In this document: positions 1 through 64,000 of the stretch, piece by piece
Position numbering within the stretch: position 1 is the stretch's first letter
Layout: each line of letters begins with the position of its first letter
Assembly: GCF_003992675.1 (NCBI RefSeq)
Contig: NZ_RZMZ01000012.1
Coordinates: 1-64,000 of the forward strand
Length of the DNA stretch: 64,000 bases
Source of the DNA: Flagellimonas marinaquae
GTDB lineage: Bacteria > Bacteroidota > Bacteroidia > Flavobacteriales > Flavobacteriaceae
Reading direction: 5' to 3'
Position numbers and translations under genes: made by a program
The notes under the pieces: model-generated
Databases searched by the model: none
Told to the model about the DNA's origin: nothing
Seen by the model: the letters and a program-made list of their open reading frames with translations, nothing else

Positions 1-630
1 ACCTTCTTCATCGAACCAAAGCCCATGGAGCCCACCAAGCACCAATACGACTTTGATGTGGCGACCGTAATCGGTTTTCTTACCAAATATGACCTTTTGG
101 ACGATTTCAAACTCAACATCGAGGTCAACCATGCCACCTTGGCCCAGCATACCTTTGAGCACGAGCTGCAAGTGGCCGCGGACAACAATATGCTGGGCAG
201 TATCGATGCCAACAGAGGGGATTACCAGAACGGTTGGGACACCGACCAGTTCCCCGTGGACGTTTACGAACTGGCTCAGGCCATGTTGGTCATCCTCCAG
301 GCCGGCGGATTCCAAGGTGGGGGCATAAACTTTGACGCGAAAATACGGAGGAACTCCACCGACCTCGAGGACATCTTCCATGCGCACATCGGGGGAATGG
401 ACGCCTTTGCAAGGGCCTTATTGGCCGCAAACGATATTTTGGAAAACTCCAAGTATCTTAGCCTACGTAAGAATCGCTATGCTTCCTTTGATGCTGGTTC
501 GGGAAAGGCATTTGAGGAAGGCCAGCTTTCACTGGAAGACCTTTACGCCCATGCCACAGCGCATCCGAACATTAAAAAGACCAGCGGGCGGCAAGAATTG
601 TTCGAGAATATAATCAATCAGTACATCTAA
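1..630 (+). CDS. xylA: Xylose isomerase, C-terminal part (cut by window edge)
   Basis: Xylose isomerase interconverts D-xylose and D-xylulose in the cytoplasm, the entry step to the pentose phosphate pathway. The frame is open from base 1 (reading [19 protein letters not shown]), so the 5' part lies outside the window. The visible ~210 residues carry family hallmarks: the EPKPMEP(T)KHQYD metal-site segment, the [17 protein letters not shown] helix and the GSIDANRGD segment that supplies metal ligands, followed by NGWDTDQFP. The end agrees with the normal end of class II enzymes (~440 aa). The next gene, 29 bp on, is a sugar symporter, giving a xylose uptake/isomerisation pair. Function is near certain from the motifs; only the missing N-terminus is unseen. 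Confidence 0.96.
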
Positions 631-659
631 GCTTTTCGTTAACCTATCAAACTAACTTT

Positions 660-2312
660 ATGGAATCAGTTTTAGAAAGACCGGATTGGATAGTCTTGGG
701 CATCTATTTTTTAGCCCTGATCGGTGTAGCCGTGTGGGTGGTATCCCAAAAAAACAAGAATACAGAAGACTATTTTCTGGCCGGTAGGAATGTAGGGTGG
801 TTTGTCATCGGAGCCTCTATTTTTGCATCAAATATCGGCTCGGAACATGTTGTTGGCCTGGCCGGAACCGGATTCGAATCGGGCACTCCAATGGCGCACT
901 ATGAACTTCACGCTTGGATTGTATTATTGCTCGGCTGGTTATTTCTTCCATTTTACATACGAAGTGGGGCCTTTACCATGCCTGAATTTTTGGAAAAGCG
1001 CTTTGATAGCCGATCTAGATGGTTCCTGTCCATTTTCTCTTTGGTGGCTTATGTGCTCACCAAGGTTTCGGTGACCATCTATGCTGGTGGTATAGTGGTT
1101 TCCGAGTTATTGGGCATCCCATTCTGGTATGGGGCCATTGGTGTGGTGGTGTTTACGGGCATATATACCGTAATCGGCGGGATGAAAGCCGTAATATATA
1201 CGGAAACACTTCAAACCATCATCCTTATTCTAGGCTCTTTGGTGATTACCTATTTAGGCCTACAGGAAGTAGGGGGATGGGCACAACTGCATGAAACCGT
1301 CACTTCGGTCAGTCCCGATCATTTTAATATGTGGCGACCGATGAGCGATCCCGATTTCCCTTGGACCGGACTGCTTTTTGGAGGTACCATCGTTGGTATA
1401 TGGTATTGGTGTACGGACCAGTATATCGTACAGCGTACCTTGGCGGCCAATAATATCAAAATCGGAAGAAGGGGTGCCATATTTGGGGCCTATCTGAAGT
1501 TGATGCCCATTTTGATTTTCCTGATTCCTGGAATCATAGCGTTTGCCCTAACGATTCAAAACCCAGAGGTATTTCATGTCGATCGTGCTGACCGGGCTTT
1601 TCCAATGTTGGTAACAACGCTCTTGCCAGTTGGTTTAAAAGGATTGGTGGCGGGTGGCTTGATGGCTGCCTTGATGAGCTCTTTGGCTTCGGTATTCAAT
1701 TCATGCTCTACCATTTTTACTATCGATATATATAAAAAATTACGTCCAGAAAAATCAGAAAGGGAATTATTGACCATTGGCAAAATTGCTACCGGAATTA
1801 TTGTGGTATTAGGGATTGTATGGATTCCTATTATGGAGAAAATTGGAGGTGGCGTCATGTACCAATATCTTCAAAATGTACAATCTTACATTGCTCCCCC
1901 AGTAACCACTGTTTTTTTATTGGGAATTATCTGGAAGCGTGTTAATTCGAAGGCGGCCATCACCACCTTGTTGGCGGGATTAGTCTTGTTGATTCTGCGT
2001 TTGGGTTCTGAAATTTATTACCAGCCACAAATTACGGCTGGAACTGAGGCAGCTGGCTTTTTGTTCCAATTTGCTACGGTGAATTTCGCCCACATGGCCA
2101 TATTCATGTTCATTTTTTCGATGCTTTTGTGCACTGGGGTTACCTTGGCCACCTCACCTCCCGATTATATTCGGATTAAAGGACTCTCTTTTGGGACCTT
2201 GTCTCCTGAGGACCGATTGGCGTCCAAGGGCAGTTACAGTACCATTGATGTCGTGCTATCGGTGCTGTTGGTCATTATTGTTGTTGCCGTTCTTTCCTAT
2301 TTCACGGGTTAA
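660..2312 (+). CDS. Sodium/solute symporter (SSS family), probable xylose/sugar transporter
   Basis: A 550-residue polytopic inner-membrane protein of the sodium:solute symporter family (SGLT-like). The N-terminus runs into a first hydrophobic helix (WIVLGIYFLALIGVAVWV), then the family segment NTEDYFLAGRNVGWFVIGAS, and the region around residues 50-70 (SNIGSEHVVGLAGTG) matches the sodium-site helix of vSGLT-type carriers. About 13-14 membrane helices can be traced, the last at the C-terminus (VVLSVLLVIIVVAVLSYF). It starts 29 bp after xylA and is followed by a strong terminator, so the two genes likely share a transcript. The substrate (xylose) is inferred from this context; other sugars such as glucose or galactose are possible. 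Confidence 0.9.
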   Translation: MESVLERPDWIVLGIYFLALIGVAVWVVSQKNKNTEDYFLAGRNVGWFVIGASIFASNIGSEHVVGLAGTGFESGTPMAHYELHAWIVLLLGWLFLPFYIRSGAFTMPEFLEKRFDSRSRWFLSIFSLVAYVLTKVSVTIYAGGIVVSELLGIPFWYGAIGVVVFTGIYTVIGGMKAVIYTETLQTIILILGSLVITYLGLQEVGGWAQLHETVTSVSPDHFNMWRPMSDPDFPWTGLLFGGTIVGIWYWCTDQYIVQRTLAANNIKIGRRGAIFGAYLKLMPILIFLIPGIIAFALTIQNPEVFHVDRADRAFPMLVTTLLPVGLKGLVAGGLMAALMSSLASVFNSCSTIFTIDIYKKLRPEKSERELLTIGKIATGIIVVLGIVWIPIMEKIGGGVMYQYLQNVQSYIAPPVTTVFLLGIIWKRVNSKAAITTLLAGLVLLILRLGSEIYYQPQITAGTEAAGFLFQFATVNFAHMAIFMFIFSMLLCTGVTLATSPPDYIRIKGLSFGTLSPEDRLASKGSYSTIDVVLSVLLVIIVVAVLSYFTG

Positions 2313-2335
2313 TGCCTTCATTTCAATAAGATAAG

Positions 2336-2361
2336 AGCCCCCTAATAGGGGCTTTTTTTTG
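2336..2361 (+). terminator. Rho-independent terminator after the xylA-symporter operon
   Basis: The stem AGCCCC / GGGGCT with a short TAATA loop is followed directly by a run of eight T. It lies 24 bp after the symporter stop codon. Confidence 0.9.
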
Positions 2362-2401
2362 CTTCTTTAAATAAAGATAATTTATAGTATTAAGTGATTA
2401 G

Positions 2402-2584
2402 GTACCCCTTTCCAAATCCGTTACTTGGGACACTCTTGAGAGGGCCCGTGTATTGGAATCGGACCTGATCGTAATCACCAAGTATTCCCATAGCATTTTT
2501 GAAACCATGCTACATGATCGGATGAGCCGCATGGTAAAGGCCACAAAAAACGGAAAATTTGAGCTAACTATTAATTGTGCTTAG
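2402..2584 (+). pseudogene. Decayed C-terminal fragment resembling a universal stress protein (UspA)
   Basis: A frame open from 2402 to a TAG at 2582 has no credible start codon. It encodes about 60 residues including VLESDLIVITKYSHSIFE, which resembles the ADLIV-x(n)-G/S-x(n)-F helix-loop near the end of UspA proteins. After about residue 45 the sequence no longer resembles the family. I read it as a gene remnant at the edge of the Fic insertion, not an expressed gene. The family match is from memory of the motif and is tentative. Confidence 0.4.
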
Positions 2585-2641
2585 TAGTTTGAAAGTCAAA
2601 TTTTTGTGTTAGTCCCGCGGGTGCTCAATTTTATCTGGCGA
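2523..2641 (+). repeat. Diverged direct repeat, left copy (flanks the Fic gene)
   Basis: This 119-bp stretch resembles 4395-4513 in the same orientation. Shared blocks include TGAGCCG, GGAAAATTTGA, GAAAGTCA, TTTGTG and the end CTGGCGA. Several small gaps and many substitutions separate the copies. Similarity appears to continue weakly past the end (TTGG...TTGTCC). The copies lie on either side of the Fic gene. Confidence 0.6.
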
Positions 2642-2700
2642 AGTTGGTATACTTTGTCCGGCGTTTCCAATAAGATTGGTTTGATTACTAAGGCACTTTT

Positions 2701-4266
2701 TTAAGAATTGAAAATAAGGTTATAACGGTGTTCGATATCCTTAATTTCACTTTCACTGAGTTGTACAAACTCTTTCTTTTTTGCTCTTTTGGACAAGGAG
2801 CCATCGTTTTGTTCCAAAAAGCGGACCAACAATGATACCATATCATCCGGCATTTCGTAGGTATTGTCAATGTAGTATTTAAACTCTTCATATTTGCCGA
2901 GATAGTTCACTTCATTTGGAATAATGTTCTCAATGGTATCCTTGACACAAGAGTATAAGAACTCAGCTTGTGGGGTCACATCAAAATAACGATAGTAATC
3001 TATTGTTTCGTTTATGACCTCCACGTTGTGGTCACTTGTTTCTTTCCAATCAATAAAATCCAATAGCGGGATGGAATACCCTTCCAATACTTTTTGATAA
3101 TCCCCAATATGGCTTAGTATGGATGCGGAAACCGGGAAAATCAAGCCCTGTTCCGAAAATTGCTTTTTTGCCAAAACATGATGGATCAAATAACGATGTA
3201 TTCGCCCATTTCCGTCGGCAAATGGATGTATAAATACAAAACCGAACGAAATACTGGCAGCAGCAAGTACTGCATCCATTTCGTTGTCCAATAGTTTTTG
3301 GTTGGTTTCCAATAATCCTGTCATAAGTTGTTGGATATCCTCGTGTTTGGCGGAGATATGATCTGGAACCGGAGAAAAGGTATCCCTGTCCCGTTCTCCT
3401 ATAAAACCACCTTTTTTCCGATACCCCATGTCAATAAAGCGTGAGTTTTCAATAACCAGTTGTTGTAGCCGTTCAAATTCATGATGACTAAGATCTTTCA
3501 TCCCTGCTTGACCTATAGCTTGTCCCCATCGTGCGGCACGTTTACTCTTTGGGCTTTCGCCTTCGATGGTGAAGGATGCCTTTGAATCCTTTAACAACAA
3601 AAATGCAGCTGCCCGTTGTAGGATACTTTTCCGAATGCCCTTGAGATAGGTGCTGTTTTTATTGGAGAGTTTTTCATTGATATATTGCTCCAACAATGCA
3701 GTTCTTCGTATCAATGGACAGAAGTCAACAGTTCCTGGCAAATTATTATTGACCATTTGTCTCGGCGATCGAATGCCCTTTATCCCAAATTGTTGTTTTG
3801 TATCGATAACATCCACATAACTCTTTTTGCTTAGGTCTGAAATCCCTGAAAGTTCCCTTTGCATCAACCATTCCACTAAAAACCATATCCTTCTTGAATA
3901 TTGGCCGGTTGGCTCGATACTGATTAATTGAGTCAGTTCATCTTCGGTATAATGCGTTGTAAGAGCGCTGAAAGTCAATAGATTTACACCTTCATACTTA
4001 AGTGCAAAAACAAGGTGCTTATATAATGCCTCCACTTCCGAGAGTTGAAGGGAATCATCCACTGCATAACTCTTTGGAAGATAAGTGAAACTTTTGTCCT
4101 TGATCCGTTTAGTTTTTAAACTGACGACTGTAAAGGGTATTGGTAATGGGACAGCGAGCCCTAACTTATGTATAATGGCTGCATAGCCAGAGATGATACC
4201 TTCTTCTGGAAGAACCACACCGTTAAAAACGGGTGCAACAAATGAAAAGTGGGCGCTTTTTAACAT
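2701..4266 (-). CDS. Fic family protein (probable AMP-transferase, autoinhibited class II)
   Basis: A 521-residue protein (531 if the upstream ATG at 4296 is used). The Fic core motif HPFADGNGRIHR lies at about residues 347-358 and has the catalytic His and complete G-N-G-R phosphate site, so it should transfer AMP or another phosphate-containing group to Ser/Thr/Tyr hydroxyls. About 115 residues earlier is SFTIEG, matching the (S/T)xxxE(G/N) inhibitory helix; its place before the Fic motif defines a class II, self-inhibited Fic. The long N-terminal domain is not recognised. No antitoxin gene sits beside it. Four imperfect GGCGC-type repeats overlap and precede the start, suggesting autoregulation. 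It lies between diverged direct repeats beside an integrase, so it is likely mobile-element cargo. The target protein is unknown. Confidence 0.9.
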   Translation of the reverse strand: MLKSAHFSFVAPVFNGVVLPEEGIISGYAAIIHKLGLAVPLPIPFTVVSLKTKRIKDKSFTYLPKSYAVDDSLQLSEVEALYKHLVFALKYEGVNLLTFSALTTHYTEDELTQLISIEPTGQYSRRIWFLVEWLMQRELSGISDLSKKSYVDVIDTKQQFGIKGIRSPRQMVNNNLPGTVDFCPLIRRTALLEQYINEKLSNKNSTYLKGIRKSILQRAAAFLLLKDSKASFTIEGESPKSKRAARWGQAIGQAGMKDLSHHEFERLQQLVIENSRFIDMGYRKKGGFIGERDRDTFSPVPDHISAKHEDIQQLMTGLLETNQKLLDNEMDAVLAAASISFGFVFIHPFADGNGRIHRYLIHHVLAKKQFSEQGLIFPVSASILSHIGDYQKVLEGYSIPLLDFIDWKETSDHNVEVINETIDYYRYFDVTPQAEFLYSCVKDTIENIIPNEVNYLGKYEEFKYYIDNTYEMPDDMVSLLVRFLEQNDGSLSKRAKKKEFVQLSESEIKDIEHRYNLIFNS

Positions 4267-4362
4267 TATATAAAAAATATAGGCGCAAGTTATCATAAAT
4301 ATACGTGCAGTACAATAAAAATAGGCGCAAATTTGGCAATTGTATAAAAAGTGGGCACGAGC
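4241..4362. promoter_or_regulatory. Four iteron-like repeats at the fic 5' end
   Basis: On the plus strand the motif A(3-5)-N(2-3)-GGCGC(A) occurs at about 4244-4256 (GAAAAGTGGGCGC), 4272-4286 (AAAAATATAGGCGCA), 4316-4330 (ATAAAAATAGGCGCA) and 4342-4358 (ATAAAAAGTGGGCACGA). All have the same orientation, spaced about 28-43 bp. The first lies inside the fic coding region and the others in its leader. They could be operators for the Fic protein or another regulator. No -7 box was found among them. Confidence 0.5.
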
Positions 4363-4394
4363 ACGAAGATGTTTGAACCTACCTCATTTTTGTA

Positions 4395-4513
4395 TGAGCC
4401 GGATAGCCGAGATTACAAAAATGGAAAATTTGAACCATCTACTATTTGGATGTAATAATTGGAAAGTCAGATATTTGTGCTATGCTGCAGGGTTGCTAAA
4501 TACATTCTGGCGA
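4395..4513 (+). repeat. Diverged direct repeat, right copy (flanks the Fic gene)
   Basis: This is the partner of 2523-2641, with the same orientation and nearly the same length. The short frame preceding its stop (ending in NGKFEPSTIWM) parallels the end of the left copy's frame (NGKFELTINCA), so both may derive from the 3' end of the same gene plus its downstream DNA. Confidence 0.6.
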
Positions 4514-4767
4514 TTATAGTAAAAATTGGAAGGATTGTCCAGATGTTACATAACGTGGATGTCGTTTTTAAAATATTTGGTACTTTTTGAGCAGTTTTGA
4601 CTATTTTTATTCTCTGAGGATATGTACTTATGCTCAATCCATACAAAAATGTGCAATAAGGTGTGCAGGATTTAAAACATCAGTGCTAGTTATTGATTTA
4701 CAATAACATACAATCATATGGATGGTTCAGTCATGACGACTCTCCGATTGTAGACAATCGAACAAGT
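4514..4767. other. Non-coding stretch between the Fic region and the integrase
   Basis: This AT-rich DNA shows no credible reading frame. A tight inverted repeat (CGATTGT AG ACAATCG, about 4744-4759) lies just past the integrase stop; its 2-nt loop and missing T-run make it a poor terminator. No intact tRNA or copy of the att core is visible. Confidence 0.5.
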
Positions 4768-5985
4768 TTAGATAGCTTCAATTAACCGTTCATTATAATC
4801 ATCGAGTATAGTAGTAGGCAACGATTTGAGATAGATTTGAGTTGTATTCAGCTTACTATGCCCAAGCATAGCTGAAATGGCCTCTAAGGGAATGTTGTGA
4901 AGCATGGCTTGCGTAGCAAAGCTATGTCGGCTAACATAGGTTGTGAGTTTTTGCTCAATTCCGCATAGTTCTTGAATTTTTTTTAAGCCTCGATTATATC
5001 TTTGTCGTTCCCAATTGATCTCACGTTCCTGCTTAGCTGGATCATCTCGTTTTATCACAGGAAATATATAATCCTCTTCTTTCTTTCCTTTTAAATAAAT
5101 ATTCAAGATTTCTGTAAGTTGCTCGGATATTTTTATGTCATATAGCTTCCCGGTTTTTTTTCTACGAAATTTAATACGGCCGTTAACAATATTACTCACT
5201 TGGAGGTAGGCCATATCCGTAAAATTCATTCCATACAGAAAAAAGGAGCAAATAAAATAATTTCGATATCTAAACAGAGCTTGGTCTTCCGGAATCTCCA
5301 GTTCGATAATCTTTCTGATTTCTTCGATTTCTAAGGCCCGTTTTTCAGTTGGAATTTGTCTTATGGTATAGTTTGTAAAAGGATAAGCTTCCTTTTCAAT
5401 TAATCCCGCCTTTATACCTTTGTTGAAGAGTGCCCGAAGCCCACGTAGATAAGTAGATAAACCGTTCCAACTATTTCCTTTGGCCAAATGATGTTTTTCA
5501 AAACGTTTGATGAAAGAGTAATTCACTTCATTGAACTTAAGATCTTTGCCCTTGTTGAATGTCTTTAGGACGGATAATATACCTTTATAATGCCGAGCGG
5601 TCCCATACCTATGAGCGGCTTTTAAATCTTCAACCACAGCGTTTCCAAATTCAAAAAATGACTCATAGGTACTATTTCTCGTAATTCTTTTTTTGACTTC
5701 CACAATTGATAAATAGTTCAATTTGCCTTGGTCAGAAAGTTTGTTTAGAATATCATTTGCACGAGCTTCTTCCTTTAATAAAAGTGTATTTAATCTGGCA
5801 ATGGATTCTGTGCGGGTGTAGTTTCTTTTAATGGAACATTTTTGATGATCCCAAAATATTTCGGATATTGAAAACCCGGTTGCGATGGATGTTGTTTTAC
5901 GCAGATGGGTAAGGCGAAAAATGATAGGGTAGGAGCCATCTTTTTTAGCTCTTCTGGTGTCCAATAAAAGGGTCAAATACGTTCT
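4768..5985 (-). CDS. Tyrosine recombinase / site-specific integrase (Bacteroidota type)
   Basis: A 405-residue integrase of the tyrosine recombinase family, which would integrate or excise the element bounded by the tRNA-Arg fragment at 6139. The N-terminal arm-binding domain has the usual Bacteroidota pattern (LLLDTRRAKKDGSYPIIFRL), then a SAM-like core-binding domain. The C-terminal catalytic domain has the second-Arg box SRHSFATQA, the LGHSKLNTT box and the tyrosine in TQIYL. The first catalytic Arg is not seen: the expected RGM-F-DMAYL segment reads LYGMNFTDMAYL. CTnDOT-type integrases are also known to lack it. I chose the ATG at 5985 (MRTYLTLLL) because the longer frame from 6021 would overlap tandem 11-bp repeats that look like non-coding binding sites. 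Confidence 0.92.
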   Translation of the reverse strand, partial: RTYLTLLLDTRRAKKDGSYPIIFRLTHLRKTTSIATGFSISEIFWDHQKCSIKRNYTRTESIARLNTLLLKEEARANDILNKLSDQGKLNYLSIVEVKKRITRNSTYESFFEFGNAVVEDLKAAHRYGTARHYKGILSVLKTFNKGKDLKFNEVNYSFIKRFEKHHLAKGNSWNGLSTYLRGLRALFNKGIKAGLIEKEAYPFTNYTIRQIPTEKRALEIEEIRKIIELEIPEDQALFRYRNYFICSFFLYGMNFTDMAYLQVSNIVNGRIKFRRKKTGKLYDIKISEQLTEILNIYLKGKKEEDYIFPVIKRDDPAKQEREINWERQRYNRGLKKIQELCGIEQKLTTYVSRHSFATQAMLHNIPLEAISAMLGHSKLNTTQIYLKSLPTTILDDYNERLIEAI

Positions 5986-6009
5986 CATTAACTTCAAGTT
6001 AGCAAAAAA

Positions 6010-6031
6010 ATTTGCAAACAATTTGCAAACA
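6010..6031. repeat. Tandem 11-bp repeat, candidate integrase arm sites
   Basis: Two exact head-to-tail copies of ATTTGCAAACA (6010-6020 and 6021-6031) lie between the integrase start and the tRNA-Arg fragment. Direct repeats in this position are typical of arm-type binding sites, or they may be promoter operators. No binding data are implied. Confidence 0.55.
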
Positions 6032-6045
6032 AAAGGTCGTATTCA

Positions 6046-6067
6046 TTTGATATCAATTGATATCAAA
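6046..6067. promoter_or_regulatory. 22-bp perfect palindrome upstream of the integrase gene
   Basis: TTTGATATCAATTGATATCAAA equals its own reverse complement and is built of two abutting TTGATATCAA palindromes. It lies about 60 bp upstream of the chosen integrase start. It is a likely operator or accessory site for integration control. Confidence 0.6.
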
Positions 6068-6138
6068 GTAAACGTAACAAACTGAAAAACAATAAAATAA
6101 ATGTATTTCTGGCTTTTGAAGAATTGGCCTTAAAGCGG

Positions 6139-6183
6139 CTTCTAAGCAGACGGTCGAAGGTTCGAATCCTTCCGCGATCACCA
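6139..6183 (+). other. 3' fragment of tRNA-Arg(UCU): probable attachment site
   Basis: The sequence runs in tRNA order: anticodon loop CTTCTAA (anticodon TCT), GCAGA (3' anticodon stem), variable loop CGGTC, T-arm GAAGG-TTCGAAT-CCTTC, acceptor strand CGCGATC, discriminator A and CCA. The matching 5' pieces (GATCGCG, D-arm, TCTGC) are absent upstream, so the tRNA is not functional. A duplicated tRNA 3' end next to a tyrosine integrase is the classic product of integration into a tRNA gene. The fragment keeps its own downstream terminator, so the original chromosome lies to the right and the element to the left. Confidence 0.85.
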
Positions 6184-6193
6184 GAAACAAAAG

Positions 6194-6226
6194 GCCTTGG
6201 AAGTAACACTTTTCAAGGCTTTTTTT
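6194..6226 (+). terminator. Terminator of the original tRNA-Arg gene
   Basis: The stem GCCTTG (6194-6199) / CAAGGC (6214-6219), with inner AAGT / ACTT pairing, is followed by seven T. It lies 10 bp after the tRNA CCA end, as expected for the native tRNA transcript end. From here to 6395 I see no gene. Confidence 0.85.
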
Positions 6227-6395
6227 GTGAGGTGAGTATTCTTTCGTCCACTTTTCCCAAGTGCCAATCAAACCAAATTTGTAGGAAAATACATTGAATT
6301 TGTATACTAGACGAATTAAATATTCGTTATGGACTACAAATGTACACCTCTTAAGAGTGGATGTTAATTGGACTATTTTAAGTAAAATATGATTT

Positions 6396-7590
6396 ATGAA
6401 GTTAGCAGATGCAGAGCGCACTAAAATAGTGTATGAGCGAATCAAAAAATTAGGCGAGTTTGATTTGGATTACACAAGCCTCCATGAAGAATTCAAGGGC
6501 TTGGTAGAACTTGCAGCGCATATCGCTGGCACCGAAATTTCCCTTATCAATTTGCTTGACCAGCACTCCCAATGGAGTGTATCCCGGCATAATCTGGACG
6601 TCTTCCAAATGGATTTGGAGTATTCCATCTGTCAATACACAATTCAATCCGATCATATCATGGAAATTCCGCATCTGGGACATGATGAGCGGTTCAGTGA
6701 CAGACCTTTTGTTAAGGCAGATGACGGATTCCGTTATTATTTAGGCATTCCGCTCAAGGTGAAGACCGGAGAAAAAAATCGGTGCCCTTTGCGTGATGGA
6801 TCATGAGGAAAAAACCGTTTCAGAGGAAAAGAAAAAGTTGCTTCGCCTCGTTGCCAATGAGATTGTGGAAAAATTGGAGAGCAAATTAAAAATGGATGAA
6901 CTCCAAGATACATTGGATAAGTCCATCGTGCAGCGCAACCAATTGGCCCACGATGTGAGAGGTCCGGTTGGGGGTATTCTGGGTCTTGCAGTAAGTACGG
7001 AAAACGCACCTTTAGAGGAAGATGAATTTAGACAATATATGGGAATGATCAAAGGTGCTGCTTCAAAATTGATGGATTTGACCGATGATATTTTGGAGCG
7101 ACAAAAAGCTCGGCAACAAGAAAATCATTTGACACTTTCCAGCCTTAAAGAACATTTGGAGGACCTTTACGCCCTTCCTGCTCGTAATAAGGAAATTGAC
7201 CTTGACGTCGTTATTAATGGCGCCATGGGGAACCTAGAGTTTTCGAGAAAAAAACTGTTGCCTATTGTAGGGAATCTTATTGCTAATTCCATCAAATTTA
7301 CCCCATCCCAAGGAACTGTTCATGTTAATCTTGATATTGCGGATAAAGAAGGAGGTAGGGTCCTAATGATCGAAGTTCGTGACAACGGCAAGGGAATCCC
7401 CAAAGAACGATTGGATAATCTCAATAAATTGGCCTGGTTCGATGACCTCGGCACCAATTATGAAAAGGGGTATGGTCTTGGGCTTCAATTGGTCATGGAA
7501 ATGGTGGAGAGTATTCAAGGAACGCTTACCATTGATTCGGAAGAGGGTAAGGGTACAAGTGTACGCATTGTTATACCTTTAAAGGAGTAA
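6396..7590 (+). pseudogene. GAF-domain sensor histidine kinase, frameshifted in an A7 run
   Basis: Two overlapping frames (6396-6806 and 6793-7590) together make one ~398-codon kinase. The first part is a GAF sensor domain up to YYLGIPLKVKTGEK. In the second frame the domain continues as IGALCVMDHEEKT, then a coiled linker, a HisKA helix with the phospho-acceptor His in HDVRGP, and an ATPase domain with N-box (NSIKFT), G1 (DNGKGIP) and G2 (GYGLGLQL). The frames join exactly if the A7 run at 6772-6778 is read as A6. So either one base was inserted, or it is a sequencing error, or slippage restores the frame. There is no membrane helix, so this is a soluble sensor; no response regulator is adjacent. 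Confidence 0.85.
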
Positions 7591-7608
7591 GAAGTATATC
7601 CCTTTCGT

Positions 7609-7911
7609 ATGATATTGAAAAGAATCCTTCCGTTTGTTTTGGGCACCCTAGTGGTTTCTTCCTGTGGCAAACGAAGTAAGACACACGTGATCACTGATTT
7701 TTCGCAACCGGTTTTTGATACCTTGGTTCCTTACGAAAAGCCCCTTAAGCCCTATGGTGTTGCTCTGTTTAAAGTGCAAGGGTCTGTAAATGATACCATA
7801 GCCATTCGTTTTTTAGGCTTGGATAGAAAATATATGGGCTCTTTTTCAGACGACCTGAAAATGGAGTACTACGGTATGATTCCCGTTGCCTTTTTGTTTG
7901 ATCCATTATAG
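7609..7911 (+). CDS. Small lipoprotein of unknown function, possibly truncated by an in-frame TAG
   Basis: 100 residues with a lipoprotein signal (ILKRILPFVLGTLVVSSC, lipobox SSC at about residue 20). I do not recognise the family. The frame continues after the TAG at 7909 for 13 more codons (ATEGEVRVEFEIQ) to TAA at 7951, and this extension reads like normal protein. The original gene may therefore have ended at 7953, with the TAG a recent nonsense change. It starts 18 bp after the kinase and may be cotranscribed with it. It could be a damaged gene or a natural short form. Confidence 0.6.
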   Translation: MILKRILPFVLGTLVVSSCGKRSKTHVITDFSQPVFDTLVPYEKPLKPYGVALFKVQGSVNDTIAIRFLGLDRKYMGSFSDDLKMEYYGMIPVAFLFDPL

Positions 7912-7953
7912 GCCACCGAGGGTGAGGTTAGGGTCGAATTCGAAATCCAGTAA

Positions 7954-8275
7954 CATTCAATGTTGATGGTTGCCTCCTCTCGTACGGTAACCCATGTAAG
8001 CTGACGGCAGCAACGCTTCTTCTGGCACCAATTGTTTCTCTATCTAGTTGGATAGCTGGCTCAAAAAAAGGTTGCTAATCAACTCATTAGCGAATTTTAG
8101 TCGTTTTCAATTTCACTTTTCAGATGCTACTATTACTCATCTTGGATATTTAATATCTATAAAATAATAGTAAAACTATTAAATATGTTAGTTTAACTAT
8201 TATTTATGAATAGTAATAGTATTAATTTCGAGGTTTGCATCTATTTTTGCTGGATTAAATAAAACTTTGCAACCG
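7954..8275. promoter_or_regulatory. Control region of the carbonic anhydrase gene with repeated TAATAGT heptamers
   Basis: No gene is seen here. Five exact TAATAGT/ACTATTA heptamers occur within 92 bp: 8129-8135 (-), 8165-8171 (+), 8175-8181 (-), 8196-8202 (-) and 8214-8220 (+). The pair at 8165/8175 is a palindrome with a 3-bp spacer. The last heptamer ends 21 bp before the -7-like box TATTTTTG (8242-8249), about where a -33 region would lie. This is a plausible multi-site operator; the regulator is unknown. Confidence 0.55.
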
Positions 8276-9010
8276 ATGAAAAATAATTTGAATACGTTCG
8301 TTTTTGTACTCTCTTTGTTGGGCTTCAACACACTTTCAGCTCAAATGGGAGAGACCGTGGAAATTAGTAGAAGTGCTATACTTGTGGAGGATGTGTTGAC
8401 CGCAGAGGAACAGGCTGCGTTGACCCCTAACGATGTGTTGTTGCAGTTTCAGGCAGGTAATGAGCGTTTCGTGAGGAGCGATTTGACCGCACGGGACCAT
8501 TCCTTCCAAATCCGTGAAACAGCTGGTGCCCAGTATCCCAAGGCCATTGTTTTATCCTGCGTTGATAGTCGAGTTCCTGTGGAGGATGTTTTTGATAAGG
8601 GCATAGGCGATATTTTTGTTGCACGCGTGGCTGGAAATTTCGTGAACAACGATATTTTGGGAAGTATGGAGTTTGCCACCAAAGTAGCGGGAGCCAAATT
8701 GATTTTGGTGATGGCGCACGAGAATTGTGGCGCCATCCATGCGGCGATAGATGGCGTAGAACTTGGAAATATAACTGCCATGTTACAAAATATAAAACCA
8801 GCGGTTGAAATGTCCACCAAATCCGAAGGGGAACGTACGTCCAAAAACAGGCTACTAGTTCATGAAGTGGCAGAAAACAACGTATATCAGACCATTGATA
8901 ACATAAAGAAGGGTAGCCCCATTTTGAAAGAAATGTTCGATAAAGGTGAAATAGATATCCGTGGAGCGGTTTACGATATGGATACAGGAGTGGTTAATTT
9001 CTTGGATTGA
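8276..9010 (+). CDS. Exported beta-carbonic anhydrase
   Basis: Catalyses CO2 + H2O to bicarbonate + H+. The 244-residue protein starts at ATG 8276; a TTG nine bases earlier is less likely. A signal peptide (NTFVFVLSLLGFNTLSAQ) predicts a periplasmic enzyme, unlike most cytoplasmic beta-class enzymes. The zinc site is complete: Cys95-x-Asp97-x-Arg99 in CVDSR and His148-x-x-Cys151 in HENC. The 50-residue spacer between signal peptide and domain is not recognised. It is a single gene with the -7 box TATTTTTG 27 bp before the start and TAATAGT repeats further up, and it is closed by a large hairpin. Periplasmic placement suggests CO2/bicarbonate supply or pH control at the cell surface. Confidence 0.93.
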   Translation: MKNNLNTFVFVLSLLGFNTLSAQMGETVEISRSAILVEDVLTAEEQAALTPNDVLLQFQAGNERFVRSDLTARDHSFQIRETAGAQYPKAIVLSCVDSRVPVEDVFDKGIGDIFVARVAGNFVNNDILGSMEFATKVAGAKLILVMAHENCGAIHAAIDGVELGNITAMLQNIKPAVEMSTKSEGERTSKNRLLVHEVAENNVYQTIDNIKKGSPILKEMFDKGEIDIRGAVYDMDTGVVNFLD

Positions 9011-9047
9011 TTTTGAAAGAAACCATTTCCTTATAAAATTTGATAAA

Positions 9048-9182
9048 AAGGGGCTGTCTTAAAAGCGGTACTATTTGAACCTTGTCAGGTTGAGCGCAGT
9101 CGAAACCCATTGATTAGCAATGTGTCTTAAGTTCTCGACTGCGCTCGAACAGATAGGTAAACAGCTTTTTAGACAGCCCCTT
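9048..9182. repeat. 135-bp hairpin repeat with terminal inverted repeats, between convergent genes
   Basis: The outer arms 9048-9066 (AAGGGGCTGTCTTAAAAGC) and 9164-9182 are inverted repeats matching at 18 of 19 positions. An inner inverted repeat of GAGCGCAGTCGA lies near 9092-9103 and 9135-9146. It fills the space between the convergent carbonic anhydrase and PorP genes and probably acts as a two-way terminator. The nested structure looks like a MITE or REP-type mobile repeat; I recall similar GAGCGCAGTCGA hairpins in flavobacterial intergenic DNA, but cannot search. Confidence 0.7.
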
Positions 9183-9201
9183 CTCTTATGCAAATTACAG
9201 T

Positions 9202-10092
9202 TTACATTTTCAACCGCATAAACAGCTCGTGGGTGTTGTTGTCCAGTCCATCAATCGGGTTTTGGATAGAAGTTTCGTAAGCATATCCCAAATTGAATCC
9301 ATTGCCGATGTTGAACAAGAACAGTCCGCTAATACTCTCATCATGTCGATAACTGGCCCCAAACTCAAAGCGTTCCCCAAAGTCCAGGATGCCGGTTAGT
9401 TCCACCGAGATAGGTGATGCATCCACATAACGGAACATGCCCATCGTTTTTAGGTCAAGGGTCCGTCCCAGTAAAAAGGTGTACCCCCCGCTCAAATAGG
9501 CGTGCATGCGGTCTACACCTAGAAAGGCATTTCCATCACGTTCCTGTAAACGGTCTGGGGTCAACAGCTTAGGTGCCGAGAGGGAAGCAAAATACCTATC
9601 GTGTTTCAAATAGACGCCCGCCCCGACATTTGGGGTAAAACGGCTTTCATAGTCCATCAGGGCGCCATCTTGGCCTACACCGTAGGTGACAAGGCCTTGT
9701 GTGTTGGCATCGTAGGAGTTCGCGCTTCCCTTGATTCCGAAATAAAGGGTGTGCTCTTCATCCAACTGCACGTTGTACGACACATCAATGGCCACCCAGG
9801 TTTGTTGTTCGATAAATGTCCGATCATTTAGAATGGAGGCCCCGAGCCCCACATTTTTGCCCACGGGCATCCCGAAGATGCCACTCTGGCTCTCGGGAGC
9901 TCCCTCGATGCCCGCCCATTGGCTGCGAATTCCCAAAGCGAATTCTGCAGCCTCCGAACTCCCTACGAAGGCAGGGTTGTAAATGTTCATGTTATATCGG
10001 TAAAAGGTATAGTTGGGGTCCTGTTGGGCGTTTGCTGTAGAGCAGATCACAAGGAACAGGGCCAGTAATTTTATGTTATTGAAAAGTCTCAT
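9202..10092 (-). CDS. PorP/SprF family outer membrane protein (T9SS partner)
   Basis: A 296-residue protein with a signal peptide (LALFLVICSTANAQ) and the family opening QDPNYTFYRYNMNIYNPAFVGS, then alternating beta-strand sequence ending FMRLKM as in a beta-barrel. PorP/SprF proteins sit in the outer membrane and are thought to work with proteins carrying type-B T9SS C-terminal domains, as SprF does for SprB. It is the last gene of a minus-strand trio, 26 bp after the giant adhesin that has such a domain, so it is probably that adhesin's dedicated partner. The family call is strong; the specific partner is inferred from position. Confidence 0.9.
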   Translation of the reverse strand: MRLFNNIKLLALFLVICSTANAQQDPNYTFYRYNMNIYNPAFVGSSEAAEFALGIRSQWAGIEGAPESQSGIFGMPVGKNVGLGASILNDRTFIEQQTWVAIDVSYNVQLDEEHTLYFGIKGSANSYDANTQGLVTYGVGQDGALMDYESRFTPNVGAGVYLKHDRYFASLSAPKLLTPDRLQERDGNAFLGVDRMHAYLSGGYTFLLGRTLDLKTMGMFRYVDASPISVELTGILDFGERFEFGASYRHDESISGLFLFNIGNGFNLGYAYETSIQNPIDGLDNNTHELFMRLKM

Positions 10093-10118
10093 TGTTGTAG
10101 TATGGTTTTTTGTTGGTA

Positions 10119-13100
10119 TTAATAGTTGATGAATATCCAGCCCTGTAACGGCGCACTTCCATCGCCAAGGTCTATGATGTATAGATAAGATCCTGCGGGA
10201 AGTTTTTCGTTCCTACTTTTATAGAAACCTTCCCAATTGTTACGGTAGGATTTAGTGGCAAACACTTCGTGACCCCATCGGTTGTAGACTTTGACCACGT
10301 TGTTCGGGTAATTGTCTATCCCTGGTATGATCCAGGCATCGTTGTTACCGTCCCCGTTAGGCGTAAAGGCCTGGGCGGGTACCAATAATGGTTCTTCGTC
10401 CGTAGGAAAGGCATCATCGAAATCGGCAACGCCGTCGTTGTCGTCATCTTCATCCATGGTATCGGGGATGCCATCGCCATCGGTATCCATGGGTTTGCTG
10501 GACGCATCGATAGGGTCGGTCCCTTCCATCAGTTCTACTTCATCGGAGTATCCGTCCCCGTCATCATCAGTATCTGCATTGTCCCCAATACCATCTCCAT
10601 CGGTATCCACAGTTTCACTGGCATCCATTGGGAAATCATCCTCGCTGTCAGGGATGCCATCATTGTCATCATCATTGTCTACATTGTCGCCTAAGCCGTC
10701 TCCATCGTTATCCGTATCGGTTACGCCGTCGTTATCATCATCGATATCTGCGTTATCACCAATACCATCACCGTCTACATCGGAGGTTTCGTTGGGGTCG
10801 TTGGGGAAGGCATCTTCAGCGTCTGGCACACCATCGTTGTCTGCATCATCGTCGGCGTTGTCGCCAGTTCCGTCACCATCGGTGTCGGTATCCTCGGAAG
10901 CATCCTTCGGGAAGGCATCTTCGGTATCCGGAGTACCGTCGTTATCATCGTCGCCATCGGTGTTGTCTCCTGTTCCGTCACCATCTGTGTCCGTATTTTC
11001 GGAAGCATCCTTCGGGAAGGCATCTTCGTTATCCGGAGTACCGTCGTTATCATCGTCGCCATCGGCGTTGTCGCCAGTTCCGTCACCATCGGTGTCGGTA
11101 TCCTCGGAAGCATCCTTCGGGAAGGCATCCTCGGTATCCGGAGTACCATCGTTATCGTCGTCCTCATCGGTATTGTCGCCAGTACCGTCGCCGTCTGTAT
11201 CGGTATCCTCGGAAGCATCTTTCGGGAAGGCATCTTCGTTGTCAGGTGTTCCGTCATTGTCGTCATCTTCGTCGGTATTGTCCCCTGTTCCGTCCCCATC
11301 AGTATCGGTATCTTCGGAAGCGTGCTTCGGAAAGGCATCTTCGTTGTCTGGAGTACCGTCGTTATCATCATCGTCATCGGCATTGTCGCCTGTTCCGTCA
11401 CCGTCTGTATCGGTATCTTCGGAAGCATCCTTCGGGAAGGCATCTTCGTTGTCCGGAGTGCCGTCGTTATCATCGTCCTCGTCGGCATTGTCGCCTGTTC
11501 CATCACCATCGGTGTCGGTATCCTCGGTAGGATCTTTCGGAAAGGCATCTTCGCTGTCCGGCGTACCATCGTTATCGTCGTCCTCGTCGGCATTGTCGCC
11601 AGTTCCGTCACCGTCCGTATCGGTATCTTCGGAAGCATCTTTCGGGAAAGCATCCTCAGAATCGGGAGTGCCGTCGTTGTCATCGTCGTCGTCGGCATTG
11701 TCGCCTGTTCCGTCACCGTCCGTATCGGTATCCTCGGTAGGATCTTTCGGGAAGGCATCTTCGCTGTCCGGCGTACCGTCGTTATCGTCGTCCTCGTCGG
11801 CATTGTCGCCTGTTCCGTCACCGTCCGTATCGGTATTTTCGGAAGCATCTTTAGGGAAAGCATCATCCGAATCGGGTGTACCGTCGTTGTCATCATCGTC
11901 ATCGGCATTGTCGCCTGTTCCGTCACCGTCGGTATCGGTATCTTCGGAAGCATCCTTCGGGAAAGCGTCCTCGGTATCGGGAGTACCGTCGTTATCGTCG
12001 TCGTCATCCAAATCATCCTGGATTCCATCACCATCCGTGTCCTGCGAAGCGTTGATACTTGCGGTATAGCTGGAAGCACTAACCGCGTCATCGTTGTCCT
12101 TCACTTTGAATGAGAAAGAGCTATAACTGTCTCCGTACTCACCAATGGCCGTTAAGTAGGTCAATAGGGATATGTCATCGATCATATCATTGACCCCTAC
12201 CGCTGAACCATTGTACTCCAAGATACCTTTGGCGGGCAACGATATTACTTGAATACCATTAAAGGAATCATTGGGGTCCACATCGGTAAAAGTAAAGTCT
12301 GCTGTCGTAAAGGTGTAGGCGGCATCCTGAATCACTTCCACGGTGCTATTGGCTCCTGATGGAACATCGTTCACGTTGGTGATGTTCAAGGTTGCAGTCA
12401 CGGTCTGCGAAAAGGAAACGGCATCTTCAAAATTATAGGTAAAGCTATCCGTTGCCGATTCGTCACCATTGTGCTCGTAGGTAAAGGTTCCATCTGGATT
12501 AAAGGTAAATGCTGCTGCATGGGAAGGATTGGTAATGATGTGGTATACCAAATCATCTCCGTCGATTTCCACATCGTTGGTGGATACGTCATCGTTTAAG
12601 GTGGCATTTTCATCCAAATTGAAGCTATCGTCATTGGCTATTGGCTCGTCGTCCTCTGGTAAAATAGAAAGCGTAATGTTTGCTGTAACTTTCTGTCCTT
12701 GGTCATCCAACTCGTAGGTTACCGTATCGGTACCATTTTCATTGGCATTTGGTGTGTAAATCACTTGATTACTGCTGTTGACCACGGCATTTCCCTTGGT
12801 TCCTTGGGCGGTTATGGTCACTGTTGGGGTAGCACCCATATCGTACACATCGTTGTAGAGCACATCGATGGGGTCCGACACGGTATCCTCGTCCAAAATA
12901 GCCAAATCATCGTCGGAACTAACCACTAGGGTAATGTTATAAGGGCCAAATGTTGCGGTTCCCACATTTCCTGCATTGTCTTTTACTTCAGCGTGAATGT
13001 ACCAGCCAGCACCCCCGGTATTGAAGGACGTGGTCTTGGACTGACTATTGCTCCAAGAACTCCATGAAGCGTGGTCGGTTGTAGGTGCAGAGACACTTTG

Positions 13101-15350
13101 GATTTTGGCAAATCGCTGCACGTCAAAGCCGCTGCCACCATTTTCATCTTGGAACACCAACTGAATATCCGTGTTGGTATCCAAGTTTCCACTGGTTGGG
13201 TTGGCTGTGATGGTCGGGTCGGTATTATCATCCACAATCGTCAGGGTACGATAAAAGGGTTCGGACCAAACCCCTGTATTGGTCTGTGTCCGTAGGCTTA
13301 TAATGTAATCTGCTGACAGATTGTTGTAAGCCGAAAAATCGGTCATGGGCGTACCAGCATTATAAATTTGGGTGTCAGAAGGATTCCCGTCGGTATCATA
13401 GGTACGTTGGGTAACGATCCATTCCTGTACGGATAGGGTTCTTCCGTAGGGGTCAACCGAATTATCCACAATTCCAATGGTCATATTGCCCGTATAGGTA
13501 TTGATCAAATCGGGTTGGATGTTGAACTGCGCAATGGGCAAATCCGTTGCTCCGCCTGAACTGGCTGTTTTTTCAACGTAGATACTGGTTGGACTGCTCC
13601 AAGTGCCTTGGTGGTCCTGAACCCTCAGCATCACCAAATATTCTCCATCGGGAACGGAGTTTTTATCAAATTGTCCAATGGTCCAATCGTTGGTTGAGGT
13701 GGCATCTACGGCCTTCCATTTCCATTCGGATTGGTTGATACCGTTATTGGCACCCCCATCCAAATCGTATGAGGTGTTGTTGATGAATCCGGTATCCGCA
13801 CTATAAGTAAAACTGGCCACTGGTTTCCTGTGAAAGAAAAGGGTAGTGGGCGCGGTTGGCAAATCCTCAAAAGTGAAAGAGTATTTACCCGGTTTTTCAT
13901 AGAATTCCGGTACATCTTCCAAATAGAGTCCGTCCCAAGATACCTTTCCGGTGTTGTTATCAAAATAAGTTTCGTCATGCGTAATCTTCCATCTTCCCGA
14001 AGGATAACTGGCATTGGCCGTATTGGATTTTAACTGGGCGGGGTCTACGTCGATTTCGACCGAGGTGCCCGCAATAAAGAATTCCCCTGCGGTAACGGTC
14101 CCAAATTGATACTGATCGTAAATGTATTGCGCCATATCGTCCATCCAGCTTGACCAGCTTCCAGCATCCCGGTTGATGAAGGTTCCCTGAGCGTTGTTCT
14201 GTTGAATAAAACGTTCAAACTGCGCTTGGTTGGCATTGGTTCCCCAGCCGAGATAGTGGATATCTTCATTGATGGTACGCATCAAAATTTCGGAAAGGTC
14301 TTGATCACTATCAAAATCGGCAACTTCGATATCATCCAAGTTGACGTTAAAACGCAGAGCACTGTTTCTCCACTGTGGTTCACGAAGTACGTCCTTGAAG
14401 GCACGTAGCTCCAATTTTTCGATATTGATATCCTTGAAATAGGCATTTTGCTGTTCATGTACATAGAATCCGTAACTGCCTGAAGGGAAAGAAGTATCTG
14501 TGATGTCAAAAGATTGGATCCAGTCGGTGCCAGCATTGCCGCCACCACCTCTACGCGAGATTTTGATGTTGTCGCCCGACATTTCTATTTTAAAATCAAT
14601 TTTTTGGCCATTGTAGAAGGCGGCGAACATATCGGCCCTGTTGGCATCCCATCCGTAGGTGGCCGAGCCGGAACGTCCGCTACTGGTGTTCACAGCCAAA
14701 ATGGTAGTAACCCCGTTTTCTCTTTTTAAGATGGCCTCGGCTGGAAACCCGTCACCATTGGCGTAGTTCATTAGGTTTCCACAATACGTGTGGTTGTCGA
14801 TGATATAAGCGTAGAAATTGTCGTTATCTACCTTTCTAAAGATAAACCCAACTTCCGCATGGGTGTAGGGTGAACCGGATAGTCCGAATGTGGCGGATAT
14901 GGTCCCGTCGGCTACATCCCCAGTTGGGTCGTACATCGCATAGCCGTAACCGTTATATCTGTTTACGAAATCTGCGATGATTTGATTGGTTCCTGAATCA
15001 AAGGAAAAGTAATCTCCCGTGTAAGAGGAGTGAACAGGAGGCTCAGTACCGTTGAAATTCATTTTGTTCCAGCTGTTAAAAATGTCGCTGGCATCTGCTT
15101 GATCGGAAGAAATGGAACTCCGTTGAAAGGCTTCCACTCTTAGTTTGCCCAGTGGGATTCCTTTGGCATACATGGCCTGTTCCAAATCGTTCTCAAAAGT
15201 GGAAAGATCCAAATTTGCTGATCCAACAGTGACCATTACATCCACATTTGGTCCCTGTTGTACTGTCATATCTACTGTTTGGGCCTGAATAGCACCGCAA
15301 AGCAGAAAAAGGGTGAAAAGTGTTAGTGAGGTTTGTAAAAAATGTTTCAT
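10119..15350 (-). CDS. Giant T9SS-exported surface protein with cadherin-like domains and thrombospondin type 3 repeats
   Basis: 1743 residues. In order: signal peptide (1-23); a lectin/LamG-like beta region (about 90-310); PKD/Ig-like segments to about 800; cadherin/VCBS-like tandem domains (about 810-1090, e.g. DDEPIANDDSFNLDENATL and NITNVNDVPSG); about 15 thrombospondin type 3 units (about 1098-1650); and a type-B gliding-motility C-terminal domain (from about 1660: FTPNGDGNNDAWIIPGI, KVYNRWGHEVF, LPAGSYLYIIDLGDG). The repeats contain DxDxDGxxD calcium loops, so the stalk should stiffen with calcium. The C-terminal domain marks secretion by T9SS. The gene is flanked by a DUF4347-like gene (11 bp upstream) and PorP/SprF (26 bp downstream). 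Likely role: cell-surface adhesion or gliding. The ligand is unknown. Confidence 0.92.
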   Translation of the reverse strand: MKHFLQTSLTLFTLFLLCGAIQAQTVDMTVQQGPNVDVMVTVGSANLDLSTFENDLEQAMYAKGIPLGKLRVEAFQRSSISSDQADASDIFNSWNKMNFNGTEPPVHSSYTGDYFSFDSGTNQIIADFVNRYNGYGYAMYDPTGDVADGTISATFGLSGSPYTHAEVGFIFRKVDNDNFYAYIIDNHTYCGNLMNYANGDGFPAEAILKRENGVTTILAVNTSSGRSGSATYGWDANRADMFAAFYNGQKIDFKIEMSGDNIKISRRGGGGNAGTDWIQSFDITDTSFPSGSYGFYVHEQQNAYFKDINIEKLELRAFKDVLREPQWRNSALRFNVNLDDIEVADFDSDQDLSEILMRTINEDIHYLGWGTNANQAQFERFIQQNNAQGTFINRDAGSWSSWMDDMAQYIYDQYQFGTVTAGEFFIAGTSVEIDVDPAQLKSNTANASYPSGRWKITHDETYFDNNTGKVSWDGLYLEDVPEFYEKPGKYSFTFEDLPTAPTTLFFHRKPVASFTYSADTGFINNTSYDLDGGANNGINQSEWKWKAVDATSTNDWTIGQFDKNSVPDGEYLVMLRVQDHQGTWSSPTSIYVEKTASSGGATDLPIAQFNIQPDLINTYTGNMTIGIVDNSVDPYGRTLSVQEWIVTQRTYDTDGNPSDTQIYNAGTPMTDFSAYNNLSADYIISLRTQTNTGVWSEPFYRTLTIVDDNTDPTITANPTSGNLDTNTDIQLVFQDENGGSGFDVQRFAKIQSVSAPTTDHASWSSWSNSQSKTTSFNTGGAGWYIHAEVKDNAGNVGTATFGPYNITLVVSSDDDLAILDEDTVSDPIDVLYNDVYDMGATPTVTITAQGTKGNAVVNSSNQVIYTPNANENGTDTVTYELDDQGQKVTANITLSILPEDDEPIANDDSFNLDENATLNDDVSTNDVEIDGDDLVYHIITNPSHAAAFTFNPDGTFTYEHNGDESATDSFTYNFEDAVSFSQTVTATLNITNVNDVPSGANSTVEVIQDAAYTFTTADFTFTDVDPNDSFNGIQVISLPAKGILEYNGSAVGVNDMIDDISLLTYLTAIGEYGDSYSSFSFKVKDNDDAVSASSYTASINASQDTDGDGIQDDLDDDDDNDGTPDTEDAFPKDASEDTDTDGDGTGDNADDDDDNDGTPDSDDAFPKDASENTDTDGDGTGDNADEDDDNDGTPDSEDAFPKDPTEDTDTDGDGTGDNADDDDDNDGTPDSEDAFPKDASEDTDTDGDGTGDNADEDDDNDGTPDSEDAFPKDPTEDTDTDGDGTGDNADEDDDNDGTPDNEDAFPKDASEDTDTDGDGTGDNADDDDDNDGTPDNEDAFPKHASEDTDTDGDGTGDNTDEDDDNDGTPDNEDAFPKDASEDTDTDGDGTGDNTDEDDDNDGTPDTEDAFPKDASEDTDTDGDGTGDNADGDDDNDGTPDNEDAFPKDASENTDTDGDGTGDNTDGDDDNDGTPDTEDAFPKDASEDTDTDGDGTGDNADDDADNDGVPDAEDAFPNDPNETSDVDGDGIGDNADIDDDNDGVTDTDNDGDGLGDNVDNDDDNDGIPDSEDDFPMDASETVDTDGDGIGDNADTDDDGDGYSDEVELMEGTDPIDASSKPMDTDGDGIPDTMDEDDDNDGVADFDDAFPTDEEPLLVPAQAFTPNGDGNNDAWIIPGIDNYPNNVVKVYNRWGHEVFATKSYRNNWEGFYKSRNEKLPAGSYLYIIDLGDGSAPLQGWIFINY
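10396..12050 (-). repeat. Tandem 105-bp coding repeats (thrombospondin type 3 array)
   Basis: The core of the array repeats every 105 bp exactly; for example, the TTCGGGAAGG word encoding F-P-K recurs at 10906 and 11011. Each unit encodes 35 residues of the form DTDTDGDGTGDNADEDDDND followed by GTPDxEDAFPKDAS. About 12 units are near-identical and those at the 10.4-10.8 kb end are more diverged. Such homogeneity implies recent expansion or gene conversion, and copy number may vary between strains or be mis-assembled. Confidence 0.92.
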
Positions 15351-15361
15351 GGTTGGTTGTT

Positions 15362-15910
15362 CTATTTAAGTATTGAACTATTGATAGTCTGGTTCATCGT
15401 CGTGTGGTCAAAATCCAAACTGCCATCCAAAATGGAACTACAGTTATTGGGAACCCCGATATTGAGATAGGAGCGTTCGCTGATTTGTTTTATTAGCGCA
15501 AGACCCTCTGGATTAGATCCTAGATTGCAATCGTAAACTAGAAGTTGGAAATTGGTTCCCTGATATAGGCCTTCGAGCATAGAAAATTCAAATTCTTGTG
15601 CTACATGTTGGGTGTCATAGGTTATCCCTCCAAGTTCAAAGGCATTGTAAGTGGTATTAACAAACAAGTGAATAGTTTGTATCGAACTGTTTTGCTGAAC
15701 ATATTCCCGAATGGTTTTCCATGGATTATCTTCTCCGTTGATTTCCAAAATGTCGCTATTGGATGGGAGTCTGCTTAGGATATCCTGTTTTTGGTAATAT
15801 TGGGCATCCATTACCACCACATCGCTGCTTTGGGCCTTGGAAACTCCGATTGCCATAAGGGTTAGGAGCAAAAAGTTCATTAAGGTTTTTAGGTTGATGA
15901 CTGTTTTCAT
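15362..15910 (-). CDS. Exported stand-alone DUF4347-like protein
   Basis: 182 residues with a signal peptide ending near VSKAQ. The mature part matches the order of a DUF4347 domain: a first strand (DVVVMDAQYY), a middle segment (SIQTIHLFVNTTYNAFELGG) where family members usually have a His-Gly-Ser turn, and a late segment LLVYDCNLGSNPEGLALIKQI that parallels the family's LLLYGCNVAxGxxGxxFI. DUF4347 normally forms the N-terminal part of very large repeat adhesins; here it is a separate gene 11 bp upstream of one. The usual SHGS motif reads VNTT, so any catalytic role is doubtful. The family match is by pattern memory. Confidence 0.65.
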   Translation of the reverse strand: MKTVINLKTLMNFLLLTLMAIGVSKAQSSDVVVMDAQYYQKQDILSRLPSNSDILEINGEDNPWKTIREYVQQNSSIQTIHLFVNTTYNAFELGGITYDTQHVAQEFEFSMLEGLYQGTNFQLLVYDCNLGSNPEGLALIKQISERSYLNIGVPNNCSSILDGSLDFDHTTMNQTINSSILK

Positions 15911-16362
15911 GGGTTGATTGCGTTTAGGTTTTCGTAAATAATTTTAGGGTTCAAGTTTTGTTTGAAAGTGGACATGAATCGTCCTGGCCGCGATTTGCAG
16001 CTATTTTTTTCGTATTTGTAGCAATTGCTACATCACGTTATTGTTAAAAAAGGTCTAGAATAGAGAATTGGAATAGTAGAGCTATGTCATAATTGTTGGA
16101 AATTGTTTTTGAAATTCATTTCTTATTATTTCTTACAAAAAATAATCAATAGTTGTAATCTATTTCTTATTTACATTTTAAGAAACGGAGGTGTATATGC
16201 CTTATTTCAAAAAATCGTTCCATAAATTGACAAAAATCAATTTAATGGTATTTTCTTACATATATTGAGAGGAATGTTGTTGAAATAAAGTACCTGAAAC
16301 TCTAAAAAAAAATATTTTGGCATGAGGGTAGAGTGCTACCTCAAGAAAAGGTGGTTTTAGGT
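15911..16362. other. Leader region of the surface-protein operon
   Basis: This 450-bp AT-rich stretch has no convincing gene. It probably holds the promoter for the minus-strand DUF4347/adhesin/PorP operon, but no clear TAnnTTTG box was seen on that strand. The main feature is a perfect palindrome at 16017-16032, listed separately. Confidence 0.5.
16017..16032. promoter_or_regulatory. 16-bp palindrome, candidate Crp/Fnr-type operator
   Basis: TGTAGCAATTGCTACA is a perfect palindrome 107 bp upstream of the DUF4347 start. It shares the word TTGTAGCAATT with the inverted repeat at 19275-19295. A Crp/Fnr-family regulator gene lies about 330 bp away, and such proteins bind short palindromes of this kind. 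Linking them is inference. Confidence 0.5.
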
Positions 16363-16980
16363 CTATCGGGTTTCGGAGCTCGTTTTGCTCTGCTCTTTCA
16401 TTAGCCTTGACAAGGTTTCCGGTCTCATGGCCAAATAGGAAGCCAAGTACTTTCTGGGGATACGTTCAACAATTTGAGGTTTTATTTGGTCCATAAAAAA
16501 TGCCAGACGTTTACGTGCATTGGGTATCCGGGCTAAATAGACCCTGTGTTCGGCCAAAATGTAGTATTCTTCCATAAGAATCCTGTTGATGTGGCGCATT
16601 TCAGGAAAGTGGTTCAGACAGTATTTGTAATCCTCGTATTCGAGATAGTCGCAATGGGTATGCTCCAGACTTTGAATGTATTCCTGGCTTTCTTGATTGC
16701 GGAAAAAACCGGTGATGGAGGTACAGACTTCGTTCTCTGAATCGATCCAAGTAGTGATATCCGTGCCTTCACTCATAAAATATCCCCGCACCATACCTTT
16801 TTTTATAAGGTACAGACGATTACATATTTCCCCAGCCTTACTGATCAATTCATTTTTTTGAAAGGAACAGCTTTTGATGTTATCAATTAAGAATGCTTTG
16901 AGACTTGGACTGACGGGGTAAATTGAATTGAGGAAGAAAACAATGTATAGGTTTTTATCGGAATTCTCTTTGGGAGACAT
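16363..16980 (-). CDS. Crp/Fnr family transcriptional regulator
   Basis: 205 residues. The N-terminal cyclic-nucleotide-binding-type beta-barrel is visible (FQKNELISKAGEICNRLYLIKKGMVRGYF), followed by the dimer helix and a short C-terminal winged helix (IPRKYLASYLAMRPETLSRLM). This is the common ~190-205-aa Bacteroidota Crp/Fnr type. No cysteine cluster for an Fe-S site is seen at the N-terminus, so it is not a canonical oxygen-sensing Fnr. It is monocistronic. Its ligand and targets are unknown; nearby palindromes (16017, 19275) are possible sites. Confidence 0.88.
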   Translation of the reverse strand: MSPKENSDKNLYIVFFLNSIYPVSPSLKAFLIDNIKSCSFQKNELISKAGEICNRLYLIKKGMVRGYFMSEGTDITTWIDSENEVCTSITGFFRNQESQEYIQSLEHTHCDYLEYEDYKYCLNHFPEMRHINRILMEEYYILAEHRVYLARIPNARKRLAFFMDQIKPQIVERIPRKYLASYLAMRPETLSRLMKEQSKTSSETR

Positions 16981-17077
16981 TTACGTATTGGTTTGGTTGA
17001 AAGTTATATTATGCTATAAAGATAATATATCGTACTAAAAATAATACACTAAAGGAGTTCCATGGTTTTATGCTGTT

Positions 17078-18436
17078 TTATAATCGTGAATCAGATGGAT
17101 GCTCCCATGGTTCCCGATAAGTCCTTTTTAAAAGTGATGTAGCTTCCGTATCACCTAAAACAATTCGTTTTTCCGGATGGTACACCAGGGGCCGCTCCAA
17201 AGCCATGGCCATATTGGCCAAAATACAACTTGCTGTTGAAATATGGCCCTCTTCCACATCGGCAACAGGTAATCTATCCTTTTCGATTGCATCCAATAAA
17301 TCCAGCATATGAGCTCTTGTGGCAGGTGCGGTATGCAATTCGATATCTTTTTCGATGAGGTCCTCTGGATATTTTTCCCGTTCGTAGACCACATCTTTTT
17401 GTATGGTCTTGCCATCTCCGTGGGGTATAAATTCATACTTGAAAACACTCCCTTTAAAGGTGCCTTTTTCTCCATAAATAAAAAAGGCCCACGGATATTC
17501 AGGGTCAGTTGGGTTGCCCCAGCTTCTGTGCTGCCACACACAATTGAGTTCGTCAAATTCAAATATTGCGGTCTGAGTATCGGGAGTGTTGGCAATGGAG
17601 TCCTTTTGCACATAAATACCACCTGTAGAGCTAATTTTCTTAGGCCATCCCAGTCCAAGCATCCAACGTACAGTGTCCAGCATATGAACGCACATATCGC
17701 CCATAATACCGTTGCCATACTCCATAAAGGCACGCCATTTTCTGTGTGGAAGTCCAAAATAGGGCCGTAAAGGGGCTGGTCCTGACCAAAGGTCATAATC
17801 AAAATAGTCGGGTACTTGCTGTTGCGGCGGATTGGCATTCCAGCGCATATGGTAGTAGCAGCACATTTCTACATGGGATATCTTTCCCAAGAGTCCAGCG
17901 TCGATGATATTTTTTTTGCCCTCGATCAAATGTGGAGTGCTGCGGCGTTGGGTTCCCACCTGTACTTTTCTGCCTAGTCTTCTGGCGGTGTCAAGAATGG
18001 CTTCGCCCTCCATGACATCTAAACTGATAGGCTTTTGCAGGTACAAATGGGCACCGGACTCCATGGACTCGATGGCCTGTAGGGCATGCCAATGATCGGG
18101 AGACCCAATCAGTACGATATCCAGATTTTTCTCCGCCAACATTTTTCGATAATCACGGTATAGTCGTGGTCTTTTTCCGGATTTTTGTCTCATGGAGACC
18201 AAGGTGGCGGCTTCTTCCAGTTGTTTTTGGTCCACATCACACAGGGATACCACCTCCACGTTGGCGACTTGAATCAGTCTGAACAAGTCGCTCTTGCCAT
18301 ACCATCCCGTGCCAATGAGCCCCACATTCCACTTTTTGGCGGAATACAAAACATCCATACCGTAGGTGCCCAAGGAAGATAGGGCAAGGGCGGCACTAGT
18401 ACCTTTTATGAAACTTCTACGATCCCAGTATGTCAT
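17078..18436 (-). CDS. Gfo/Idh/MocA family oxidoreductase with Tat-type signal
   Basis: A NAD(P)-dependent sugar or cyclitol dehydrogenase-like protein of 452 residues from the ATG at 18436; a TTG 36 bases upstream is less likely. The N-terminus WDRRSFIKGTSAALALSS is a twin-arginine export signal, so it acts in the periplasm or is anchored there. The Rossmann motif VGLIGTGWYGKSD (about residues 38-50) and the family's YLQKPIS motif, carrying the conserved Lys-Pro, are present. It lies 62 bp downstream of the Nudix-like regulator on the same strand and near a SusCD pair, so it probably modifies a sugar or glycan taken up there. The substrate cannot be read from sequence. Confidence 0.88.
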   Translation of the reverse strand: MTYWDRRSFIKGTSAALALSSLGTYGMDVLYSAKKWNVGLIGTGWYGKSDLFRLIQVANVEVVSLCDVDQKQLEEAATLVSMRQKSGKRPRLYRDYRKMLAEKNLDIVLIGSPDHWHALQAIESMESGAHLYLQKPISLDVMEGEAILDTARRLGRKVQVGTQRRSTPHLIEGKKNIIDAGLLGKISHVEMCCYYHMRWNANPPQQQVPDYFDYDLWSGPAPLRPYFGLPHRKWRAFMEYGNGIMGDMCVHMLDTVRWMLGLGWPKKISSTGGIYVQKDSIANTPDTQTAIFEFDELNCVWQHRSWGNPTDPEYPWAFFIYGEKGTFKGSVFKYEFIPHGDGKTIQKDVVYEREKYPEDLIEKDIELHTAPATRAHMLDLLDAIEKDRLPVADVEEGHISTASCILANMAMALERPLVYHPEKRIVLGDTEATSLLKRTYREPWEHPSDSRL

Positions 18437-18498
18437 CAGGTTGGCATTGTTGGTTGGGTTGTTAGGGTTCAAAATTCATTACCGAGCACGGTTGGGCA

Positions 18499-19215
18499 TT
18501 AATACTGTTCTGCCTTCTCTTTGTCAAAACTGTATAAATAGGGTGCCTTGTTAGCTGCTCCGGTGTACAGTTTTTCATGTCTTTTTAAAATGCCCATGCT
18601 CAATATTTTGCGCTGAAAGGTGGTGCGGCGCAGCTTTTCGTTCAAAATAGCTTCGTATACCTTGCGAAGTTCTTTCATCGTAAACTTCTCGGGCAAAAGA
18701 TTGAGGCCAATCGGTTTTTTGCCTAAATCATTGCGAATGGCTTCCAAGGCCTTGTCGACAATTTCTTGATGGTCCATCATCAATTTGGGCAACTTGTTGA
18801 TGCTGTACCAGTTAATCGAATCCGAATATCTATTTGGTGAAGGTTGTACTTGCTTATAATCGATAAGGGAATAATAACCGATAGTAATAAACCTATCCAG
18901 TACCCAGTGGTCCTTGGGCATTTCAATTCCCAAGGCTCTTCCTATCTCGATGGTGGTGTCCGGGTCTGAACGATGAAGCCTTCCAAAGGTGTGAAATTGC
19001 TCTAGATGGATTTTGGTTAAACCAGTTCGTTTCATCACACCTGTTTTAACCGCATCAAGCAAATCTTGATCCCGCCTGATATAGCCACCGGGCAAGGCAA
19101 ACTTCCCAGAATTTTGATACTCAAGTATCAAAATCTTTAGTTCTTCGCCCGTAAAACCAAAGATTACGGTATCAAAAGAAACATTGGCTAAATATTTATC
19201 CGCTGAAGGCAACAT
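18499..19215 (-). CDS. Nudix-like transcriptional regulator (NrtR/AraR-type)
   Basis: 238 residues: an N-terminal Nudix-fold domain (about 10-150) and a C-terminal winged helix (about 160-230; FTMKELRKVYEAILNEKL, TTFQRKILSMGIL). The Nudix box is degenerate: the segment after GGYI reads RRDQDLLDAVKTGVMKRTGL and lacks the metal-binding REUxEE glutamates, so it should bind a ligand rather than hydrolyse it. NrtR-family proteins of this build control NAD or pentose genes; AraR of Bacteroides is a known member. It faces a SusCD operon across 570 bp, which makes that operon and the downstream oxidoreductase likely targets. The effector is unknown. Confidence 0.85.
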   Translation of the reverse strand: MLPSADKYLANVSFDTVIFGFTGEELKILILEYQNSGKFALPGGYIRRDQDLLDAVKTGVMKRTGLTKIHLEQFHTFGRLHRSDPDTTIEIGRALGIEMPKDHWVLDRFITIGYYSLIDYKQVQPSPNRYSDSINWYSINKLPKLMMDHQEIVDKALEAIRNDLGKKPIGLNLLPEKFTMKELRKVYEAILNEKLRRTTFQRKILSMGILKRHEKLYTGAANKAPYLYSFDKEKAEQY

Positions 19216-19783
19216 AGTGTAAACATCGCAAAATGTACATCAAAAAAAGTTAATTCTGAAAAAATCAAGCCTTTATTGTAGCAATTTGATACAATATAAG
19301 ATAGGACTATGTTAATCATTTTGGGCAAAATCATTCACTTTCGGAAATGCAACACTCAATAAAGGATTTGAAAACAGTGCGGGAACTAAGAATTTTTTGA
19401 CTTGATTATGGTGTTCGGTTGATGCGCATGGAATGAACCTTGCGGTATACGCTTACCACATAGATCTGGGTAATCAATTTTAACATTTGCGTTTGGAGCA
19501 GAAGGAGGGAAGAAGTTGTAACAATCCAATAGATTTTTGTTCAATTTTTATATCGGTTCCTTGTTTTGGTTCACCGGAGATTTTCTGAGCGCTGCCGCGA
19601 CCTTAGGCGTATTAACGTTTTGTTAGGATTTGCATATTGTCAATCTGGATAATCGATTTTTAGCGATATGAATATTTAGTGTTAAAATATTGTCAATTAT
19701 AAAATTTTAACTATTATTGTTCATGATTGAGACAATATGCACTGTCGCAATCATTCAAATTAACTAAACTAAATAGACTATCT
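19216..19783. promoter_or_regulatory. Divergent control region between the Nudix regulator and susC
   Basis: 568 bp without a credible gene. It contains the inverted repeat ATTGTA-N9-TACAAT at 19275-19295, two direct copies of ATATTGTCAAT (19634-19644 and 19687-19697), and the complement of GCATATTGTC at 19731-19740, which makes a 10-bp inverted repeat with 19632-19641. The 19634-19740 set lies just before the susC start and may be an operator array. No TAnnTTTG box was identified. Confidence 0.55.
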
Positions 19784-22700
19784 ATGAATCAAAACAGATG
19801 TAAAGTTTTGACAAGGTTGTCCGATTGCCTAAAGGCTTTTCAGACCTTCTTTTTGTCAATGACAATGATGTTTGTGGGTGTATCTGCATTGGCAGCGTCC
19901 CCAGACTTGGGTGAGGCTACTTCACCCCCTTACCAATTGACCATAACGGGAACCGTTGTGGACAATATGGGAGCTCCTTTACCTGGTACCAACGTTATAG
20001 TTAAGGGTACCACCAACGGGACGCAGACAGATTTCGATGGAAATTATTCGATTACAGCTCCTTCCGACGCTACCTTGATTTTTTCATATGTAGGTTTTAA
20101 AACCATGGAAGTGCCAGTAAATGGTAATTCTGTAGTGGACGTAACCTTGGTGGAAGATGCCGCTGCACTGGATGAGGTGGTTGTAACCGGTTATGGTACA
20201 CAGACTCGAGGCGATTTGACCGGTGCTGTTGCATCCGTTGATGTTTCCGAGGCCGTGAAGCAACCTTTGGTAAACGTTGCTGAAGCTTTGGAAGGTCGTG
20301 CAACGGGTGTTAGTATCACAAATGCGGGTAACCCAGGTGCCGCGCCCATTGTTCGTATTCGAGGTTTGGGAACACCTAACAACAACAACCCGCTGTACAT
20401 TATTGATGGGGCACAGACCCAAGACCCTAACATTTTGAACACCATTAACCCACAGGACATCGCACAGATCAACGTGTTGAAAGATGGTGCTGCCTCTATC
20501 TATGGTGCTAGGGCTTCCAATGGTGTTATTATCGTAACCACTAAAAGTGGTAACTACAACCAAAACAAACTATCTATCAATGTAGATGTATCTACTGGTT
20601 TCTCAAGGGCTAATCGTTTGCCGGATATTTTGAATGCATCGCAGTTAGGCGACGTTATCTTTCAGAGTTTGACCAATGATGCGATCCGTAATGGAACAGA
20701 TCCTGCAGCGATTAGGCACCCACAATACTTCCCGAACGGCGGTCAACCTCAAGTACCGAACCAATTATTGGGCGTAAGTTTGTTGGGAACCGGGGAAGAA
20801 GTAGTTGCCCCTGTGAGACCAGGCGGGACCAATTGGTTGGATGAGATTTTTAGAAGCGCACCTACCCAGAATATTTCTGCTACCTTCTCCAACGGTAATG
20901 AAACTTCCAAGTTTTCTGCCACCTTCGGTTATTTGAACCGTGAGGGTATTCAGTTGGAAACAGGATTTGAAAGAGGTCAAATACGTTTGAACTCAGAATT
21001 TAAAATTGGAAAGCGCTTGACTATTGGAGAGCACTTAAATGCTTCTTACAGTAACTCTCAAAACGTGGGAGGTAACCAAACCCAATTGGCTTTGCGATTA
21101 AGCCCCTTGGTGCCTGTTCGTGATAATTTGGGCCGTTTCGCTGGAGCATACGCCAATCCGAATGGATTGTCCAATGCCTCTAACCCTGTCGCCAACTTAA
21201 CTCGTGATGCGGATGACTTTTTCAGGGAAACCCGTTTGATTGGTGACGTTTATGCCAGTTATGCCATCACCGATAATTTGACTTTAAAGACTAGTATTGG
21301 TGGAAACATCAGTATTTTCAGTCAAAGAGATTTCTTGGCACTAGATCCTGAATCTGCCGAGCCAAGATCAACCAATACGTTGACCGAAAGGAACCAACAG
21401 ACCCAAAGCTGGATTTGGACCAATACTTTGAACTATGTCAAAAACTTTGGAGATCATAGTATCAATGCGTTACTTGGTATAGAAGCAGTAGAAAATACTG
21501 GAAAGAGTCTTCAGGTTTCTGCCACAGGATTCCTTTTTGAAACTCCCGATTTCTATTTGTTGGATAATGCCTCTGGAGCACCCATTGTGAATCCGGGCAA
21601 CACCTTCGATTTTGTAAACACGCTTTCCTCTGTCTTCGGATCGGTGAACTACTCGTATTCTGATAAGTACTTGGTGAGCGCTACCTTAAGACGTGACCGT
21701 TCCTCAAGATTCTTGGGAGACAACCAGAGTGGTTACTTCCCTGCATTTAGCGGTGGTTGGGTTTTAAGTAACGAGGACTTCTTCCCAAGCTCGGGAGCGG
21801 TCAATCGTTTAAAATTAAAGGCTTCTTGGGGTCTTTTGGGTAACCAAGAATTACCAGTGGACAACCCAGGTATCAACATTAACAACTTGAACAACGTAGT
21901 TGCTGATTACGTTTTCGACGGTGGTACTAACTTAAGATCAGGAGCAGTTCTGTCAGGTGTTGGTAATCCCAACATCCAATGGGAAACCAGTGAAACCTTT
22001 AACGTAGGTGCAGAATTGGGCTTTTTTGATAATGCCTTGGCACTTTCCTTGGAATATTACAAGATCACGACGAAAGATTTGATTGTTGCTGATGAAACAG
22101 TAATCAGTGATACCGCCATCGATGCCGGAGCACCTTATGTGAACCGTGGTAATGTGGAAAACTCTGGTATCGATTTGAATATTTCGTACCAAGGAGCTGT
22201 TGGACGGGATTTTAACTTTGGTGTAGACTTTAATATGTCCACTGTTTCCAACGAAGTGACCAGTTTGGAAGGTTTCCTCATCGGACAATCCTTCAGGGGT
22301 GGACCAATTACAAGAACCGAGGAAGGACAACCGATTTCTTCTTTCTACGGTCGTGTAGCGGACGGTATTTACCGAAGTGAAGCTGAAGTGTCTGCAGGAC
22401 CTGACCAAGGTTTTGCGTCTCCAGCAGCAGGTGTTGGTAGAATCCGTTACGTTGATTTGAACAACGACGGTGTGGTTAATGATGACGACCGTACCTACAT
22501 CGGTAATCCAACACCAGACGTAAACTTTGGTCTGAACTTGAGCGCCAACTACAAAAATTGGGATTTCAGCGTATTCTTTAGTGGTGTTGCAGGTAACGAT
22601 ATCTACAACTTTGACAAAATCTATACCGACTTCCCAACGTTCCCTGACGGAAATAGGAGCACCAGGGTTTTGGATGCCTTTAACCCGACCACAAATCCTA

Positions 22701-23026
22701 ACGGATCACAACCCGCATTGAGTTATACTATCTTGAATGGAGAGACCAATTCAAGCTCATGGTTCGTTGAGGATGGTTCTTTTGTTCGATTGAAAAACTT
22801 GGTGGTTGGATATACCCTACCAAGCCAATTGACCGACAAGTGGGGCGTAGCAAGTTTGCGTGTTTATGCCAATGCTAGTAACTTGTTTACCATAACTGGC
22901 TACGACGGCATCGATCCCGAAATTCTTCCTCCAAGTGGTGCCAACTCGGCCTTCACTCTTGGTGTGGATGAGAATACTTTTCCCGTACCACAGATATTTT
23001 TGTTAGGAGTAAATTTAAAATTGTAA
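19784..23026 (+). CDS. SusC/RagA family TonB-linked outer membrane transporter
   Basis: 1080 residues from ATG 19784; the frame extends upstream only to a TTG at 19727, which lies inside an inverted repeat. A signal peptide (FFLSMTMMFVGVSALAA) is followed by a carboxypeptidase-like regulatory domain (TITGTVVDNMGAPLPGTNVI), a TonB plug (EVVVTGYGTQTRGDLTGAV, IRGLGTPNNNNPLYIIDG) and a large beta-barrel. It imports oligosaccharides or other ligands across the outer membrane with energy from TonB. The SusD partner starts 4 bp downstream. The substrate is not evident: no glycoside hydrolase lies in the immediate operon. Confidence 0.95.
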   Translation: MNQNRCKVLTRLSDCLKAFQTFFLSMTMMFVGVSALAASPDLGEATSPPYQLTITGTVVDNMGAPLPGTNVIVKGTTNGTQTDFDGNYSITAPSDATLIFSYVGFKTMEVPVNGNSVVDVTLVEDAAALDEVVVTGYGTQTRGDLTGAVASVDVSEAVKQPLVNVAEALEGRATGVSITNAGNPGAAPIVRIRGLGTPNNNNPLYIIDGAQTQDPNILNTINPQDIAQINVLKDGAASIYGARASNGVIIVTTKSGNYNQNKLSINVDVSTGFSRANRLPDILNASQLGDVIFQSLTNDAIRNGTDPAAIRHPQYFPNGGQPQVPNQLLGVSLLGTGEEVVAPVRPGGTNWLDEIFRSAPTQNISATFSNGNETSKFSATFGYLNREGIQLETGFERGQIRLNSEFKIGKRLTIGEHLNASYSNSQNVGGNQTQLALRLSPLVPVRDNLGRFAGAYANPNGLSNASNPVANLTRDADDFFRETRLIGDVYASYAITDNLTLKTSIGGNISIFSQRDFLALDPESAEPRSTNTLTERNQQTQSWIWTNTLNYVKNFGDHSINALLGIEAVENTGKSLQVSATGFLFETPDFYLLDNASGAPIVNPGNTFDFVNTLSSVFGSVNYSYSDKYLVSATLRRDRSSRFLGDNQSGYFPAFSGGWVLSNEDFFPSSGAVNRLKLKASWGLLGNQELPVDNPGININNLNNVVADYVFDGGTNLRSGAVLSGVGNPNIQWETSETFNVGAELGFFDNALALSLEYYKITTKDLIVADETVISDTAIDAGAPYVNRGNVENSGIDLNISYQGAVGRDFNFGVDFNMSTVSNEVTSLEGFLIGQSFRGGPITRTEEGQPISSFYGRVADGIYRSEAEVSAGPDQGFASPAAGVGRIRYVDLNNDGVVNDDDRTYIGNPTPDVNFGLNLSANYKNWDFSVFFSGVAGNDIYNFDKIYTDFPTFPDGNRSTRVLDAFNPTTNPNGSQPALSYTILNGETNSSSWFVEDGSFVRLKNLVVGYTLPSQLTDKWGVASLRVYANASNLFTITGYDGIDPEILPPSGANSAFTLGVDENTFPVPQIFLLGVNLKL

Positions 23027-23030
23027 AAAG

Positions 23031-24758
23031 ATGAAAAAGAAGTTTATTTATTTAATGGCAATTCTCTCTGTCACCTTTTCGTGTGGGGATGAATTTTCAG
23101 ATACGCCCGCAATTGGGGCTTTAAGTGACGACGCTTTGGCCAATCCACAAGGGGTAGACCTCTTGTTGACAGGTGCCTACGGCATGCTGGACGGATGGCG
23201 AAGCAACAACAAAGGAAATGCCTTTGCTGTTGGAGGTGATAACTGGTGGTGCGATGTCATCGCTGATGATGCCCACAAGGGAAGTACCGACGGTGACCAG
23301 ATTGAGCTGTATCAAATCGAAACCTTTGACTGGCAAACGGCCAACGATTACTTCCGTGCCAAGTTTACGGCACTTTACGCTGGTGTAAACCGTGCCAATG
23401 CTGTACTTTCTGTAATCAATGGTATCGACAGGGATGCCTTGTTGCCAGCAGATGCAGCAGCAATTACCGGACAAGAGGCGGAAGCCCGTTTCTTGAGAGG
23501 TCACTACTATTTTGAGTTGACCAAAATGTACGGTAATGTTTCCATTGTAAGTGTGGAAAACTATGAAACGTTGGAATTCAACCAGCCCAATAGTGGTCCA
23601 GCTTGGGAGCAGATAGAATCAGATTTTCAATTTGCCATTGAAAATTTGCCAGCTACAAGAGCAGAGCAACCCGACCCAGGAAGACCCACTGCATTTGTGG
23701 CACGCGCCTACATGGGGAAAGCACACCTATATCAAGGAGATTGGGCAAATGCTTTAACCGAGCTCAACGCTGTAATCAACAGTGGCGAATTTGCTTTGAA
23801 CACCGAATATTTGGATAATTTCAACGCTGCCGGCGAAAATGGTCCAGAATCAGTGTTCGCAATTCAGTATGCTGCTGATACAGGCCAGTCGTTCAATGGT
23901 AACCAAGGAGGTACCTTGAACTTCCCAGGTGGTGGACCATTCGGTTCTTGCTGTGGATTTTATCAGCCAACCATTGATTTAGCCAATGCTTTCCAAGTGG
24001 ATGCCAATGGACTACCACTTTTTGACACCTTTAATGATAACGATTTTAAAAATGATTATGGTATCAACAGTGATGAGCCCTTTGAACCAGATACAACCAC
24101 ACCGGTTGACCCTAGATTGGATTACACCGTAGGAAGACGTGGTATCGACTACAACGGTTTTGGTGAACACGTAGGTAAGGAATGGATTCGTGCAGGATTC
24201 AACGATATTTCTGGACCATACCTTCCTAAAAAGAATGTGTATCAGGCCGAGGAGTTGGCAACCAATCAAGGTGCCGGCGCATGGGGTCAGCAGCATTCTG
24301 GTATCAACTATAACATTATCCGATATGCAGATGTTCTTTTGATGGCTGCGGAAGCTGCTGTGGAAACAGGAGACTTGGCCACTGCGTTGAACTACGTAAA
24401 CCAAGTTCGTGAAAGAGCAGCCAACACATCCGTGGTTCAAGCCGTTGATGGTGGAGGTCCTGCAGCCAATTACCAAGTTGGTTTGTACGCCTCTTTCCCA
24501 GATGCCGACTTTGCCCGTGAGGCCGTTCGCTTCGAAAGAAGAGTGGAGTTAGGAATGGAAGGACACCGTTTGTTCGACCTAAGAAGATGGGATGTCGCTG
24601 ATCAAGTCATTTCAGAATATGTGACTAATGAAACCCGAACCATTGACAATTTTGGTCCAAAAATGAATTCATATCAGCCTCAGTTTGATTTGCTGCCCAT
24701 TCCATTGACCTCAATTGATTTGAGCGGTGGAATATTGACACAGAACCCTGGATACTAA
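23031..24758 (+). CDS. SusD/RagB family nutrient-binding lipoprotein
   Basis: 575 residues. The lipoprotein signal has lipobox FSCGD at about residue 18, which would place the mature protein on the outer membrane. SusD hallmarks include the helical TPR-like core (ARFLRGHYYFELTKMYGNV, AYMGKAHLYQGDWANALTEL) and the C-terminal RFERRVELGMEGHRLFDLRRW motif with PIP-type ending. It lids the SusC channel and captures the glycan. It starts 4 bp after susC, and the pair ends at a strong hairpin. Confidence 0.95.
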   Translation: MKKKFIYLMAILSVTFSCGDEFSDTPAIGALSDDALANPQGVDLLLTGAYGMLDGWRSNNKGNAFAVGGDNWWCDVIADDAHKGSTDGDQIELYQIETFDWQTANDYFRAKFTALYAGVNRANAVLSVINGIDRDALLPADAAAITGQEAEARFLRGHYYFELTKMYGNVSIVSVENYETLEFNQPNSGPAWEQIESDFQFAIENLPATRAEQPDPGRPTAFVARAYMGKAHLYQGDWANALTELNAVINSGEFALNTEYLDNFNAAGENGPESVFAIQYAADTGQSFNGNQGGTLNFPGGGPFGSCCGFYQPTIDLANAFQVDANGLPLFDTFNDNDFKNDYGINSDEPFEPDTTTPVDPRLDYTVGRRGIDYNGFGEHVGKEWIRAGFNDISGPYLPKKNVYQAEELATNQGAGAWGQQHSGINYNIIRYADVLLMAAEAAVETGDLATALNYVNQVRERAANTSVVQAVDGGGPAANYQVGLYASFPDADFAREAVRFERRVELGMEGHRLFDLRRWDVADQVISEYVTNETRTIDNFGPKMNSYQPQFDLLPIPLTSIDLSGGILTQNPGY

Positions 24759-24800
24759 TAATATTAGTCTGAGTTAGTTTAATTCAATTTAATTCGAGTG

Positions 24801-24836
24801 AATAGGTTGCCAATATTTTGGCAACCTATTTTAATT
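24801..24836 (+). terminator. Terminator after susCD
   Basis: A perfect 13-bp stem AATAGGTTGCCAA / TTGGCAACCTATT with a 4-nt loop lies 42 bp after the susD stop. The trailing T-run is short (TTTT within TATTTTAATT), so termination may be partial, letting some transcripts reach the next gene. Confidence 0.75.
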
Positions 24837-24959
24837 AGGGACCTTCCCAAGTATTAATAATCGATTAATTGTGAACTAATAAACGATTACCATTTTGTGC
24901 TGACCAAAACTCTTTTTACATTCTATTCTCAATCAATCTGCAAAACATTCTCAACACCA

Positions 24960-27900
24960 ATGCTCAAAAAAACCGTTTTAGCCGCACTCCTTCTCACAAT
25001 GGTGATTTCCTGCTCCGAAAAGAAGAAGGATACCCTTTTCACCAAGGTTTCATCCGATCACTCAGGTATCACCTTCAATAATCAAATCGTGGAAACGGAT
25101 AGTTTCAATATCCTAACGAGCGAGTATATCTTTAATGGCGGAGGGGTTGCTGTTGGTGATTTTAACAATGATGATAAGCCCGATCTCTTTTTTACTGGAA
25201 ATCAGGTGCCCAATAAACTATACCTCAATCAAGGAAATTTTGAATTTACCGATGTTACCGAAGCATCCGGCGTTGCAGCAGCGGATAAATGGAAAACGGG
25301 CGTTGCTGTAATCGACATCAACAATGATGACCTTTTGGATATCTACATATGTGCCGCCATGTATGAAAGTCCCGAAGAAAAGGCTAACATACTTTTTGTT
25401 AACCAAGGGGTGGACGATGATGGGGTTCCTGTTTTTAAGGAAATGGCCAAGGAATTCGGGATAGCGGATACCTCCAATAGTATGAATGCCGCTTTTTTGG
25501 ACTACAATAAAGATGGCTATTTAGACCTCTACGTGCTCAATAATGTAGACATCCACATATTGCCATCCAATTATCGCGAGAAAATCACGGATGGTTCTTC
25601 GTTGAGCAACGACCGACTATTTAGAAACAACGGTGACAATACCTTTACCGAGGTTACCATGGAAGCAGGTATAACCATTGAAGGCTATGGTCTGGGAGTG
25701 GCCATTTCTGATTTGAATTACGATGGCTGGCCTGATATTTACGTGAGCAATGACTATTTGAGCAATGATATCCTCTACATCAATAATGGGGATGGCACCT
25801 TTACGGACAAAATAAGCGACTACGTTAAGCACCAAAGTAAATTCTCCATGGGTTCCGACGTAGCCGATTTTAATAATGATGGTTACCTCGACATCCTCAC
25901 ACTGGATATGTTGGCGGAAACCAATTACAGGCTCAAAACAACCATCAAGTCCACAAATTACAACGATTACCAAATGAATGATCGTTACGGCTACGACTAC
26001 CAGTACATGCGGAACATGCTCCAAATGGGGCAGGGCCCCAATATGCCCTACAGCGAAATAGGTCTTATGGCCGGTATTGCCAAGACCGATTGGAGCTGGT
26101 CACCCCTTTTCGTGGATGCCGATAATGACGGTCAAAAAGATGTATTGATCACCAACGGTTTCCCAAGGGACATTACCGATTTGGATTTTGGGGATTTCAA
26201 TTTCAACGTCCAAAGATATCTGAGTACAGCACAAATTTTAGATTCCATTCCCGTGGTAAAAATTCCGAATTACGCCTATAGAAATGAGGGTAATGGCCAA
26301 TTTAAGGACGTGGGCGAGGAATGGGGCCTAAGTATACCCTCGTTTTCAAACGGAGCGGCCTTTGTCGATTTGGATTCCGATGGTGACCTGGATTATGTGG
26401 TGAACAATATTAACGACGAGGCTTTTTTGTTCCGTAATAATCTGGAAAGTAAAAAAACTACGGATAACAATTACCTTCAGTTGGACATCAAAGGCCCAAA
26501 ATCCAATAGGGCCGGATTGGGCACGAAAGTCGCGGTTCGATTCGCTGATGGGACCTTTCAATACTATGAACACCAACTGAACAGGGGCTATTTATCCACG
26601 GTACATAGTTTGGCCCATTTTGGTTTGGGGCCACAAACGGATATACAAGCAGTAGAAGTGGTATGGCCAGATGGAAAGCATCAAATCATCAAGGATGTAA
26701 CTGCCAATCAAAGGCTACTAGTTGATTATCAACAGGCCAAAGACCGAAACGGTCAAAAGCTTGCCTTTCCCTTGGCACCCAAACAAACCAAACCCATGTA
26801 CAGGGAAATTTCGGAACAGATCGGGGTGGACTACGTCCATGAAGAAACCGATAAAGCCGATTTTTATCTTCAGCCCACCCTCCCGCATAAGTTGACGCAG
26901 AACGGGCCACGATTGGCCAAAGGGGACATCAACGGCGATGGGTTCGAGGATTTCATTATCGGAAGCTCCTCAGGGCATTCACCCATAATCTATCTACAGG
27001 ATGCTGAAGGTCATTTTACGGCAAGTGAACTGTTCCAAGATGATGAGAGCAAAAAATACGAGGAAACCAGTATCACCCTGTTTGATCTGGAAAACGATGG
27101 AGATTTGGATATCTATATGGTTTCGGGAAGCAATGAGTTTGATATGGACTCCCCATATTACCAAGATTATTTGATGGTCAATAAAGGGAACGGAACTTTC
27201 GAGAAGGCAACAGATCAAATACCGGATATAAAGTCTAGTGGTTCTGTGGTCGAAGCTGAGGATTTTGATGGAGATGGTTATGTCGACCTATTTGTAGGTG
27301 CCCGAACACCTTTTGCACAGTACCCAAAATCCGACCAGTGCTATCTGTTGAAAAATGAGAAAGGCAAACTTGTAGATGTAACCGAGACCTACAACAAAGA
27401 TCTGCGTAAGCCCGGTATGATTACCGATGCAAAATGGACCGATATCAACAACGATGACCGTAAGGACCTGATCTTGGTGGGCGAGTTTATGCCGGTCACC
27501 GTATTTATCAATCAAGGTGCTGCTTTTGAAAAAATGGAACAGACCGGAATGCAACAACTTTCTGGATGGTGGGAATGTGTGCTGGCGCAAGATTTTGACA
27601 ATGATGGGGACGTGGATTTAATTGCCGGTAATTTGGGTAAGAACAATTTATACCAGCCTTCACAGGAAAGACCAGTAACCATGTTGGCCAAGGATTTTGA
27701 TAACAACGGTGCCGTGGATCCTGTGATGTTCGCCTACTTTAAAACCGATTTTGAAGATACAGGCTTTAAACCGTATCCTGTTAATTTTTGGGGTGACCTA
27801 ATGAGCCAAAGCCCTCTTTTCCGAAAAAAGTTCAATTATTATAGGGAGTTTGCCACGACCACCAAAAGCGAACTGTTTACACCCGAAGAATTGGATGGTG

Positions 27901-28295
27901 TAGATGAGTTGGTAGCCAATCATGATCAAACCACATACTTTGAAAATAACGGCAAGGGTCAATTTACAATGGGCACGTTACCTTGGCAGACCCAAGCAGC
28001 ACCTATCAAATGCATGATCACAACCAACACCGATAGCGCAGCACCCGATGTGTTGATGATTGGAAACGACTACGGCAACGAGGCCTTTATTGGCAGATAT
28101 GACGCCTTTAATGGCGGGATATTACAGGCAGATGACAAAGGTGGATTTACCTTTAAAAATGCTGAAGAGAGTGGATTTAAAGTGACGGGCGATGCCAAGG
28201 ATATGGTACAAGTAGAAAATGCAGGCGGCGGAAACCCTTATATCGTGGTTACTCAAAATAGGGGAAGGGCGTTGGTGTTCACCAAAACGGAATAA
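24960..28295 (+). CDS. Large FG-GAP/VCBS-repeat lipoprotein with ASPIC/UnbV domain
   Basis: 1111 residues from ATG 24960 (an in-frame GTG lies 63 bases upstream). The lipobox VISCSEKK lies near residue 18. Repeated FG-GAP calcium-loop units (GVAVGDFNNDDKPDLFFTGN, VADFNNDGYLDILTLDM, AVDFDNDG-like words) form beta-propeller blades. A central ASPIC/UnbV segment (about 510-590: NRAGLGTKVAVRFADG, HFGLGPQTDIQAVEVVWPDG) is followed by a second propeller. Proteins of this CRTAC1-like type are often found after SusCD pairs in marine flavobacteria and are thought to bind or process ligands at the surface; their activity is not established. It is likely coexpressed with susCD through the leaky terminator. 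Confidence 0.9.
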   Translation: MLKKTVLAALLLTMVISCSEKKKDTLFTKVSSDHSGITFNNQIVETDSFNILTSEYIFNGGGVAVGDFNNDDKPDLFFTGNQVPNKLYLNQGNFEFTDVTEASGVAAADKWKTGVAVIDINNDDLLDIYICAAMYESPEEKANILFVNQGVDDDGVPVFKEMAKEFGIADTSNSMNAAFLDYNKDGYLDLYVLNNVDIHILPSNYREKITDGSSLSNDRLFRNNGDNTFTEVTMEAGITIEGYGLGVAISDLNYDGWPDIYVSNDYLSNDILYINNGDGTFTDKISDYVKHQSKFSMGSDVADFNNDGYLDILTLDMLAETNYRLKTTIKSTNYNDYQMNDRYGYDYQYMRNMLQMGQGPNMPYSEIGLMAGIAKTDWSWSPLFVDADNDGQKDVLITNGFPRDITDLDFGDFNFNVQRYLSTAQILDSIPVVKIPNYAYRNEGNGQFKDVGEEWGLSIPSFSNGAAFVDLDSDGDLDYVVNNINDEAFLFRNNLESKKTTDNNYLQLDIKGPKSNRAGLGTKVAVRFADGTFQYYEHQLNRGYLSTVHSLAHFGLGPQTDIQAVEVVWPDGKHQIIKDVTANQRLLVDYQQAKDRNGQKLAFPLAPKQTKPMYREISEQIGVDYVHEETDKADFYLQPTLPHKLTQNGPRLAKGDINGDGFEDFIIGSSSGHSPIIYLQDAEGHFTASELFQDDESKKYEETSITLFDLENDGDLDIYMVSGSNEFDMDSPYYQDYLMVNKGNGTFEKATDQIPDIKSSGSVVEAEDFDGDGYVDLFVGARTPFAQYPKSDQCYLLKNEKGKLVDVTETYNKDLRKPGMITDAKWTDINNDDRKDLILVGEFMPVTVFINQGAAFEKMEQTGMQQLSGWWECVLAQDFDNDGDVDLIAGNLGKNNLYQPSQERPVTMLAKDFDNNGAVDPVMFAYFKTDFEDTGFKPYPVNFWGDLMSQSPLFRKKFNYYREFATTTKSELFTPEELDGVDELVANHDQTTYFENNGKGQFTMGTLPWQTQAAPIKCMITTNTDSAAPDVLMIGNDYGNEAFIGRYDAFNGGILQADDKGGFTFKNAEESGFKVTGDAKDMVQVENAGGGNPYIVVTQNRGRALVFTKTE

Positions 28296-28338
28296 CGTTT
28301 TGGCTAAGCCCAAAAGATTGAAGACTTGATTTTAGATT

Positions 28339-28378
28339 AAAAAAAAGGTTTGTTCTCCCTTTGAACAAACCTTTTTTT
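28339..28378. terminator. Two-way terminator between convergent genes
   Basis: The stem GGTTTGTTC (28347-28355) / GAACAAACC (28363-28371) is flanked by an A-run on the left and a T-run on the right. It can therefore end transcription of both the ASPIC gene (+) and the M20 peptidase gene (-). Confidence 0.9.
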
Positions 28379-28384
28379 ATGAGT

Positions 28385-29674
28385 TTACTTGGCGAGTCCC
28401 GCTTGTGAGAGGGTAATCAATAGTGCTAATTGAATAGATTCGTCGCCGGGCTCATCGTTCAAAAACCACTCATGCAGGGAATGTGCACCGCCTCCTTGCC
28501 CACCACGTCCAATACAAATCGCGGGAATGCCCTTGGCTACTGGAATATTGATGTTTGTGGAACCACGTCCCAAACTGGGTTTTACACCAAAATGTTGGGT
28601 CGCTGCCATGGCTCGTTGTATCAACGGAAGCGATGCCGGTAACTCACCAGAGGGTCTATCCCCAATTTTAATGAGTTCATACGTAACTTCGCCACGAATA
28701 CCGCTCGCGTTGTATTCTTTTATGGCCTTTGCTACGGATTCCTTAAAAACAATCTCGATTTCATCGAGGTTCTTTGGGTCAATGGCCCGCATGTCAACTT
28801 CCATCCACGACTCAAAGGGAATGGAATTCACCGAAGTTCCGCCCCCAATACGGCCCACATTAAAACTGGTTTTTGGACTATGCGTTGATGTATATTCCCA
28901 TGCAGCTTTGGAAAATATATCGATAGCCTTGCCCAAGGCGTGATGCGGATTGGCTAAGCCAAAAGCACCCCAAGAATGACCTCCTGGCCCCTTGACCATT
29001 AATTTATAACGCTTGGAACCCAGTCCCGCATTACTGATTCGTCCTAAACTTCCACCATCGATGGCAATCCACGCATCGATATCCAATCCTGATTCGTTGA
29101 ACATATACTTCATACCACGAAGGTCTCCGAGTCCCTCCTCGCCAACGGTGCCAACAATGAGTAAATCTTTTTCGGTTTTAATTTCCGCCTTGTTCATGGC
29201 TTTGAGCATACTGATCAGCATGGCCAAACCGCGGGTATCGTCCCCAATACCGGGAGCTTTTAAGGTATCCCCGACTTTTTTTACAGTCACATCCGTTCCT
29301 TCTGGAAAAACAACATCCAAATGGGCGTCCACTCCAACGTAACCCGAAGCACTGGAAGCTCCTTTTCGCAATCCGATGACATTGCCCACCTTATCCGTCC
29401 AAATACTGTCCACGCCAGCTTCTTCGAGCATTCGAGCAAAGACTTTTCCCCTTTCCGTTTCCATAAAAGGTGGGGCTAAAATCTCGGTCAGGGTAATGAG
29501 ATCCTTGGTGGTCTCATCCTTTTGTGCCTTTATATATCCAAAAGCCTCTTCCACTTTCTTGTTTTTGGCCAAGCGGTCTACTTCTTTGGTATATTTTTTT
29601 TCAATTTCCTGACTGGTCAGCGTAGTGCAAAACAATCCGAATGCACATGCAAGGCAAAGTGATAATTTATTCAT
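28385..29674 (-). CDS. Exported M20/M25/M40 family metallopeptidase
   Basis: 429 residues from the ATG at 29674. A signal peptide (LSLCLACAFGLFCTTLTS) predicts a periplasmic enzyme. Motifs of the two-zinc M20 family: VGVDAHLDVV (first His/Asp), GIGDDTRGLAML (bridging Asp), TVGEEGLGDL (catalytic Glu-Glu) and a late SLHEW His. The dimerisation lid (KRYKLMVKGPGGHSWGAFG) matches peptidase T/CPG2-like members. It probably hydrolyses peptides or acyl-amino acids. Its start overlaps the end of the upstream aminotransferase gene, so the two are cotranscribed and may act on a shared amino-acid pool. Confidence 0.9.
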   Translation of the reverse strand: MNKLSLCLACAFGLFCTTLTSQEIEKKYTKEVDRLAKNKKVEEAFGYIKAQKDETTKDLITLTEILAPPFMETERGKVFARMLEEAGVDSIWTDKVGNVIGLRKGASSASGYVGVDAHLDVVFPEGTDVTVKKVGDTLKAPGIGDDTRGLAMLISMLKAMNKAEIKTEKDLLIVGTVGEEGLGDLRGMKYMFNESGLDIDAWIAIDGGSLGRISNAGLGSKRYKLMVKGPGGHSWGAFGLANPHHALGKAIDIFSKAAWEYTSTHSPKTSFNVGRIGGGTSVNSIPFESWMEVDMRAIDPKNLDEIEIVFKESVAKAIKEYNASGIRGEVTYELIKIGDRPSGELPASLPLIQRAMAATQHFGVKPSLGRGSTNINIPVAKGIPAICIGRGGQGGGAHSLHEWFLNDEPGDESIQLALLITLSQAGLAK

Positions 29675-29676
29675 AG

Positions 29677-30582
29677 TCAAATAGTTTGTTGGTTCATATA
29701 GGTTTGAAATGTTAGATCTGAGGTGTCTTTTTCCCTTAACAGGGCAAATGCTTCCTGTAGTTGACGGGTCACTGCCCCAACCTGATTATCTTCAAAATAC
29801 ACATGCTTACCAAGTTGTGCAATGGCGGCCACTTGTGTGGTCGTGCCCGTAAAGAAGGCTTCGTCCATTTGTTCAATTTCACTTTGGGCTACAGGCTTTT
29901 CCACCACAGGTATGCCAAGCTCAAGGCAAAGTTGAATCACAATCATTCGGGTAACCCCATTAAGAATATGTTCGTCGGCCGGATGGGTAATCACCTTGCC
30001 CTCTTTTACGAAAAAGATATTGGTATGGGAACCTTCGGTAAGATAACCAGCCCTGACCAAAGCGGCCTCATCGGCACCTGCGTTCATGGCAGCTTCGTTC
30101 GCCATAATATTTCCCAGCAGGGAGACTGATTTGATATCGCAACGATGCCATCGAACATCGGGTTCCAGAATAGTGGTCATCTGCTTTGGGTTAATTCTTG
30201 GCAATTCATAAGGCAGCGCATACATCATCACACTTGCAGTTGCTTCCTTCGGATAAGCGTGTTTTCGCGCAGCAATACCACGTGTCACTTGCATGTAGAT
30301 CAGACAAGATTTTTCTGTTAGTCCAGCGGATTTCAGCAATGCTTCCAGATGGTGTTCAATTTCTTCCACATGGAAAGCGATATGGATTTTGTTCAAGTTG
30401 TCCTGTAATCGGTCGAGGTGGGCTTGTTTATAAAAAATCCCGTTTTCCAACTGCATCATTACTTCGTAAATACCATCCCCGAACAGGAATCCACGGTCAA
30501 ATACGGATATCTGCGCATCCTCGGATGAGCGAATCTCACCATTGATAAACACTTTTGGAGGAAAATTTCCTTGGGGGAGCAT
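29677..30582 (-). CDS. Aminotransferase class IV, probable D-amino-acid transaminase
   Basis: 301 residues from ATG 30582 (MLPQGNFPP); a longer frame to 30618 exists. PLP enzyme of fold IV: the Lys in the DIKSVSLLGNIMANEAA segment is the PLP Schiff-base residue, Glu in YLTEGSHTNIFFV contacts the pyridine N, and the C-terminal TGTTTQVAAI binds phosphate. The segment VTRGIAARKHAYP has the Arg-x-His arrangement typical of D-alanine transaminase rather than branched-chain or aminodeoxychorismate enzymes. It would interconvert D-Ala and D-Glu with 2-oxo acids for peptidoglycan or D-amino-acid use. A VanX-type D-Ala-D-Ala dipeptidase lies about 2 kb away. Confidence 0.85.
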   Translation of the reverse strand: MLPQGNFPPKVFINGEIRSSEDAQISVFDRGFLFGDGIYEVMMQLENGIFYKQAHLDRLQDNLNKIHIAFHVEEIEHHLEALLKSAGLTEKSCLIYMQVTRGIAARKHAYPKEATASVMMYALPYELPRINPKQMTTILEPDVRWHRCDIKSVSLLGNIMANEAAMNAGADEAALVRAGYLTEGSHTNIFFVKEGKVITHPADEHILNGVTRMIVIQLCLELGIPVVEKPVAQSEIEQMDEAFFTGTTTQVAAIAQLGKHVYFEDNQVGAVTRQLQEAFALLREKDTSDLTFQTYMNQQTI

Positions 30583-30790
30583 AGGTTTGCAGCTTAACGT
30601 GAAAAAGTTGATGTTCAAAAACTGTGAAGTTAACCGTTATTCCGTTCAATTGAAAATTCGGGTATCAAAGTTTGCTTGGAAACTTTTATGATTTTAGCCA
30701 ACTATCGCATCGAATCAGAAAAACGGGTATTTGTTCGGAAGGTTTTCATTTTTGTCCACTTTTCCCGTACTTCACCAAAAAAGAAAGTAT

Positions 30791-31312
30791 ATGATCATTT
30801 TTGTGGATATGGACGAAGTTATCGCAGATGCTTATCAAGCCCATATCGATATTTACAACCAAGAGTTTGATGCCCAGTTCACTGCCGAAGAATGTATGGG
30901 CAGGGAATTTTGGCAATGTGTTCCTGAGGAGCATCAACAATCGGTCAAGGATCATACCAGGTGCGACGGTTTTTTTAAGAATTTGAAGGTTATTGAAGGC
31001 AGTCAGGAGGTATTGGAAGCGCTGAGCAAGAAGCACGAAGTGTACATCGCATCCGCGGCGATGGAGTTTCCGCAGTCCTTACGTGAAAAATCTGATTGGT
31101 TGGACCAGTTCTTCCCCTTTATACCATGGCAAAACCGAATATTATGCGGTAACAAGCATGTGCTCAAAGGTGATGTACTGATTGATGATCGAAGTAAAAA
31201 CCTTGGTTTTTTTGATGGTCGGTCCATTATGTTCACTTCGCCCCACAACACCGAGGTCAATACCTTTGAGCGGGCCGATACGTGGCGAGATATCGCCGAT
31301 AAACTTTTGTAA
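30791..31312 (+). CDS. 5'(3')-deoxyribonucleotidase (HAD superfamily)
   Basis: 173 residues from ATG 30791 (MIIFVDMDEVIADAYQAH). The HAD nucleophile motif DMDEVIAD supplies Asp-x-Asp, and later motifs include IASAAMEFP (Ser/Thr site) and GDVLIDDRSKNL (motif IV acidic residues). Length and order match the NT5C-type dNMP phosphatase family that controls deoxynucleotide pools. It is the first of three plus-strand genes with short gaps. Confidence 0.88.
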   Translation: MIIFVDMDEVIADAYQAHIDIYNQEFDAQFTAEECMGREFWQCVPEEHQQSVKDHTRCDGFFKNLKVIEGSQEVLEALSKKHEVYIASAAMEFPQSLREKSDWLDQFFPFIPWQNRILCGNKHVLKGDVLIDDRSKNLGFFDGRSIMFTSPHNTEVNTFERADTWRDIADKLL

Positions 31313-31324
31313 CTTGTGTACGTA

Positions 31325-32044
31325 ATGGGGACTAAACTAGGAAAGCTTGCATTTTTGATCTGTACCATGATGCTTCAAGCCTGTGCTGCCCAATCCCATT
31401 TGGTAGCCGATGAGCTAGAAACCGTAACCAAGGAAAATTTAAAGTACTATCTGTACTACCCAGAGGATTATTTTGATACCGAGGAATCGTATGGGCTGTT
31501 GCTTTTTCTTCATGGTGGCGGTGAATCGGGTGGAGATTTGGAAGAAACCAAGGAGACGCACCCGCCCAAAATGTTGGCCGAAGGCAAGCAGTTTCCATTT
31601 TTGATTCTGGCCCCACAAAATTCCCATGCCAAAAAATGGTGGAATACAGGCGCAGTCGTCCAATTGCTCGATTCTGTTGCAGCGGTAAACCGAGTGGACA
31701 AAAACAGGATTTATCTATCAGGGCTGAGCAGGGGAGGGAGTGCCGCTTGGGAGCTTGCCACGCAATACCCCGAAAAATTTGCCGCCATGGCCGTGGTTTG
31801 TGGGATGACACCCTTGCCTTATGCACATTGGATAGACCAAGAAATGCCCATTTGGGTGTTCCATGGAGATCAAGACGATGTGATTGATGTGGAAGAGTCC
31901 GATAAAATGGTGGAGAAATTGCGCGACATGGGTCACGATGTTCGATATACCAGATACCAAGGTGTAGGTCACAATGCCTGGGATAGGGCCTTTACCACGG
32001 ACTCATTGTATACTTGGCTTGCCAATAAAAAACGAAAGAATTGA
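31325..32044 (+). CDS. Alpha/beta hydrolase, probable exported esterase (PHB-depolymerase/feruloyl-esterase-like)
   Basis: 239 residues from ATG 31325. A signal peptide with Cys residues (FLICTMMLQACAAQ) suggests export, possibly as a lipoprotein. The oxyanion loop LLFLHGGGESGG, nucleophile elbow GLSRGG (Ser about residue 130), acid in FHGDQDDVID and His in GVGHNAWD give a complete triad. The fold matches esterase D/PHB-depolymerase-like hydrolases often seen acting on polysaccharide esters. It is spaced 12 bp after the nucleotidase and 5 bp before the dipeptidase. The exact substrate is unknown. Confidence 0.85.
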   Translation: MGTKLGKLAFLICTMMLQACAAQSHLVADELETVTKENLKYYLYYPEDYFDTEESYGLLLFLHGGGESGGDLEETKETHPPKMLAEGKQFPFLILAPQNSHAKKWWNTGAVVQLLDSVAAVNRVDKNRIYLSGLSRGGSAAWELATQYPEKFAAMAVVCGMTPLPYAHWIDQEMPIWVFHGDQDDVIDVEESDKMVEKLRDMGHDVRYTRYQGVGHNAWDRAFTTDSLYTWLANKKRKN

Positions 32045-32049
32045 TACTG

Positions 32050-32769
32050 ATGAAATATCCAATAATTGTTTTAGCCCTTTCATTGATTGTGTGCTGTCGA
32101 CCCAAACCCGAAACCGAATCAAAAGAAGCGGAGACCTTGTCTCAAATCAAAATGGATACCATTGAAGTGGACACTATTGATCATAAAAAGCCCATTTTGA
32201 AAACCTTCGATGGACTTGCCGATACCACCTTTGTTCGCCTGGCCGACTTTAGTGCTGATTTTGCCTATGATATGCGATATGCTACCGAAAACAACTTTTT
32301 AAAGGCCAAAGTCTACGATTGTGCCGAATGCTATACCCGCGTAAAAACGGCAAAGGCCCTTATAGCTGCCAATGCCGATTTTAGGCAGAAAGGTGTCAAA
32401 ATCAAATTCTTTGATTGCTATCGCCCTAATTCGGTACAGTACAAAATGTGGGAAATTGTTCCCAATCCCCAATATGTAGCCAATCCGGACAAAGGTTCCA
32501 TCCATAATAAGGGTGGTGCGGTGGATATTACCCTAGTGGATATGGAAGGCAACGAGTTGGACATGGGAACTGATTTTGACTACTTCGGAAAGCGGGCCTA
32601 TCACGATAATATGGACTTGCCCCAGGAAATACTCGACAACCGAAAGCTACTAAAAGAGACCATGGAAGCCCACGGATTTTGGTCGATCAGAACCGAATGG
32701 TGGCACTATAACCTATCTGCGGCGTCCAATGATAGAGTGGCCAATTTTAAGTGGGAATGTAACGATTGA
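32050..32769 (+). CDS. ddpX: D-alanyl-D-alanine dipeptidase (VanX/DdpX family, M15D)
   Basis: 239 residues from ATG 32050 with a lipoprotein-like signal (LALSLIVCCRPK). The M15D zinc site is intact: SIHNKGGAVDITL (His and Asp ligands) and the catalytic Glu/His pair in EWWHYN. The conserved Arg in FFDCYRPNS is also present. It splits D-Ala-D-Ala released from peptidoglycan in the periplasm. No vanH/vanA ligase is nearby, so a housekeeping recycling role (DdpX-like) is more likely than glycopeptide resistance. Confidence 0.92.
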   Translation: MKYPIIVLALSLIVCCRPKPETESKEAETLSQIKMDTIEVDTIDHKKPILKTFDGLADTTFVRLADFSADFAYDMRYATENNFLKAKVYDCAECYTRVKTAKALIAANADFRQKGVKIKFFDCYRPNSVQYKMWEIVPNPQYVANPDKGSIHNKGGAVDITLVDMEGNELDMGTDFDYFGKRAYHDNMDLPQEILDNRKLLKETMEAHGFWSIRTEWWHYNLSAASNDRVANFKWECND

Positions 32770-32823
32770 TTTTTATCAACCAGCTAGTTCAATCTGAAAT
32801 TGTTTCGATTGGCGAAATCAACA

Positions 32824-34008
32824 TCAATCCTCCACTTTTGTGCAATCCACCACAATTAATGAGTCGTTTAGGGTTTTGGTAAAAAAGATATAGCGATTCC
32901 CACCATCCTTGATTTTGTGCTTTTTTCGCAACTCGGCCACGGATTGTGGGAAGTTTCGCGTAGTGACATTGGCTTTACTAACTTCAAGGGATTTCAATGC
33001 CTTTTTGGAATAAGGCACTACATGTTCAATTTTGAACCTTCTTCCGGGAAATGCTACTAGTGTCCCCGAGGTGTACAAATGACTGTGTGGATGAAGCTTC
33101 TTCAATAGGTGTTCCTTTCCAATGGTTTTGAAGGCGCCCGATTTTAAAATGGCAGCATTGGGCTCGTACAGATAAGTGGATGGCTCCTCATATGCGATGG
33201 TATTCATTGCTTCATCTTCCCAGATAAAATCGAAGGACTCGGTGCGATCGGGGCGAATGTTTCTGGTTTTGATGGCGACTTTGCCATCATATCCTTTTTC
33301 CAAAACAAAGAGTAGCTCCTTGACCTCGTTCTGTACAGCGACCACGTGGATTTCTTTCACGGACTCCAAGGTTTCCATGGCTTGTTTGATGTCCAGCAAA
33401 GGGGAAGTCTTGATCAGTAGGTGTGCTGCTTTTTTGAAAAAAAGCGGTAGAAATTTGGAAACATCGGGATGGCAGTCTTCCAGCAAAAATACCTTTCCCT
33501 TGGCATCGTCTCTCCGTGAGGGGTCAATGAAAATCCAATCAAAACTCTGGTCCGACTGCTGTAAATAAGCAATACCATCCACAGGTTTACAGGTTACATT
33601 TTCCCGTTCCAAGACCTTGAAATTGTGGGCTGCGATTTCGCTTAGTTTTTGATGGATTTCACAATGGACCACCTGGGACACTTTTTGTGAAAAATAGAAG
33701 GAGTCTACACCGAAGCCTCCCGTGAGATCGATGAGCGATTTTCCATTTACAAGTTCAGCTTTGTACCGCGCCGTAACCTCGGAGCTCGTTTGCTCAACGT
33801 GGAGTTTATTAGGGTAGTAGATTCCCGATTTTTCAAACCAGGTGGGCAGTTTATCCCTGCACTTTTTTTTGGCCTCAATCTGTTCGGCCAATTCTTTTTG
33901 GGAAATGCCTTCAAAACATGGCTTGGACAGCAGAACTGCCAGGATGTCAGACGCTAAATTTTTATCGATATAATCCTGTACGCCAGTATTTAAAATAAGC
34001 TTATTCAA
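32824..34008 (-). CDS. Class I SAM-dependent methyltransferase with THUMP-like domain
   Basis: 394 residues. SAM-binding motif I is LIDLTGGFGVDSF (about residue 95), the acidic motif II is in HCEIHQKLSEIA, and the catalytic DPSRRDD segment (about residue 160) resembles the DPPR/DPxR motif of nucleic-acid N-methyltransferases. The C-terminal THUMP-like part ends GGNRYIFFTKTL. Family members are conserved in Bacteroidota and probably methylate RNA, but the target is not established. It is the last gene of the minus-strand operon begun by tsaD, starting 7 bp after the exporter. Confidence 0.85.
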   Translation of the reverse strand: MNKLILNTGVQDYIDKNLASDILAVLLSKPCFEGISQKELAEQIEAKKKCRDKLPTWFEKSGIYYPNKLHVEQTSSEVTARYKAELVNGKSLIDLTGGFGVDSFYFSQKVSQVVHCEIHQKLSEIAAHNFKVLERENVTCKPVDGIAYLQQSDQSFDWIFIDPSRRDDAKGKVFLLEDCHPDVSKFLPLFFKKAAHLLIKTSPLLDIKQAMETLESVKEIHVVAVQNEVKELLFVLEKGYDGKVAIKTRNIRPDRTESFDFIWEDEAMNTIAYEEPSTYLYEPNAAILKSGAFKTIGKEHLLKKLHPHSHLYTSGTLVAFPGRRFKIEHVVPYSKKALKSLEVSKANVTTRNFPQSVAELRKKHKIKDGGNRYIFFTKTLNDSLIVVDCTKVED

Positions 34009-34015
34009 ACTGTTG

Positions 34016-35116
34016 CTACAAGTTTTTGGTCAATTTCTTCACAAAAGAATTTTCAGCCAAAAACTCCTTCAAAATCACTTTTATTGCGGTGTAGCCCGGT
34101 ACGGCAACGACCATTCCTACCACCCCAAAAAGTAATCCTGCGATAATAATGATCAAGAAGATTTCCAGCGGATGGGACTTTACACTTTTTGAAAAAATAA
34201 AGGGTTGGGAAAAGAAATTATCAATGAGTTGGCCTATGGTCAAACCGATAAAAATGTAAAACGCCTTTGGTAAGATCACCGTACTGAAATCCGCATCAAT
34301 AAAACTCGTCATGGTAAGGATAATCATGGTCGCTCCACCAAGAATGGGACCAATGTACGGGATGATGTTGAACAGGGCGCAAAGAAACGCAATCACTATA
34401 GCGTTTTCCACACCCACGATGAATAATGAAATGGTGTAAATAACAAAGAGGATAAAGAGTTGCAAAAGGATACCGGCAAAATATCGGGAAAGCAAATTAT
34501 TTATCTTGTCGATGGAGGCCACCAAATTGGTTTCCTTGTTATTGGGTACAAAGGTCAGGATGCCATTTTGCATCAGTTTGCTGTCCTTCAAAAAGAAAAA
34601 GGTTATAAAGAGCACCGAGAAAAGACCGACGCTAAAATTGCTCAAGGTATTGACCAAGGTATTCAAGAAATTGGGAATAAAGCCAAAATCGAGACCTTGC
34701 AGCATATTTTCCTCCAGATTGGATTCGTCCAACAAATGGTTGACGCTTCCCGTGGAAGCTCCAAAATATTCCAGGGTCTGGATGTAGAGTGTATTCAAAT
34801 TCCCTTTAAGGGCTTCAATATCCAAAAGGGAAAGGTTTTTGCTCTGTTCGGCCACCAAGGGGATAAAGAGTGCTAGGATTCCTAAAAATAAGGATAACAT
34901 CACTACCATGGTACCCACAACGGCCAGGGTGTTGGGAAACTTGAGTCTTCTGCGGAAGAAAAGCACTACGGGTCTGCCCAACAGTGCAAGTACTGCCGCA
35001 ATGATCAAATAGACCAATACGGATTGGATTTTGTAGAAAAACCATCCCACGAGGACAACGCCTACTATAATTGCAACAGCCCGTAGTATTCCGTTTGCGA
35101 TAATCTTTGCGTTCAT
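34016..35116 (-). CDS. AI-2E family transporter (PerM-like membrane protein)
   Basis: 366 residues with about 8 membrane helices. The N-terminal pair (VAIIVGVVLVGWFFY, VLVYLIIAAVLALLGRPVV) precedes a loop region and the family core FNIIPYIGPILGG (about residues 245-257). The family is named for TqsA-type autoinducer-2 export but also includes sodium/proton and unknown-substrate exporters, so the substrate is not assigned. It follows the DUF4159 gene by 3 bp. Confidence 0.9.
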   Translation of the reverse strand: MNAKIIANGILRAVAIIVGVVLVGWFFYKIQSVLVYLIIAAVLALLGRPVVLFFRRRLKFPNTLAVVGTMVVMLSLFLGILALFIPLVAEQSKNLSLLDIEALKGNLNTLYIQTLEYFGASTGSVNHLLDESNLEENMLQGLDFGFIPNFLNTLVNTLSNFSVGLFSVLFITFFFLKDSKLMQNGILTFVPNNKETNLVASIDKINNLLSRYFAGILLQLFILFVIYTISLFIVGVENAIVIAFLCALFNIIPYIGPILGGATMIILTMTSFIDADFSTVILPKAFYIFIGLTIGQLIDNFFSQPFIFSKSVKSHPLEIFLIIIIAGLLFGVVGMVVAVPGYTAIKVILKEFLAENSFVKKLTKNL

Positions 35117-35119
35117 TGA

Positions 35120-35770
35120 TTAGCTTTTAAAGGCATACTCCATAATATTGGCGCCCATTTGTAGTGCTTTGATTCGGATTTCCTCAGGGTCGTTGTGCAC
35201 CGCCGGGTCTTCCCATCCATCCCCAAGATCACATTCGTAGGTGTAGAGCAATACGAGCCTGCCCTTTTCAAAAATACCAAAAGCCTGTGGTCGTTTTCCA
35301 TCGTGTTCATGGATTTTGGGCAATCCATCAGGAAACTTGAATTTTTGACTAAATATGGGATGGTCTGAACCCAGCTCCTCCAAAGGCCTTTCAGGAAATA
35401 CCTTTTGTAATTCCCTTCGCAAATAGGGTTCCATGCCATAATTGTCGTCAATATGGAGAAACCCTCCCGAAAGCAAATACATTCGTAAGTTTTGAACTTC
35501 CTCCTCGTTGAAAAACACATTTCCGTGACCGGTCATATGCAAATACGGATATTTGAAAATAGAAACACTCGCTGCTTCCACGGTTTCTGGTTCAGGGTCA
35601 ATTTTGGTATCTATGTTCGTGTTGCAGAATTGTATCAAGTTGGGCAATGCCGTAGGGTTGGAATACCAATCGCCGCCGCCGCCATATTTTAGGATGGCCA
35701 CTTGTTGTCCTTTTGCCACCGATATGGCGCAACAAAGTAGCAGGCATATCAGAAGTGTTTGTTTATTCAT
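35120..35770 (-). CDS. Exported DUF4159 protein
   Basis: 216 residues with a signal peptide ending near SVAKG. The mature domain (VAILKYGGGGDWYSNPTALP, YLHMTGHGNVFFNEEEVQNL, GFLHIDDNYG) is the DUF4159 pattern, a glutamine-amidotransferase-like fold. It lacks an evident catalytic Cys, so binding rather than catalysis is likely. In many bacteria DUF4159 proteins accompany MoxR/BatA-type modules; here it is instead between rsmE and an exporter. The function is unknown. Confidence 0.85.
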   Translation of the reverse strand: MNKQTLLICLLLCCAISVAKGQQVAILKYGGGGDWYSNPTALPNLIQFCNTNIDTKIDPEPETVEAASVSIFKYPYLHMTGHGNVFFNEEEVQNLRMYLLSGGFLHIDDNYGMEPYLRRELQKVFPERPLEELGSDHPIFSQKFKFPDGLPKIHEHDGKRPQAFGIFEKGRLVLLYTYECDLGDGWEDPAVHNDPEEIRIKALQMGANIMEYAFKS

Positions 35771-35835
35771 GATGAAGCGATTGACCTTTCCCTCAAAAAT
35801 AGAACATTCCTTTGTAAAATTGATGGTGTTTGTTT

Positions 35836-36543
35836 TTAGTTGTTGATGATGGCCACGGTAGTGCAGGCAACAATGGCTGCGGTTTCCGTCCGTAATCGAT
35901 TTCTTCCCAGGGATACTGGAATATACCCCTTCTCTTTGGAAAGGTCGATTTCTCCTTTGGAGAAGTCTCCTTCGGGACCGATAAGAATGGTTACATCGTT
36001 ATCGGCGATTACCCGGCGTTTCAGTTCCATTTTATCCCCATTTTGGCAATGGGCGATAAATTTGTAGCCAAGCGTTTCGTGCGACTCCAAAAACTCCCTG
36101 CAGGATATGGGAGGATTAATTTTTGGAAGTATGGTCTGTAGGGATTGCTTCATGGCCGCTTGGAGTACGCGCTCCATACGTTCCAACTTGAGGGTCTTAC
36201 GTTCCGAATGGTCACAAATAATAGGAGTGATTTCATCCACGCCTATTTCCGTAACCTTTTCGAGGAACCATTCAAACCGGTCGTTCATTTTGGTCGGGGC
36301 CACTGCCATGTGTAAGTTATATCGTTTGGGAATGGACTTTCGCTGGGAAATGATGCGTGCGCGGCACTTTTTTTGGTCAGCTTCCAAGATTTCGGCCTCG
36401 AACAGGTAACCCTTTCCGTTGGTGATGTGTACAATGTCCCCTTCAGTTTTTCGTAAGACCTTTGCAATGTGTTTGCTCTCATCGGGTGGGAAGGTAAATT
36501 GTTTGGCACTGTTGTCCAGGTCGGCATTGTAAAAAAGCTGCAT
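35836..36543 (-). CDS. rsmE: 16S rRNA (uracil-1498-N3)-methyltransferase
   Basis: 235 residues, normal for RsmE. The N-terminal PUA-like domain (HIAKVLRKTEGDIVHITNGKG) precedes the SPOUT domain, whose knot motifs are visible: ILIGPEGDFSKGEI and VSLGRNRLRTETAAI. It methylates U1498 of 16S rRNA in the decoding region. It starts 17 bp after tsaD on the same strand. Confidence 0.95.
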   Translation of the reverse strand: MQLFYNADLDNSAKQFTFPPDESKHIAKVLRKTEGDIVHITNGKGYLFEAEILEADQKKCRARIISQRKSIPKRYNLHMAVAPTKMNDRFEWFLEKVTEIGVDEITPIICDHSERKTLKLERMERVLQAAMKQSLQTILPKINPPISCREFLESHETLGYKFIAHCQNGDKMELKRRVIADNDVTILIGPEGDFSKGEIDLSKEKGYIPVSLGRNRLRTETAAIVACTTVAIINN

Positions 36544-36560
36544 AGCAAAGGTTTTATAGT

Positions 36561-37589
36561 TTATCCACCAATGGCATAACGAGCCTTGGCGGCGATACTT
36601 TGGTCGGAGAATGCACCTTTTTCATATTTAAGGTAACCCACAATACCGATCATGGCCGCATTGTCCGTGCAATACTCAAATTTAGGGATAAAGGTGCTCC
36701 ATCCCAAGTTTTCTTCGGCATCCTTTAATCTTTGTCGAATGCCTGAGTTGGCCGCTACGCCACCCCCAATAGCCACTTGATGTATACCCGTCTGGTTTAC
36801 GGCCATTTGGAGTTTCTCCATCAAAATTTCCAAAATAGTATATTGTACCGAAGCGCAGATATCGTTGATGTGCTTGGAAATGAAATCAGGGTCTTTTCGG
36901 GTCTCCCGTTGCAAAAAATAAAGAATGCTCGTCTTTAGCCCGCTAAAACTGAAATTCAACCCATCTACCTTTGGCTTGGGAAATTCATACGCATGCGGAT
37001 TGCCCAATTGGGCATATTTGTCTATCAGTGGCCCGCCAGGATAGGGGAGTCCCATCAATTTGGCACTCTTGTCGAAAGCCTCTCCCACGGCATCATCCAA
37101 GGTTTGGCCGAGCACTTCCATTTGGAAATGGTCAATAACCTTTACAATTTGGGTATGCCCACCGCTGATGGTCATGGCCAAAAATGGAAATGAAGGGATA
37201 CTTTGGTTATCGTGCTCAATAAAATGAGCCAAAATATGCGCTTCCATGTGGTTTACCTCGATCAAAGGGATGTTCAGCCCCAACGCCAAGGATTTGGCAA
37301 AGGAGGTTCCAACCAATAAAGAGCCCATGAGTCCTGGACCTCTTGTAAAAGCTATGGCAGATAGTTGTTTTTTGTCGATATTTGCCTTGGCCAAAGCTTG
37401 GTGGACCACGGGAACGATATTTTGTTGATGTGCCCTTGAAGCCAACTCTGGGACAACACCTCCATATTGCTTGTGGATTTCCTGCGTAGCCACTACATTA
37501 CTGAGTACTTTTTTATTGCAAAGTACGGCAGCCGATGTGTCATCACAGGATGATTCGATTGAAAGAATATATTTTTTTGATTTTTCCAC
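36561..37589 (-). CDS. tsaD: tRNA N6-threonylcarbamoyladenosine transferase
   Basis: 342 residues. The Kae1/TsaD fold has the metal-binding HMEAHILAH motif (about residue 112), the opening IESSCDDTSAAV, nucleotide-binding segments GHTQIV and GGVAANSGIRQRL, and the late DNAAMIG. It transfers the threonylcarbamoyl group to A37 of ANN-decoding tRNAs and is essential in most bacteria. It leads a five-gene minus-strand operon and has a full Bacteroidota promoter 25 bp upstream. Confidence 0.97.
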   Translation of the reverse strand: MEKSKKYILSIESSCDDTSAAVLCNKKVLSNVVATQEIHKQYGGVVPELASRAHQQNIVPVVHQALAKANIDKKQLSAIAFTRGPGLMGSLLVGTSFAKSLALGLNIPLIEVNHMEAHILAHFIEHDNQSIPSFPFLAMTISGGHTQIVKVIDHFQMEVLGQTLDDAVGEAFDKSAKLMGLPYPGGPLIDKYAQLGNPHAYEFPKPKVDGLNFSFSGLKTSILYFLQRETRKDPDFISKHINDICASVQYTILEILMEKLQMAVNQTGIHQVAIGGGVAANSGIRQRLKDAEENLGWSTFIPKFEYCTDNAAMIGIVGYLKYEKGAFSDQSIAAKARYAIGG

Positions 37590-37614
37590 AGGTTTTGGAA
37601 CAAAAATTGGTCAT

Positions 37615-37643
37615 CAAAGGTAAAACATAAAAACCCTATCAAA
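37615..37643 (-). promoter_or_regulatory. Bacteroidota-type promoter for the tsaD operon
   Basis: On the minus strand, -33 TTTG (37643-37640) and -7 TACCTTTG (37622-37615) are separated by 17 bp, matching the TTTG/TAnnTTTG consensus of the Bacteroidota primary sigma factor. The -7 box is 25 bp before the tsaD ATG and lies within the leader of the divergent tamB gene. Confidence 0.7.
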
Positions 37644-37661
37644 AAACTTCGAAAAATACTG

Positions 37662-40600
37662 TTGCGCTTCCTTTTGGCCATTGTCCTGCTTCTGGTATTG
37701 GCTTCATTGATTCTTTCATTACCTGTAGTGCAGACCAGATTGGGAAAATATGCCACGGATTCGTTGAACGAGTCTTTTGGCACCAACATTCAAATTGAAC
37801 GGGTAAGCATTTCACTTTTTAATCTCAACGCCGGACTAAAAGGGGTTTATGTCGAGGACTATAAAAAAGACACCTTGATCTACATCCACAAGGTTTCGAC
37901 TTCCATTTTGAACCTACGAAATATGGCCAACAATAAAATGGAGTTCGGTGAGATGGAATTGGACGGTCTGATATTCAATCTGAAAACCTACGAAGGGGAA
38001 AGTGATACCAATTTGGATGTTTTTGTGGACAAATTGGACGATGGTAAACCACGCGACCCTGAAACACCACCCTTTTTTATGTCATCGGATGAAATCCATA
38101 TCCAAAATGGGAAGTTCAGGTTGATCGATGAAAATTTAGAAAAGCCCGAAACGCTGAATTTTTCCGAAATCGAGATTTCTGCGTCCGATTTTCAGATTTT
38201 GGGCCCCGATGTTTCTTTAAAGGTGGATGACCTATCTACTTTGGCCAAGCGAGGCATCCGTTTGAAAAAGTTTGCCGCAGACTTTGCATACACCAAGGAG
38301 CAGATGCGGTTTGATTCGCTCTCCATTGATACCGAACAATCCGAACTTAAGGGCAACTTGGTCTTCAATTACAATCGGGAAGATCTGGCCAACTTTGTTG
38401 ATTTGGTCAATATCGACGCCAACTTTACGGATTCCAAGGTGGCACTGAATGAGGTAAACGCTTTTTTTGATGAATTCGGGCAGGACAAAATCGTCAATTT
38501 TACAGGGAATTTTAGTGGAGTGCTCAATCAATTGCAAGTGGACGATTTGTTTCTTTTTACAGACAATACCGGTATCCGTGGCGACTTTAGGTTCGATAAT
38601 ATTTTTAGCGAGCAGGCCCCATTTGTATTGCGTGGGGATATCGATAATCTCACCTCGAGCTATTACCAACTGCGAAGCATTCTGCCACAAATTTTAGGTA
38701 GAAACATTCCCGAATCGGTCCAAAAACTGGGACAGTTTACGGTAAGGGGCGAAACGGAGATTACCGAAACTTCCATTGATGTGACCGTGAACCTGAACAC
38801 TGCCGTGGGCAGTAGCTACGTAGACCTTCAAATGACTAACGTACAGACCATTGAGGACGCCTCCTATATCGGTTTTATTTCCTTGATTGATTTTAATTTG
38901 GGGGAGTTTATTGAAAATGACAATTTGGGACTGGCCTCCATGGATATGAACGTGGAAGGGAAGGGGTTTGTGGCCGAAAGCTTGAACACCGAAGTATCGG
39001 GGGATGTGTACAAGTTTGAGTTCAACGATTATGAGTACAACAAGATCAAGGTGACCGGTATTTTGAGAAACCAACTGTTCGATGGTGTGTTGTTGTGCAA
39101 TGACGAAAATTTCAGATTTGACTTCCAAGGGTTGGCCAATTTTGGGCAACGGGAGAACAAGTTCAATTTTGTAGCGGCGGTGGATTATGCGGATTTAAAA
39201 GAACTTAATTTTATCAACGATAGCATTTCCATTTTTAAAGGGCATGTGGATATGGATATTGAGGGTAACAATCTGGACGATATGGCTGGACAGCTCCAGT
39301 TTACCAACACTACCTATCAAAACGCCAATGACACCTATTATTTTGAGGATTTCAATGTGACCTCCACTTTTGATCGCGACACCATTCGTACCATCGAAAT
39401 CAACTCGCCTGACATCATCACCGGCTACATGCGCGGCAATTTTAAGGTAAAGGAATTGGGACAATTGGTGCAGAACTCCATCGGCAGCATATATACCAAT
39501 TATCAACCCTTTAAAATTTCGGAGGGTCAGTACGTGGATTTCAATTTTAAGATTTATAATAAGATTGTGGATGTATTCGTACCTGAGCTTACTTTTGACC
39601 CCAATACCTTTATACGGGGATCTATCCAGGCCGACCAAAGTGATTTTAAACTTACCTTCAAATCCCCAAGTATTGAGGCCTTTGGGAACACTTTTGACAA
39701 TATTGAGCTCAAAATCGATAACAAGAACCCGTTGTTCAACACTTTCGTCTCCGTTCAGGATATGTCTACGGTGTATTACGACATCAAAGATTTTAGCTTG
39801 ATCAACACTACGCTGAAAGATACCCTGTTCTTTAGAACAGAATTTAAAGGGGGCAGTGAGTACAACGATAGCTATAATCTGAATTTTTATCACACCTTTA
39901 ACCAGAACAATAGGTCCGTAATCGGTCTTAAAAAATCGGATGTGAGTTTCAAGGGCAACACTTGGGTGCTTAACAAAGACGGAAACAGCAAAAACAAGGT
40001 CATTTTTAACAGTGCTTTGGACAGCATCCGAATCGAGGATGTGGTGATGGACAACAACAATGAGGAACAGATTCGGTTGAGAGGGGAATTTGCCGATTCC
40101 ACCTACAAGGATTTGAACCTACAATTTAAACTGGTTTCCCTCAACAAGGTTACCCCGGCCATAGATAGTCTAAAATTGAATGGAAAAGTCGACGGTTTTC
40201 TCAACATACTCCAAAAGGACGGTAACTATTTGCCTACATCTAGTCTTAAAATCGAGGATTTTAGTGTGAACGACCTTCGCATGGGCGACTTGGAAGTAGG
40301 TATTTACGGAAACAACGACCTCACGGAGTTCGGGGTTAGCAGTTGGCTCAATGACAATGGTAAGGAGCTCATGAACGTCAACGGAAAGGTAACCAACATC
40401 AATAACGTTCAAGAGTTGGACCTCAAAGCCAATTTTACGGACTTTGCCCTGGAACCCTTTAATCCATTGGGCGAGGATATCATATCAAATATCAGGGGAA
40501 AGGTGAGCGGCGATGCGACCATCACGGGCAATGTAGAGAATCCCGCTATTAATGGCCTTTTGCAGCTGAACGATGCGGGAATAGGAATCCCGTACTTAAA

Positions 40601-42128
40601 CGTGGACTATGATTTTGCGCCGTACTCCCAAGTACGTTTGTTCGATCAAACCTTTTATTTTGAAAACGTACAGCTATCGGATGTAAAGGAAAAAACTTCG
40701 GCCACTTTAGATGGAACCATTAGTCATACAGGTTTTGATGACTGGTATCTGGGATTGGATGTGGATACCAACAACAACCGCTTCATGATTTTGAATACTG
40801 AATACGATGAAGAATCCCTGTACTACGGCACGGGCTTTATTAATGGTAGCGGAAGTATCTACGGCCCAATGGATGCGATGACCATTTCGGTGGATGCCAC
40901 CACGGCAGCGGGTACTGCACTTAAGATACCCTTGAGCGACGTGACCAGTGTTGGGGACTACTCCTTCATCAACTTTTTGGAAAAGGGGGAGACTAATTCC
41001 TTTGAGGAAGAAAGGGTCTTGGAAGAGTATCAAGGACTAGAAATGGCCTTTGACCTTGCCGTTACCCCAGATGCTGAAGTGGAGATCGTGGTGGACCAAA
41101 CTACAGGGAGTTCCCTTAAGGGAACCGGTGAAGGTATTTTGTTGATTGAGATCAACACCAACGGTAAATTCAATATGTACGGTGACTTTGTCGTGGTATC
41201 GGGGGAGTATAATTTTAAATACGGAGGGGTAATTGACAAAAAGTTCAAGGTGCGTCCGGGAGGTAGCATCTTATGGGAGCAAGATCCTTTGGCCGCACAA
41301 TTGAACCTGGAAGCCGTATATTCCCTCAACGCCAATCCAGCACCCCTTTTGGACAATGCAGGTTTCACAGGTAGGATTCCGACCGAGGTGGTCGTACGAT
41401 TAGACGGGGAATTGGAAAGCCCCAACATCAATTTCGGGATAGAATTTCCCGGGACCAATTCAGTGGTACAGTCCGAGTTGGAGTATCGATTGCAAGACCC
41501 CACCATTCTGGAGCGTAATGCGTTCTTCTTATTGGCGCAGGGTACTTTTGTAAATCCACAGTCGGGAGGAATCAATCAACAGGCCGTAACTGGAAACCTG
41601 ATTCAAACCGCCTCCGGACTCTTCAATCAAATTCTGGCAGGCAACAACGACAAGCTCAACTTTGGGGTTTCGTATGAGCAAGGCTATAACGACCCCAATG
41701 CCGATATTGCCACGGAGGACAGGATCGGGGTTACCGTGTCTACCCAGCTCTCGGACCGAATCTTGGTCAACGGAAGGGTAGGAGTGCCTGTAGGTGGCGT
41801 ATCGGAAACCGTAGTGGCCGGTGATGTTGAAGTTCAGATACTGTTGAACGACGAAGGGACATTGAGCGCCAAAATATTTAATCGCGAAAACCAGATACAG
41901 CAGTTTTTGGCGGAACGGCAAGGATATACCCAAGGAGTTGGTTTATCGTATCAGGTAGATTTTGACAGTTTTAGGCAACTCATGCAAAAGGTGTTCAACA
42001 AAAGGGAAAAACCGGCAGAAGAAAAGGGGCGTCCCGAAGCTTTGAACCCGCCCGAACAGGTGATGGGAAAGGATAGTTTGATTCGTTTTGCCCAAAAGCC
42101 GGTCAATCTTCCCAATTCAATCCATTAA
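37662..42128 (+). CDS. tamB: TamB-like translocation/assembly protein (DUF490, AsmA-like)
   Basis: About 1488 residues. An N-terminal membrane helix (FLLAIVLLLVLASLILSLPVV) anchors a long periplasmic beta-groove of repeated strands. The C-terminal ~400 residues are the TamB/DUF490 domain (GEGILLIEINTNGKFNMYGD, GSILWEQDPLAAQLNLEAVY, FFLLAQGTF, GNNDKLNFGVSYEQGYNDPN). It bridges inner and outer membranes for lipid transport or barrel assembly. The start is uncertain: the frame is open back to 37581 with no ATG; the listed start is TTG, and upstream codons (KKLRKILLRF) read like the natural basic N-terminus. Confidence 0.9.
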   Translation: MRFLLAIVLLLVLASLILSLPVVQTRLGKYATDSLNESFGTNIQIERVSISLFNLNAGLKGVYVEDYKKDTLIYIHKVSTSILNLRNMANNKMEFGEMELDGLIFNLKTYEGESDTNLDVFVDKLDDGKPRDPETPPFFMSSDEIHIQNGKFRLIDENLEKPETLNFSEIEISASDFQILGPDVSLKVDDLSTLAKRGIRLKKFAADFAYTKEQMRFDSLSIDTEQSELKGNLVFNYNREDLANFVDLVNIDANFTDSKVALNEVNAFFDEFGQDKIVNFTGNFSGVLNQLQVDDLFLFTDNTGIRGDFRFDNIFSEQAPFVLRGDIDNLTSSYYQLRSILPQILGRNIPESVQKLGQFTVRGETEITETSIDVTVNLNTAVGSSYVDLQMTNVQTIEDASYIGFISLIDFNLGEFIENDNLGLASMDMNVEGKGFVAESLNTEVSGDVYKFEFNDYEYNKIKVTGILRNQLFDGVLLCNDENFRFDFQGLANFGQRENKFNFVAAVDYADLKELNFINDSISIFKGHVDMDIEGNNLDDMAGQLQFTNTTYQNANDTYYFEDFNVTSTFDRDTIRTIEINSPDIITGYMRGNFKVKELGQLVQNSIGSIYTNYQPFKISEGQYVDFNFKIYNKIVDVFVPELTFDPNTFIRGSIQADQSDFKLTFKSPSIEAFGNTFDNIELKIDNKNPLFNTFVSVQDMSTVYYDIKDFSLINTTLKDTLFFRTEFKGGSEYNDSYNLNFYHTFNQNNRSVIGLKKSDVSFKGNTWVLNKDGNSKNKVIFNSALDSIRIEDVVMDNNNEEQIRLRGEFADSTYKDLNLQFKLVSLNKVTPAIDSLKLNGKVDGFLNILQKDGNYLPTSSLKIEDFSVNDLRMGDLEVGIYGNNDLTEFGVSSWLNDNGKELMNVNGKVTNINNVQELDLKANFTDFALEPFNPLGEDIISNIRGKVSGDATITGNVENPAINGLLQLNDAGIGIPYLNVDYDFAPYSQVRLFDQTFYFENVQLSDVKEKTSATLDGTISHTGFDDWYLGLDVDTNNNRFMILNTEYDEESLYYGTGFINGSGSIYGPMDAMTISVDATTAAGTALKIPLSDVTSVGDYSFINFLEKGETNSFEEERVLEEYQGLEMAFDLAVTPDAEVEIVVDQTTGSSLKGTGEGILLIEINTNGKFNMYGDFVVVSGEYNFKYGGVIDKKFKVRPGGSILWEQDPLAAQLNLEAVYSLNANPAPLLDNAGFTGRIPTEVVVRLDGELESPNINFGIEFPGTNSVVQSELEYRLQDPTILERNAFFLLAQGTFVNPQSGGINQQAVTGNLIQTASGLFNQILAGNNDKLNFGVSYEQGYNDPNADIATEDRIGVTVSTQLSDRILVNGRVGVPVGGVSETVVAGDVEVQILLNDEGTLSAKIFNRENQIQQFLAERQGYTQGVGLSYQVDFDSFRQLMQKVFNKREKPAEEKGRPEALNPPEQVMGKDSLIRFAQKPVNLPNSIH

Positions 42129-42234
42129 TTTTATATTTTTAAATGTTTTTGTATTAATTTATTACGAAAACGTTTGAGAAAATCCTTCAAATCAAATAAA
42201 TTATCAAGACATTCCAAATTTGGATAAAGTTTCC

Positions 42235-42242
42235 TAGCTTTG
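42235..42242 (+). promoter_or_regulatory. -7 promoter box of pfkA-gapA
   Basis: TAGCTTTG matches the Bacteroidota TAnnTTTG consensus and lies 17 bp before the pfkA ATG. A TTTG at about 42220 is only 12 bp upstream, short for a -33 element. Confidence 0.55.
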
Positions 42243-42259
42243 ACCTCTTAAAAATTTGA

Positions 42260-44270
<2,011 letters not shown>

Positions 44271-44294
44271 TTAATTATCTTTATAATACTAAGT

Positions 44295-44328
44295 ATCCTG
44301 AAGGGGAGGACATCCTCTTCAGGATTTT
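44295..44328 (+). terminator. Terminator after gapA
   Basis: The stem ATCCTGAAG / CTTCAGGAT, with inner AGGA / TCCT pairing, is followed by TTTT. It lies 24 bp after the gapA stop. Confidence 0.8.
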
Positions 44329-44347
44329 ACTATAAAAATCTCGACGT

Positions 44348-45199
44348 ATGATTTTGATTGTGGATAGTGGTGCCACCAAATCGGATTGGATTGCCCTGGA
44401 CGAAAAGGGGGAGCAACTGTTTGTGACCCAAACCTTGGGCCTTAGCCCAGAAGTACTGACCAAGGAAGTAATCGAGGACAGGTTGGCCAACAATTTTGAA
44501 CTTTCCAAAAACAAGGAAAAAGTACGTCAGTTATATTTCTACGGGGCCGGATGCGGAACCGATAGAATGAAGAATTTTTTAAAGGCCATTTTTAAGGATT
44601 TCTTTCCCAATGCCAAAGCAGAGGTAAGGGAAGATACCTATGCGGCCATTTATTCCACCACCAAGATAGGAAGGCAAGGGATTGTATGTATTTTGGGTAC
44701 TGGTTCCAATTGCAGTTATTACGATGGCCACCAACTCATCCAAAAAGTCACCTCTTTGGGATATATCCTAATGGATGATGGCAGTGGAAATTTCTTTGGA
44801 CGAAAATTGATCCGGGATTATTATTTCCATAAAATGCCTCAGGACCTCGGGATGAAGTTCGCCAAAGAGTACGACCTCGATGCTGATGTCATCAAGGAGC
44901 ATTTGTACAAACAGCCCAATCCAAATACCTATTTGGCCACTTTTGCCCGATTTATCATCGAAAATAAGGAGCACCCCTATTGCAAAGGCGTCATCGAGAA
45001 AGGATTGCAGCAGTTCGTGAACAACTACATTATGCAATACGAACTAGCCACCAAAGTTCCTGTGAGCTTTGTAGGGAGCATCGCCCACTTTTTGCGTGAC
45101 GAGTTAACGGCTTGTATAGAACGCAACGATTTGATTTTGGGCGTAATCCGTCGCAGACCTATTGAAGGTCTGGTGGAATTCCACAGACAGACTATTTAA
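44348..45199 (+). CDS. BadF/BadG-type sugar kinase, probable N-acetylglucosamine kinase
   Basis: 283 residues of the ASKHA ATPase fold: phosphate-1 motif ILIVDSGATKSDWIAL, a middle YGAGCGTD, phosphate-2 motif GIVCILGTGSNCSYY, and the adenosine-side VSFVGSIAHFLRDEL. This size and pattern match the N-acetylglucosamine kinase group of the BadF family. It would phosphorylate GlcNAc or a related amino sugar, for example from cell-wall recycling (a NagZ-type gene lies 9 kb away). Its 3' end overlaps the convergent ridA gene by 8 bp. Confidence 0.82.
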   Translation: MILIVDSGATKSDWIALDEKGEQLFVTQTLGLSPEVLTKEVIEDRLANNFELSKNKEKVRQLYFYGAGCGTDRMKNFLKAIFKDFFPNAKAEVREDTYAAIYSTTKIGRQGIVCILGTGSNCSYYDGHQLIQKVTSLGYILMDDGSGNFFGRKLIRDYYFHKMPQDLGMKFAKEYDLDADVIKEHLYKQPNPNTYLATFARFIIENKEHPYCKGVIEKGLQQFVNNYIMQYELATKVPVSFVGSIAHFLRDELTACIERNDLILGVIRRRPIEGLVEFHRQTI

Positions 45200-45572
45200 C
45201 GGCAATCATCGAAATCTCCACATTCACGAATTTCGGAAGATTGGCAACTTCCATGGTTTCCCTAGCGGGAGCAGTGGCTTCATCAAAATAGCTTCCGTAC
45301 ACCTCATTGATCAATGCAAACTGGTTCATGTCCTTTATAAAAATGGAGGACTTGATTACATGCTCAAAGGTCATCCCGGCCTCTTCAAGTATCGCTTTTA
45401 GGTTTTCCATGGATTGGCGTGTCTCCTTTTGGATATCACCTTCGACCAACTCGCCCGTGGCAGGGTCAATCGGAATTTGACCGGAAATGTAAAGTGTATC
45501 CTTGATCAATACGGCTTGGTTGTACGGCCCAATGGGAGCTGGTGCTTTTGGGGTTTTTATGATTTTTTTCAT
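45192..45572 (-). CDS. ridA: RidA family reactive-intermediate deaminase
   Basis: 126 residues. Family motifs PIGPYNQAV near the N-terminus, LYISGQIPIDPATGELV, and the active-site Arg in PARETMEVANLPK are present. RidA hydrolyses reactive 2-aminoacrylate and similar enamines from PLP enzymes to oxo acids and ammonia. It ends overlapping the sugar kinase gene and begins 45 bp after the lptD stop on the same strand. Confidence 0.95.
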   Translation of the reverse strand: MKKIIKTPKAPAPIGPYNQAVLIKDTLYISGQIPIDPATGELVEGDIQKETRQSMENLKAILEEAGMTFEHVIKSSIFIKDMNQFALINEVYGSYFDEATAPARETMEVANLPKFVNVEISMIAVK

Positions 45573-45617
45573 GCATATGATTTTATGCAGGTGAAGGTAA
45601 AAAATAAAGTGCTAAGA

Positions 45618-48302
45618 TTAAGGTTGACTTCTGTTTTCCCACTTGATGTCTTTCAACAGGGAGCTTTTTATACCGATGAAGAAATACCATCGCTCAAACC
45701 TCCCAAAGGGAGTCCAGTCAAAACTAAGATTAAAACTGCCCAGATCCCGTTTAAACGCAAAACGGGTATCGGCAAATCCTTTGTTCTTCAAGTCATACCC
45801 GGAATTGAACCCGACATCCCATTTTGGGGTCAGTGAAATGTTCCCCGAGAACATGATGGAGTGGTTGGTAATTTCGTTCTGGCGGTTATTGTTGCTGTAG
45901 GAGGCCACATAGGTAAACCGTGCGTCCCACGGCAATTTATTGTTGTACAAGGGCTGCTCTTGGTCGGGGTCGTTGCCCCTGTTGCCCCTACCGCGATTAA
46001 ACTGGGATTGTTCTCCACGAACATCGTCAATAGCAAAGGGGTTTTCACTGAAATCGGATTGCTTTTCCTCATCACTCTTCTCCTTAACGCCGCCTTTTTG
46101 GAACATTTCACTATTTAAGGAAAAGCTGGTGTTGATACGTGCACTGGTCAAACGTGCAATGCCCCCGCCATTATTGATATTTAGGGTATTGATACGCCTA
46201 CCATTGTTGTCAATGGCATAGGGATCAAAGGTCGCAGCAAAGTTGATGGGGACGTTTTTAATGATTTCCGTAGCTCCGCTCATACTGATGGGGCTAAGTT
46301 TTAGGGAATCCGCCTCCAAATTATAGCTGGCGTTCAAGGTAAGGTTGCTCAGAATCTTCACCTTTCTGGGCTCCGTTGCTGTGGAATCCTTGTCCCGAAC
46401 CTTGGCTTCCAGTGAGTTCTGGAGCGAAAAGCTGATGGAACTGCCACGGTTTAGCGATGGACGTCCATAAAGACTGGTTTCAAAGGGCGTGTACTGCACT
46501 TGTTCACCGTCTCCGTCCGTATACGATTCATAAAATTGTTCAAAGGAAGGTGTGTATCCATAGCTGATGGAAGGACGCATCACATGGCGTAAGGCCTGTA
46601 CTTTTTTATCTTCTCCAAAATTCCAAGTTCCGTATAAGGTGGTACCGATGCTGGTGCCCAAACTATAGCGGTTGAATCGGTCGAAGCCTGGGATAGTATC
46701 GGTTACTACCCGTCCCGATTCTTCATCAAACTCACGGCGAATGGTTTCCAAGGCCCACACATCTTCGTAGTTACCACTTAAACTGACACTAAGGTACTTG
46801 GCCAATTTAAAGTTGGTAGCGATGGGGATGCGATGTCGGGCACCCACTCGTGCCTCATCGAACATACCGCTCTTAAAAAAGTCCTCTTCCGTGGTGGTTA
46901 TACTGTTTTGTGCGTTTACATCGTATTGGAAGTTGATATTTTCGAAAACGCCCTTCTTGGGTTCATCACGCTTGGCAAAAGGGAAAATACGCTCCATACT
47001 GGCCTGGAAGGTAGGCAAGGACATATTGATGGTCTGCGTACGTGAGTTTTGCGTATGACTAAGTGTTACACTGGTATTCACCGAAGGATATTCCGGAAAA
47101 GTCTTCGAATAACTGATGGACGAAGCAAAGGTGTTGGTCTGCGTATTGTTTCGGTTTACCTGGTTCAAGGAATTGGTAAAGAACTGACTGGACCCAAGAT
47201 TCACCGAAGCTGAAAAGCGGGAATTGGGACTTGCCTTAGTGTCTTGTGAATGCGATATCCGGATATTGTAATTGCTCGTACGGCTGTAATCATCAAAACC
47301 CTTTTGGCTGGTTACCAAGTTTTCATAACTGATATTGATATTGCCGCTGTATTTGTAGCGCTTGGTATAAACGGACCTTCCTTGAAATCCGTAACTGCCG
47401 TTGGTATAGTAATCCCCCGTAATACTGAGGTCCACATAATCGCTGATGGGGAGGTAATACCCCCCGTTTTGAATAAAATACCCCCTTCTTGGGTCGTTAC
47501 CAAAGGTTGGGAACAAGATACCGGCCACCCTGCCCGTGGTCAACGGAAAATAAGCAAATGGCATGGCAATGGGAGTGGGTACATCTACGATGTACATATT
47601 ACTGTATCCGGCAATGATTTTCTTTTTGGGAACGAACTTGGCCTTTCTTACACGAATATAATAATCGGGATTCACCGTATCGTTGGATGTGGTAAGCTTG
47701 CCTTCGTTCAAAAAGTAAACGGAATCATTTTCCTTTTTGGTCCTTTCGGCATATACCTTCATGGCATCGCTTCCCAATTGCCCCAAGCCGGCCTGTTGTT
47801 CGGTCCTGGAGTTCCAGATGAGCGCTTTTTGGGTATCAAAATTAAAGCGGATGGAATCCGGCCGAACCTCATTGTCGCCCTGCTTAAAAAAAGGAAGCTG
47901 GGAGTAGTTGCCCAAAGAATCCTTCATACGACCGGCATAGACCTCATTTTTCAAATAGTCCATAACGATGACGCCCGCCTTGAGTTCCGTATCTTGATAG
48001 TAAATTTCCGCCTCGTCGTACAAATAAATTTTATTGTCCTTTTGACTTAGCTTGACATAATCCTTGGCCTTATATTTGATTTTGTCCAGCAGTAAAGGCT
48101 GTTTTTTTGGCACGGTATCTGTGCTGGTGGTATCGGTTCTGATGGAATCATTGAGGATGTTGGGGGGCAACAGGGGAGCAACGATAGTATCCTTTACGGC
48201 CTTGATGGGCAAGGGCGTAATAGGGTCCTCCTGAGCACTTAAGGTAGCGATACCACAAAGAAGAACAAATAGGAAAAGTGAAAAATGTTTATTTGGTTGC
48301 AA
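45618..48302 (-). CDS. lptD: LPS-assembly protein LptD (Bacteroidota type)
   Basis: 894 residues with a signal peptide (FLFVLLCGIATLSAQ). The N-terminal OstA/LptA-like beta-jellyroll (YLYDEAEIYYQDTELKAGVI, LKNEVYAGRMKDS) is followed by a large beta-barrel ending FERWYFFIGIKSSLLKDIKW. It inserts lipopolysaccharide into the outer leaflet. The start is a TTG (LQPNKHFS); no ATG fits between it and the signal peptide. A -7 box TAAGTTTG is 45 bp upstream. Confidence 0.9.
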   Translation of the reverse strand: MQPNKHFSLFLFVLLCGIATLSAQEDPITPLPIKAVKDTIVAPLLPPNILNDSIRTDTTSTDTVPKKQPLLLDKIKYKAKDYVKLSQKDNKIYLYDEAEIYYQDTELKAGVIVMDYLKNEVYAGRMKDSLGNYSQLPFFKQGDNEVRPDSIRFNFDTQKALIWNSRTEQQAGLGQLGSDAMKVYAERTKKENDSVYFLNEGKLTTSNDTVNPDYYIRVRKAKFVPKKKIIAGYSNMYIVDVPTPIAMPFAYFPLTTGRVAGILFPTFGNDPRRGYFIQNGGYYLPISDYVDLSITGDYYTNGSYGFQGRSVYTKRYKYSGNINISYENLVTSQKGFDDYSRTSNYNIRISHSQDTKASPNSRFSASVNLGSSQFFTNSLNQVNRNNTQTNTFASSISYSKTFPEYPSVNTSVTLSHTQNSRTQTINMSLPTFQASMERIFPFAKRDEPKKGVFENINFQYDVNAQNSITTTEEDFFKSGMFDEARVGARHRIPIATNFKLAKYLSVSLSGNYEDVWALETIRREFDEESGRVVTDTIPGFDRFNRYSLGTSIGTTLYGTWNFGEDKKVQALRHVMRPSISYGYTPSFEQFYESYTDGDGEQVQYTPFETSLYGRPSLNRGSSISFSLQNSLEAKVRDKDSTATEPRKVKILSNLTLNASYNLEADSLKLSPISMSGATEIIKNVPINFAATFDPYAIDNNGRRINTLNINNGGGIARLTSARINTSFSLNSEMFQKGGVKEKSDEEKQSDFSENPFAIDDVRGEQSQFNRGRGNRGNDPDQEQPLYNNKLPWDARFTYVASYSNNNRQNEITNHSIMFSGNISLTPKWDVGFNSGYDLKNKGFADTRFAFKRDLGSFNLSFDWTPFGRFERWYFFIGIKSSLLKDIKWENRSQP

Positions 48303-48346
48303 CGTGATAAATCCTATTTTTGTACAGGTCGGCTCAGTTTTGGGGT

Positions 48347-48354
48347 CAAACTTA
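48347..48354 (-). promoter_or_regulatory. -7 promoter box of lptD
   Basis: TAAGTTTG on the minus strand (CAAACTTA as written) matches TAnnTTTG, 45 bp before the lptD start. On the other strand TATTTTTG at 48315-48322 could serve the divergent amidase gene, leaving a ~110-nt leader. No good -33 box was found for either. Confidence 0.45.
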
Positions 48355-48433
48355 CATATATTTTTTGTTCTACTTATTGGTGATTACGATATTTTTAACC
48401 AATACCGAACACTGTAATAATTACTCAGTTCTT

Positions 48434-49627
48434 ATGAATAAAAGTCGGTTGACATTTTTAGTATTTCTATTGCTGGTCTTTCCGTTGACCTCTTTTCACA
48501 AAAATGATACCGAGGAAGGGCCCAAGGATAAATTTATCGTGGTCTTGGATGCTGGTCATGGCGGACATGACCCTGGAAACATTTGGAATGGGTATTTGGA
48601 AAAGGAAATTGCCCTCGCCATTGTTTTGAAAGTTGGGGAAGAATTAAAAAAACACCCAGACATAAAGGTCATTTACACTCGGGATGACGATACTTTTGTT
48701 GATTTGTTCGAAAGGGGCGAAATTGCCAATCAAGCGAATGCGGATCTATTTGTGTCCGTCCATTGCAATGCCCATAATTCCGATGCCTACGGGGCGGAAA
48801 CCTATGTATTGGGTTTGCATGCCAATCGCCAAAATTTTGAGGTGGCCAAAAAGGAAAACTCCGTAATTTACTTGGAGGACGATTATGAACAGCGATATGC
48901 GGAGTATGATATCAATTCGCCGGAATCCGTCATTGGATTGACCATTATGCAAGAGGAATTCTTGGACCAGAGCGTTCTTTTGGGCAAGAAGCTTCAGGAT
49001 AATTTCACCGTAAAACTTAAACGTAAGGATAGAAAAGTAAAGCAAGCTGGTTTTATTGTGCTGCACCAGACCTTTATGCCAAGTGTATTGATCGAGGTGG
49101 GCTTTTTGTCCAATAAAAACGAAGGAAGCTATTTAAATTCCAAAAAAGGTCAAAATGAAATGGGAACGGCGATTGCAAGCGCTGTCTTGGCCTACAAGGA
49201 AGAAATGGGCTATGCAGTGGCACCAGTGGCAGAGGTTCCAAAGGTAGAAGATACCCAAGTAGCGGTGAACCTTCCCAAGGAAACTACCGAACAACCTAAA
49301 TCCGTTTCGGAAAAGCAACCCGAGGAAAAGACTGCAGCGACCGACCCACAGCCCAAGGCGGCAACGGAAAGCGCAGGGGTTATTTTTAAAGTACAATTAA
49401 TGGCCAGTGGAAAAACCATACCATTGGATGCCAAAAACTTTAAGGGTCTTGGCCAGTTATCCAAAGAGCCTTATAAGAATATGTTTCGATATATGTACGG
49501 TAATGCCAGTACCTACGAAGAAGCAAAGCAGTTGAAGAAAAACGCTGATGCGAAAGGGTATACCACATCATATATTGTGGCATACAAGAATGGGGTGAGG
49601 GTGCCAGTTTCAGCAGCCTTAAAGTAG
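48434..49627 (+). CDS. N-acetylmuramoyl-L-alanine amidase (Amidase_3) with SPOR-like C-terminus
   Basis: 397 residues from ATG 48434; the frame runs further upstream but only the ATG gives a proper signal peptide (LTFLVFLLLVFPLTS). The Amidase_3 zinc site is visible in VVLDAGHGGHDPGN, ALAIVLKVGEEL, VSVHCNAHNS and IEVGFLSN. It cleaves the peptide from muramic acid in peptidoglycan, for cell separation or turnover. A Pro/Glu/Lys-rich linker leads to a C-terminal SPOR-like region (VIFKVQLMASGKTIPL ... SYIVAYKNGVRV) that would bind denuded glycan at the septum. It diverges from lptD and is followed by the MlaD-like gene. Confidence 0.93.
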   Translation: MNKSRLTFLVFLLLVFPLTSFHKNDTEEGPKDKFIVVLDAGHGGHDPGNIWNGYLEKEIALAIVLKVGEELKKHPDIKVIYTRDDDTFVDLFERGEIANQANADLFVSVHCNAHNSDAYGAETYVLGLHANRQNFEVAKKENSVIYLEDDYEQRYAEYDINSPESVIGLTIMQEEFLDQSVLLGKKLQDNFTVKLKRKDRKVKQAGFIVLHQTFMPSVLIEVGFLSNKNEGSYLNSKKGQNEMGTAIASAVLAYKEEMGYAVAPVAEVPKVEDTQVAVNLPKETTEQPKSVSEKQPEEKTAATDPQPKAATESAGVIFKVQLMASGKTIPLDAKNFKGLGQLSKEPYKNMFRYMYGNASTYEEAKQLKKNADAKGYTTSYIVAYKNGVRVPVSAALK

Positions 49628-49662
49628 GCATGCTTCAAACGCGCTCTTGAAAAAATTATGCC

Positions 49663-49670
49663 TAATTTTG
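49663..49670 (+). promoter_or_regulatory. -7 promoter box upstream of the MlaD-like gene
   Basis: TAATTTTG matches TAnnTTTG and ends 22 bp before the start codon at 49693. No clear -33 TTTG was found at the right distance. Confidence 0.4.
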
Positions 49671-49692
49671 TTTAAACCATAAACCGAATCTT

Positions 49693-50679
49693 TTGAAACT
49701 ATCCAGGGAAATCAAAACTGGGATTATCGTAGTCGCTGGAATCGCAGCCTTCTTGTTTGGGCTTAGCTACTTAAAATCCTCTCCACTTTTTGAAAACAAT
49801 AAGACCTTTTACGCCATTTACAGTGATGTAGGGGGACTAAAGCCGGGAACCCAGGTTTCCATAAACGGTTTTAATGTTGGCAACGTTACAGATATCCGCT
49901 TTAAGGACGGTACTGGCAAATTGTTGGTGACCTTGACCGTGACCAACGATTTTGAGTTTTCCAAAAGCAGTATCGCAGAATTATTTGATACTGGTATCAT
50001 CGGGGGAAAGGGCCTTCAGATTGTTCCTGTGTTCGATGATGCTCCAAAAGCCCAATCGGGAGATACGTTGCAATCAAAAATAAAACCCGGTCTCACTGAA
50101 TTGGTGCAGCAAAAACTTACCCCGCTTCAAATGAAAGTGGAAGGTGCGGTTTCCCATGCTGACAGCTTGTTGATGAATGTGAACCAAATTTTGGACGACC
50201 CGACCAAAAAACAATTACAGGAGACCATTGTTTCCATGAACCAATTGGTAAAATCCTTTAAGACCAGTGCCGATAATCTGAATGTGCTGCTCGAAAACAA
50301 TAAAACCCAGTTGGATAGTTCCTTAAAGAACGTGAACCACATTACCTCTAACTTCTCAAAATTATCCGATTCGCTTGTCAGTGCCGATTTGGGAAGGACG
50401 TTGGCAGAGTTTCAAGGCACCGTGAGCAAGTTGAACGGTATTTTGGCCAAGATAGAGCAAGGAGAGGGTTCTTTGGGAAAACTGCACAAGGATGATGCCC
50501 TTTACAACAATCTAGCGGAAGCCTCAAGGGAATTGGACCTGTTGTTACAAGATTTTAGATTGAATCCAAAACGTTATGTCAACGTTTCGGTGTTCGGCAA
50601 AAAGCAAAAAGAGTACACACTACCGGAGGATGACCCTGCAGAAGGGGAAAATCCTAACGAACCAAAAGAAAATAACTAA
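49693..50679 (+). CDS. MlaD/MCE domain lipid-transport protein
   Basis: 328 residues from a TTG start. A single N-terminal membrane helix (TGIIVVAGIAAFLFGLSYL) precedes one MCE domain (TFYAIYSDVGGLKPGTQVSI, NGFNVGNVTDIRF, GIIGGKGLQIVPVFD), then a long amphipathic helix region to about residue 270. Such proteins form hexameric rings that carry phospholipids across the periplasm; no MlaE/MlaF genes are adjacent here. Its stop codon overlaps the start of the next gene by one base (TAATG), implying translational coupling. Confidence 0.9.
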   Translation: MKLSREIKTGIIVVAGIAAFLFGLSYLKSSPLFENNKTFYAIYSDVGGLKPGTQVSINGFNVGNVTDIRFKDGTGKLLVTLTVTNDFEFSKSSIAELFDTGIIGGKGLQIVPVFDDAPKAQSGDTLQSKIKPGLTELVQQKLTPLQMKVEGAVSHADSLLMNVNQILDDPTKKQLQETIVSMNQLVKSFKTSADNLNVLLENNKTQLDSSLKNVNHITSNFSKLSDSLVSADLGRTLAEFQGTVSKLNGILAKIEQGEGSLGKLHKDDALYNNLAEASRELDLLLQDFRLNPKRYVNVSVFGKKQKEYTLPEDDPAEGENPNEPKENN

Positions 50680-52007
50680 TGGAATACGTGCCCAATATTT
50701 TATTTGCCTTGGCCCTTATTGTGGGCATTGGTTTTTTTGTTCGAAATGTCAAAAAATTGGCCAGGAACATTAAACTGGGCAAAGATGTCGACGTAAGCGA
50801 TAACAAAGCGCAGCGCTGGAAAAACATGGCTAGAATTGCTTTGGGGCAGACCAAGATGGTCGTTAGGCCCATAGCAGGAATCATGCACGTAATCGTCTAT
50901 GTCGGTTTTATCATCATCAATATTGAGGTGCTCGAAATTATCCTCGATGGACTTTTGGGAACACATCGACTGTTCTCTCCCTTGGGTTCAGTGTACAACT
51001 TCTTGATAGCTTCCTTTGAAATATTGGCTCTACTGGTGATTGTGGCCGTCATCGTTTTTTGGGTGCGACGGAATATTATCCGAATCCAACGTTTCATCAA
51101 ACCTGAAATGAAAGGATGGCCCAAAACCGATGGGAACTTGATTCTGTATATCGAATTGGTGCTGATGTTTTTGTTCTTGACCATGAATGCCGCCGATTTT
51201 CAATTGCAGCAAATAGGGGCCGAACACTATAACAAGGCGGGGGCCTTTCCCGTAAGCCAGTTTTTGCTTCCACTGATGGAAGGGCTTTCCGAATCTTCGC
51301 TGATTTTGGTGGAAAGAACAGCATGGTGGCTTCATATTTTGGGCATTTTGGCCTTCTTGAACTATCTCTATTATTCAAAGCATTTACATATTCTTTTGGC
51401 ATTTCCGAACACCTATTATGGTAGAATAAAGCCACAGGGACAGTTCAATAACCTAGCATCCGTTACCAAGGAAGTCAAATTGATGATGGACCCCGATGCG
51501 GACCCCTTTGCGGCACCTGCCGAAGAAGACACTGCCGAGGAACCAGAAAAATTTGGAGCCTCCGATGTGATGGATCTGAATTGGGTGCAATTGCTCAATG
51601 CATACACCTGTACCGAATGTGGTCGATGTACTTCCGAATGCCCGGCCAATCAGACTGGTAAAAAACTGTCGCCCCGTAAAATTATGATGGATACCCGCGA
51701 CCGTTTGGAGGAGGTGGGCAAGAATATGGACGCCAATAAGGGCGAGTTTGTTCCCGATGGCAAACAGTTATTGGACGATTACATTACCCGAGAGGAACTT
51801 TGGGCCTGTACCACCTGCAACGCTTGCGTGGAAGCATGTCCAGTGAGCATAGACCCCTTATCCATAATTGTGGAAATGCGAAGATATTTGGTGATGGAGC
51901 AGTCCGCTGCCCCAATGGAGCTGAACAATATGATGTCCAACATAGAAAACAACGGAGCCCCTTGGCCCTACAATCAAATGGACCGGTTGAATTGGGTAAA
52001 CGAATAA
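50679..52007 (+). CDS. Membrane-bound [4Fe-4S] oxidoreductase subunit (HdrC/LutB-like)
   Basis: 442 residues. The N-terminal ~260 residues carry about five membrane helices (for example VIVYVGFIIINIEVLEIIL and WWLHILGILAFLNYLYY) resembling a NarI-type haem/quinone module. The C-terminal part binds two [4Fe-4S] clusters: CTECGRCTSECP and CTTCNACVEACP, with the extra CP motifs typical of HdrC-like proteins. With the CCG-domain protein 10 bp downstream it forms a membrane electron-transfer unit of the heterodisulfide-reductase type. The electron donor and acceptor are unknown; quinone is plausible. Confidence 0.9.
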   Translation: MEYVPNILFALALIVGIGFFVRNVKKLARNIKLGKDVDVSDNKAQRWKNMARIALGQTKMVVRPIAGIMHVIVYVGFIIINIEVLEIILDGLLGTHRLFSPLGSVYNFLIASFEILALLVIVAVIVFWVRRNIIRIQRFIKPEMKGWPKTDGNLILYIELVLMFLFLTMNAADFQLQQIGAEHYNKAGAFPVSQFLLPLMEGLSESSLILVERTAWWLHILGILAFLNYLYYSKHLHILLAFPNTYYGRIKPQGQFNNLASVTKEVKLMMDPDADPFAAPAEEDTAEEPEKFGASDVMDLNWVQLLNAYTCTECGRCTSECPANQTGKKLSPRKIMMDTRDRLEEVGKNMDANKGEFVPDGKQLLDDYITREELWACTTCNACVEACPVSIDPLSIIVEMRRYLVMEQSAAPMELNNMMSNIENNGAPWPYNQMDRLNWVNE

Positions 52008-52017
52008 AACGAGTAGT

Positions 52018-52809
52018 ATGAGCGAGCAATTGAAGGTAAAAACCATGCAGGAGTTTATGGCAGAAGGCAAACAGCCCGAAATATTGTTTTGGGTGGGCTC
52101 TGCTGGAAGTTATGATGACCGAGCCAAAAAGATCACCCGCGCCTTTGTTAAATTATTGAACAAGGCCAAGGTCGATTTTGCCGTGCTGGGCACAGAGGAA
52201 AGTTCCACAGGTGATGTGGCCAAACGTGCTGGCAACGAGTTTTTGTTTCAGATGCAGGCCATGATGAACATCGAGCTTTTGAATGGTTATGAAATCAAGC
52301 GCATCGTTACCTGTGACCCACATTCCTTCAATACTTTTAAAAATGAATATCCTGGATTGGGCGGGAATTATGAGGTACTGCACCATACACAATACTTAAA
52401 GGAGCTTATCGATAACGGACGCTTAACTATGGATGGTGATGGCTACAAGGGGAAACGTATCACTTTTCACGATCCCTGCTATTTGGGTCGTGCCAATTCC
52501 GTTTTTGATGCTCCCCGTGAACTGCTTTCCAAGACCAAGGCCGATGTGGTGGAGATGAAACGGTTTAAAAAAACAGCCCTTTGCTGCGGAGCAGGCGGAG
52601 CACAAATGTTCAAGGAACCCGAAAAGGGTGATATGGACATCAATGTGATGCGAACCAAGGATGCACTTGAGACTCAGGCACAGATCATTGCAACAGGTTG
52701 CCCATACTGCAATACCATGATGACCGATGGTATCAAAGTACATGAAAAGGAAGATAGTGTGACTGTTTTGGACGTGGCCGAGGTGTTGGCCAATTCGCAA
52801 GGGTTGTAA
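52018..52809 (+). CDS. CCG-domain (Fe-S)-binding protein (HdrB/LutA-like)
   Basis: 263 residues. A cysteine-rich CCG domain is visible in the C-terminal half (HDPCYLGR, KKTALCCGAGGAQMF, ATGCPYCNTMM). The N-terminal counterpart is partly degenerate, with VTCDPHSFNTFK as the remaining half. CCG domains bind a non-cubane Fe-S cluster at the active site of heterodisulfide or glycolate/lactate oxidases. It is coupled to the membrane Fe-S protein just upstream. The substrate is not assigned. Confidence 0.9.
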   Translation: MSEQLKVKTMQEFMAEGKQPEILFWVGSAGSYDDRAKKITRAFVKLLNKAKVDFAVLGTEESSTGDVAKRAGNEFLFQMQAMMNIELLNGYEIKRIVTCDPHSFNTFKNEYPGLGGNYEVLHHTQYLKELIDNGRLTMDGDGYKGKRITFHDPCYLGRANSVFDAPRELLSKTKADVVEMKRFKKTALCCGAGGAQMFKEPEKGDMDINVMRTKDALETQAQIIATGCPYCNTMMTDGIKVHEKEDSVTVLDVAEVLANSQGL

Positions 52810-52861
52810 GAAATACACAGAAAACATCAGGTCAAAAAGAAGGACCTAACAGATAAAAAAT

Positions 52862-53344
52862 ATGCTAGTAGATTTTAATGAATTGCCAGACAACGCCCGT
52901 ATTTGGATTTATCAGGCAGACCGAAGTTTTACCCAGGAAGAATTGCAGGAATTGGAGGAGAGTCTCACCGAATTTCTAACGGAATGGACGGCCCACGGTA
53001 GTCACTTGCATGCAGGTTTTGAAATCCGGTACAAAAGATTTATCGTTATCGGTCTGGACCAAACGAATGTAAGCGCTTCAGGATGTTCCATTGATGCCTC
53101 TGTTCACTACATTCAAAGCTTGGAAAAGAAATACCAAGTTCAGCTATTGGACCGCATGAACGTTTCCTTCAAACAAGGGGAGTTTATCGCTTACAAGCCA
53201 CTCACGGATTTCAAGAAGCTGGCCAAGGCCAAATCGGTTTCTGCCAATACCATCGTGTTCAATAATTTGGTGGCCACCAAGCAGGAATACCTCGAAAACT
53301 GGGAAGTGCCTGCCAGTGAAAGCTGGCACTCCCGATTTGTGTAG
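52862..53344 (+). CDS. Conserved 160-aa protein of unknown function
   Basis: 160 residues with no signal peptide or membrane helix. Opening LVDFNELPDNARIWIYQADR and the later VIGLDQTNVSASGCSIDASV are conserved-looking; database names such as 'ABC transporter ATPase' are sometimes given to this family, but no Walker A or B motif is present, so that label is not supported. It lies 52 bp after the CCG protein and may belong to the same transcript. No function assigned. Confidence 0.75.
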   Translation: MLVDFNELPDNARIWIYQADRSFTQEELQELEESLTEFLTEWTAHGSHLHAGFEIRYKRFIVIGLDQTNVSASGCSIDASVHYIQSLEKKYQVQLLDRMNVSFKQGEFIAYKPLTDFKKLAKAKSVSANTIVFNNLVATKQEYLENWEVPASESWHSRFV

Positions 53345-53434
53345 GCTATCTTAAATTATCTTAATATGCATGCATTCCTCGATGAAATGCAATATTTTTA
53401 TCAGCAATAAGTTCAGGTTTTAGACAAGATATTT

Positions 53435-56347
53435 ATGCGGATAAACCTCCAACTCCCTCTTTTACTACTTTTCTGTTTACAAGCCCTTGGGCAGTCCAAT
53501 CCCTTATTGGTCAAAGACTCTGTGGCACAAATGGCGTGGGTGGAAAACCAATTCCAAAATATGTCCTTGCAGGAACGTATTGGACAGCTCTTTATGGTGA
53601 GCGTGGCGTCCAATCAAGGTAAAACGGCAACCGATAGGATAAAAACCCTCGTGGAGGACCAAGGTATTGGTGGGGTTATCTTTTCCGTGGGCGGTCCGAT
53701 ACAACAGGCACAATTGACCAATGCCTACCAATCTGCGGCCAAAGTACCGCTATTGATTGGCTCGGATGCGGAATGGGGCATGGCCATGCGGTTGGACTCC
53801 ACGTATGCCTTTCCTTGGAACATGACCTTGGGAGCTATTCAGGATAGCACTATTATAGAAAAGGTGGGATATCAGATTGGGAAACATGCCAAACGGCTTG
53901 GTGTACATATCAATTTCGCACCCGATTTGGATGTGAACAACAACCCTCAGAATCCCATCATTGGCAACCGCTCTTTTGGGGAAGACCCTAAAAATGTGGC
54001 CCAAAAAGGACGTGCTTTTGTGCGGGGGATGGAGAGAGCAGGAGTGCTGACCAGTGGCAAGCATTTTCCAGGTCATGGCGATACGGCTACCGATTCCCAT
54101 AAATCGCTGCCGATCATCACTTCTTCGTTGGAGCGGTTGGACACTTTGGAATTGTATCCCTTTAAAAAAACCATGGAAGCGGGCTTAAGCTCCATAATGG
54201 TAGCCCATTTGGATGTGCCTGCTTTGGAATCACGGGAAGGGCACCCATCTACCTTATCCAAAGCTATTGTGACAGATGTATTGCAAAATCAGATGGGTTT
54301 TAAAGGTTTGGTAATAACCGATGCCCTTAATATGAAGGCCGTTTCCCAATTTGCGCCACAAGGAGAAGTGGAACTGCAGGCTTTTCTGGCCGGAAACGAC
54401 TTATTGTTGATGCCCGAAAATGTGATGCGGGCCAAGGAAAAGTTTATAGAGGCCTACAATAAGGGTATCATTACTGAGGACCGATTGTCGAAATCCGTCA
54501 AAAAAATATTGATGGCCAAGTACAAAGCAGGCTTGAACAATTTCAAGCCTGTGGATATAGAGCATCTGGTAGAAGATCTTAATGGTGTTGAAAACAATGT
54601 CATTTATGAAGAGGCCATTGAAGCAGCCATCACCGTAGCGAAGAATAATTTTTCCTTGATGCCCATTAAAAAATTGGACAACAAAGAGATTGCCTATGTG
54701 CACTTTGGGGATGATGAGGGAATTTCGTTCGTGAACGCTTTGAACAACTATCACAAAGTGACCCCGATTGCCGCCAAGGACATTTCGGAATACAAAGAGC
54801 GATTAAAGGATTTCAATCTGGTCATCATCGGGTTTCATAAGAGCAATGAAAACCCTTGGAAGGGGCATAAATTTTCCAAAAACGAATTGTTCTGGTTGGA
54901 GGAGATATCCAGAATGCGGACCAGTAACACCATACTGTCCGTTTTTACCAAACCCTATGCGCTTTTGGACATACTCAATTTCGATACCATAGATGGTGTA
55001 GTGGTAGGTTACCAGAACAGTGAAATCGCTCAAGAGAAGGTGGCGGAGGTTATTTTTGGAGCCGTTGGGGCATCGGGAAAACTACCTGTTTCCGCTCATG
55101 CCGAGTATCCTGTGGGCACAGGCATTGATTTAGAGCCCATTCAACGCTTGGGCTACAGCATACCCGAACGTGTGGGAATGAGCTCGGAACTACTGGCCGA
55201 GGTGGATACGTTGGTAGGGCACGGCTTGGATTCGCTGATGTTTCCTGGCGCACAAGTCTTGGTCGCTAGAAGGGGAAAGGTCATTTACAACAAGAATTTT
55301 GGGAAGCCCACCTATAAATCATCCGATAGTATCACCTCCGAGTCTATTTATGATTTGGCTTCATTGACCAAGATTCTTTCCACTTTGCCCATGATCATGA
55401 AAATGGAGGAGGAGGGGAAAATTGCACTTAATGACACCTTTAAGGACTTGATACCGGAATATGCCGATACGGAGCTTAAGGATGTTACCGTTCTAAAGGC
55501 CTTGTCCCACTATGGCCGTCTGCCTTCGTGGATTGCCTTTTATCTGGACACCCTTAACAAGGATCGAAAGCCTTCCAATGAGTTTTACCGTCAGAATCCT
55601 TCCGAGGCTTTTCCTTACAAAGTAGCCGAACATCTATACCTTACCCGATCGTACAAGGATTCTATTTATGATAAAATTGGTAGGCAAAGTCTCAAATCAA
55701 ACCGGTATCGATACAGTGATGTTGGCTATTATGTATTTAAGGAATATATTGAAAAAACGTACCAACGGCCGATTGATGAATTGGTGGATGAATTTCTGTA
55801 CCGGCCTTTGGGATTACAGCGGACCTTGTTCAACCCATTAAAAAAATTCCCGAAAGAAGCGATAGTTCCCACCGAAGACGACGACTATTATCGATACCAG
55901 ATTGTTCAAGGCTACGTTCACGATATGGGGGCGGCCATGCAGGGCGGTGTTGGTGGTCATGCCGGACTTTTTAGCACGGCGAACGAGGTGGCGAAGATCA
56001 TGCAAATGTATTTACAGGGCGGTTATTATGGCGGGGAACGGTTTTTTAATGCCCGTACGGTAAAACGGTTCAACACCTGTTATTTCTGTAATAAGAATGT
56101 AAGACGCGGTGTGGGTTTTGATAAACCCCAATTGGAGGAGAAAGGACCTACCTGTGGGTGTGTTTCCAGAAACAGCTTTGGGCATAGTGGATTTACCGGA
56201 ACTTATACTTGGGCCGATCCCGAAGAGGAAATTGTTTACGTGTTTTTGTCCAACAGGACGTATCCTTCAGCGACCAATACCTTACTGATCAAATCTGGTC
56301 TGAGGACGCGGATACAGCAGGCCATTTATGATTCCATTATTAACTAG
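53435..56347 (+). CDS. Fusion of GH3 beta-N-acetylhexosaminidase (NagZ-like) and beta-lactamase-fold serine hydrolase
   Basis: 970 residues with a signal peptide (LPLLLLFCLQALGQ). The N-terminal GH3 domain has the NagZ signature KHFPGHGDT (about 209-217) with DSH (220-222), and the nucleophile Asp in VITDALNMKAV (about 296). After a GH3 C-terminal domain, residues ~585-970 form a class C beta-lactamase/esterase fold with the SxxK motif SLTK (643-646), YSD (760-762) in the YxN position, and HSGFTGT near the KTG position. NagZ removes GlcNAc from muropeptides; the second domain may act on the peptide stem or an ester. Both halves look complete. Confidence 0.92.
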   Translation: MRINLQLPLLLLFCLQALGQSNPLLVKDSVAQMAWVENQFQNMSLQERIGQLFMVSVASNQGKTATDRIKTLVEDQGIGGVIFSVGGPIQQAQLTNAYQSAAKVPLLIGSDAEWGMAMRLDSTYAFPWNMTLGAIQDSTIIEKVGYQIGKHAKRLGVHINFAPDLDVNNNPQNPIIGNRSFGEDPKNVAQKGRAFVRGMERAGVLTSGKHFPGHGDTATDSHKSLPIITSSLERLDTLELYPFKKTMEAGLSSIMVAHLDVPALESREGHPSTLSKAIVTDVLQNQMGFKGLVITDALNMKAVSQFAPQGEVELQAFLAGNDLLLMPENVMRAKEKFIEAYNKGIITEDRLSKSVKKILMAKYKAGLNNFKPVDIEHLVEDLNGVENNVIYEEAIEAAITVAKNNFSLMPIKKLDNKEIAYVHFGDDEGISFVNALNNYHKVTPIAAKDISEYKERLKDFNLVIIGFHKSNENPWKGHKFSKNELFWLEEISRMRTSNTILSVFTKPYALLDILNFDTIDGVVVGYQNSEIAQEKVAEVIFGAVGASGKLPVSAHAEYPVGTGIDLEPIQRLGYSIPERVGMSSELLAEVDTLVGHGLDSLMFPGAQVLVARRGKVIYNKNFGKPTYKSSDSITSESIYDLASLTKILSTLPMIMKMEEEGKIALNDTFKDLIPEYADTELKDVTVLKALSHYGRLPSWIAFYLDTLNKDRKPSNEFYRQNPSEAFPYKVAEHLYLTRSYKDSIYDKIGRQSLKSNRYRYSDVGYYVFKEYIEKTYQRPIDELVDEFLYRPLGLQRTLFNPLKKFPKEAIVPTEDDDYYRYQIVQGYVHDMGAAMQGGVGGHAGLFSTANEVAKIMQMYLQGGYYGGERFFNARTVKRFNTCYFCNKNVRRGVGFDKPQLEEKGPTCGCVSRNSFGHSGFTGTYTWADPEEEIVYVFLSNRTYPSATNTLLIKSGLRTRIQQAIYDSIIN

Positions 56348-56376
56348 GTACAGAATATTGCCGTAGATTTGTTTTT

Positions 56377-57519
56377 ATGAAAATAGCGATAGTGTGTTAC
56401 CCAACTTTTGGCGGTAGTGGTGTTGTAGCCACGGAATTGGGTATTGCCCTTGCAGAGCGGGGACACGAAGTACATTTTATTACCTACCGTCAGCCCGTTC
56501 GTTTGGAGCTTTTGGGCAACAACATCCATTTTCATGAAGTGCACGTACCCGAATACCCCTTGTTCCACTATCAACCGTATGAACTGGCCCTTTCCAGTAA
56601 GTTGGTGGATACCATTAAACTGTATGATATAGAACTGTTGCACGTGCATTATGCCATTCCACATGCCTATGCGGGCTATATGGCAAAGAAAATGCTTCAG
56701 GAGTATGGAATCTTTATTCCAATGATCACCACCTTGCACGGGACCGATATCACTTTGGTGGGCAAGCACCCCTTTTATAAACCAGCAGTTACTTTCAGCA
56801 TCAACAAATCGGATGTGGTGACCTCGGTATCGGAAGCTTTGAAAAACGAGACTTTGAAAATTTTCGATATTGAAAAGGAAATCGAGGTCATTCCCAACTT
56901 TATAGAGACCACTAAATATCGAAAGGCATTTACCGATTGCCAACGCTCCATGATGGCCAAAGACGACGAGCGCATCATTACCCATATCAGTAATTTTAGA
57001 AAGGTAAAGCGGATTCCCGATGTCATAAAAATATTCCATCGCATTCAGCAAGAAATCCCGGCAAAACTGATTATGGTAGGAGAGGGCCCCGAAAAGGAAA
57101 AAGCGGAGGATCTCTGCGATTCTCTGGGCATTAAGGATAAGGTGCTGTTTTTGGGAAATAGTAATGAGATTGATCGGATTCTTTGCTTCTCAGATCTGTT
57201 CCTGCTACCATCAGAAACGGAAAGTTTTGGTCTGGCCGCTTTGGAAGCCATGATCAATAAAGTGGCGATTATTTCGAGCAATACGGGTGGAATCCCAGAG
57301 GTGAACATCGATGGGGTATCTGGATATTTGGCCAATGTGGGCGATGTGGATACCATGTCTGCCAAAGCCATCGAAATTTTGAAGGATGATGCCACTCTGG
57401 ATAAATTCAAGGAAAACGCGTACAATGTAGCTTCCAAGTTCGATATTGTACATATTCTGCCCTTATACGAAGATCTTTATGAAAAGGCTTTTAAATCCCG
57501 TTTTAAAAACACTTTTTAA
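56377..57519 (+). CDS. bshA: N-acetyl-alpha-D-glucosaminyl L-malate synthase
   Basis: 380 residues of a GT-B glycosyltransferase (family GT4). The start IAIVCYPTFGGSGVVATELG with FHEVHVPEYPLFHYQPYEL is diagnostic for BshA, and the donor-site motif is ESFGLAALEAM (about residue 283). It joins GlcNAc from UDP-GlcNAc to L-malate, the first step of bacillithiol synthesis. It is 29 bp after the NagZ fusion and 2 bp before a small lipoprotein gene; the later bsh genes are not in the window. Confidence 0.95.
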   Translation: MKIAIVCYPTFGGSGVVATELGIALAERGHEVHFITYRQPVRLELLGNNIHFHEVHVPEYPLFHYQPYELALSSKLVDTIKLYDIELLHVHYAIPHAYAGYMAKKMLQEYGIFIPMITTLHGTDITLVGKHPFYKPAVTFSINKSDVVTSVSEALKNETLKIFDIEKEIEVIPNFIETTKYRKAFTDCQRSMMAKDDERIITHISNFRKVKRIPDVIKIFHRIQQEIPAKLIMVGEGPEKEKAEDLCDSLGIKDKVLFLGNSNEIDRILCFSDLFLLPSETESFGLAALEAMINKVAIISSNTGGIPEVNIDGVSGYLANVGDVDTMSAKAIEILKDDATLDKFKENAYNVASKFDIVHILPLYEDLYEKAFKSRFKNTF

Positions 57520-57521
57520 CC

Positions 57522-57983
57522 TTGAGGCACCTTTTTCTCATAGCGTTGATTGGCCTAATTTCCTGCAAGGCCCAAAAAGAAGCTCACTCGACAATGGGTG
57601 ATGCCATTGAAGGACTGGTTTTGCTGGACCATGATAACTTTACCACGATTGATACCTTTCAAATCCGGGAGATTAGGGACTTCAAAACATTGAATAAATT
57701 CTATCGGGAGATCAACAAAACCCGTAAGCCCGGATTGCCCGTCCCCATGGTGGATTTCACCAAAGACATGCTGGTATTGGTCTGTTTGGGGGAACAACAG
57801 GGCAAAAAGGAAGTAGCCTTGTCCCAACTACGTCAGAACGAAACGGAAACTTGGATTGCCGTGGACGTATGGGACGTTCAGCAGGAGGAAGGGGTATCCA
57901 TCCAGCCGATGTACTTTCCATTTTATCTGTACAAAATGCCATTGGTCGATAAAACCCTACATTTCCAAAGGGTTGAGAAATAG
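57522..57983 (+). CDS. Small lipoprotein of unknown function downstream of bshA
   Basis: 153 residues from a TTG start 2 bp after the bshA stop. The lipobox LISCKAQ lies at about residue 15. The mature part (FTTIDTFQIREIRDFKTLNK, PVPMVDFTKDMLVLVCLGEQ) is mostly beta and is not recognised. The tight spacing suggests co-expression with bshA, but a functional link to bacillithiol is not shown. Confidence 0.72.
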   Translation: MRHLFLIALIGLISCKAQKEAHSTMGDAIEGLVLLDHDNFTTIDTFQIREIRDFKTLNKFYREINKTRKPGLPVPMVDFTKDMLVLVCLGEQQGKKEVALSQLRQNETETWIAVDVWDVQQEEGVSIQPMYFPFYLYKMPLVDKTLHFQRVEK

Positions 57984-58063
57984 TGTTTTCCGAATCTTTT
58001 TTACTTCTTATCGAAAATTATAGCACTTAAAAGTACAAAGTTCCCCATTTGAAAAGCTTGGTA

Positions 58064-58071
58064 TAGATTTG
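58064..58071 (+). promoter_or_regulatory. -7 promoter box of the OmpA-family gene
   Basis: TAGATTTG matches TAnnTTTG, ending 26 bp before the ATG at 58098. The nearest TTTG upstream (58048-58051) is only 12 bp away, short for a -33 box. Confidence 0.5.
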
Positions 58072-58097
58072 AAGTCGATAACCTCAAATCAATACAA

Positions 58098-59267
58098 ATG
58101 AATAGTGTAAGACCCATTTTATTGGTCATGGCCCTTATTTTCTCCGCCTTGACCTTTGCCCAAGACCTAGAGTTGACCAAAAAGGACAGTATAGTACAAA
58201 GTTACTGGTTGGTAACCGTTGGAACCAATGCGGTAGATGATTCGGGAGATGAGTTCGGGAAGCTTTTGGATATTGATAGGGCTTGGAATATGGTCCCGTA
58301 TCCTTCTAGAGTTAGTATCGGAAGGTATTTTAAAAACGGAATTGGTTTGGAAGCCATTGGTTCCCACAACCGCTATAAAGAAGGAAAAATTGTGGATAAT
58401 GTGGTCAATCCGGCCGATGTGGACTATTGGGGTCTGGATTTTCGCGTAAGCTATGATTTGAACATGATTTTAGGGGAAACCGGCTTTTTTGACCCTTATG
58501 TTGGGATAGGAGCAGGTTACACTGATGCCAATAATCAAGGAAGAGGCACCTACAATGCCGTTTTAGGTTTTAGGACTTGGTTCTCCGATCATTGGGGGCT
58601 CGATTTCAATTCTACCGGTAAATGGGCTATGAATGCCGAAAATGGCACCAACCATATTCAACATGCCTTAGGGGTTGCCTACCGATTTGAAGTGGAAAAA
58701 GGCCTCTCCAGAAAAGGTGTGGAGAAACTGGCCCTGCTAAAAGAAATGGAAGAAGAGCAACAACGGGTACAGGATTCCATTGCCAAGGCAGAGGAAGAGG
58801 CCCGCTTGCTGGCCGAACGTTTGCAAAGGGAAAAGGAAGCCGCTGAACTGGCCGCTGCCGAAAAGGCCAAAAAAGATGCCGAAGACGCTAGAAGGGCAGC
58901 CCTCCAAAACAAGATCAATGCATTGGGGAATGTGTATTTCAAACTGAACTCCTCGTATTTGACTTCAAACGATAAAGAGTTGCTAGATCAATTGGTGGCC
59001 ATTATGAATGATGAACCCGGATTGGAAATCAGGATTACGGCCCACACTGATTCAAGGGGCACCGAAACGTATAACCAATGGCTTTCGGAGCGTCGTGCCG
59101 AACGCACAGTGGAATATGTGTTGTCCAAAGGAATTGCAGCAGATAGGATAAGCCACGAGGCATTTGGGGAGACCCGATTGGTGAATGAATGCTCCGACGG
59201 TGTTCGCTGTACGGAAGAGCAACATTCGAAAAATAGGAGGTCGGATTTTGAGATAGTGAAGTACTAG
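58098..59267 (+). CDS. OmpA family outer membrane protein
   Basis: 389 residues. A signal peptide (LVMALIFSALTFAQ) is followed by an N-terminal eight-stranded-barrel-like domain (about 25-200, e.g. YFKNGIGLEAIGSHNRY and FDPYVGIGAGYTDAN), an alanine/glutamate-rich coiled coil (about 215-270) and a C-terminal OmpA peptidoglycan-binding domain (YFKLNSSYLTSNDKELLDQL, TAHTDSRGTETYNQWLSERR, HSKNRRSDF). It ties the outer membrane to the cell wall. A terminator follows. Confidence 0.93.
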   Translation: MNSVRPILLVMALIFSALTFAQDLELTKKDSIVQSYWLVTVGTNAVDDSGDEFGKLLDIDRAWNMVPYPSRVSIGRYFKNGIGLEAIGSHNRYKEGKIVDNVVNPADVDYWGLDFRVSYDLNMILGETGFFDPYVGIGAGYTDANNQGRGTYNAVLGFRTWFSDHWGLDFNSTGKWAMNAENGTNHIQHALGVAYRFEVEKGLSRKGVEKLALLKEMEEEQQRVQDSIAKAEEEARLLAERLQREKEAAELAAAEKAKKDAEDARRAALQNKINALGNVYFKLNSSYLTSNDKELLDQLVAIMNDEPGLEIRITAHTDSRGTETYNQWLSERRAERTVEYVLSKGIAADRISHEAFGETRLVNECSDGVRCTEEQHSKNRRSDFEIVKY

Positions 59268-59286
59268 AAAGAAAACAACATATTAC

Positions 59287-59316
59287 AAAAGCCATGTTTT
59301 TCAACATGGCTTTTTT
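59287..59316 (+). terminator. Terminator after the OmpA-family gene
   Basis: The stem AAAAGCCATGTT / AACATGGCTTTT with a 4-nt loop is followed by a T-run. It lies 20 bp after the stop and also faces the end of the minus-strand glycosyltransferase gene. Confidence 0.88.
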
Positions 59317-59333
59317 ATTTGAAGGGATGGCCG

Positions 59334-60485
59334 TTAAGAAGTAATCAACTGGTGATAGGCTTCCAATATGGGTTCTCGTCTAAAATCTTGAATACGTTGC
59401 AACAGGTTGGGCTTGCAGGCTTGCAAAAATTCGGGATGTTCCAATACATACTCCAATGCTTTCTGCATACAGGCTACATCATTTACTGGAGTAAGAATTC
59501 CATAATCTGTAAACATGATATCATCGGTTTTGGCCTCTTTGAGTTCCATCATTTCGTCGGGGCCGGATTTGCAATTGGTGCTTACAATGGGCAGCCCGCA
59601 ACACATGGCTTCCATAAGCACATTTGGGAACCCTTCGTTGAGGGAACCAAATAGAAAAAAATCCGCAGCTTTAAGGTATTGGAAGGGGTTGCTCTCAAAG
59701 CCCATCAAAAAAATGCGGTTTTCCAATCCCAATCCTTGAATTTTCTCCTCCAGTGATTTTCGAAGCTCCCCTTCTCCAAAAATATAGAGGCGGAGATGGT
59801 TAAAGGGCAATACGGCATCCAACAAAAAAGTATGATTTTTTTCGGGGACCAGACGACCAATACTTACGGCATTGACATAATTGGGGTCAAAGAAGTCCTG
59901 TATCGCTTCCATCTGCTGGATTTTATCGATATCGATGGGATTGTAAATGGTCCTAGTCCTTTCTTTGGCCACCCCAAAATTATCCACTAGATCTTGGGCA
60001 CTCGCTTTAGCGTTGCTCACCACAAGGTCTGCCTTTGGGTACAAGCGTTTTACCAAAAAGTAATTGATCCTGGCCTGTAAATGATCGCCCCCGTACTGCA
60101 TGCTCGGAAAATTACGTTCACTGACCATAAGTTTATAGGGATGACTGGTGAACCAGCGCGCCATGATGTTGATGTAACAGGGCCGTGTTAAGAGACTGAA
60201 GGAATGCGTAATGTTTTCATTTCGCAAAAACTGGGCGTATCGATATGCGAGCCATGGGAGTTTGAGCAGTTTGGCAACTCCCGATTCATTTTTGCCTGAC
60301 CTATCGAGGTAATGGATGGGTACCTCTTTGGGTACGGGATAGGCCAGCTCCTCCTCGGTAAGCACCAACACCACCGCATGTCCTTTATTTACCAAATAGG
60401 GGAGTAGGTAAGAAGTAACCCGCTCCGCTCCACCTCCCGCCAAGGAGTTGATGAATATGGCTATTTTTTTTTGTGGTTGGTTCAT
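59334..60485 (-). CDS. Glycosyltransferase family 4 (surface polysaccharide)
   Basis: 383 residues from ATG 60485 (MNQPQKKIAIF); a TTG 15 bases upstream is possible. The GT-B fold has acceptor-side SLAGGGAERVTSYL and donor-side YIFGEGELRKSLEE with the EX7E motif in NEGFPNVLMEAM. It adds a sugar to a growing glycan on the cytoplasmic face of the membrane. It is the last gene of a four-gene minus-strand polysaccharide cluster; donor and acceptor are unknown. Confidence 0.9.
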   Translation of the reverse strand: MNQPQKKIAIFINSLAGGGAERVTSYLLPYLVNKGHAVVLVLTEEELAYPVPKEVPIHYLDRSGKNESGVAKLLKLPWLAYRYAQFLRNENITHSFSLLTRPCYINIMARWFTSHPYKLMVSERNFPSMQYGGDHLQARINYFLVKRLYPKADLVVSNAKASAQDLVDNFGVAKERTRTIYNPIDIDKIQQMEAIQDFFDPNYVNAVSIGRLVPEKNHTFLLDAVLPFNHLRLYIFGEGELRKSLEEKIQGLGLENRIFLMGFESNPFQYLKAADFFLFGSLNEGFPNVLMEAMCCGLPIVSTNCKSGPDEMMELKEAKTDDIMFTDYGILTPVNDVACMQKALEYVLEHPEFLQACKPNLLQRIQDFRREPILEAYHQLITS

Positions 60486-60541
60486 ACTTTTGGGTAGCAA
60501 TTGTGCTTTTCTGTAATTATTTGCGATTGTTGTAGCAGGGG

Positions 60542-61648
60542 TTACCCGGGATAACTCATTACATCCGCTACTTTATCATAGCTTTTGGCAATTTCCATGA
60601 TTTCATCGAAATATTCCCTAAATAAGGGCCCATTGGTAATTTGGTGTAAATTAATGCCCTGGCCGAATGTATTGAACTCGATTATTTTAACCTCAGACTT
60701 GTCATTCACCGTAACATCCCAGGACACCAATTTAAAATAAGGCATTTGTCGATGTACTTTTTCGATGGTTGCAACGATTTTTTCATACTGTGGGATGGTA
60801 AAATCCTCCAATTTTATGCCGTCTTTTGTTTGGGTTGTTTTGATTCCAAATTCATCAATTCCAAAATTCTTGAGATTACCATTCACATCAACTCCGCAGG
60901 CGACTCCTCCCATTGCGGTATTATCTGTAAACAACCCTTTTTTACCAATACGCAAAAGGCTTGAAAGAACCACCACACCAGAAGGTCTGAAAAAGGACAT
61001 GACTCGAATGGTATTTATCGAAGTTGGGTTAAACTTGGCCAGTTCAGGGGATTGTGTTAGAATTTCTTGTATCACAAAATCTTTTTTATACTCTTGGAAC
61101 AACTCATTTAATAACTTCTTTTTGTCTTTTGAGCCTTCCAATTCTATTTTTCGAACGCTCTGTCCACCCCATGTCCCCATAGAAGGCTTAATTACAAATT
61201 GGTCCAATTTTGAGCAATACGCGATGGCTTCTTCCAAACTTAGAATATCATCCTTTATATAATAAAAACCATTACAGTTTTTAAGTAAGGTGTTCGGGGT
61301 TAGACTTTCATCCACAAATTTTTCCATGGAAGCTTTGTCTTCCCATGCCGGATAGAGTGGCACTCGATTCAATGCAGGCTCTATGTGCCCATAAAAAAGA
61401 TTTTCAGGGACAAAATCGCTGTGAACGCTACCGTGCATGCCACTATAGTACTGGTGCCATTTTAATGATATATTGGAAAAACCATACTGCGCAAACCGCT
61501 TTAAAATTTCCCTTTTGGCTGCAGCACTTAAACTGGGAACCTTGGTTTTGTGTATTAATCGGTTGATTTTTTTATTGTAAACGTAGTCCGAACGTTTAAG
61601 CCTAATTTTGGAATTGATGGTAAAGAAAATGCGTTTTGAGGTTGACAT
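60542..61648 (-). CDS. Sugar-transfer-associated ATP-grasp protein
   Basis: 368 residues. The central ATP-grasp fold shows QFVIKPSMGTWGGQSVRK (ATP lysine and Gly-rich loop), FVIQEILTQ, TSINTIRVMSFF (conserved Arg) and the C-terminal metal site KIIEFNTFGQGIN with Glu/Asn. This matches the ATP-grasp group found in polysaccharide gene clusters (ATPgrasp_ST), thought to ligate an amino acid or carboxylate to a sugar. It sits between a TupA-like gene and a glycosyltransferase. The substrate is unknown. Confidence 0.8.
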   Translation of the reverse strand: MSTSKRIFFTINSKIRLKRSDYVYNKKINRLIHKTKVPSLSAAAKREILKRFAQYGFSNISLKWHQYYSGMHGSVHSDFVPENLFYGHIEPALNRVPLYPAWEDKASMEKFVDESLTPNTLLKNCNGFYYIKDDILSLEEAIAYCSKLDQFVIKPSMGTWGGQSVRKIELEGSKDKKKLLNELFQEYKKDFVIQEILTQSPELAKFNPTSINTIRVMSFFRPSGVVVLSSLLRIGKKGLFTDNTAMGGVACGVDVNGNLKNFGIDEFGIKTTQTKDGIKLEDFTIPQYEKIVATIEKVHRQMPYFKLVSWDVTVNDKSEVKIIEFNTFGQGINLHQITNGPLFREYFDEIMEIAKSYDKVADVMSYPG

Positions 61649-61722
61649 ACGATAACTTTTAGAGGGTAAGCATCATTTTTTTGAGATTCAAGTAATAAAG
61701 TGTATCAATTATTCAACAGGCT

Positions 61723-62652
61723 TTAATTCAAGTTTGTTCTTATATGTTCAACATTTAGCATTCCGCCAAGTTGATGATCATAAGACTCTGGTGAAAATTT
61801 TCCAAAACCAGAATCGGAATGAAAGGTCAGTTCGCCAAAGAAAATAGACGCTCCAATACTGTAAAAATCTACCCGAACATAGGTAAAATCTTGGGCTATT
61901 TTCTCTGCCAGATCTTTCATTTTTAGGTAGTTGTCCGGTTGTGTGACCTCATCTCCGTTTTCATAGATCCATTTGCAGGGAATTCGGTTCCATTCCACGT
62001 CATACAGGTTTCTTTTATGGTCTGTATGTCGGTCCAGGTCGACTTGGGTGAATACCAGCTTTCCATTAAAGCAATGTAGTTTGTAATCGTCGGGAATGTT
62101 ACCTTTGGTATCGGTCAGCAATTTTTCCACTACTATTCTCGGCTCTATGTCCTTGTATTGCCATTCCCGCGTACTATAATAATGATTTTCCCGCAACAGT
62201 TTTGCCAAAAGCTTTCTTTTGGCCTTCCAATCGATGCTGCTTTTATCCTTAACAATGATTCCCCCAGAACTATTATGGTTGGTTTTGATGATGACGGGAT
62301 AATCCGGAAGATTTTCCGGTGCAATGTCTTCTGGATTTTTGGTATGCAGCACCAAAGGAATGAGATACTCCTCGCCTATGGTTTTTTGGATATACTCACG
62401 CACCTTATATTTATCTGCCGCTATGGGGAGTAAAGGATGGCGCTCGTAAATCTTTAGAAAATTTATTTTTTCGTTAAGGGTACGCGGATTTTCCAAATCC
62501 AGTTCACGCCCCATGCTGGATTGGAATTTACGTTTGACCAAGGTTTTGTCGGGAATCATCTGCAATCCATATTCATATAATAAAAAGAAAGGATGCAACA
62601 CCACATAGCCAAGACTGGTATTGAGATATAAATTTCTGATCTTTTGTTTCAT
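61723..62652 (-). CDS. TupA-like ATP-grasp protein
   Basis: 309 residues. The family opening (ENPRTLNEKINFLKIYERHP, LPIAADKYKVREYI) is diagnostic for TupA-like ATP-grasp proteins, named for teichuronopeptide synthesis. ATP-grasp motifs: PVIIKTNHNSSGGIIV, RIVVEKLL, DDYKLHCFNGK and YVRVDFYSIG...FGELTFHSDSGFG. It probably joins an amino acid or peptide to a uronic-acid-containing polysaccharide. It is 40 bp after the upstream glycosyltransferase on the same strand. Confidence 0.85.
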   Translation of the reverse strand: MKQKIRNLYLNTSLGYVVLHPFFLLYEYGLQMIPDKTLVKRKFQSSMGRELDLENPRTLNEKINFLKIYERHPLLPIAADKYKVREYIQKTIGEEYLIPLVLHTKNPEDIAPENLPDYPVIIKTNHNSSGGIIVKDKSSIDWKAKRKLLAKLLRENHYYSTREWQYKDIEPRIVVEKLLTDTKGNIPDDYKLHCFNGKLVFTQVDLDRHTDHKRNLYDVEWNRIPCKWIYENGDEVTQPDNYLKMKDLAEKIAQDFTYVRVDFYSIGASIFFGELTFHSDSGFGKFSPESYDHQLGGMLNVEHIRTNLN

Positions 62653-62691
62653 ATATCTTGGTTTTAGTTGGTTGGTGAGAGATATGTTAAA

Positions 62692-63813
62692 TTATATGTT
62701 CCTTGGAAGTTCTCCCTTTTTTTCCCTTGTAATCCAGGTAAAGAAGTTTTCATAATCCGAAATAATCTTTTTCGAACCAAAATTTTTTAAAACATGTTTT
62801 GATACTTGACTAGGGGGGAAGCTGTCAAGTTCCATGACCAATAGTTGAAGCTTTTCAACAAAATCGGCATCATTTTTCACCAGATATCCGTTTTCACCGT
62901 CAATCATAATTTCATTCATCCCGCCAGGTGCTTCGTAAACTATGGCAGGAGTGCCAACACCCAAGCTTTCCAATAGCGCATTGGGGAACCCCTCATATAA
63001 AGAGCCTTGCAGGTATATATGGTGCTCGGAAAGATGCTGATATACCTCATTTGAAAAGGGAATATGATTTATTCTTTCTAAAACACCCAAATTTTCAGCC
63101 AAACCAAACAAACTTTCCTTTCTTGGTCCGTCCCCAATTATAGTGTAGGTAAAGTTAACATTGATTTTTGATAAACAGGTTATAATGCGATCATAACCTT
63201 TTTGCTTGTTCAGACGACCTACGGTAATGAACTTGATTGGTTTCTTAGGTGATATTTCTTTTTTTGTCCGTATTTCGTTTGAAACGGGATTGTTCAATAC
63301 CACTAGTTTCCTGAAATCATACACCCCAGAATCCAACATATCATTTTTCATGTCATTTGACTGACAAATGGTATAATCGATTCGTTTGTGGGCCAGTTTT
63401 CTAAGAATTTCATTTTTGGTTCTAACGAACCAATTTTGTTGCTTTACACTTTTTTTGGCTTCACTAATGATGAAAGTTTGTCTTGTAACACATACCATTT
63501 TTGGAAATAAATAGGAGAGGAGACCAACAATTTGATTAATATGTGTCAAGGTTCCAAACAAAATATCAGGTTTGTACTCTTTAATGAGTTGATAGATTTT
63601 TACAAATGCGTTTTGCGCTTTTTCCTCATTTAGATAGCAGACATCTATACCACTGGTGGAATAAACAGTGTCTTTTTCAAAACCAAGTACAATCAATTTA
63701 ACCGAGAATAGTTCTGAGGAAAGATTTTTTGCCAAAAATACCATTACCCTTTCGGCACCACCAGCACTTAAATTGGGAATACAAAAGAAGATTTTTATTT
63801 TTTTTTGGGTCAT
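62692..63813 (-). CDS. Glycosyltransferase family 4 (surface polysaccharide)
   Basis: 373 residues. The GT-B motifs are SAGGAERVMVFLAKNL (N-terminal), the hinge FITVGRLNKQKGYDRII and the donor-site EGFPNALLESLGVGTPAIV. It is a different gene from the family-4 enzyme at 59334 and begins the visible part of the polysaccharide cluster, which probably continues beyond the right edge. Its AT-rich codon use is more marked than that of the OmpA gene, as is common for polysaccharide loci. Confidence 0.9.
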   Translation of the reverse strand: MTQKKIKIFFCIPNLSAGGAERVMVFLAKNLSSELFSVKLIVLGFEKDTVYSTSGIDVCYLNEEKAQNAFVKIYQLIKEYKPDILFGTLTHINQIVGLLSYLFPKMVCVTRQTFIISEAKKSVKQQNWFVRTKNEILRKLAHKRIDYTICQSNDMKNDMLDSGVYDFRKLVVLNNPVSNEIRTKKEISPKKPIKFITVGRLNKQKGYDRIITCLSKINVNFTYTIIGDGPRKESLFGLAENLGVLERINHIPFSNEVYQHLSEHHIYLQGSLYEGFPNALLESLGVGTPAIVYEAPGGMNEIMIDGENGYLVKNDADFVEKLQLLVMELDSFPPSQVSKHVLKNFGSKKIISDYENFFTWITREKKGELPRNI

Positions 63814-64000
63814 GTTAGCTATTAGTCTGATTGGGTTTCAGTAGGTAAACGTTTATTTGATTTTCCTATTATCTCTATGTTTGCCTATTACTTTGCTTTT
63901 TGGTATTAATTATCAACAGTCTCTAATTTCATCTCCCTTTAGTGTATTTAAAAATAATTCTTAGCAAATCCGTTTGACTCAAGTTCACCTTTTTAGCTTT
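63814..64000. other. AT-rich intergenic DNA at the right edge
   Basis: I see no gene, hairpin or promoter consensus here. It probably holds the leader of the glycosyltransferase gene on the minus strand. Confidence 0.4.

Follow-up and report, generated by a model that had tools for sequence, protein, structure and literature searches.

The right end of a probable 57-kb, PUL-bearing integrative element in tRNA-Arg(UCU) of Flagellimonas marinaquae

Positions 4768-6226 of the window, by which we mean the whole stretch of DNA analysed (64,000 nucleotides, bases 1-64000 of contig C12 in the 18-contig, 3.42-Mb genome of Flagellimonas marinaquae), are very probably the right end, comprising attachment site and integrase, of an integrative element of approximately 57 kb (element B) that would lie in tRNA-Arg(UCU) in tandem with a second element, A. 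The order that we infer is tRNA, A, tRNA fragment, B, tRNA fragment, old chromosome. A preliminary description of the window had placed the end of an integrated element here and gave the coordinates correctly; the two tandem elements go beyond it, as does the intermediate tRNA fragment at C4:293841-293883, which is the true left end of the window's element.

The tRNA-Arg fragments, the integrase and its arm repeats

The features of the right end and of the adjoining cargo within the window are:

1..630, plus strand: 3' part of the island copy of the xylose isomerase gene (xylA); bases 1-557 overlap the end of C4, and the C4 part is a xylose isomerase (NCBIfam)
660..2312, plus strand: sodium:solute symporter adjoining xylA, cargo of B (PF00474, E 3.2e-94)
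2701..4296, minus strand: Fic/DOC-family protein, cargo of B (PF02661, E 2.5e-12)
4768..5988, minus strand: tyrosine integrase belonging to B, 406 aa long with ATG 5988 as its start, the longest ORF reaching to TTG 6021 (PF17293, PF13102, PF00589)
6011..6032, plus strand: pair of 11-bp direct repeats TTTGCAAACAA in the right arm, predicted to be arm-type sites for the integrase, with a 19-mer core unique to the ends of B
6139..6183, plus strand: right attachment site, 45 bp: the tRNA-Arg(UCU) 3' part in displaced position, running from the anticodon loop (CTTCTAA) through CCA, by pattern match to the intact gene
6184..6226, plus strand: native terminator of tRNA-Arg, which forms a hairpin followed by T residues and aligns with G005, G010 and G001 across the joined site

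The 45-bp fragment at 6139-6183 is, as had been claimed, a tRNA-Arg(UCU) 3' part without a 5' half, and neither ARAGORN nor Rfam called a tRNA in the window. A search for an intact gene with the same 3' part, which the preliminary description had proposed as a check, led to tRNA-Arg(tct) at C4:274832-274905, the only tRNA-Arg(UCU) gene found in this genome. It lies on the same strand as the window fragment and matches it in 44 of 45 bases, the sole mismatch being CCA (C12) versus CTA (C4). The intact gene is invisible in the window because contig C12 extends just 6 kb leftward, as far as an assembly fork. Since the reversed fragment pattern gave no match in this genome or across 59 genomes including it, a chance origin of the fragment is ruled out. 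To its right, the hairpin aligns with the sequence following intact tRNA-Arg in the 3 relatives listed above, in agreement with the native terminator proposed earlier, and the stretch 6184-6232 folds with -16.9 kcal/mol (z -3.2). Joined to the left flank on C4, the C12 fragment gives a complete tRNA-Arg (ARAGORN), which supports the earlier argument that the element extends leftward.

The 43 bp shared by the copies run from the anticodon loop to just beyond the discriminator base. Counted with at most 2 mismatches in 36 same-genus genomes, our own included, this 43-mer has at least 2 copies in 15, one in 19 and none in 2. The second fragment of our genome (C4:293841-293883) has a different T-stem form, AT, while the intact gene and the C12 fragment both have GA. 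In G015 and G028, the intact gene has the AT form and the fragment the GA form, and 2 differing forms also occur in Allomuricauda ochracea. These forms fit an incoming 3' part that would rebuild the tRNA and displace the old part. Separately, we noted that G021 has 3 tRNA-Arg copies, all pointing the same way, within 97 kb (G021:C7:145045-241702), the intact one (ARAGORN) with an altered anticodon-stem side; this region looks like another tandem array.

We propose that B entered the anticodon-loop half of tRNA-Arg(UCU) through site-specific recombination. Its own tRNA 3' part and terminator would have rebuilt the tRNA on the left, while the native 3' part and terminator would have been displaced to the right end, now in the window. 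Element A (19 kb) would later have entered the rebuilt tRNA, turning the tRNA part of B into the fragment at C4:293841; that B arrived first is suggested by the position of A, which adjoins the tRNA.

The tyrosine integrase said to adjoin the fragment is an intact ORF on the minus strand, with arm-binding (PF17293), SAM-like (PF13102) and Phage_integrase (PF00589) domains in Pfam. ATG 5988 is more likely its start than TTG 6021, since 3 relatives (L131, L132 and L133) have an in-frame stop immediately upstream of that codon; for the same reason, the first 11 residues of the TTG-start ORF were rejected as coding. The usual motif at the first catalytic arginine of such enzymes is GLR. Here, that arginine is absent, the integrase reading GMN, and the HxxR position reads YVSR (compared with 8 relatives of at least 67% identity that have residues at the motif rows).

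The 19-bp repeat core occurs at exactly 2 sites in 3.42 Mb with one mismatch allowed, C12:6012-6030 and C4:293932-293950, and the left arms of our element B and of the elements in G001, G018 and G028 all have the same paired repeat. On the right, the TTTGCAAACAA pair stands 128 and 117 bp before the fragment (127 and 116 bp in 2 loci) in 11 of 14 named relatives, the exceptions being L139 with 3 copies (139, 128 and 117 bp) and L140 and L149 with one exact copy each. The B integrase is thus likely to bind the paired repeats in both arms, and would cut within the shared 43 bp. The integrase of element A was also considered as the recombinase acting on B and rejected, as its arm repeats differ: A has TGCAACATNCCTGCAACA at 274958 and 293708, close to both of its ends (C4:263000-345293 examined).

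The contig fork and the join of C4 to C12

C12 starts inside the duplicated xylA, and its first 557 bases recur unchanged at the ends of C4, C13 and C11, so that sequence alone permits both join paths. Relatives argue for C4-C12. In 4 of them (G018, G001, G005 and G016), the native xyl locus is contiguous as C13 genes, xylB, xylA and C11 genes; this order pairs C13 with C11 and leaves C4 to join C12. Moreover, one contiguous element is present in each of G001, G018 and G028. Its left arm corresponds to C4 from 293841 as far as 293951 or 293975, and its right arm to C12 from 4526, 4694 or 4767 as far as about 6181. The stretches matched by the left arms are short (112-135 bp, 43 of them tRNA part); G001 additionally matches C4:294193-299843 at 87%, and its left arm is also like C12:6139-6226 (89% over 92 bp).

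The flanks point the same way. The preliminary description had suggested comparison with a relative in which the site is empty. In both G016 and G029, tRNA-Arg has left-flank genes of C4 on one side and right-flank genes of C12 on the other; the C12 genes are those at 16363, 23031, 19727 and 28385 in G016, and in G029 the one at 16363 and then genes of 28385-43246. The tRNA thus adjoins C12 genes in 2 relatives, whereas no empty site was found within the species. Overall, C12 right-flank genes (at least 45% identity over half the gene) are present in 7 of 40 same-genus stretches around tRNA-Arg or its fragment; these stretches represent 33 of 35 same-genus relatives, the remaining 2 having no match to the tRNA-Arg pattern. 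For the genes immediately right of the fragment (6396-9010), the relatives' stretches contain no close match (best 33%, a kinase), and the GAF-histidine kinase was therefore dropped as a native right-neighbour marker. The GAF and histidine-kinase ORFs (6396-6806 and 6793-7590) are in different frames and overlap at a stretch of seven consecutive A (6772-6778), which means either a frameshift or an assembly indel. Further right, 10119-15350 encodes a protein of 1743 aa that has long, acidic repeats of DTDGDGTGDNADDDDDNDGTPD type, beside a gene that we take by eye to be PorP/SprF-like.

Given the C4-C12 join, which would cross the assembly break and is drawn from the comparison of relatives rather than from a read, element B runs from C4:293841 to the contig end and on through C12:558-6183, a total of 57,079 bp. 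Measured per 100 bp, identity between the island copy of xylB-xylA and the native one is 78-89%, up to a 557-bp tract within xylA where the two do not differ. This suggests gene conversion between island and chromosome, and the tract caused the assembly break that hides the intact tRNA from the window. Alternatively, the joins could be C4-C11 and C13-C12, a later crossover between the xylA copies having split B and cut the window end from the left end. All 4 contig ends do have the same 557 bp, and identity over this tract in copies otherwise 78-89% alike shows recombination between them. The xylB of G001, G005 and G016 is also slightly closer to the C4 copy than to the C13 copy. Of 19 same-genus xylA loci, 9 have a C12-type symporter (79-97% identical) next after xylA and 7 a C11-type one, so the xyl genes alone cannot decide the join. 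We nevertheless consider such a crossover very unlikely: C13 and C11 genes are contiguous around xylB-xylA in the 4 relatives above, the ends of B and the tRNA flanks fit C4-C12 without rearrangement, and gene conversion accounts for the tract without exchange of flanks.

Cargo of elements A and B

Element A (C4:274864-293883, 19,020 bp) encodes type I restriction enzyme subunits, its own integrase (C4:278396-279610), RadC and several DUF proteins. Element B, with the C4-C12 join, begins with a left module of 3 ORFs without Pfam match, RadC, DUF6876 and SSB. Within the left module, L015:11663-13990 (C4:294563-296890) encodes a 405-aa protein together with 114- and 115-aa ORFs. No family was found for the 405-aa protein in Pfam, NCBIfam or PHROGs, and some distant homologs have a HEPN domain. 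Relatives of this module (77-86%) occur at 7 places in 6 other genomes, 2 of them near an approximately 50% identical integrase with related arm repeats.

B then carries 2 loci, each with a SusC/SusD pair and carbohydrate-active enzymes, as expected of a polysaccharide utilization locus (PUL). PUL 1 has an ECF sigma factor, FecR, SusC and SusD (SusC/SusD at C4:305371-310245), a LacI-type regulator, sulfatases with a sulfatase-modifying protein, GH43, aldose epimerase, galactokinase and GalT. PUL 2 has an ECF sigma factor, FecR, SusC and SusD (C4:328808-333549), GH13, GH43, an acetylesterase-like protein and an ADP-ribosylglycohydrolase. From these enzymes, the substrates would be galactan and xylan. 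Among the matches listed from 58 other genomes, with at most 12 candidates scored per genome, nothing exceeds 38% identity to the PUL 2 SusC. PUL 2 is followed by a xylulokinase-like protein (its best NCBIfam match, under the cut-off) and then by xylose isomerase (NCBIfam), whose window part has no Pfam match by itself. The earlier suggestion that the island may include the xylose isomerase and symporter genes was right, both lying inside element B. Besides the PULs, B carries genes for galactose and xylose breakdown, the latter including the xylose isomerase and symporter genes of the window.

In a Pfam scan of 40 of the 45 B ORFs of at least 100 aa, an excisionase being expected among the shorter ones, we found no relaxase or conjugation gene, the hallmarks of an integrative conjugative element. 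The same scan, together with PHROGs on 8 B proteins, returned no phage structural or packaging family. Phages also use a tyrosine integrase and a tRNA target, but with that result and a catabolic cargo, we give virtually no credence to B being a prophage.

Relatives and exchange of cargo

The integrase was found at 25 loci. Fourteen are near full length at 67% identity or more (L129-L141 and L149; 67-99%), and all 14 have the tRNA-Arg(UCU) 3' part beside the integrase. Another 7, at 46-52% identity (L142-L148), stand near the 3' parts of what we read by eye as other tRNAs, 126-168 bp off in 6 and 330 bp in one, and 4 partial matches (L150-L153) have no tRNA 3' part beside them. The integrase protein is 95% identical in another genus. 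With a single yardstick gene, taken by eye to be tsaD, integrase DNA identity exceeds that of tsaD in 5 of 11 genomes (L129-L133) and not in the other 6 (L135-L140). The values are 98.0 versus 82.0% for L129 (G001), 88.7 versus 81.3% for L130, 87.2 versus 79.3% for L131, 86.6 versus 73.4% for L132 (Euzebyella marina) and 87.2 versus 78.9% for L133. As the excess is confined to these 5, it supports recent transfer for the close group only.

The cargo of siblings was surveyed in 11 delimited elements and in up to 10 kb beside the integrase at the 14 named loci. The 41.7-kb element of G001 (Allomuricauda MAG MCMED-G25) holds an alginate-type locus in place of B's loci. Its proteins include chondroitinase-B-family and alginate-lyase-family members (the latter with oligoalginate lyase as best NCBIfam match, under its cut-off), SusC, SusD, an MFS transporter, a PfkB kinase and KDPG aldolase. 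By contrast, the elements of G018 (10.6 kb) and G028 (14.8 kb), with the same ends as B, have no SusC/SusD match; G018 encodes a BfmA/BtgA protein and a MobB relaxase, and G028 a NikA-like protein and a MobA/VirD2-like relaxase. An 18.8-kb element in Allomuricauda ochracea was rejected as a PUL carrier, since it has a sulfatase and a sulfatase-modifying protein and no SusC/SusD match in 10 kb. Among the 11 delimited elements, SusC/SusD occurs only in our B and in G001, at a threshold (E 1e-8) and with a marker pair that other PUL types could escape.

This distribution bears on whether the PULs arrived with this integrase. They could instead have accreted inside or between older insertions, with only the ends belonging to an integrase module, and the 2 short elements with the same ends, together with the restriction of SusC/SusD to 2 of 11, fit such a history. 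In addition, G+C varies among parts of B from 35.8 to 43.5%, and relative to G001, the left module is 87% and the integrase region 97% identical, indicating differing histories. However, B contains no additional tRNA-Arg fragment and no additional arm repeat, and the layout in G001 is alike (left module, PUL, integrase). Accretion is, in our judgement, rather unlikely, and arrival of the PULs with the element is the reading that we follow.

Whether B can still move is a separate matter. The integrases of 3 siblings (L138, L141 and L149) are interrupted by a stop or frameshift, so that some elements of this integrase family look immobile. B itself could be a dead island that was integrated in the distant past and has lost the ability to move: its scanned ORFs yielded neither a relaxase nor a conjugation gene, and element A stands between B and the intact tRNA. 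On the other hand, the integrase ORF and both arm repeats are intact, G001 has a near-identical integrase, and there is the 95% identical protein in another genus. We regard a dead island as possible but not probable, and B as an element that may be active and would have travelled between cells.

Taken further, one module (integrase, 11-bp arm repeats and tRNA-Arg core) may be a cargo-swapping vehicle that moves whole PULs between species and genera of marine Flavobacteriaceae. Its cargo would be of sulfated-galactan and xylan types here, of alginate type in G001 and mobilization genes elsewhere, and it could rewrite the T-stem of its target on insertion. For this broader proposal, we see the chances as evenly balanced.

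The integrase resembles the IntCTnDOT subgroup as described in PMC8138268 in its Bacteroidota host, its arm-binding, core-binding and catalytic domains and its arm-type repeats. As in part of that subgroup, the first catalytic arginine is replaced (GMN in B), the likeness being one of domains and motif; unlike the subgroup, B reads YVSR at HxxR and targets tRNA-Arg(UCU). The 10K genomic island of Riemerella anatipestifer, reported to excise and form a circle (PMC6764341), is likewise from Flavobacteriales, with an Arg-tRNA site and a tyrosine integrase; it differs in being 10 kb long with a 53-bp repeat of another sequence, a repeat located in Arg-tRNA in that paper's abstract and adjacent, downstream, in its results. 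Siblings G018 and G028, with their relaxases, fit the type of the integrative and mobilizable elements (review: PMC5704250), whereas no relaxase was found in B's scanned ORFs.

Islander, as presented in PMC4383910, catalogues islands in tRNA genes and has an anticodon class of attachment site; its set of 3919 islands includes 125 tandems with at least two members and 4 with at least three. B shares with these islands an intact tRNA, a downstream 3' fragment in the same orientation, an internal integrase and an anticodon-centred site, the order across contigs being that proposed above. Its length lies within the 2-200 kb range (57,079 bp if C4 joins C12), and the joined tRNA-Arg is intact, with the tRNA adjoining C12 genes in 2 relatives. 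As in Islander tandem arrays (PMC4383910), there is one fragment and one integrase per member, A having its own integrase and the fragment at C4:293841. B differs from Islander islands (PMC4383910) in being split over 2 contigs and in having PULs as cargo.

Among the best-ranked literature matches on PULs, islands and integrases (titles and abstract openings), we found no tRNA-Arg PUL element in this genus. In gut Bacteroides, PULs are carried on integrative conjugative elements. B is like these in having whole PULs as mobile cargo, and unlike them in its marine Flavobacteriaceae host, its tRNA-Arg target and the lack of conjugation genes among its scanned ORFs. PUL transfer in marine Flavobacteriaceae is usually deduced from gene trees, the vehicle being seldom visible, while here it is visible with exact ends, and one sibling has an alginate-type locus. 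A study from 2025 on the alginate loci of this genus (PMC12323373) emphasises vertical inheritance with some transfers, and its main text has no occurrence of the terms integrase, tRNA, mobile or genomic island. With ends this short and fixed in sequence, any genome or set of reads can be scored for occupancy, cargo and excision. The mode of insertion (a tRNA-targeted island, an anticodon-loop site and a tandem array) is already known, and B is a new example of it; the interest lies instead in the cargo and its swapping among relatives.
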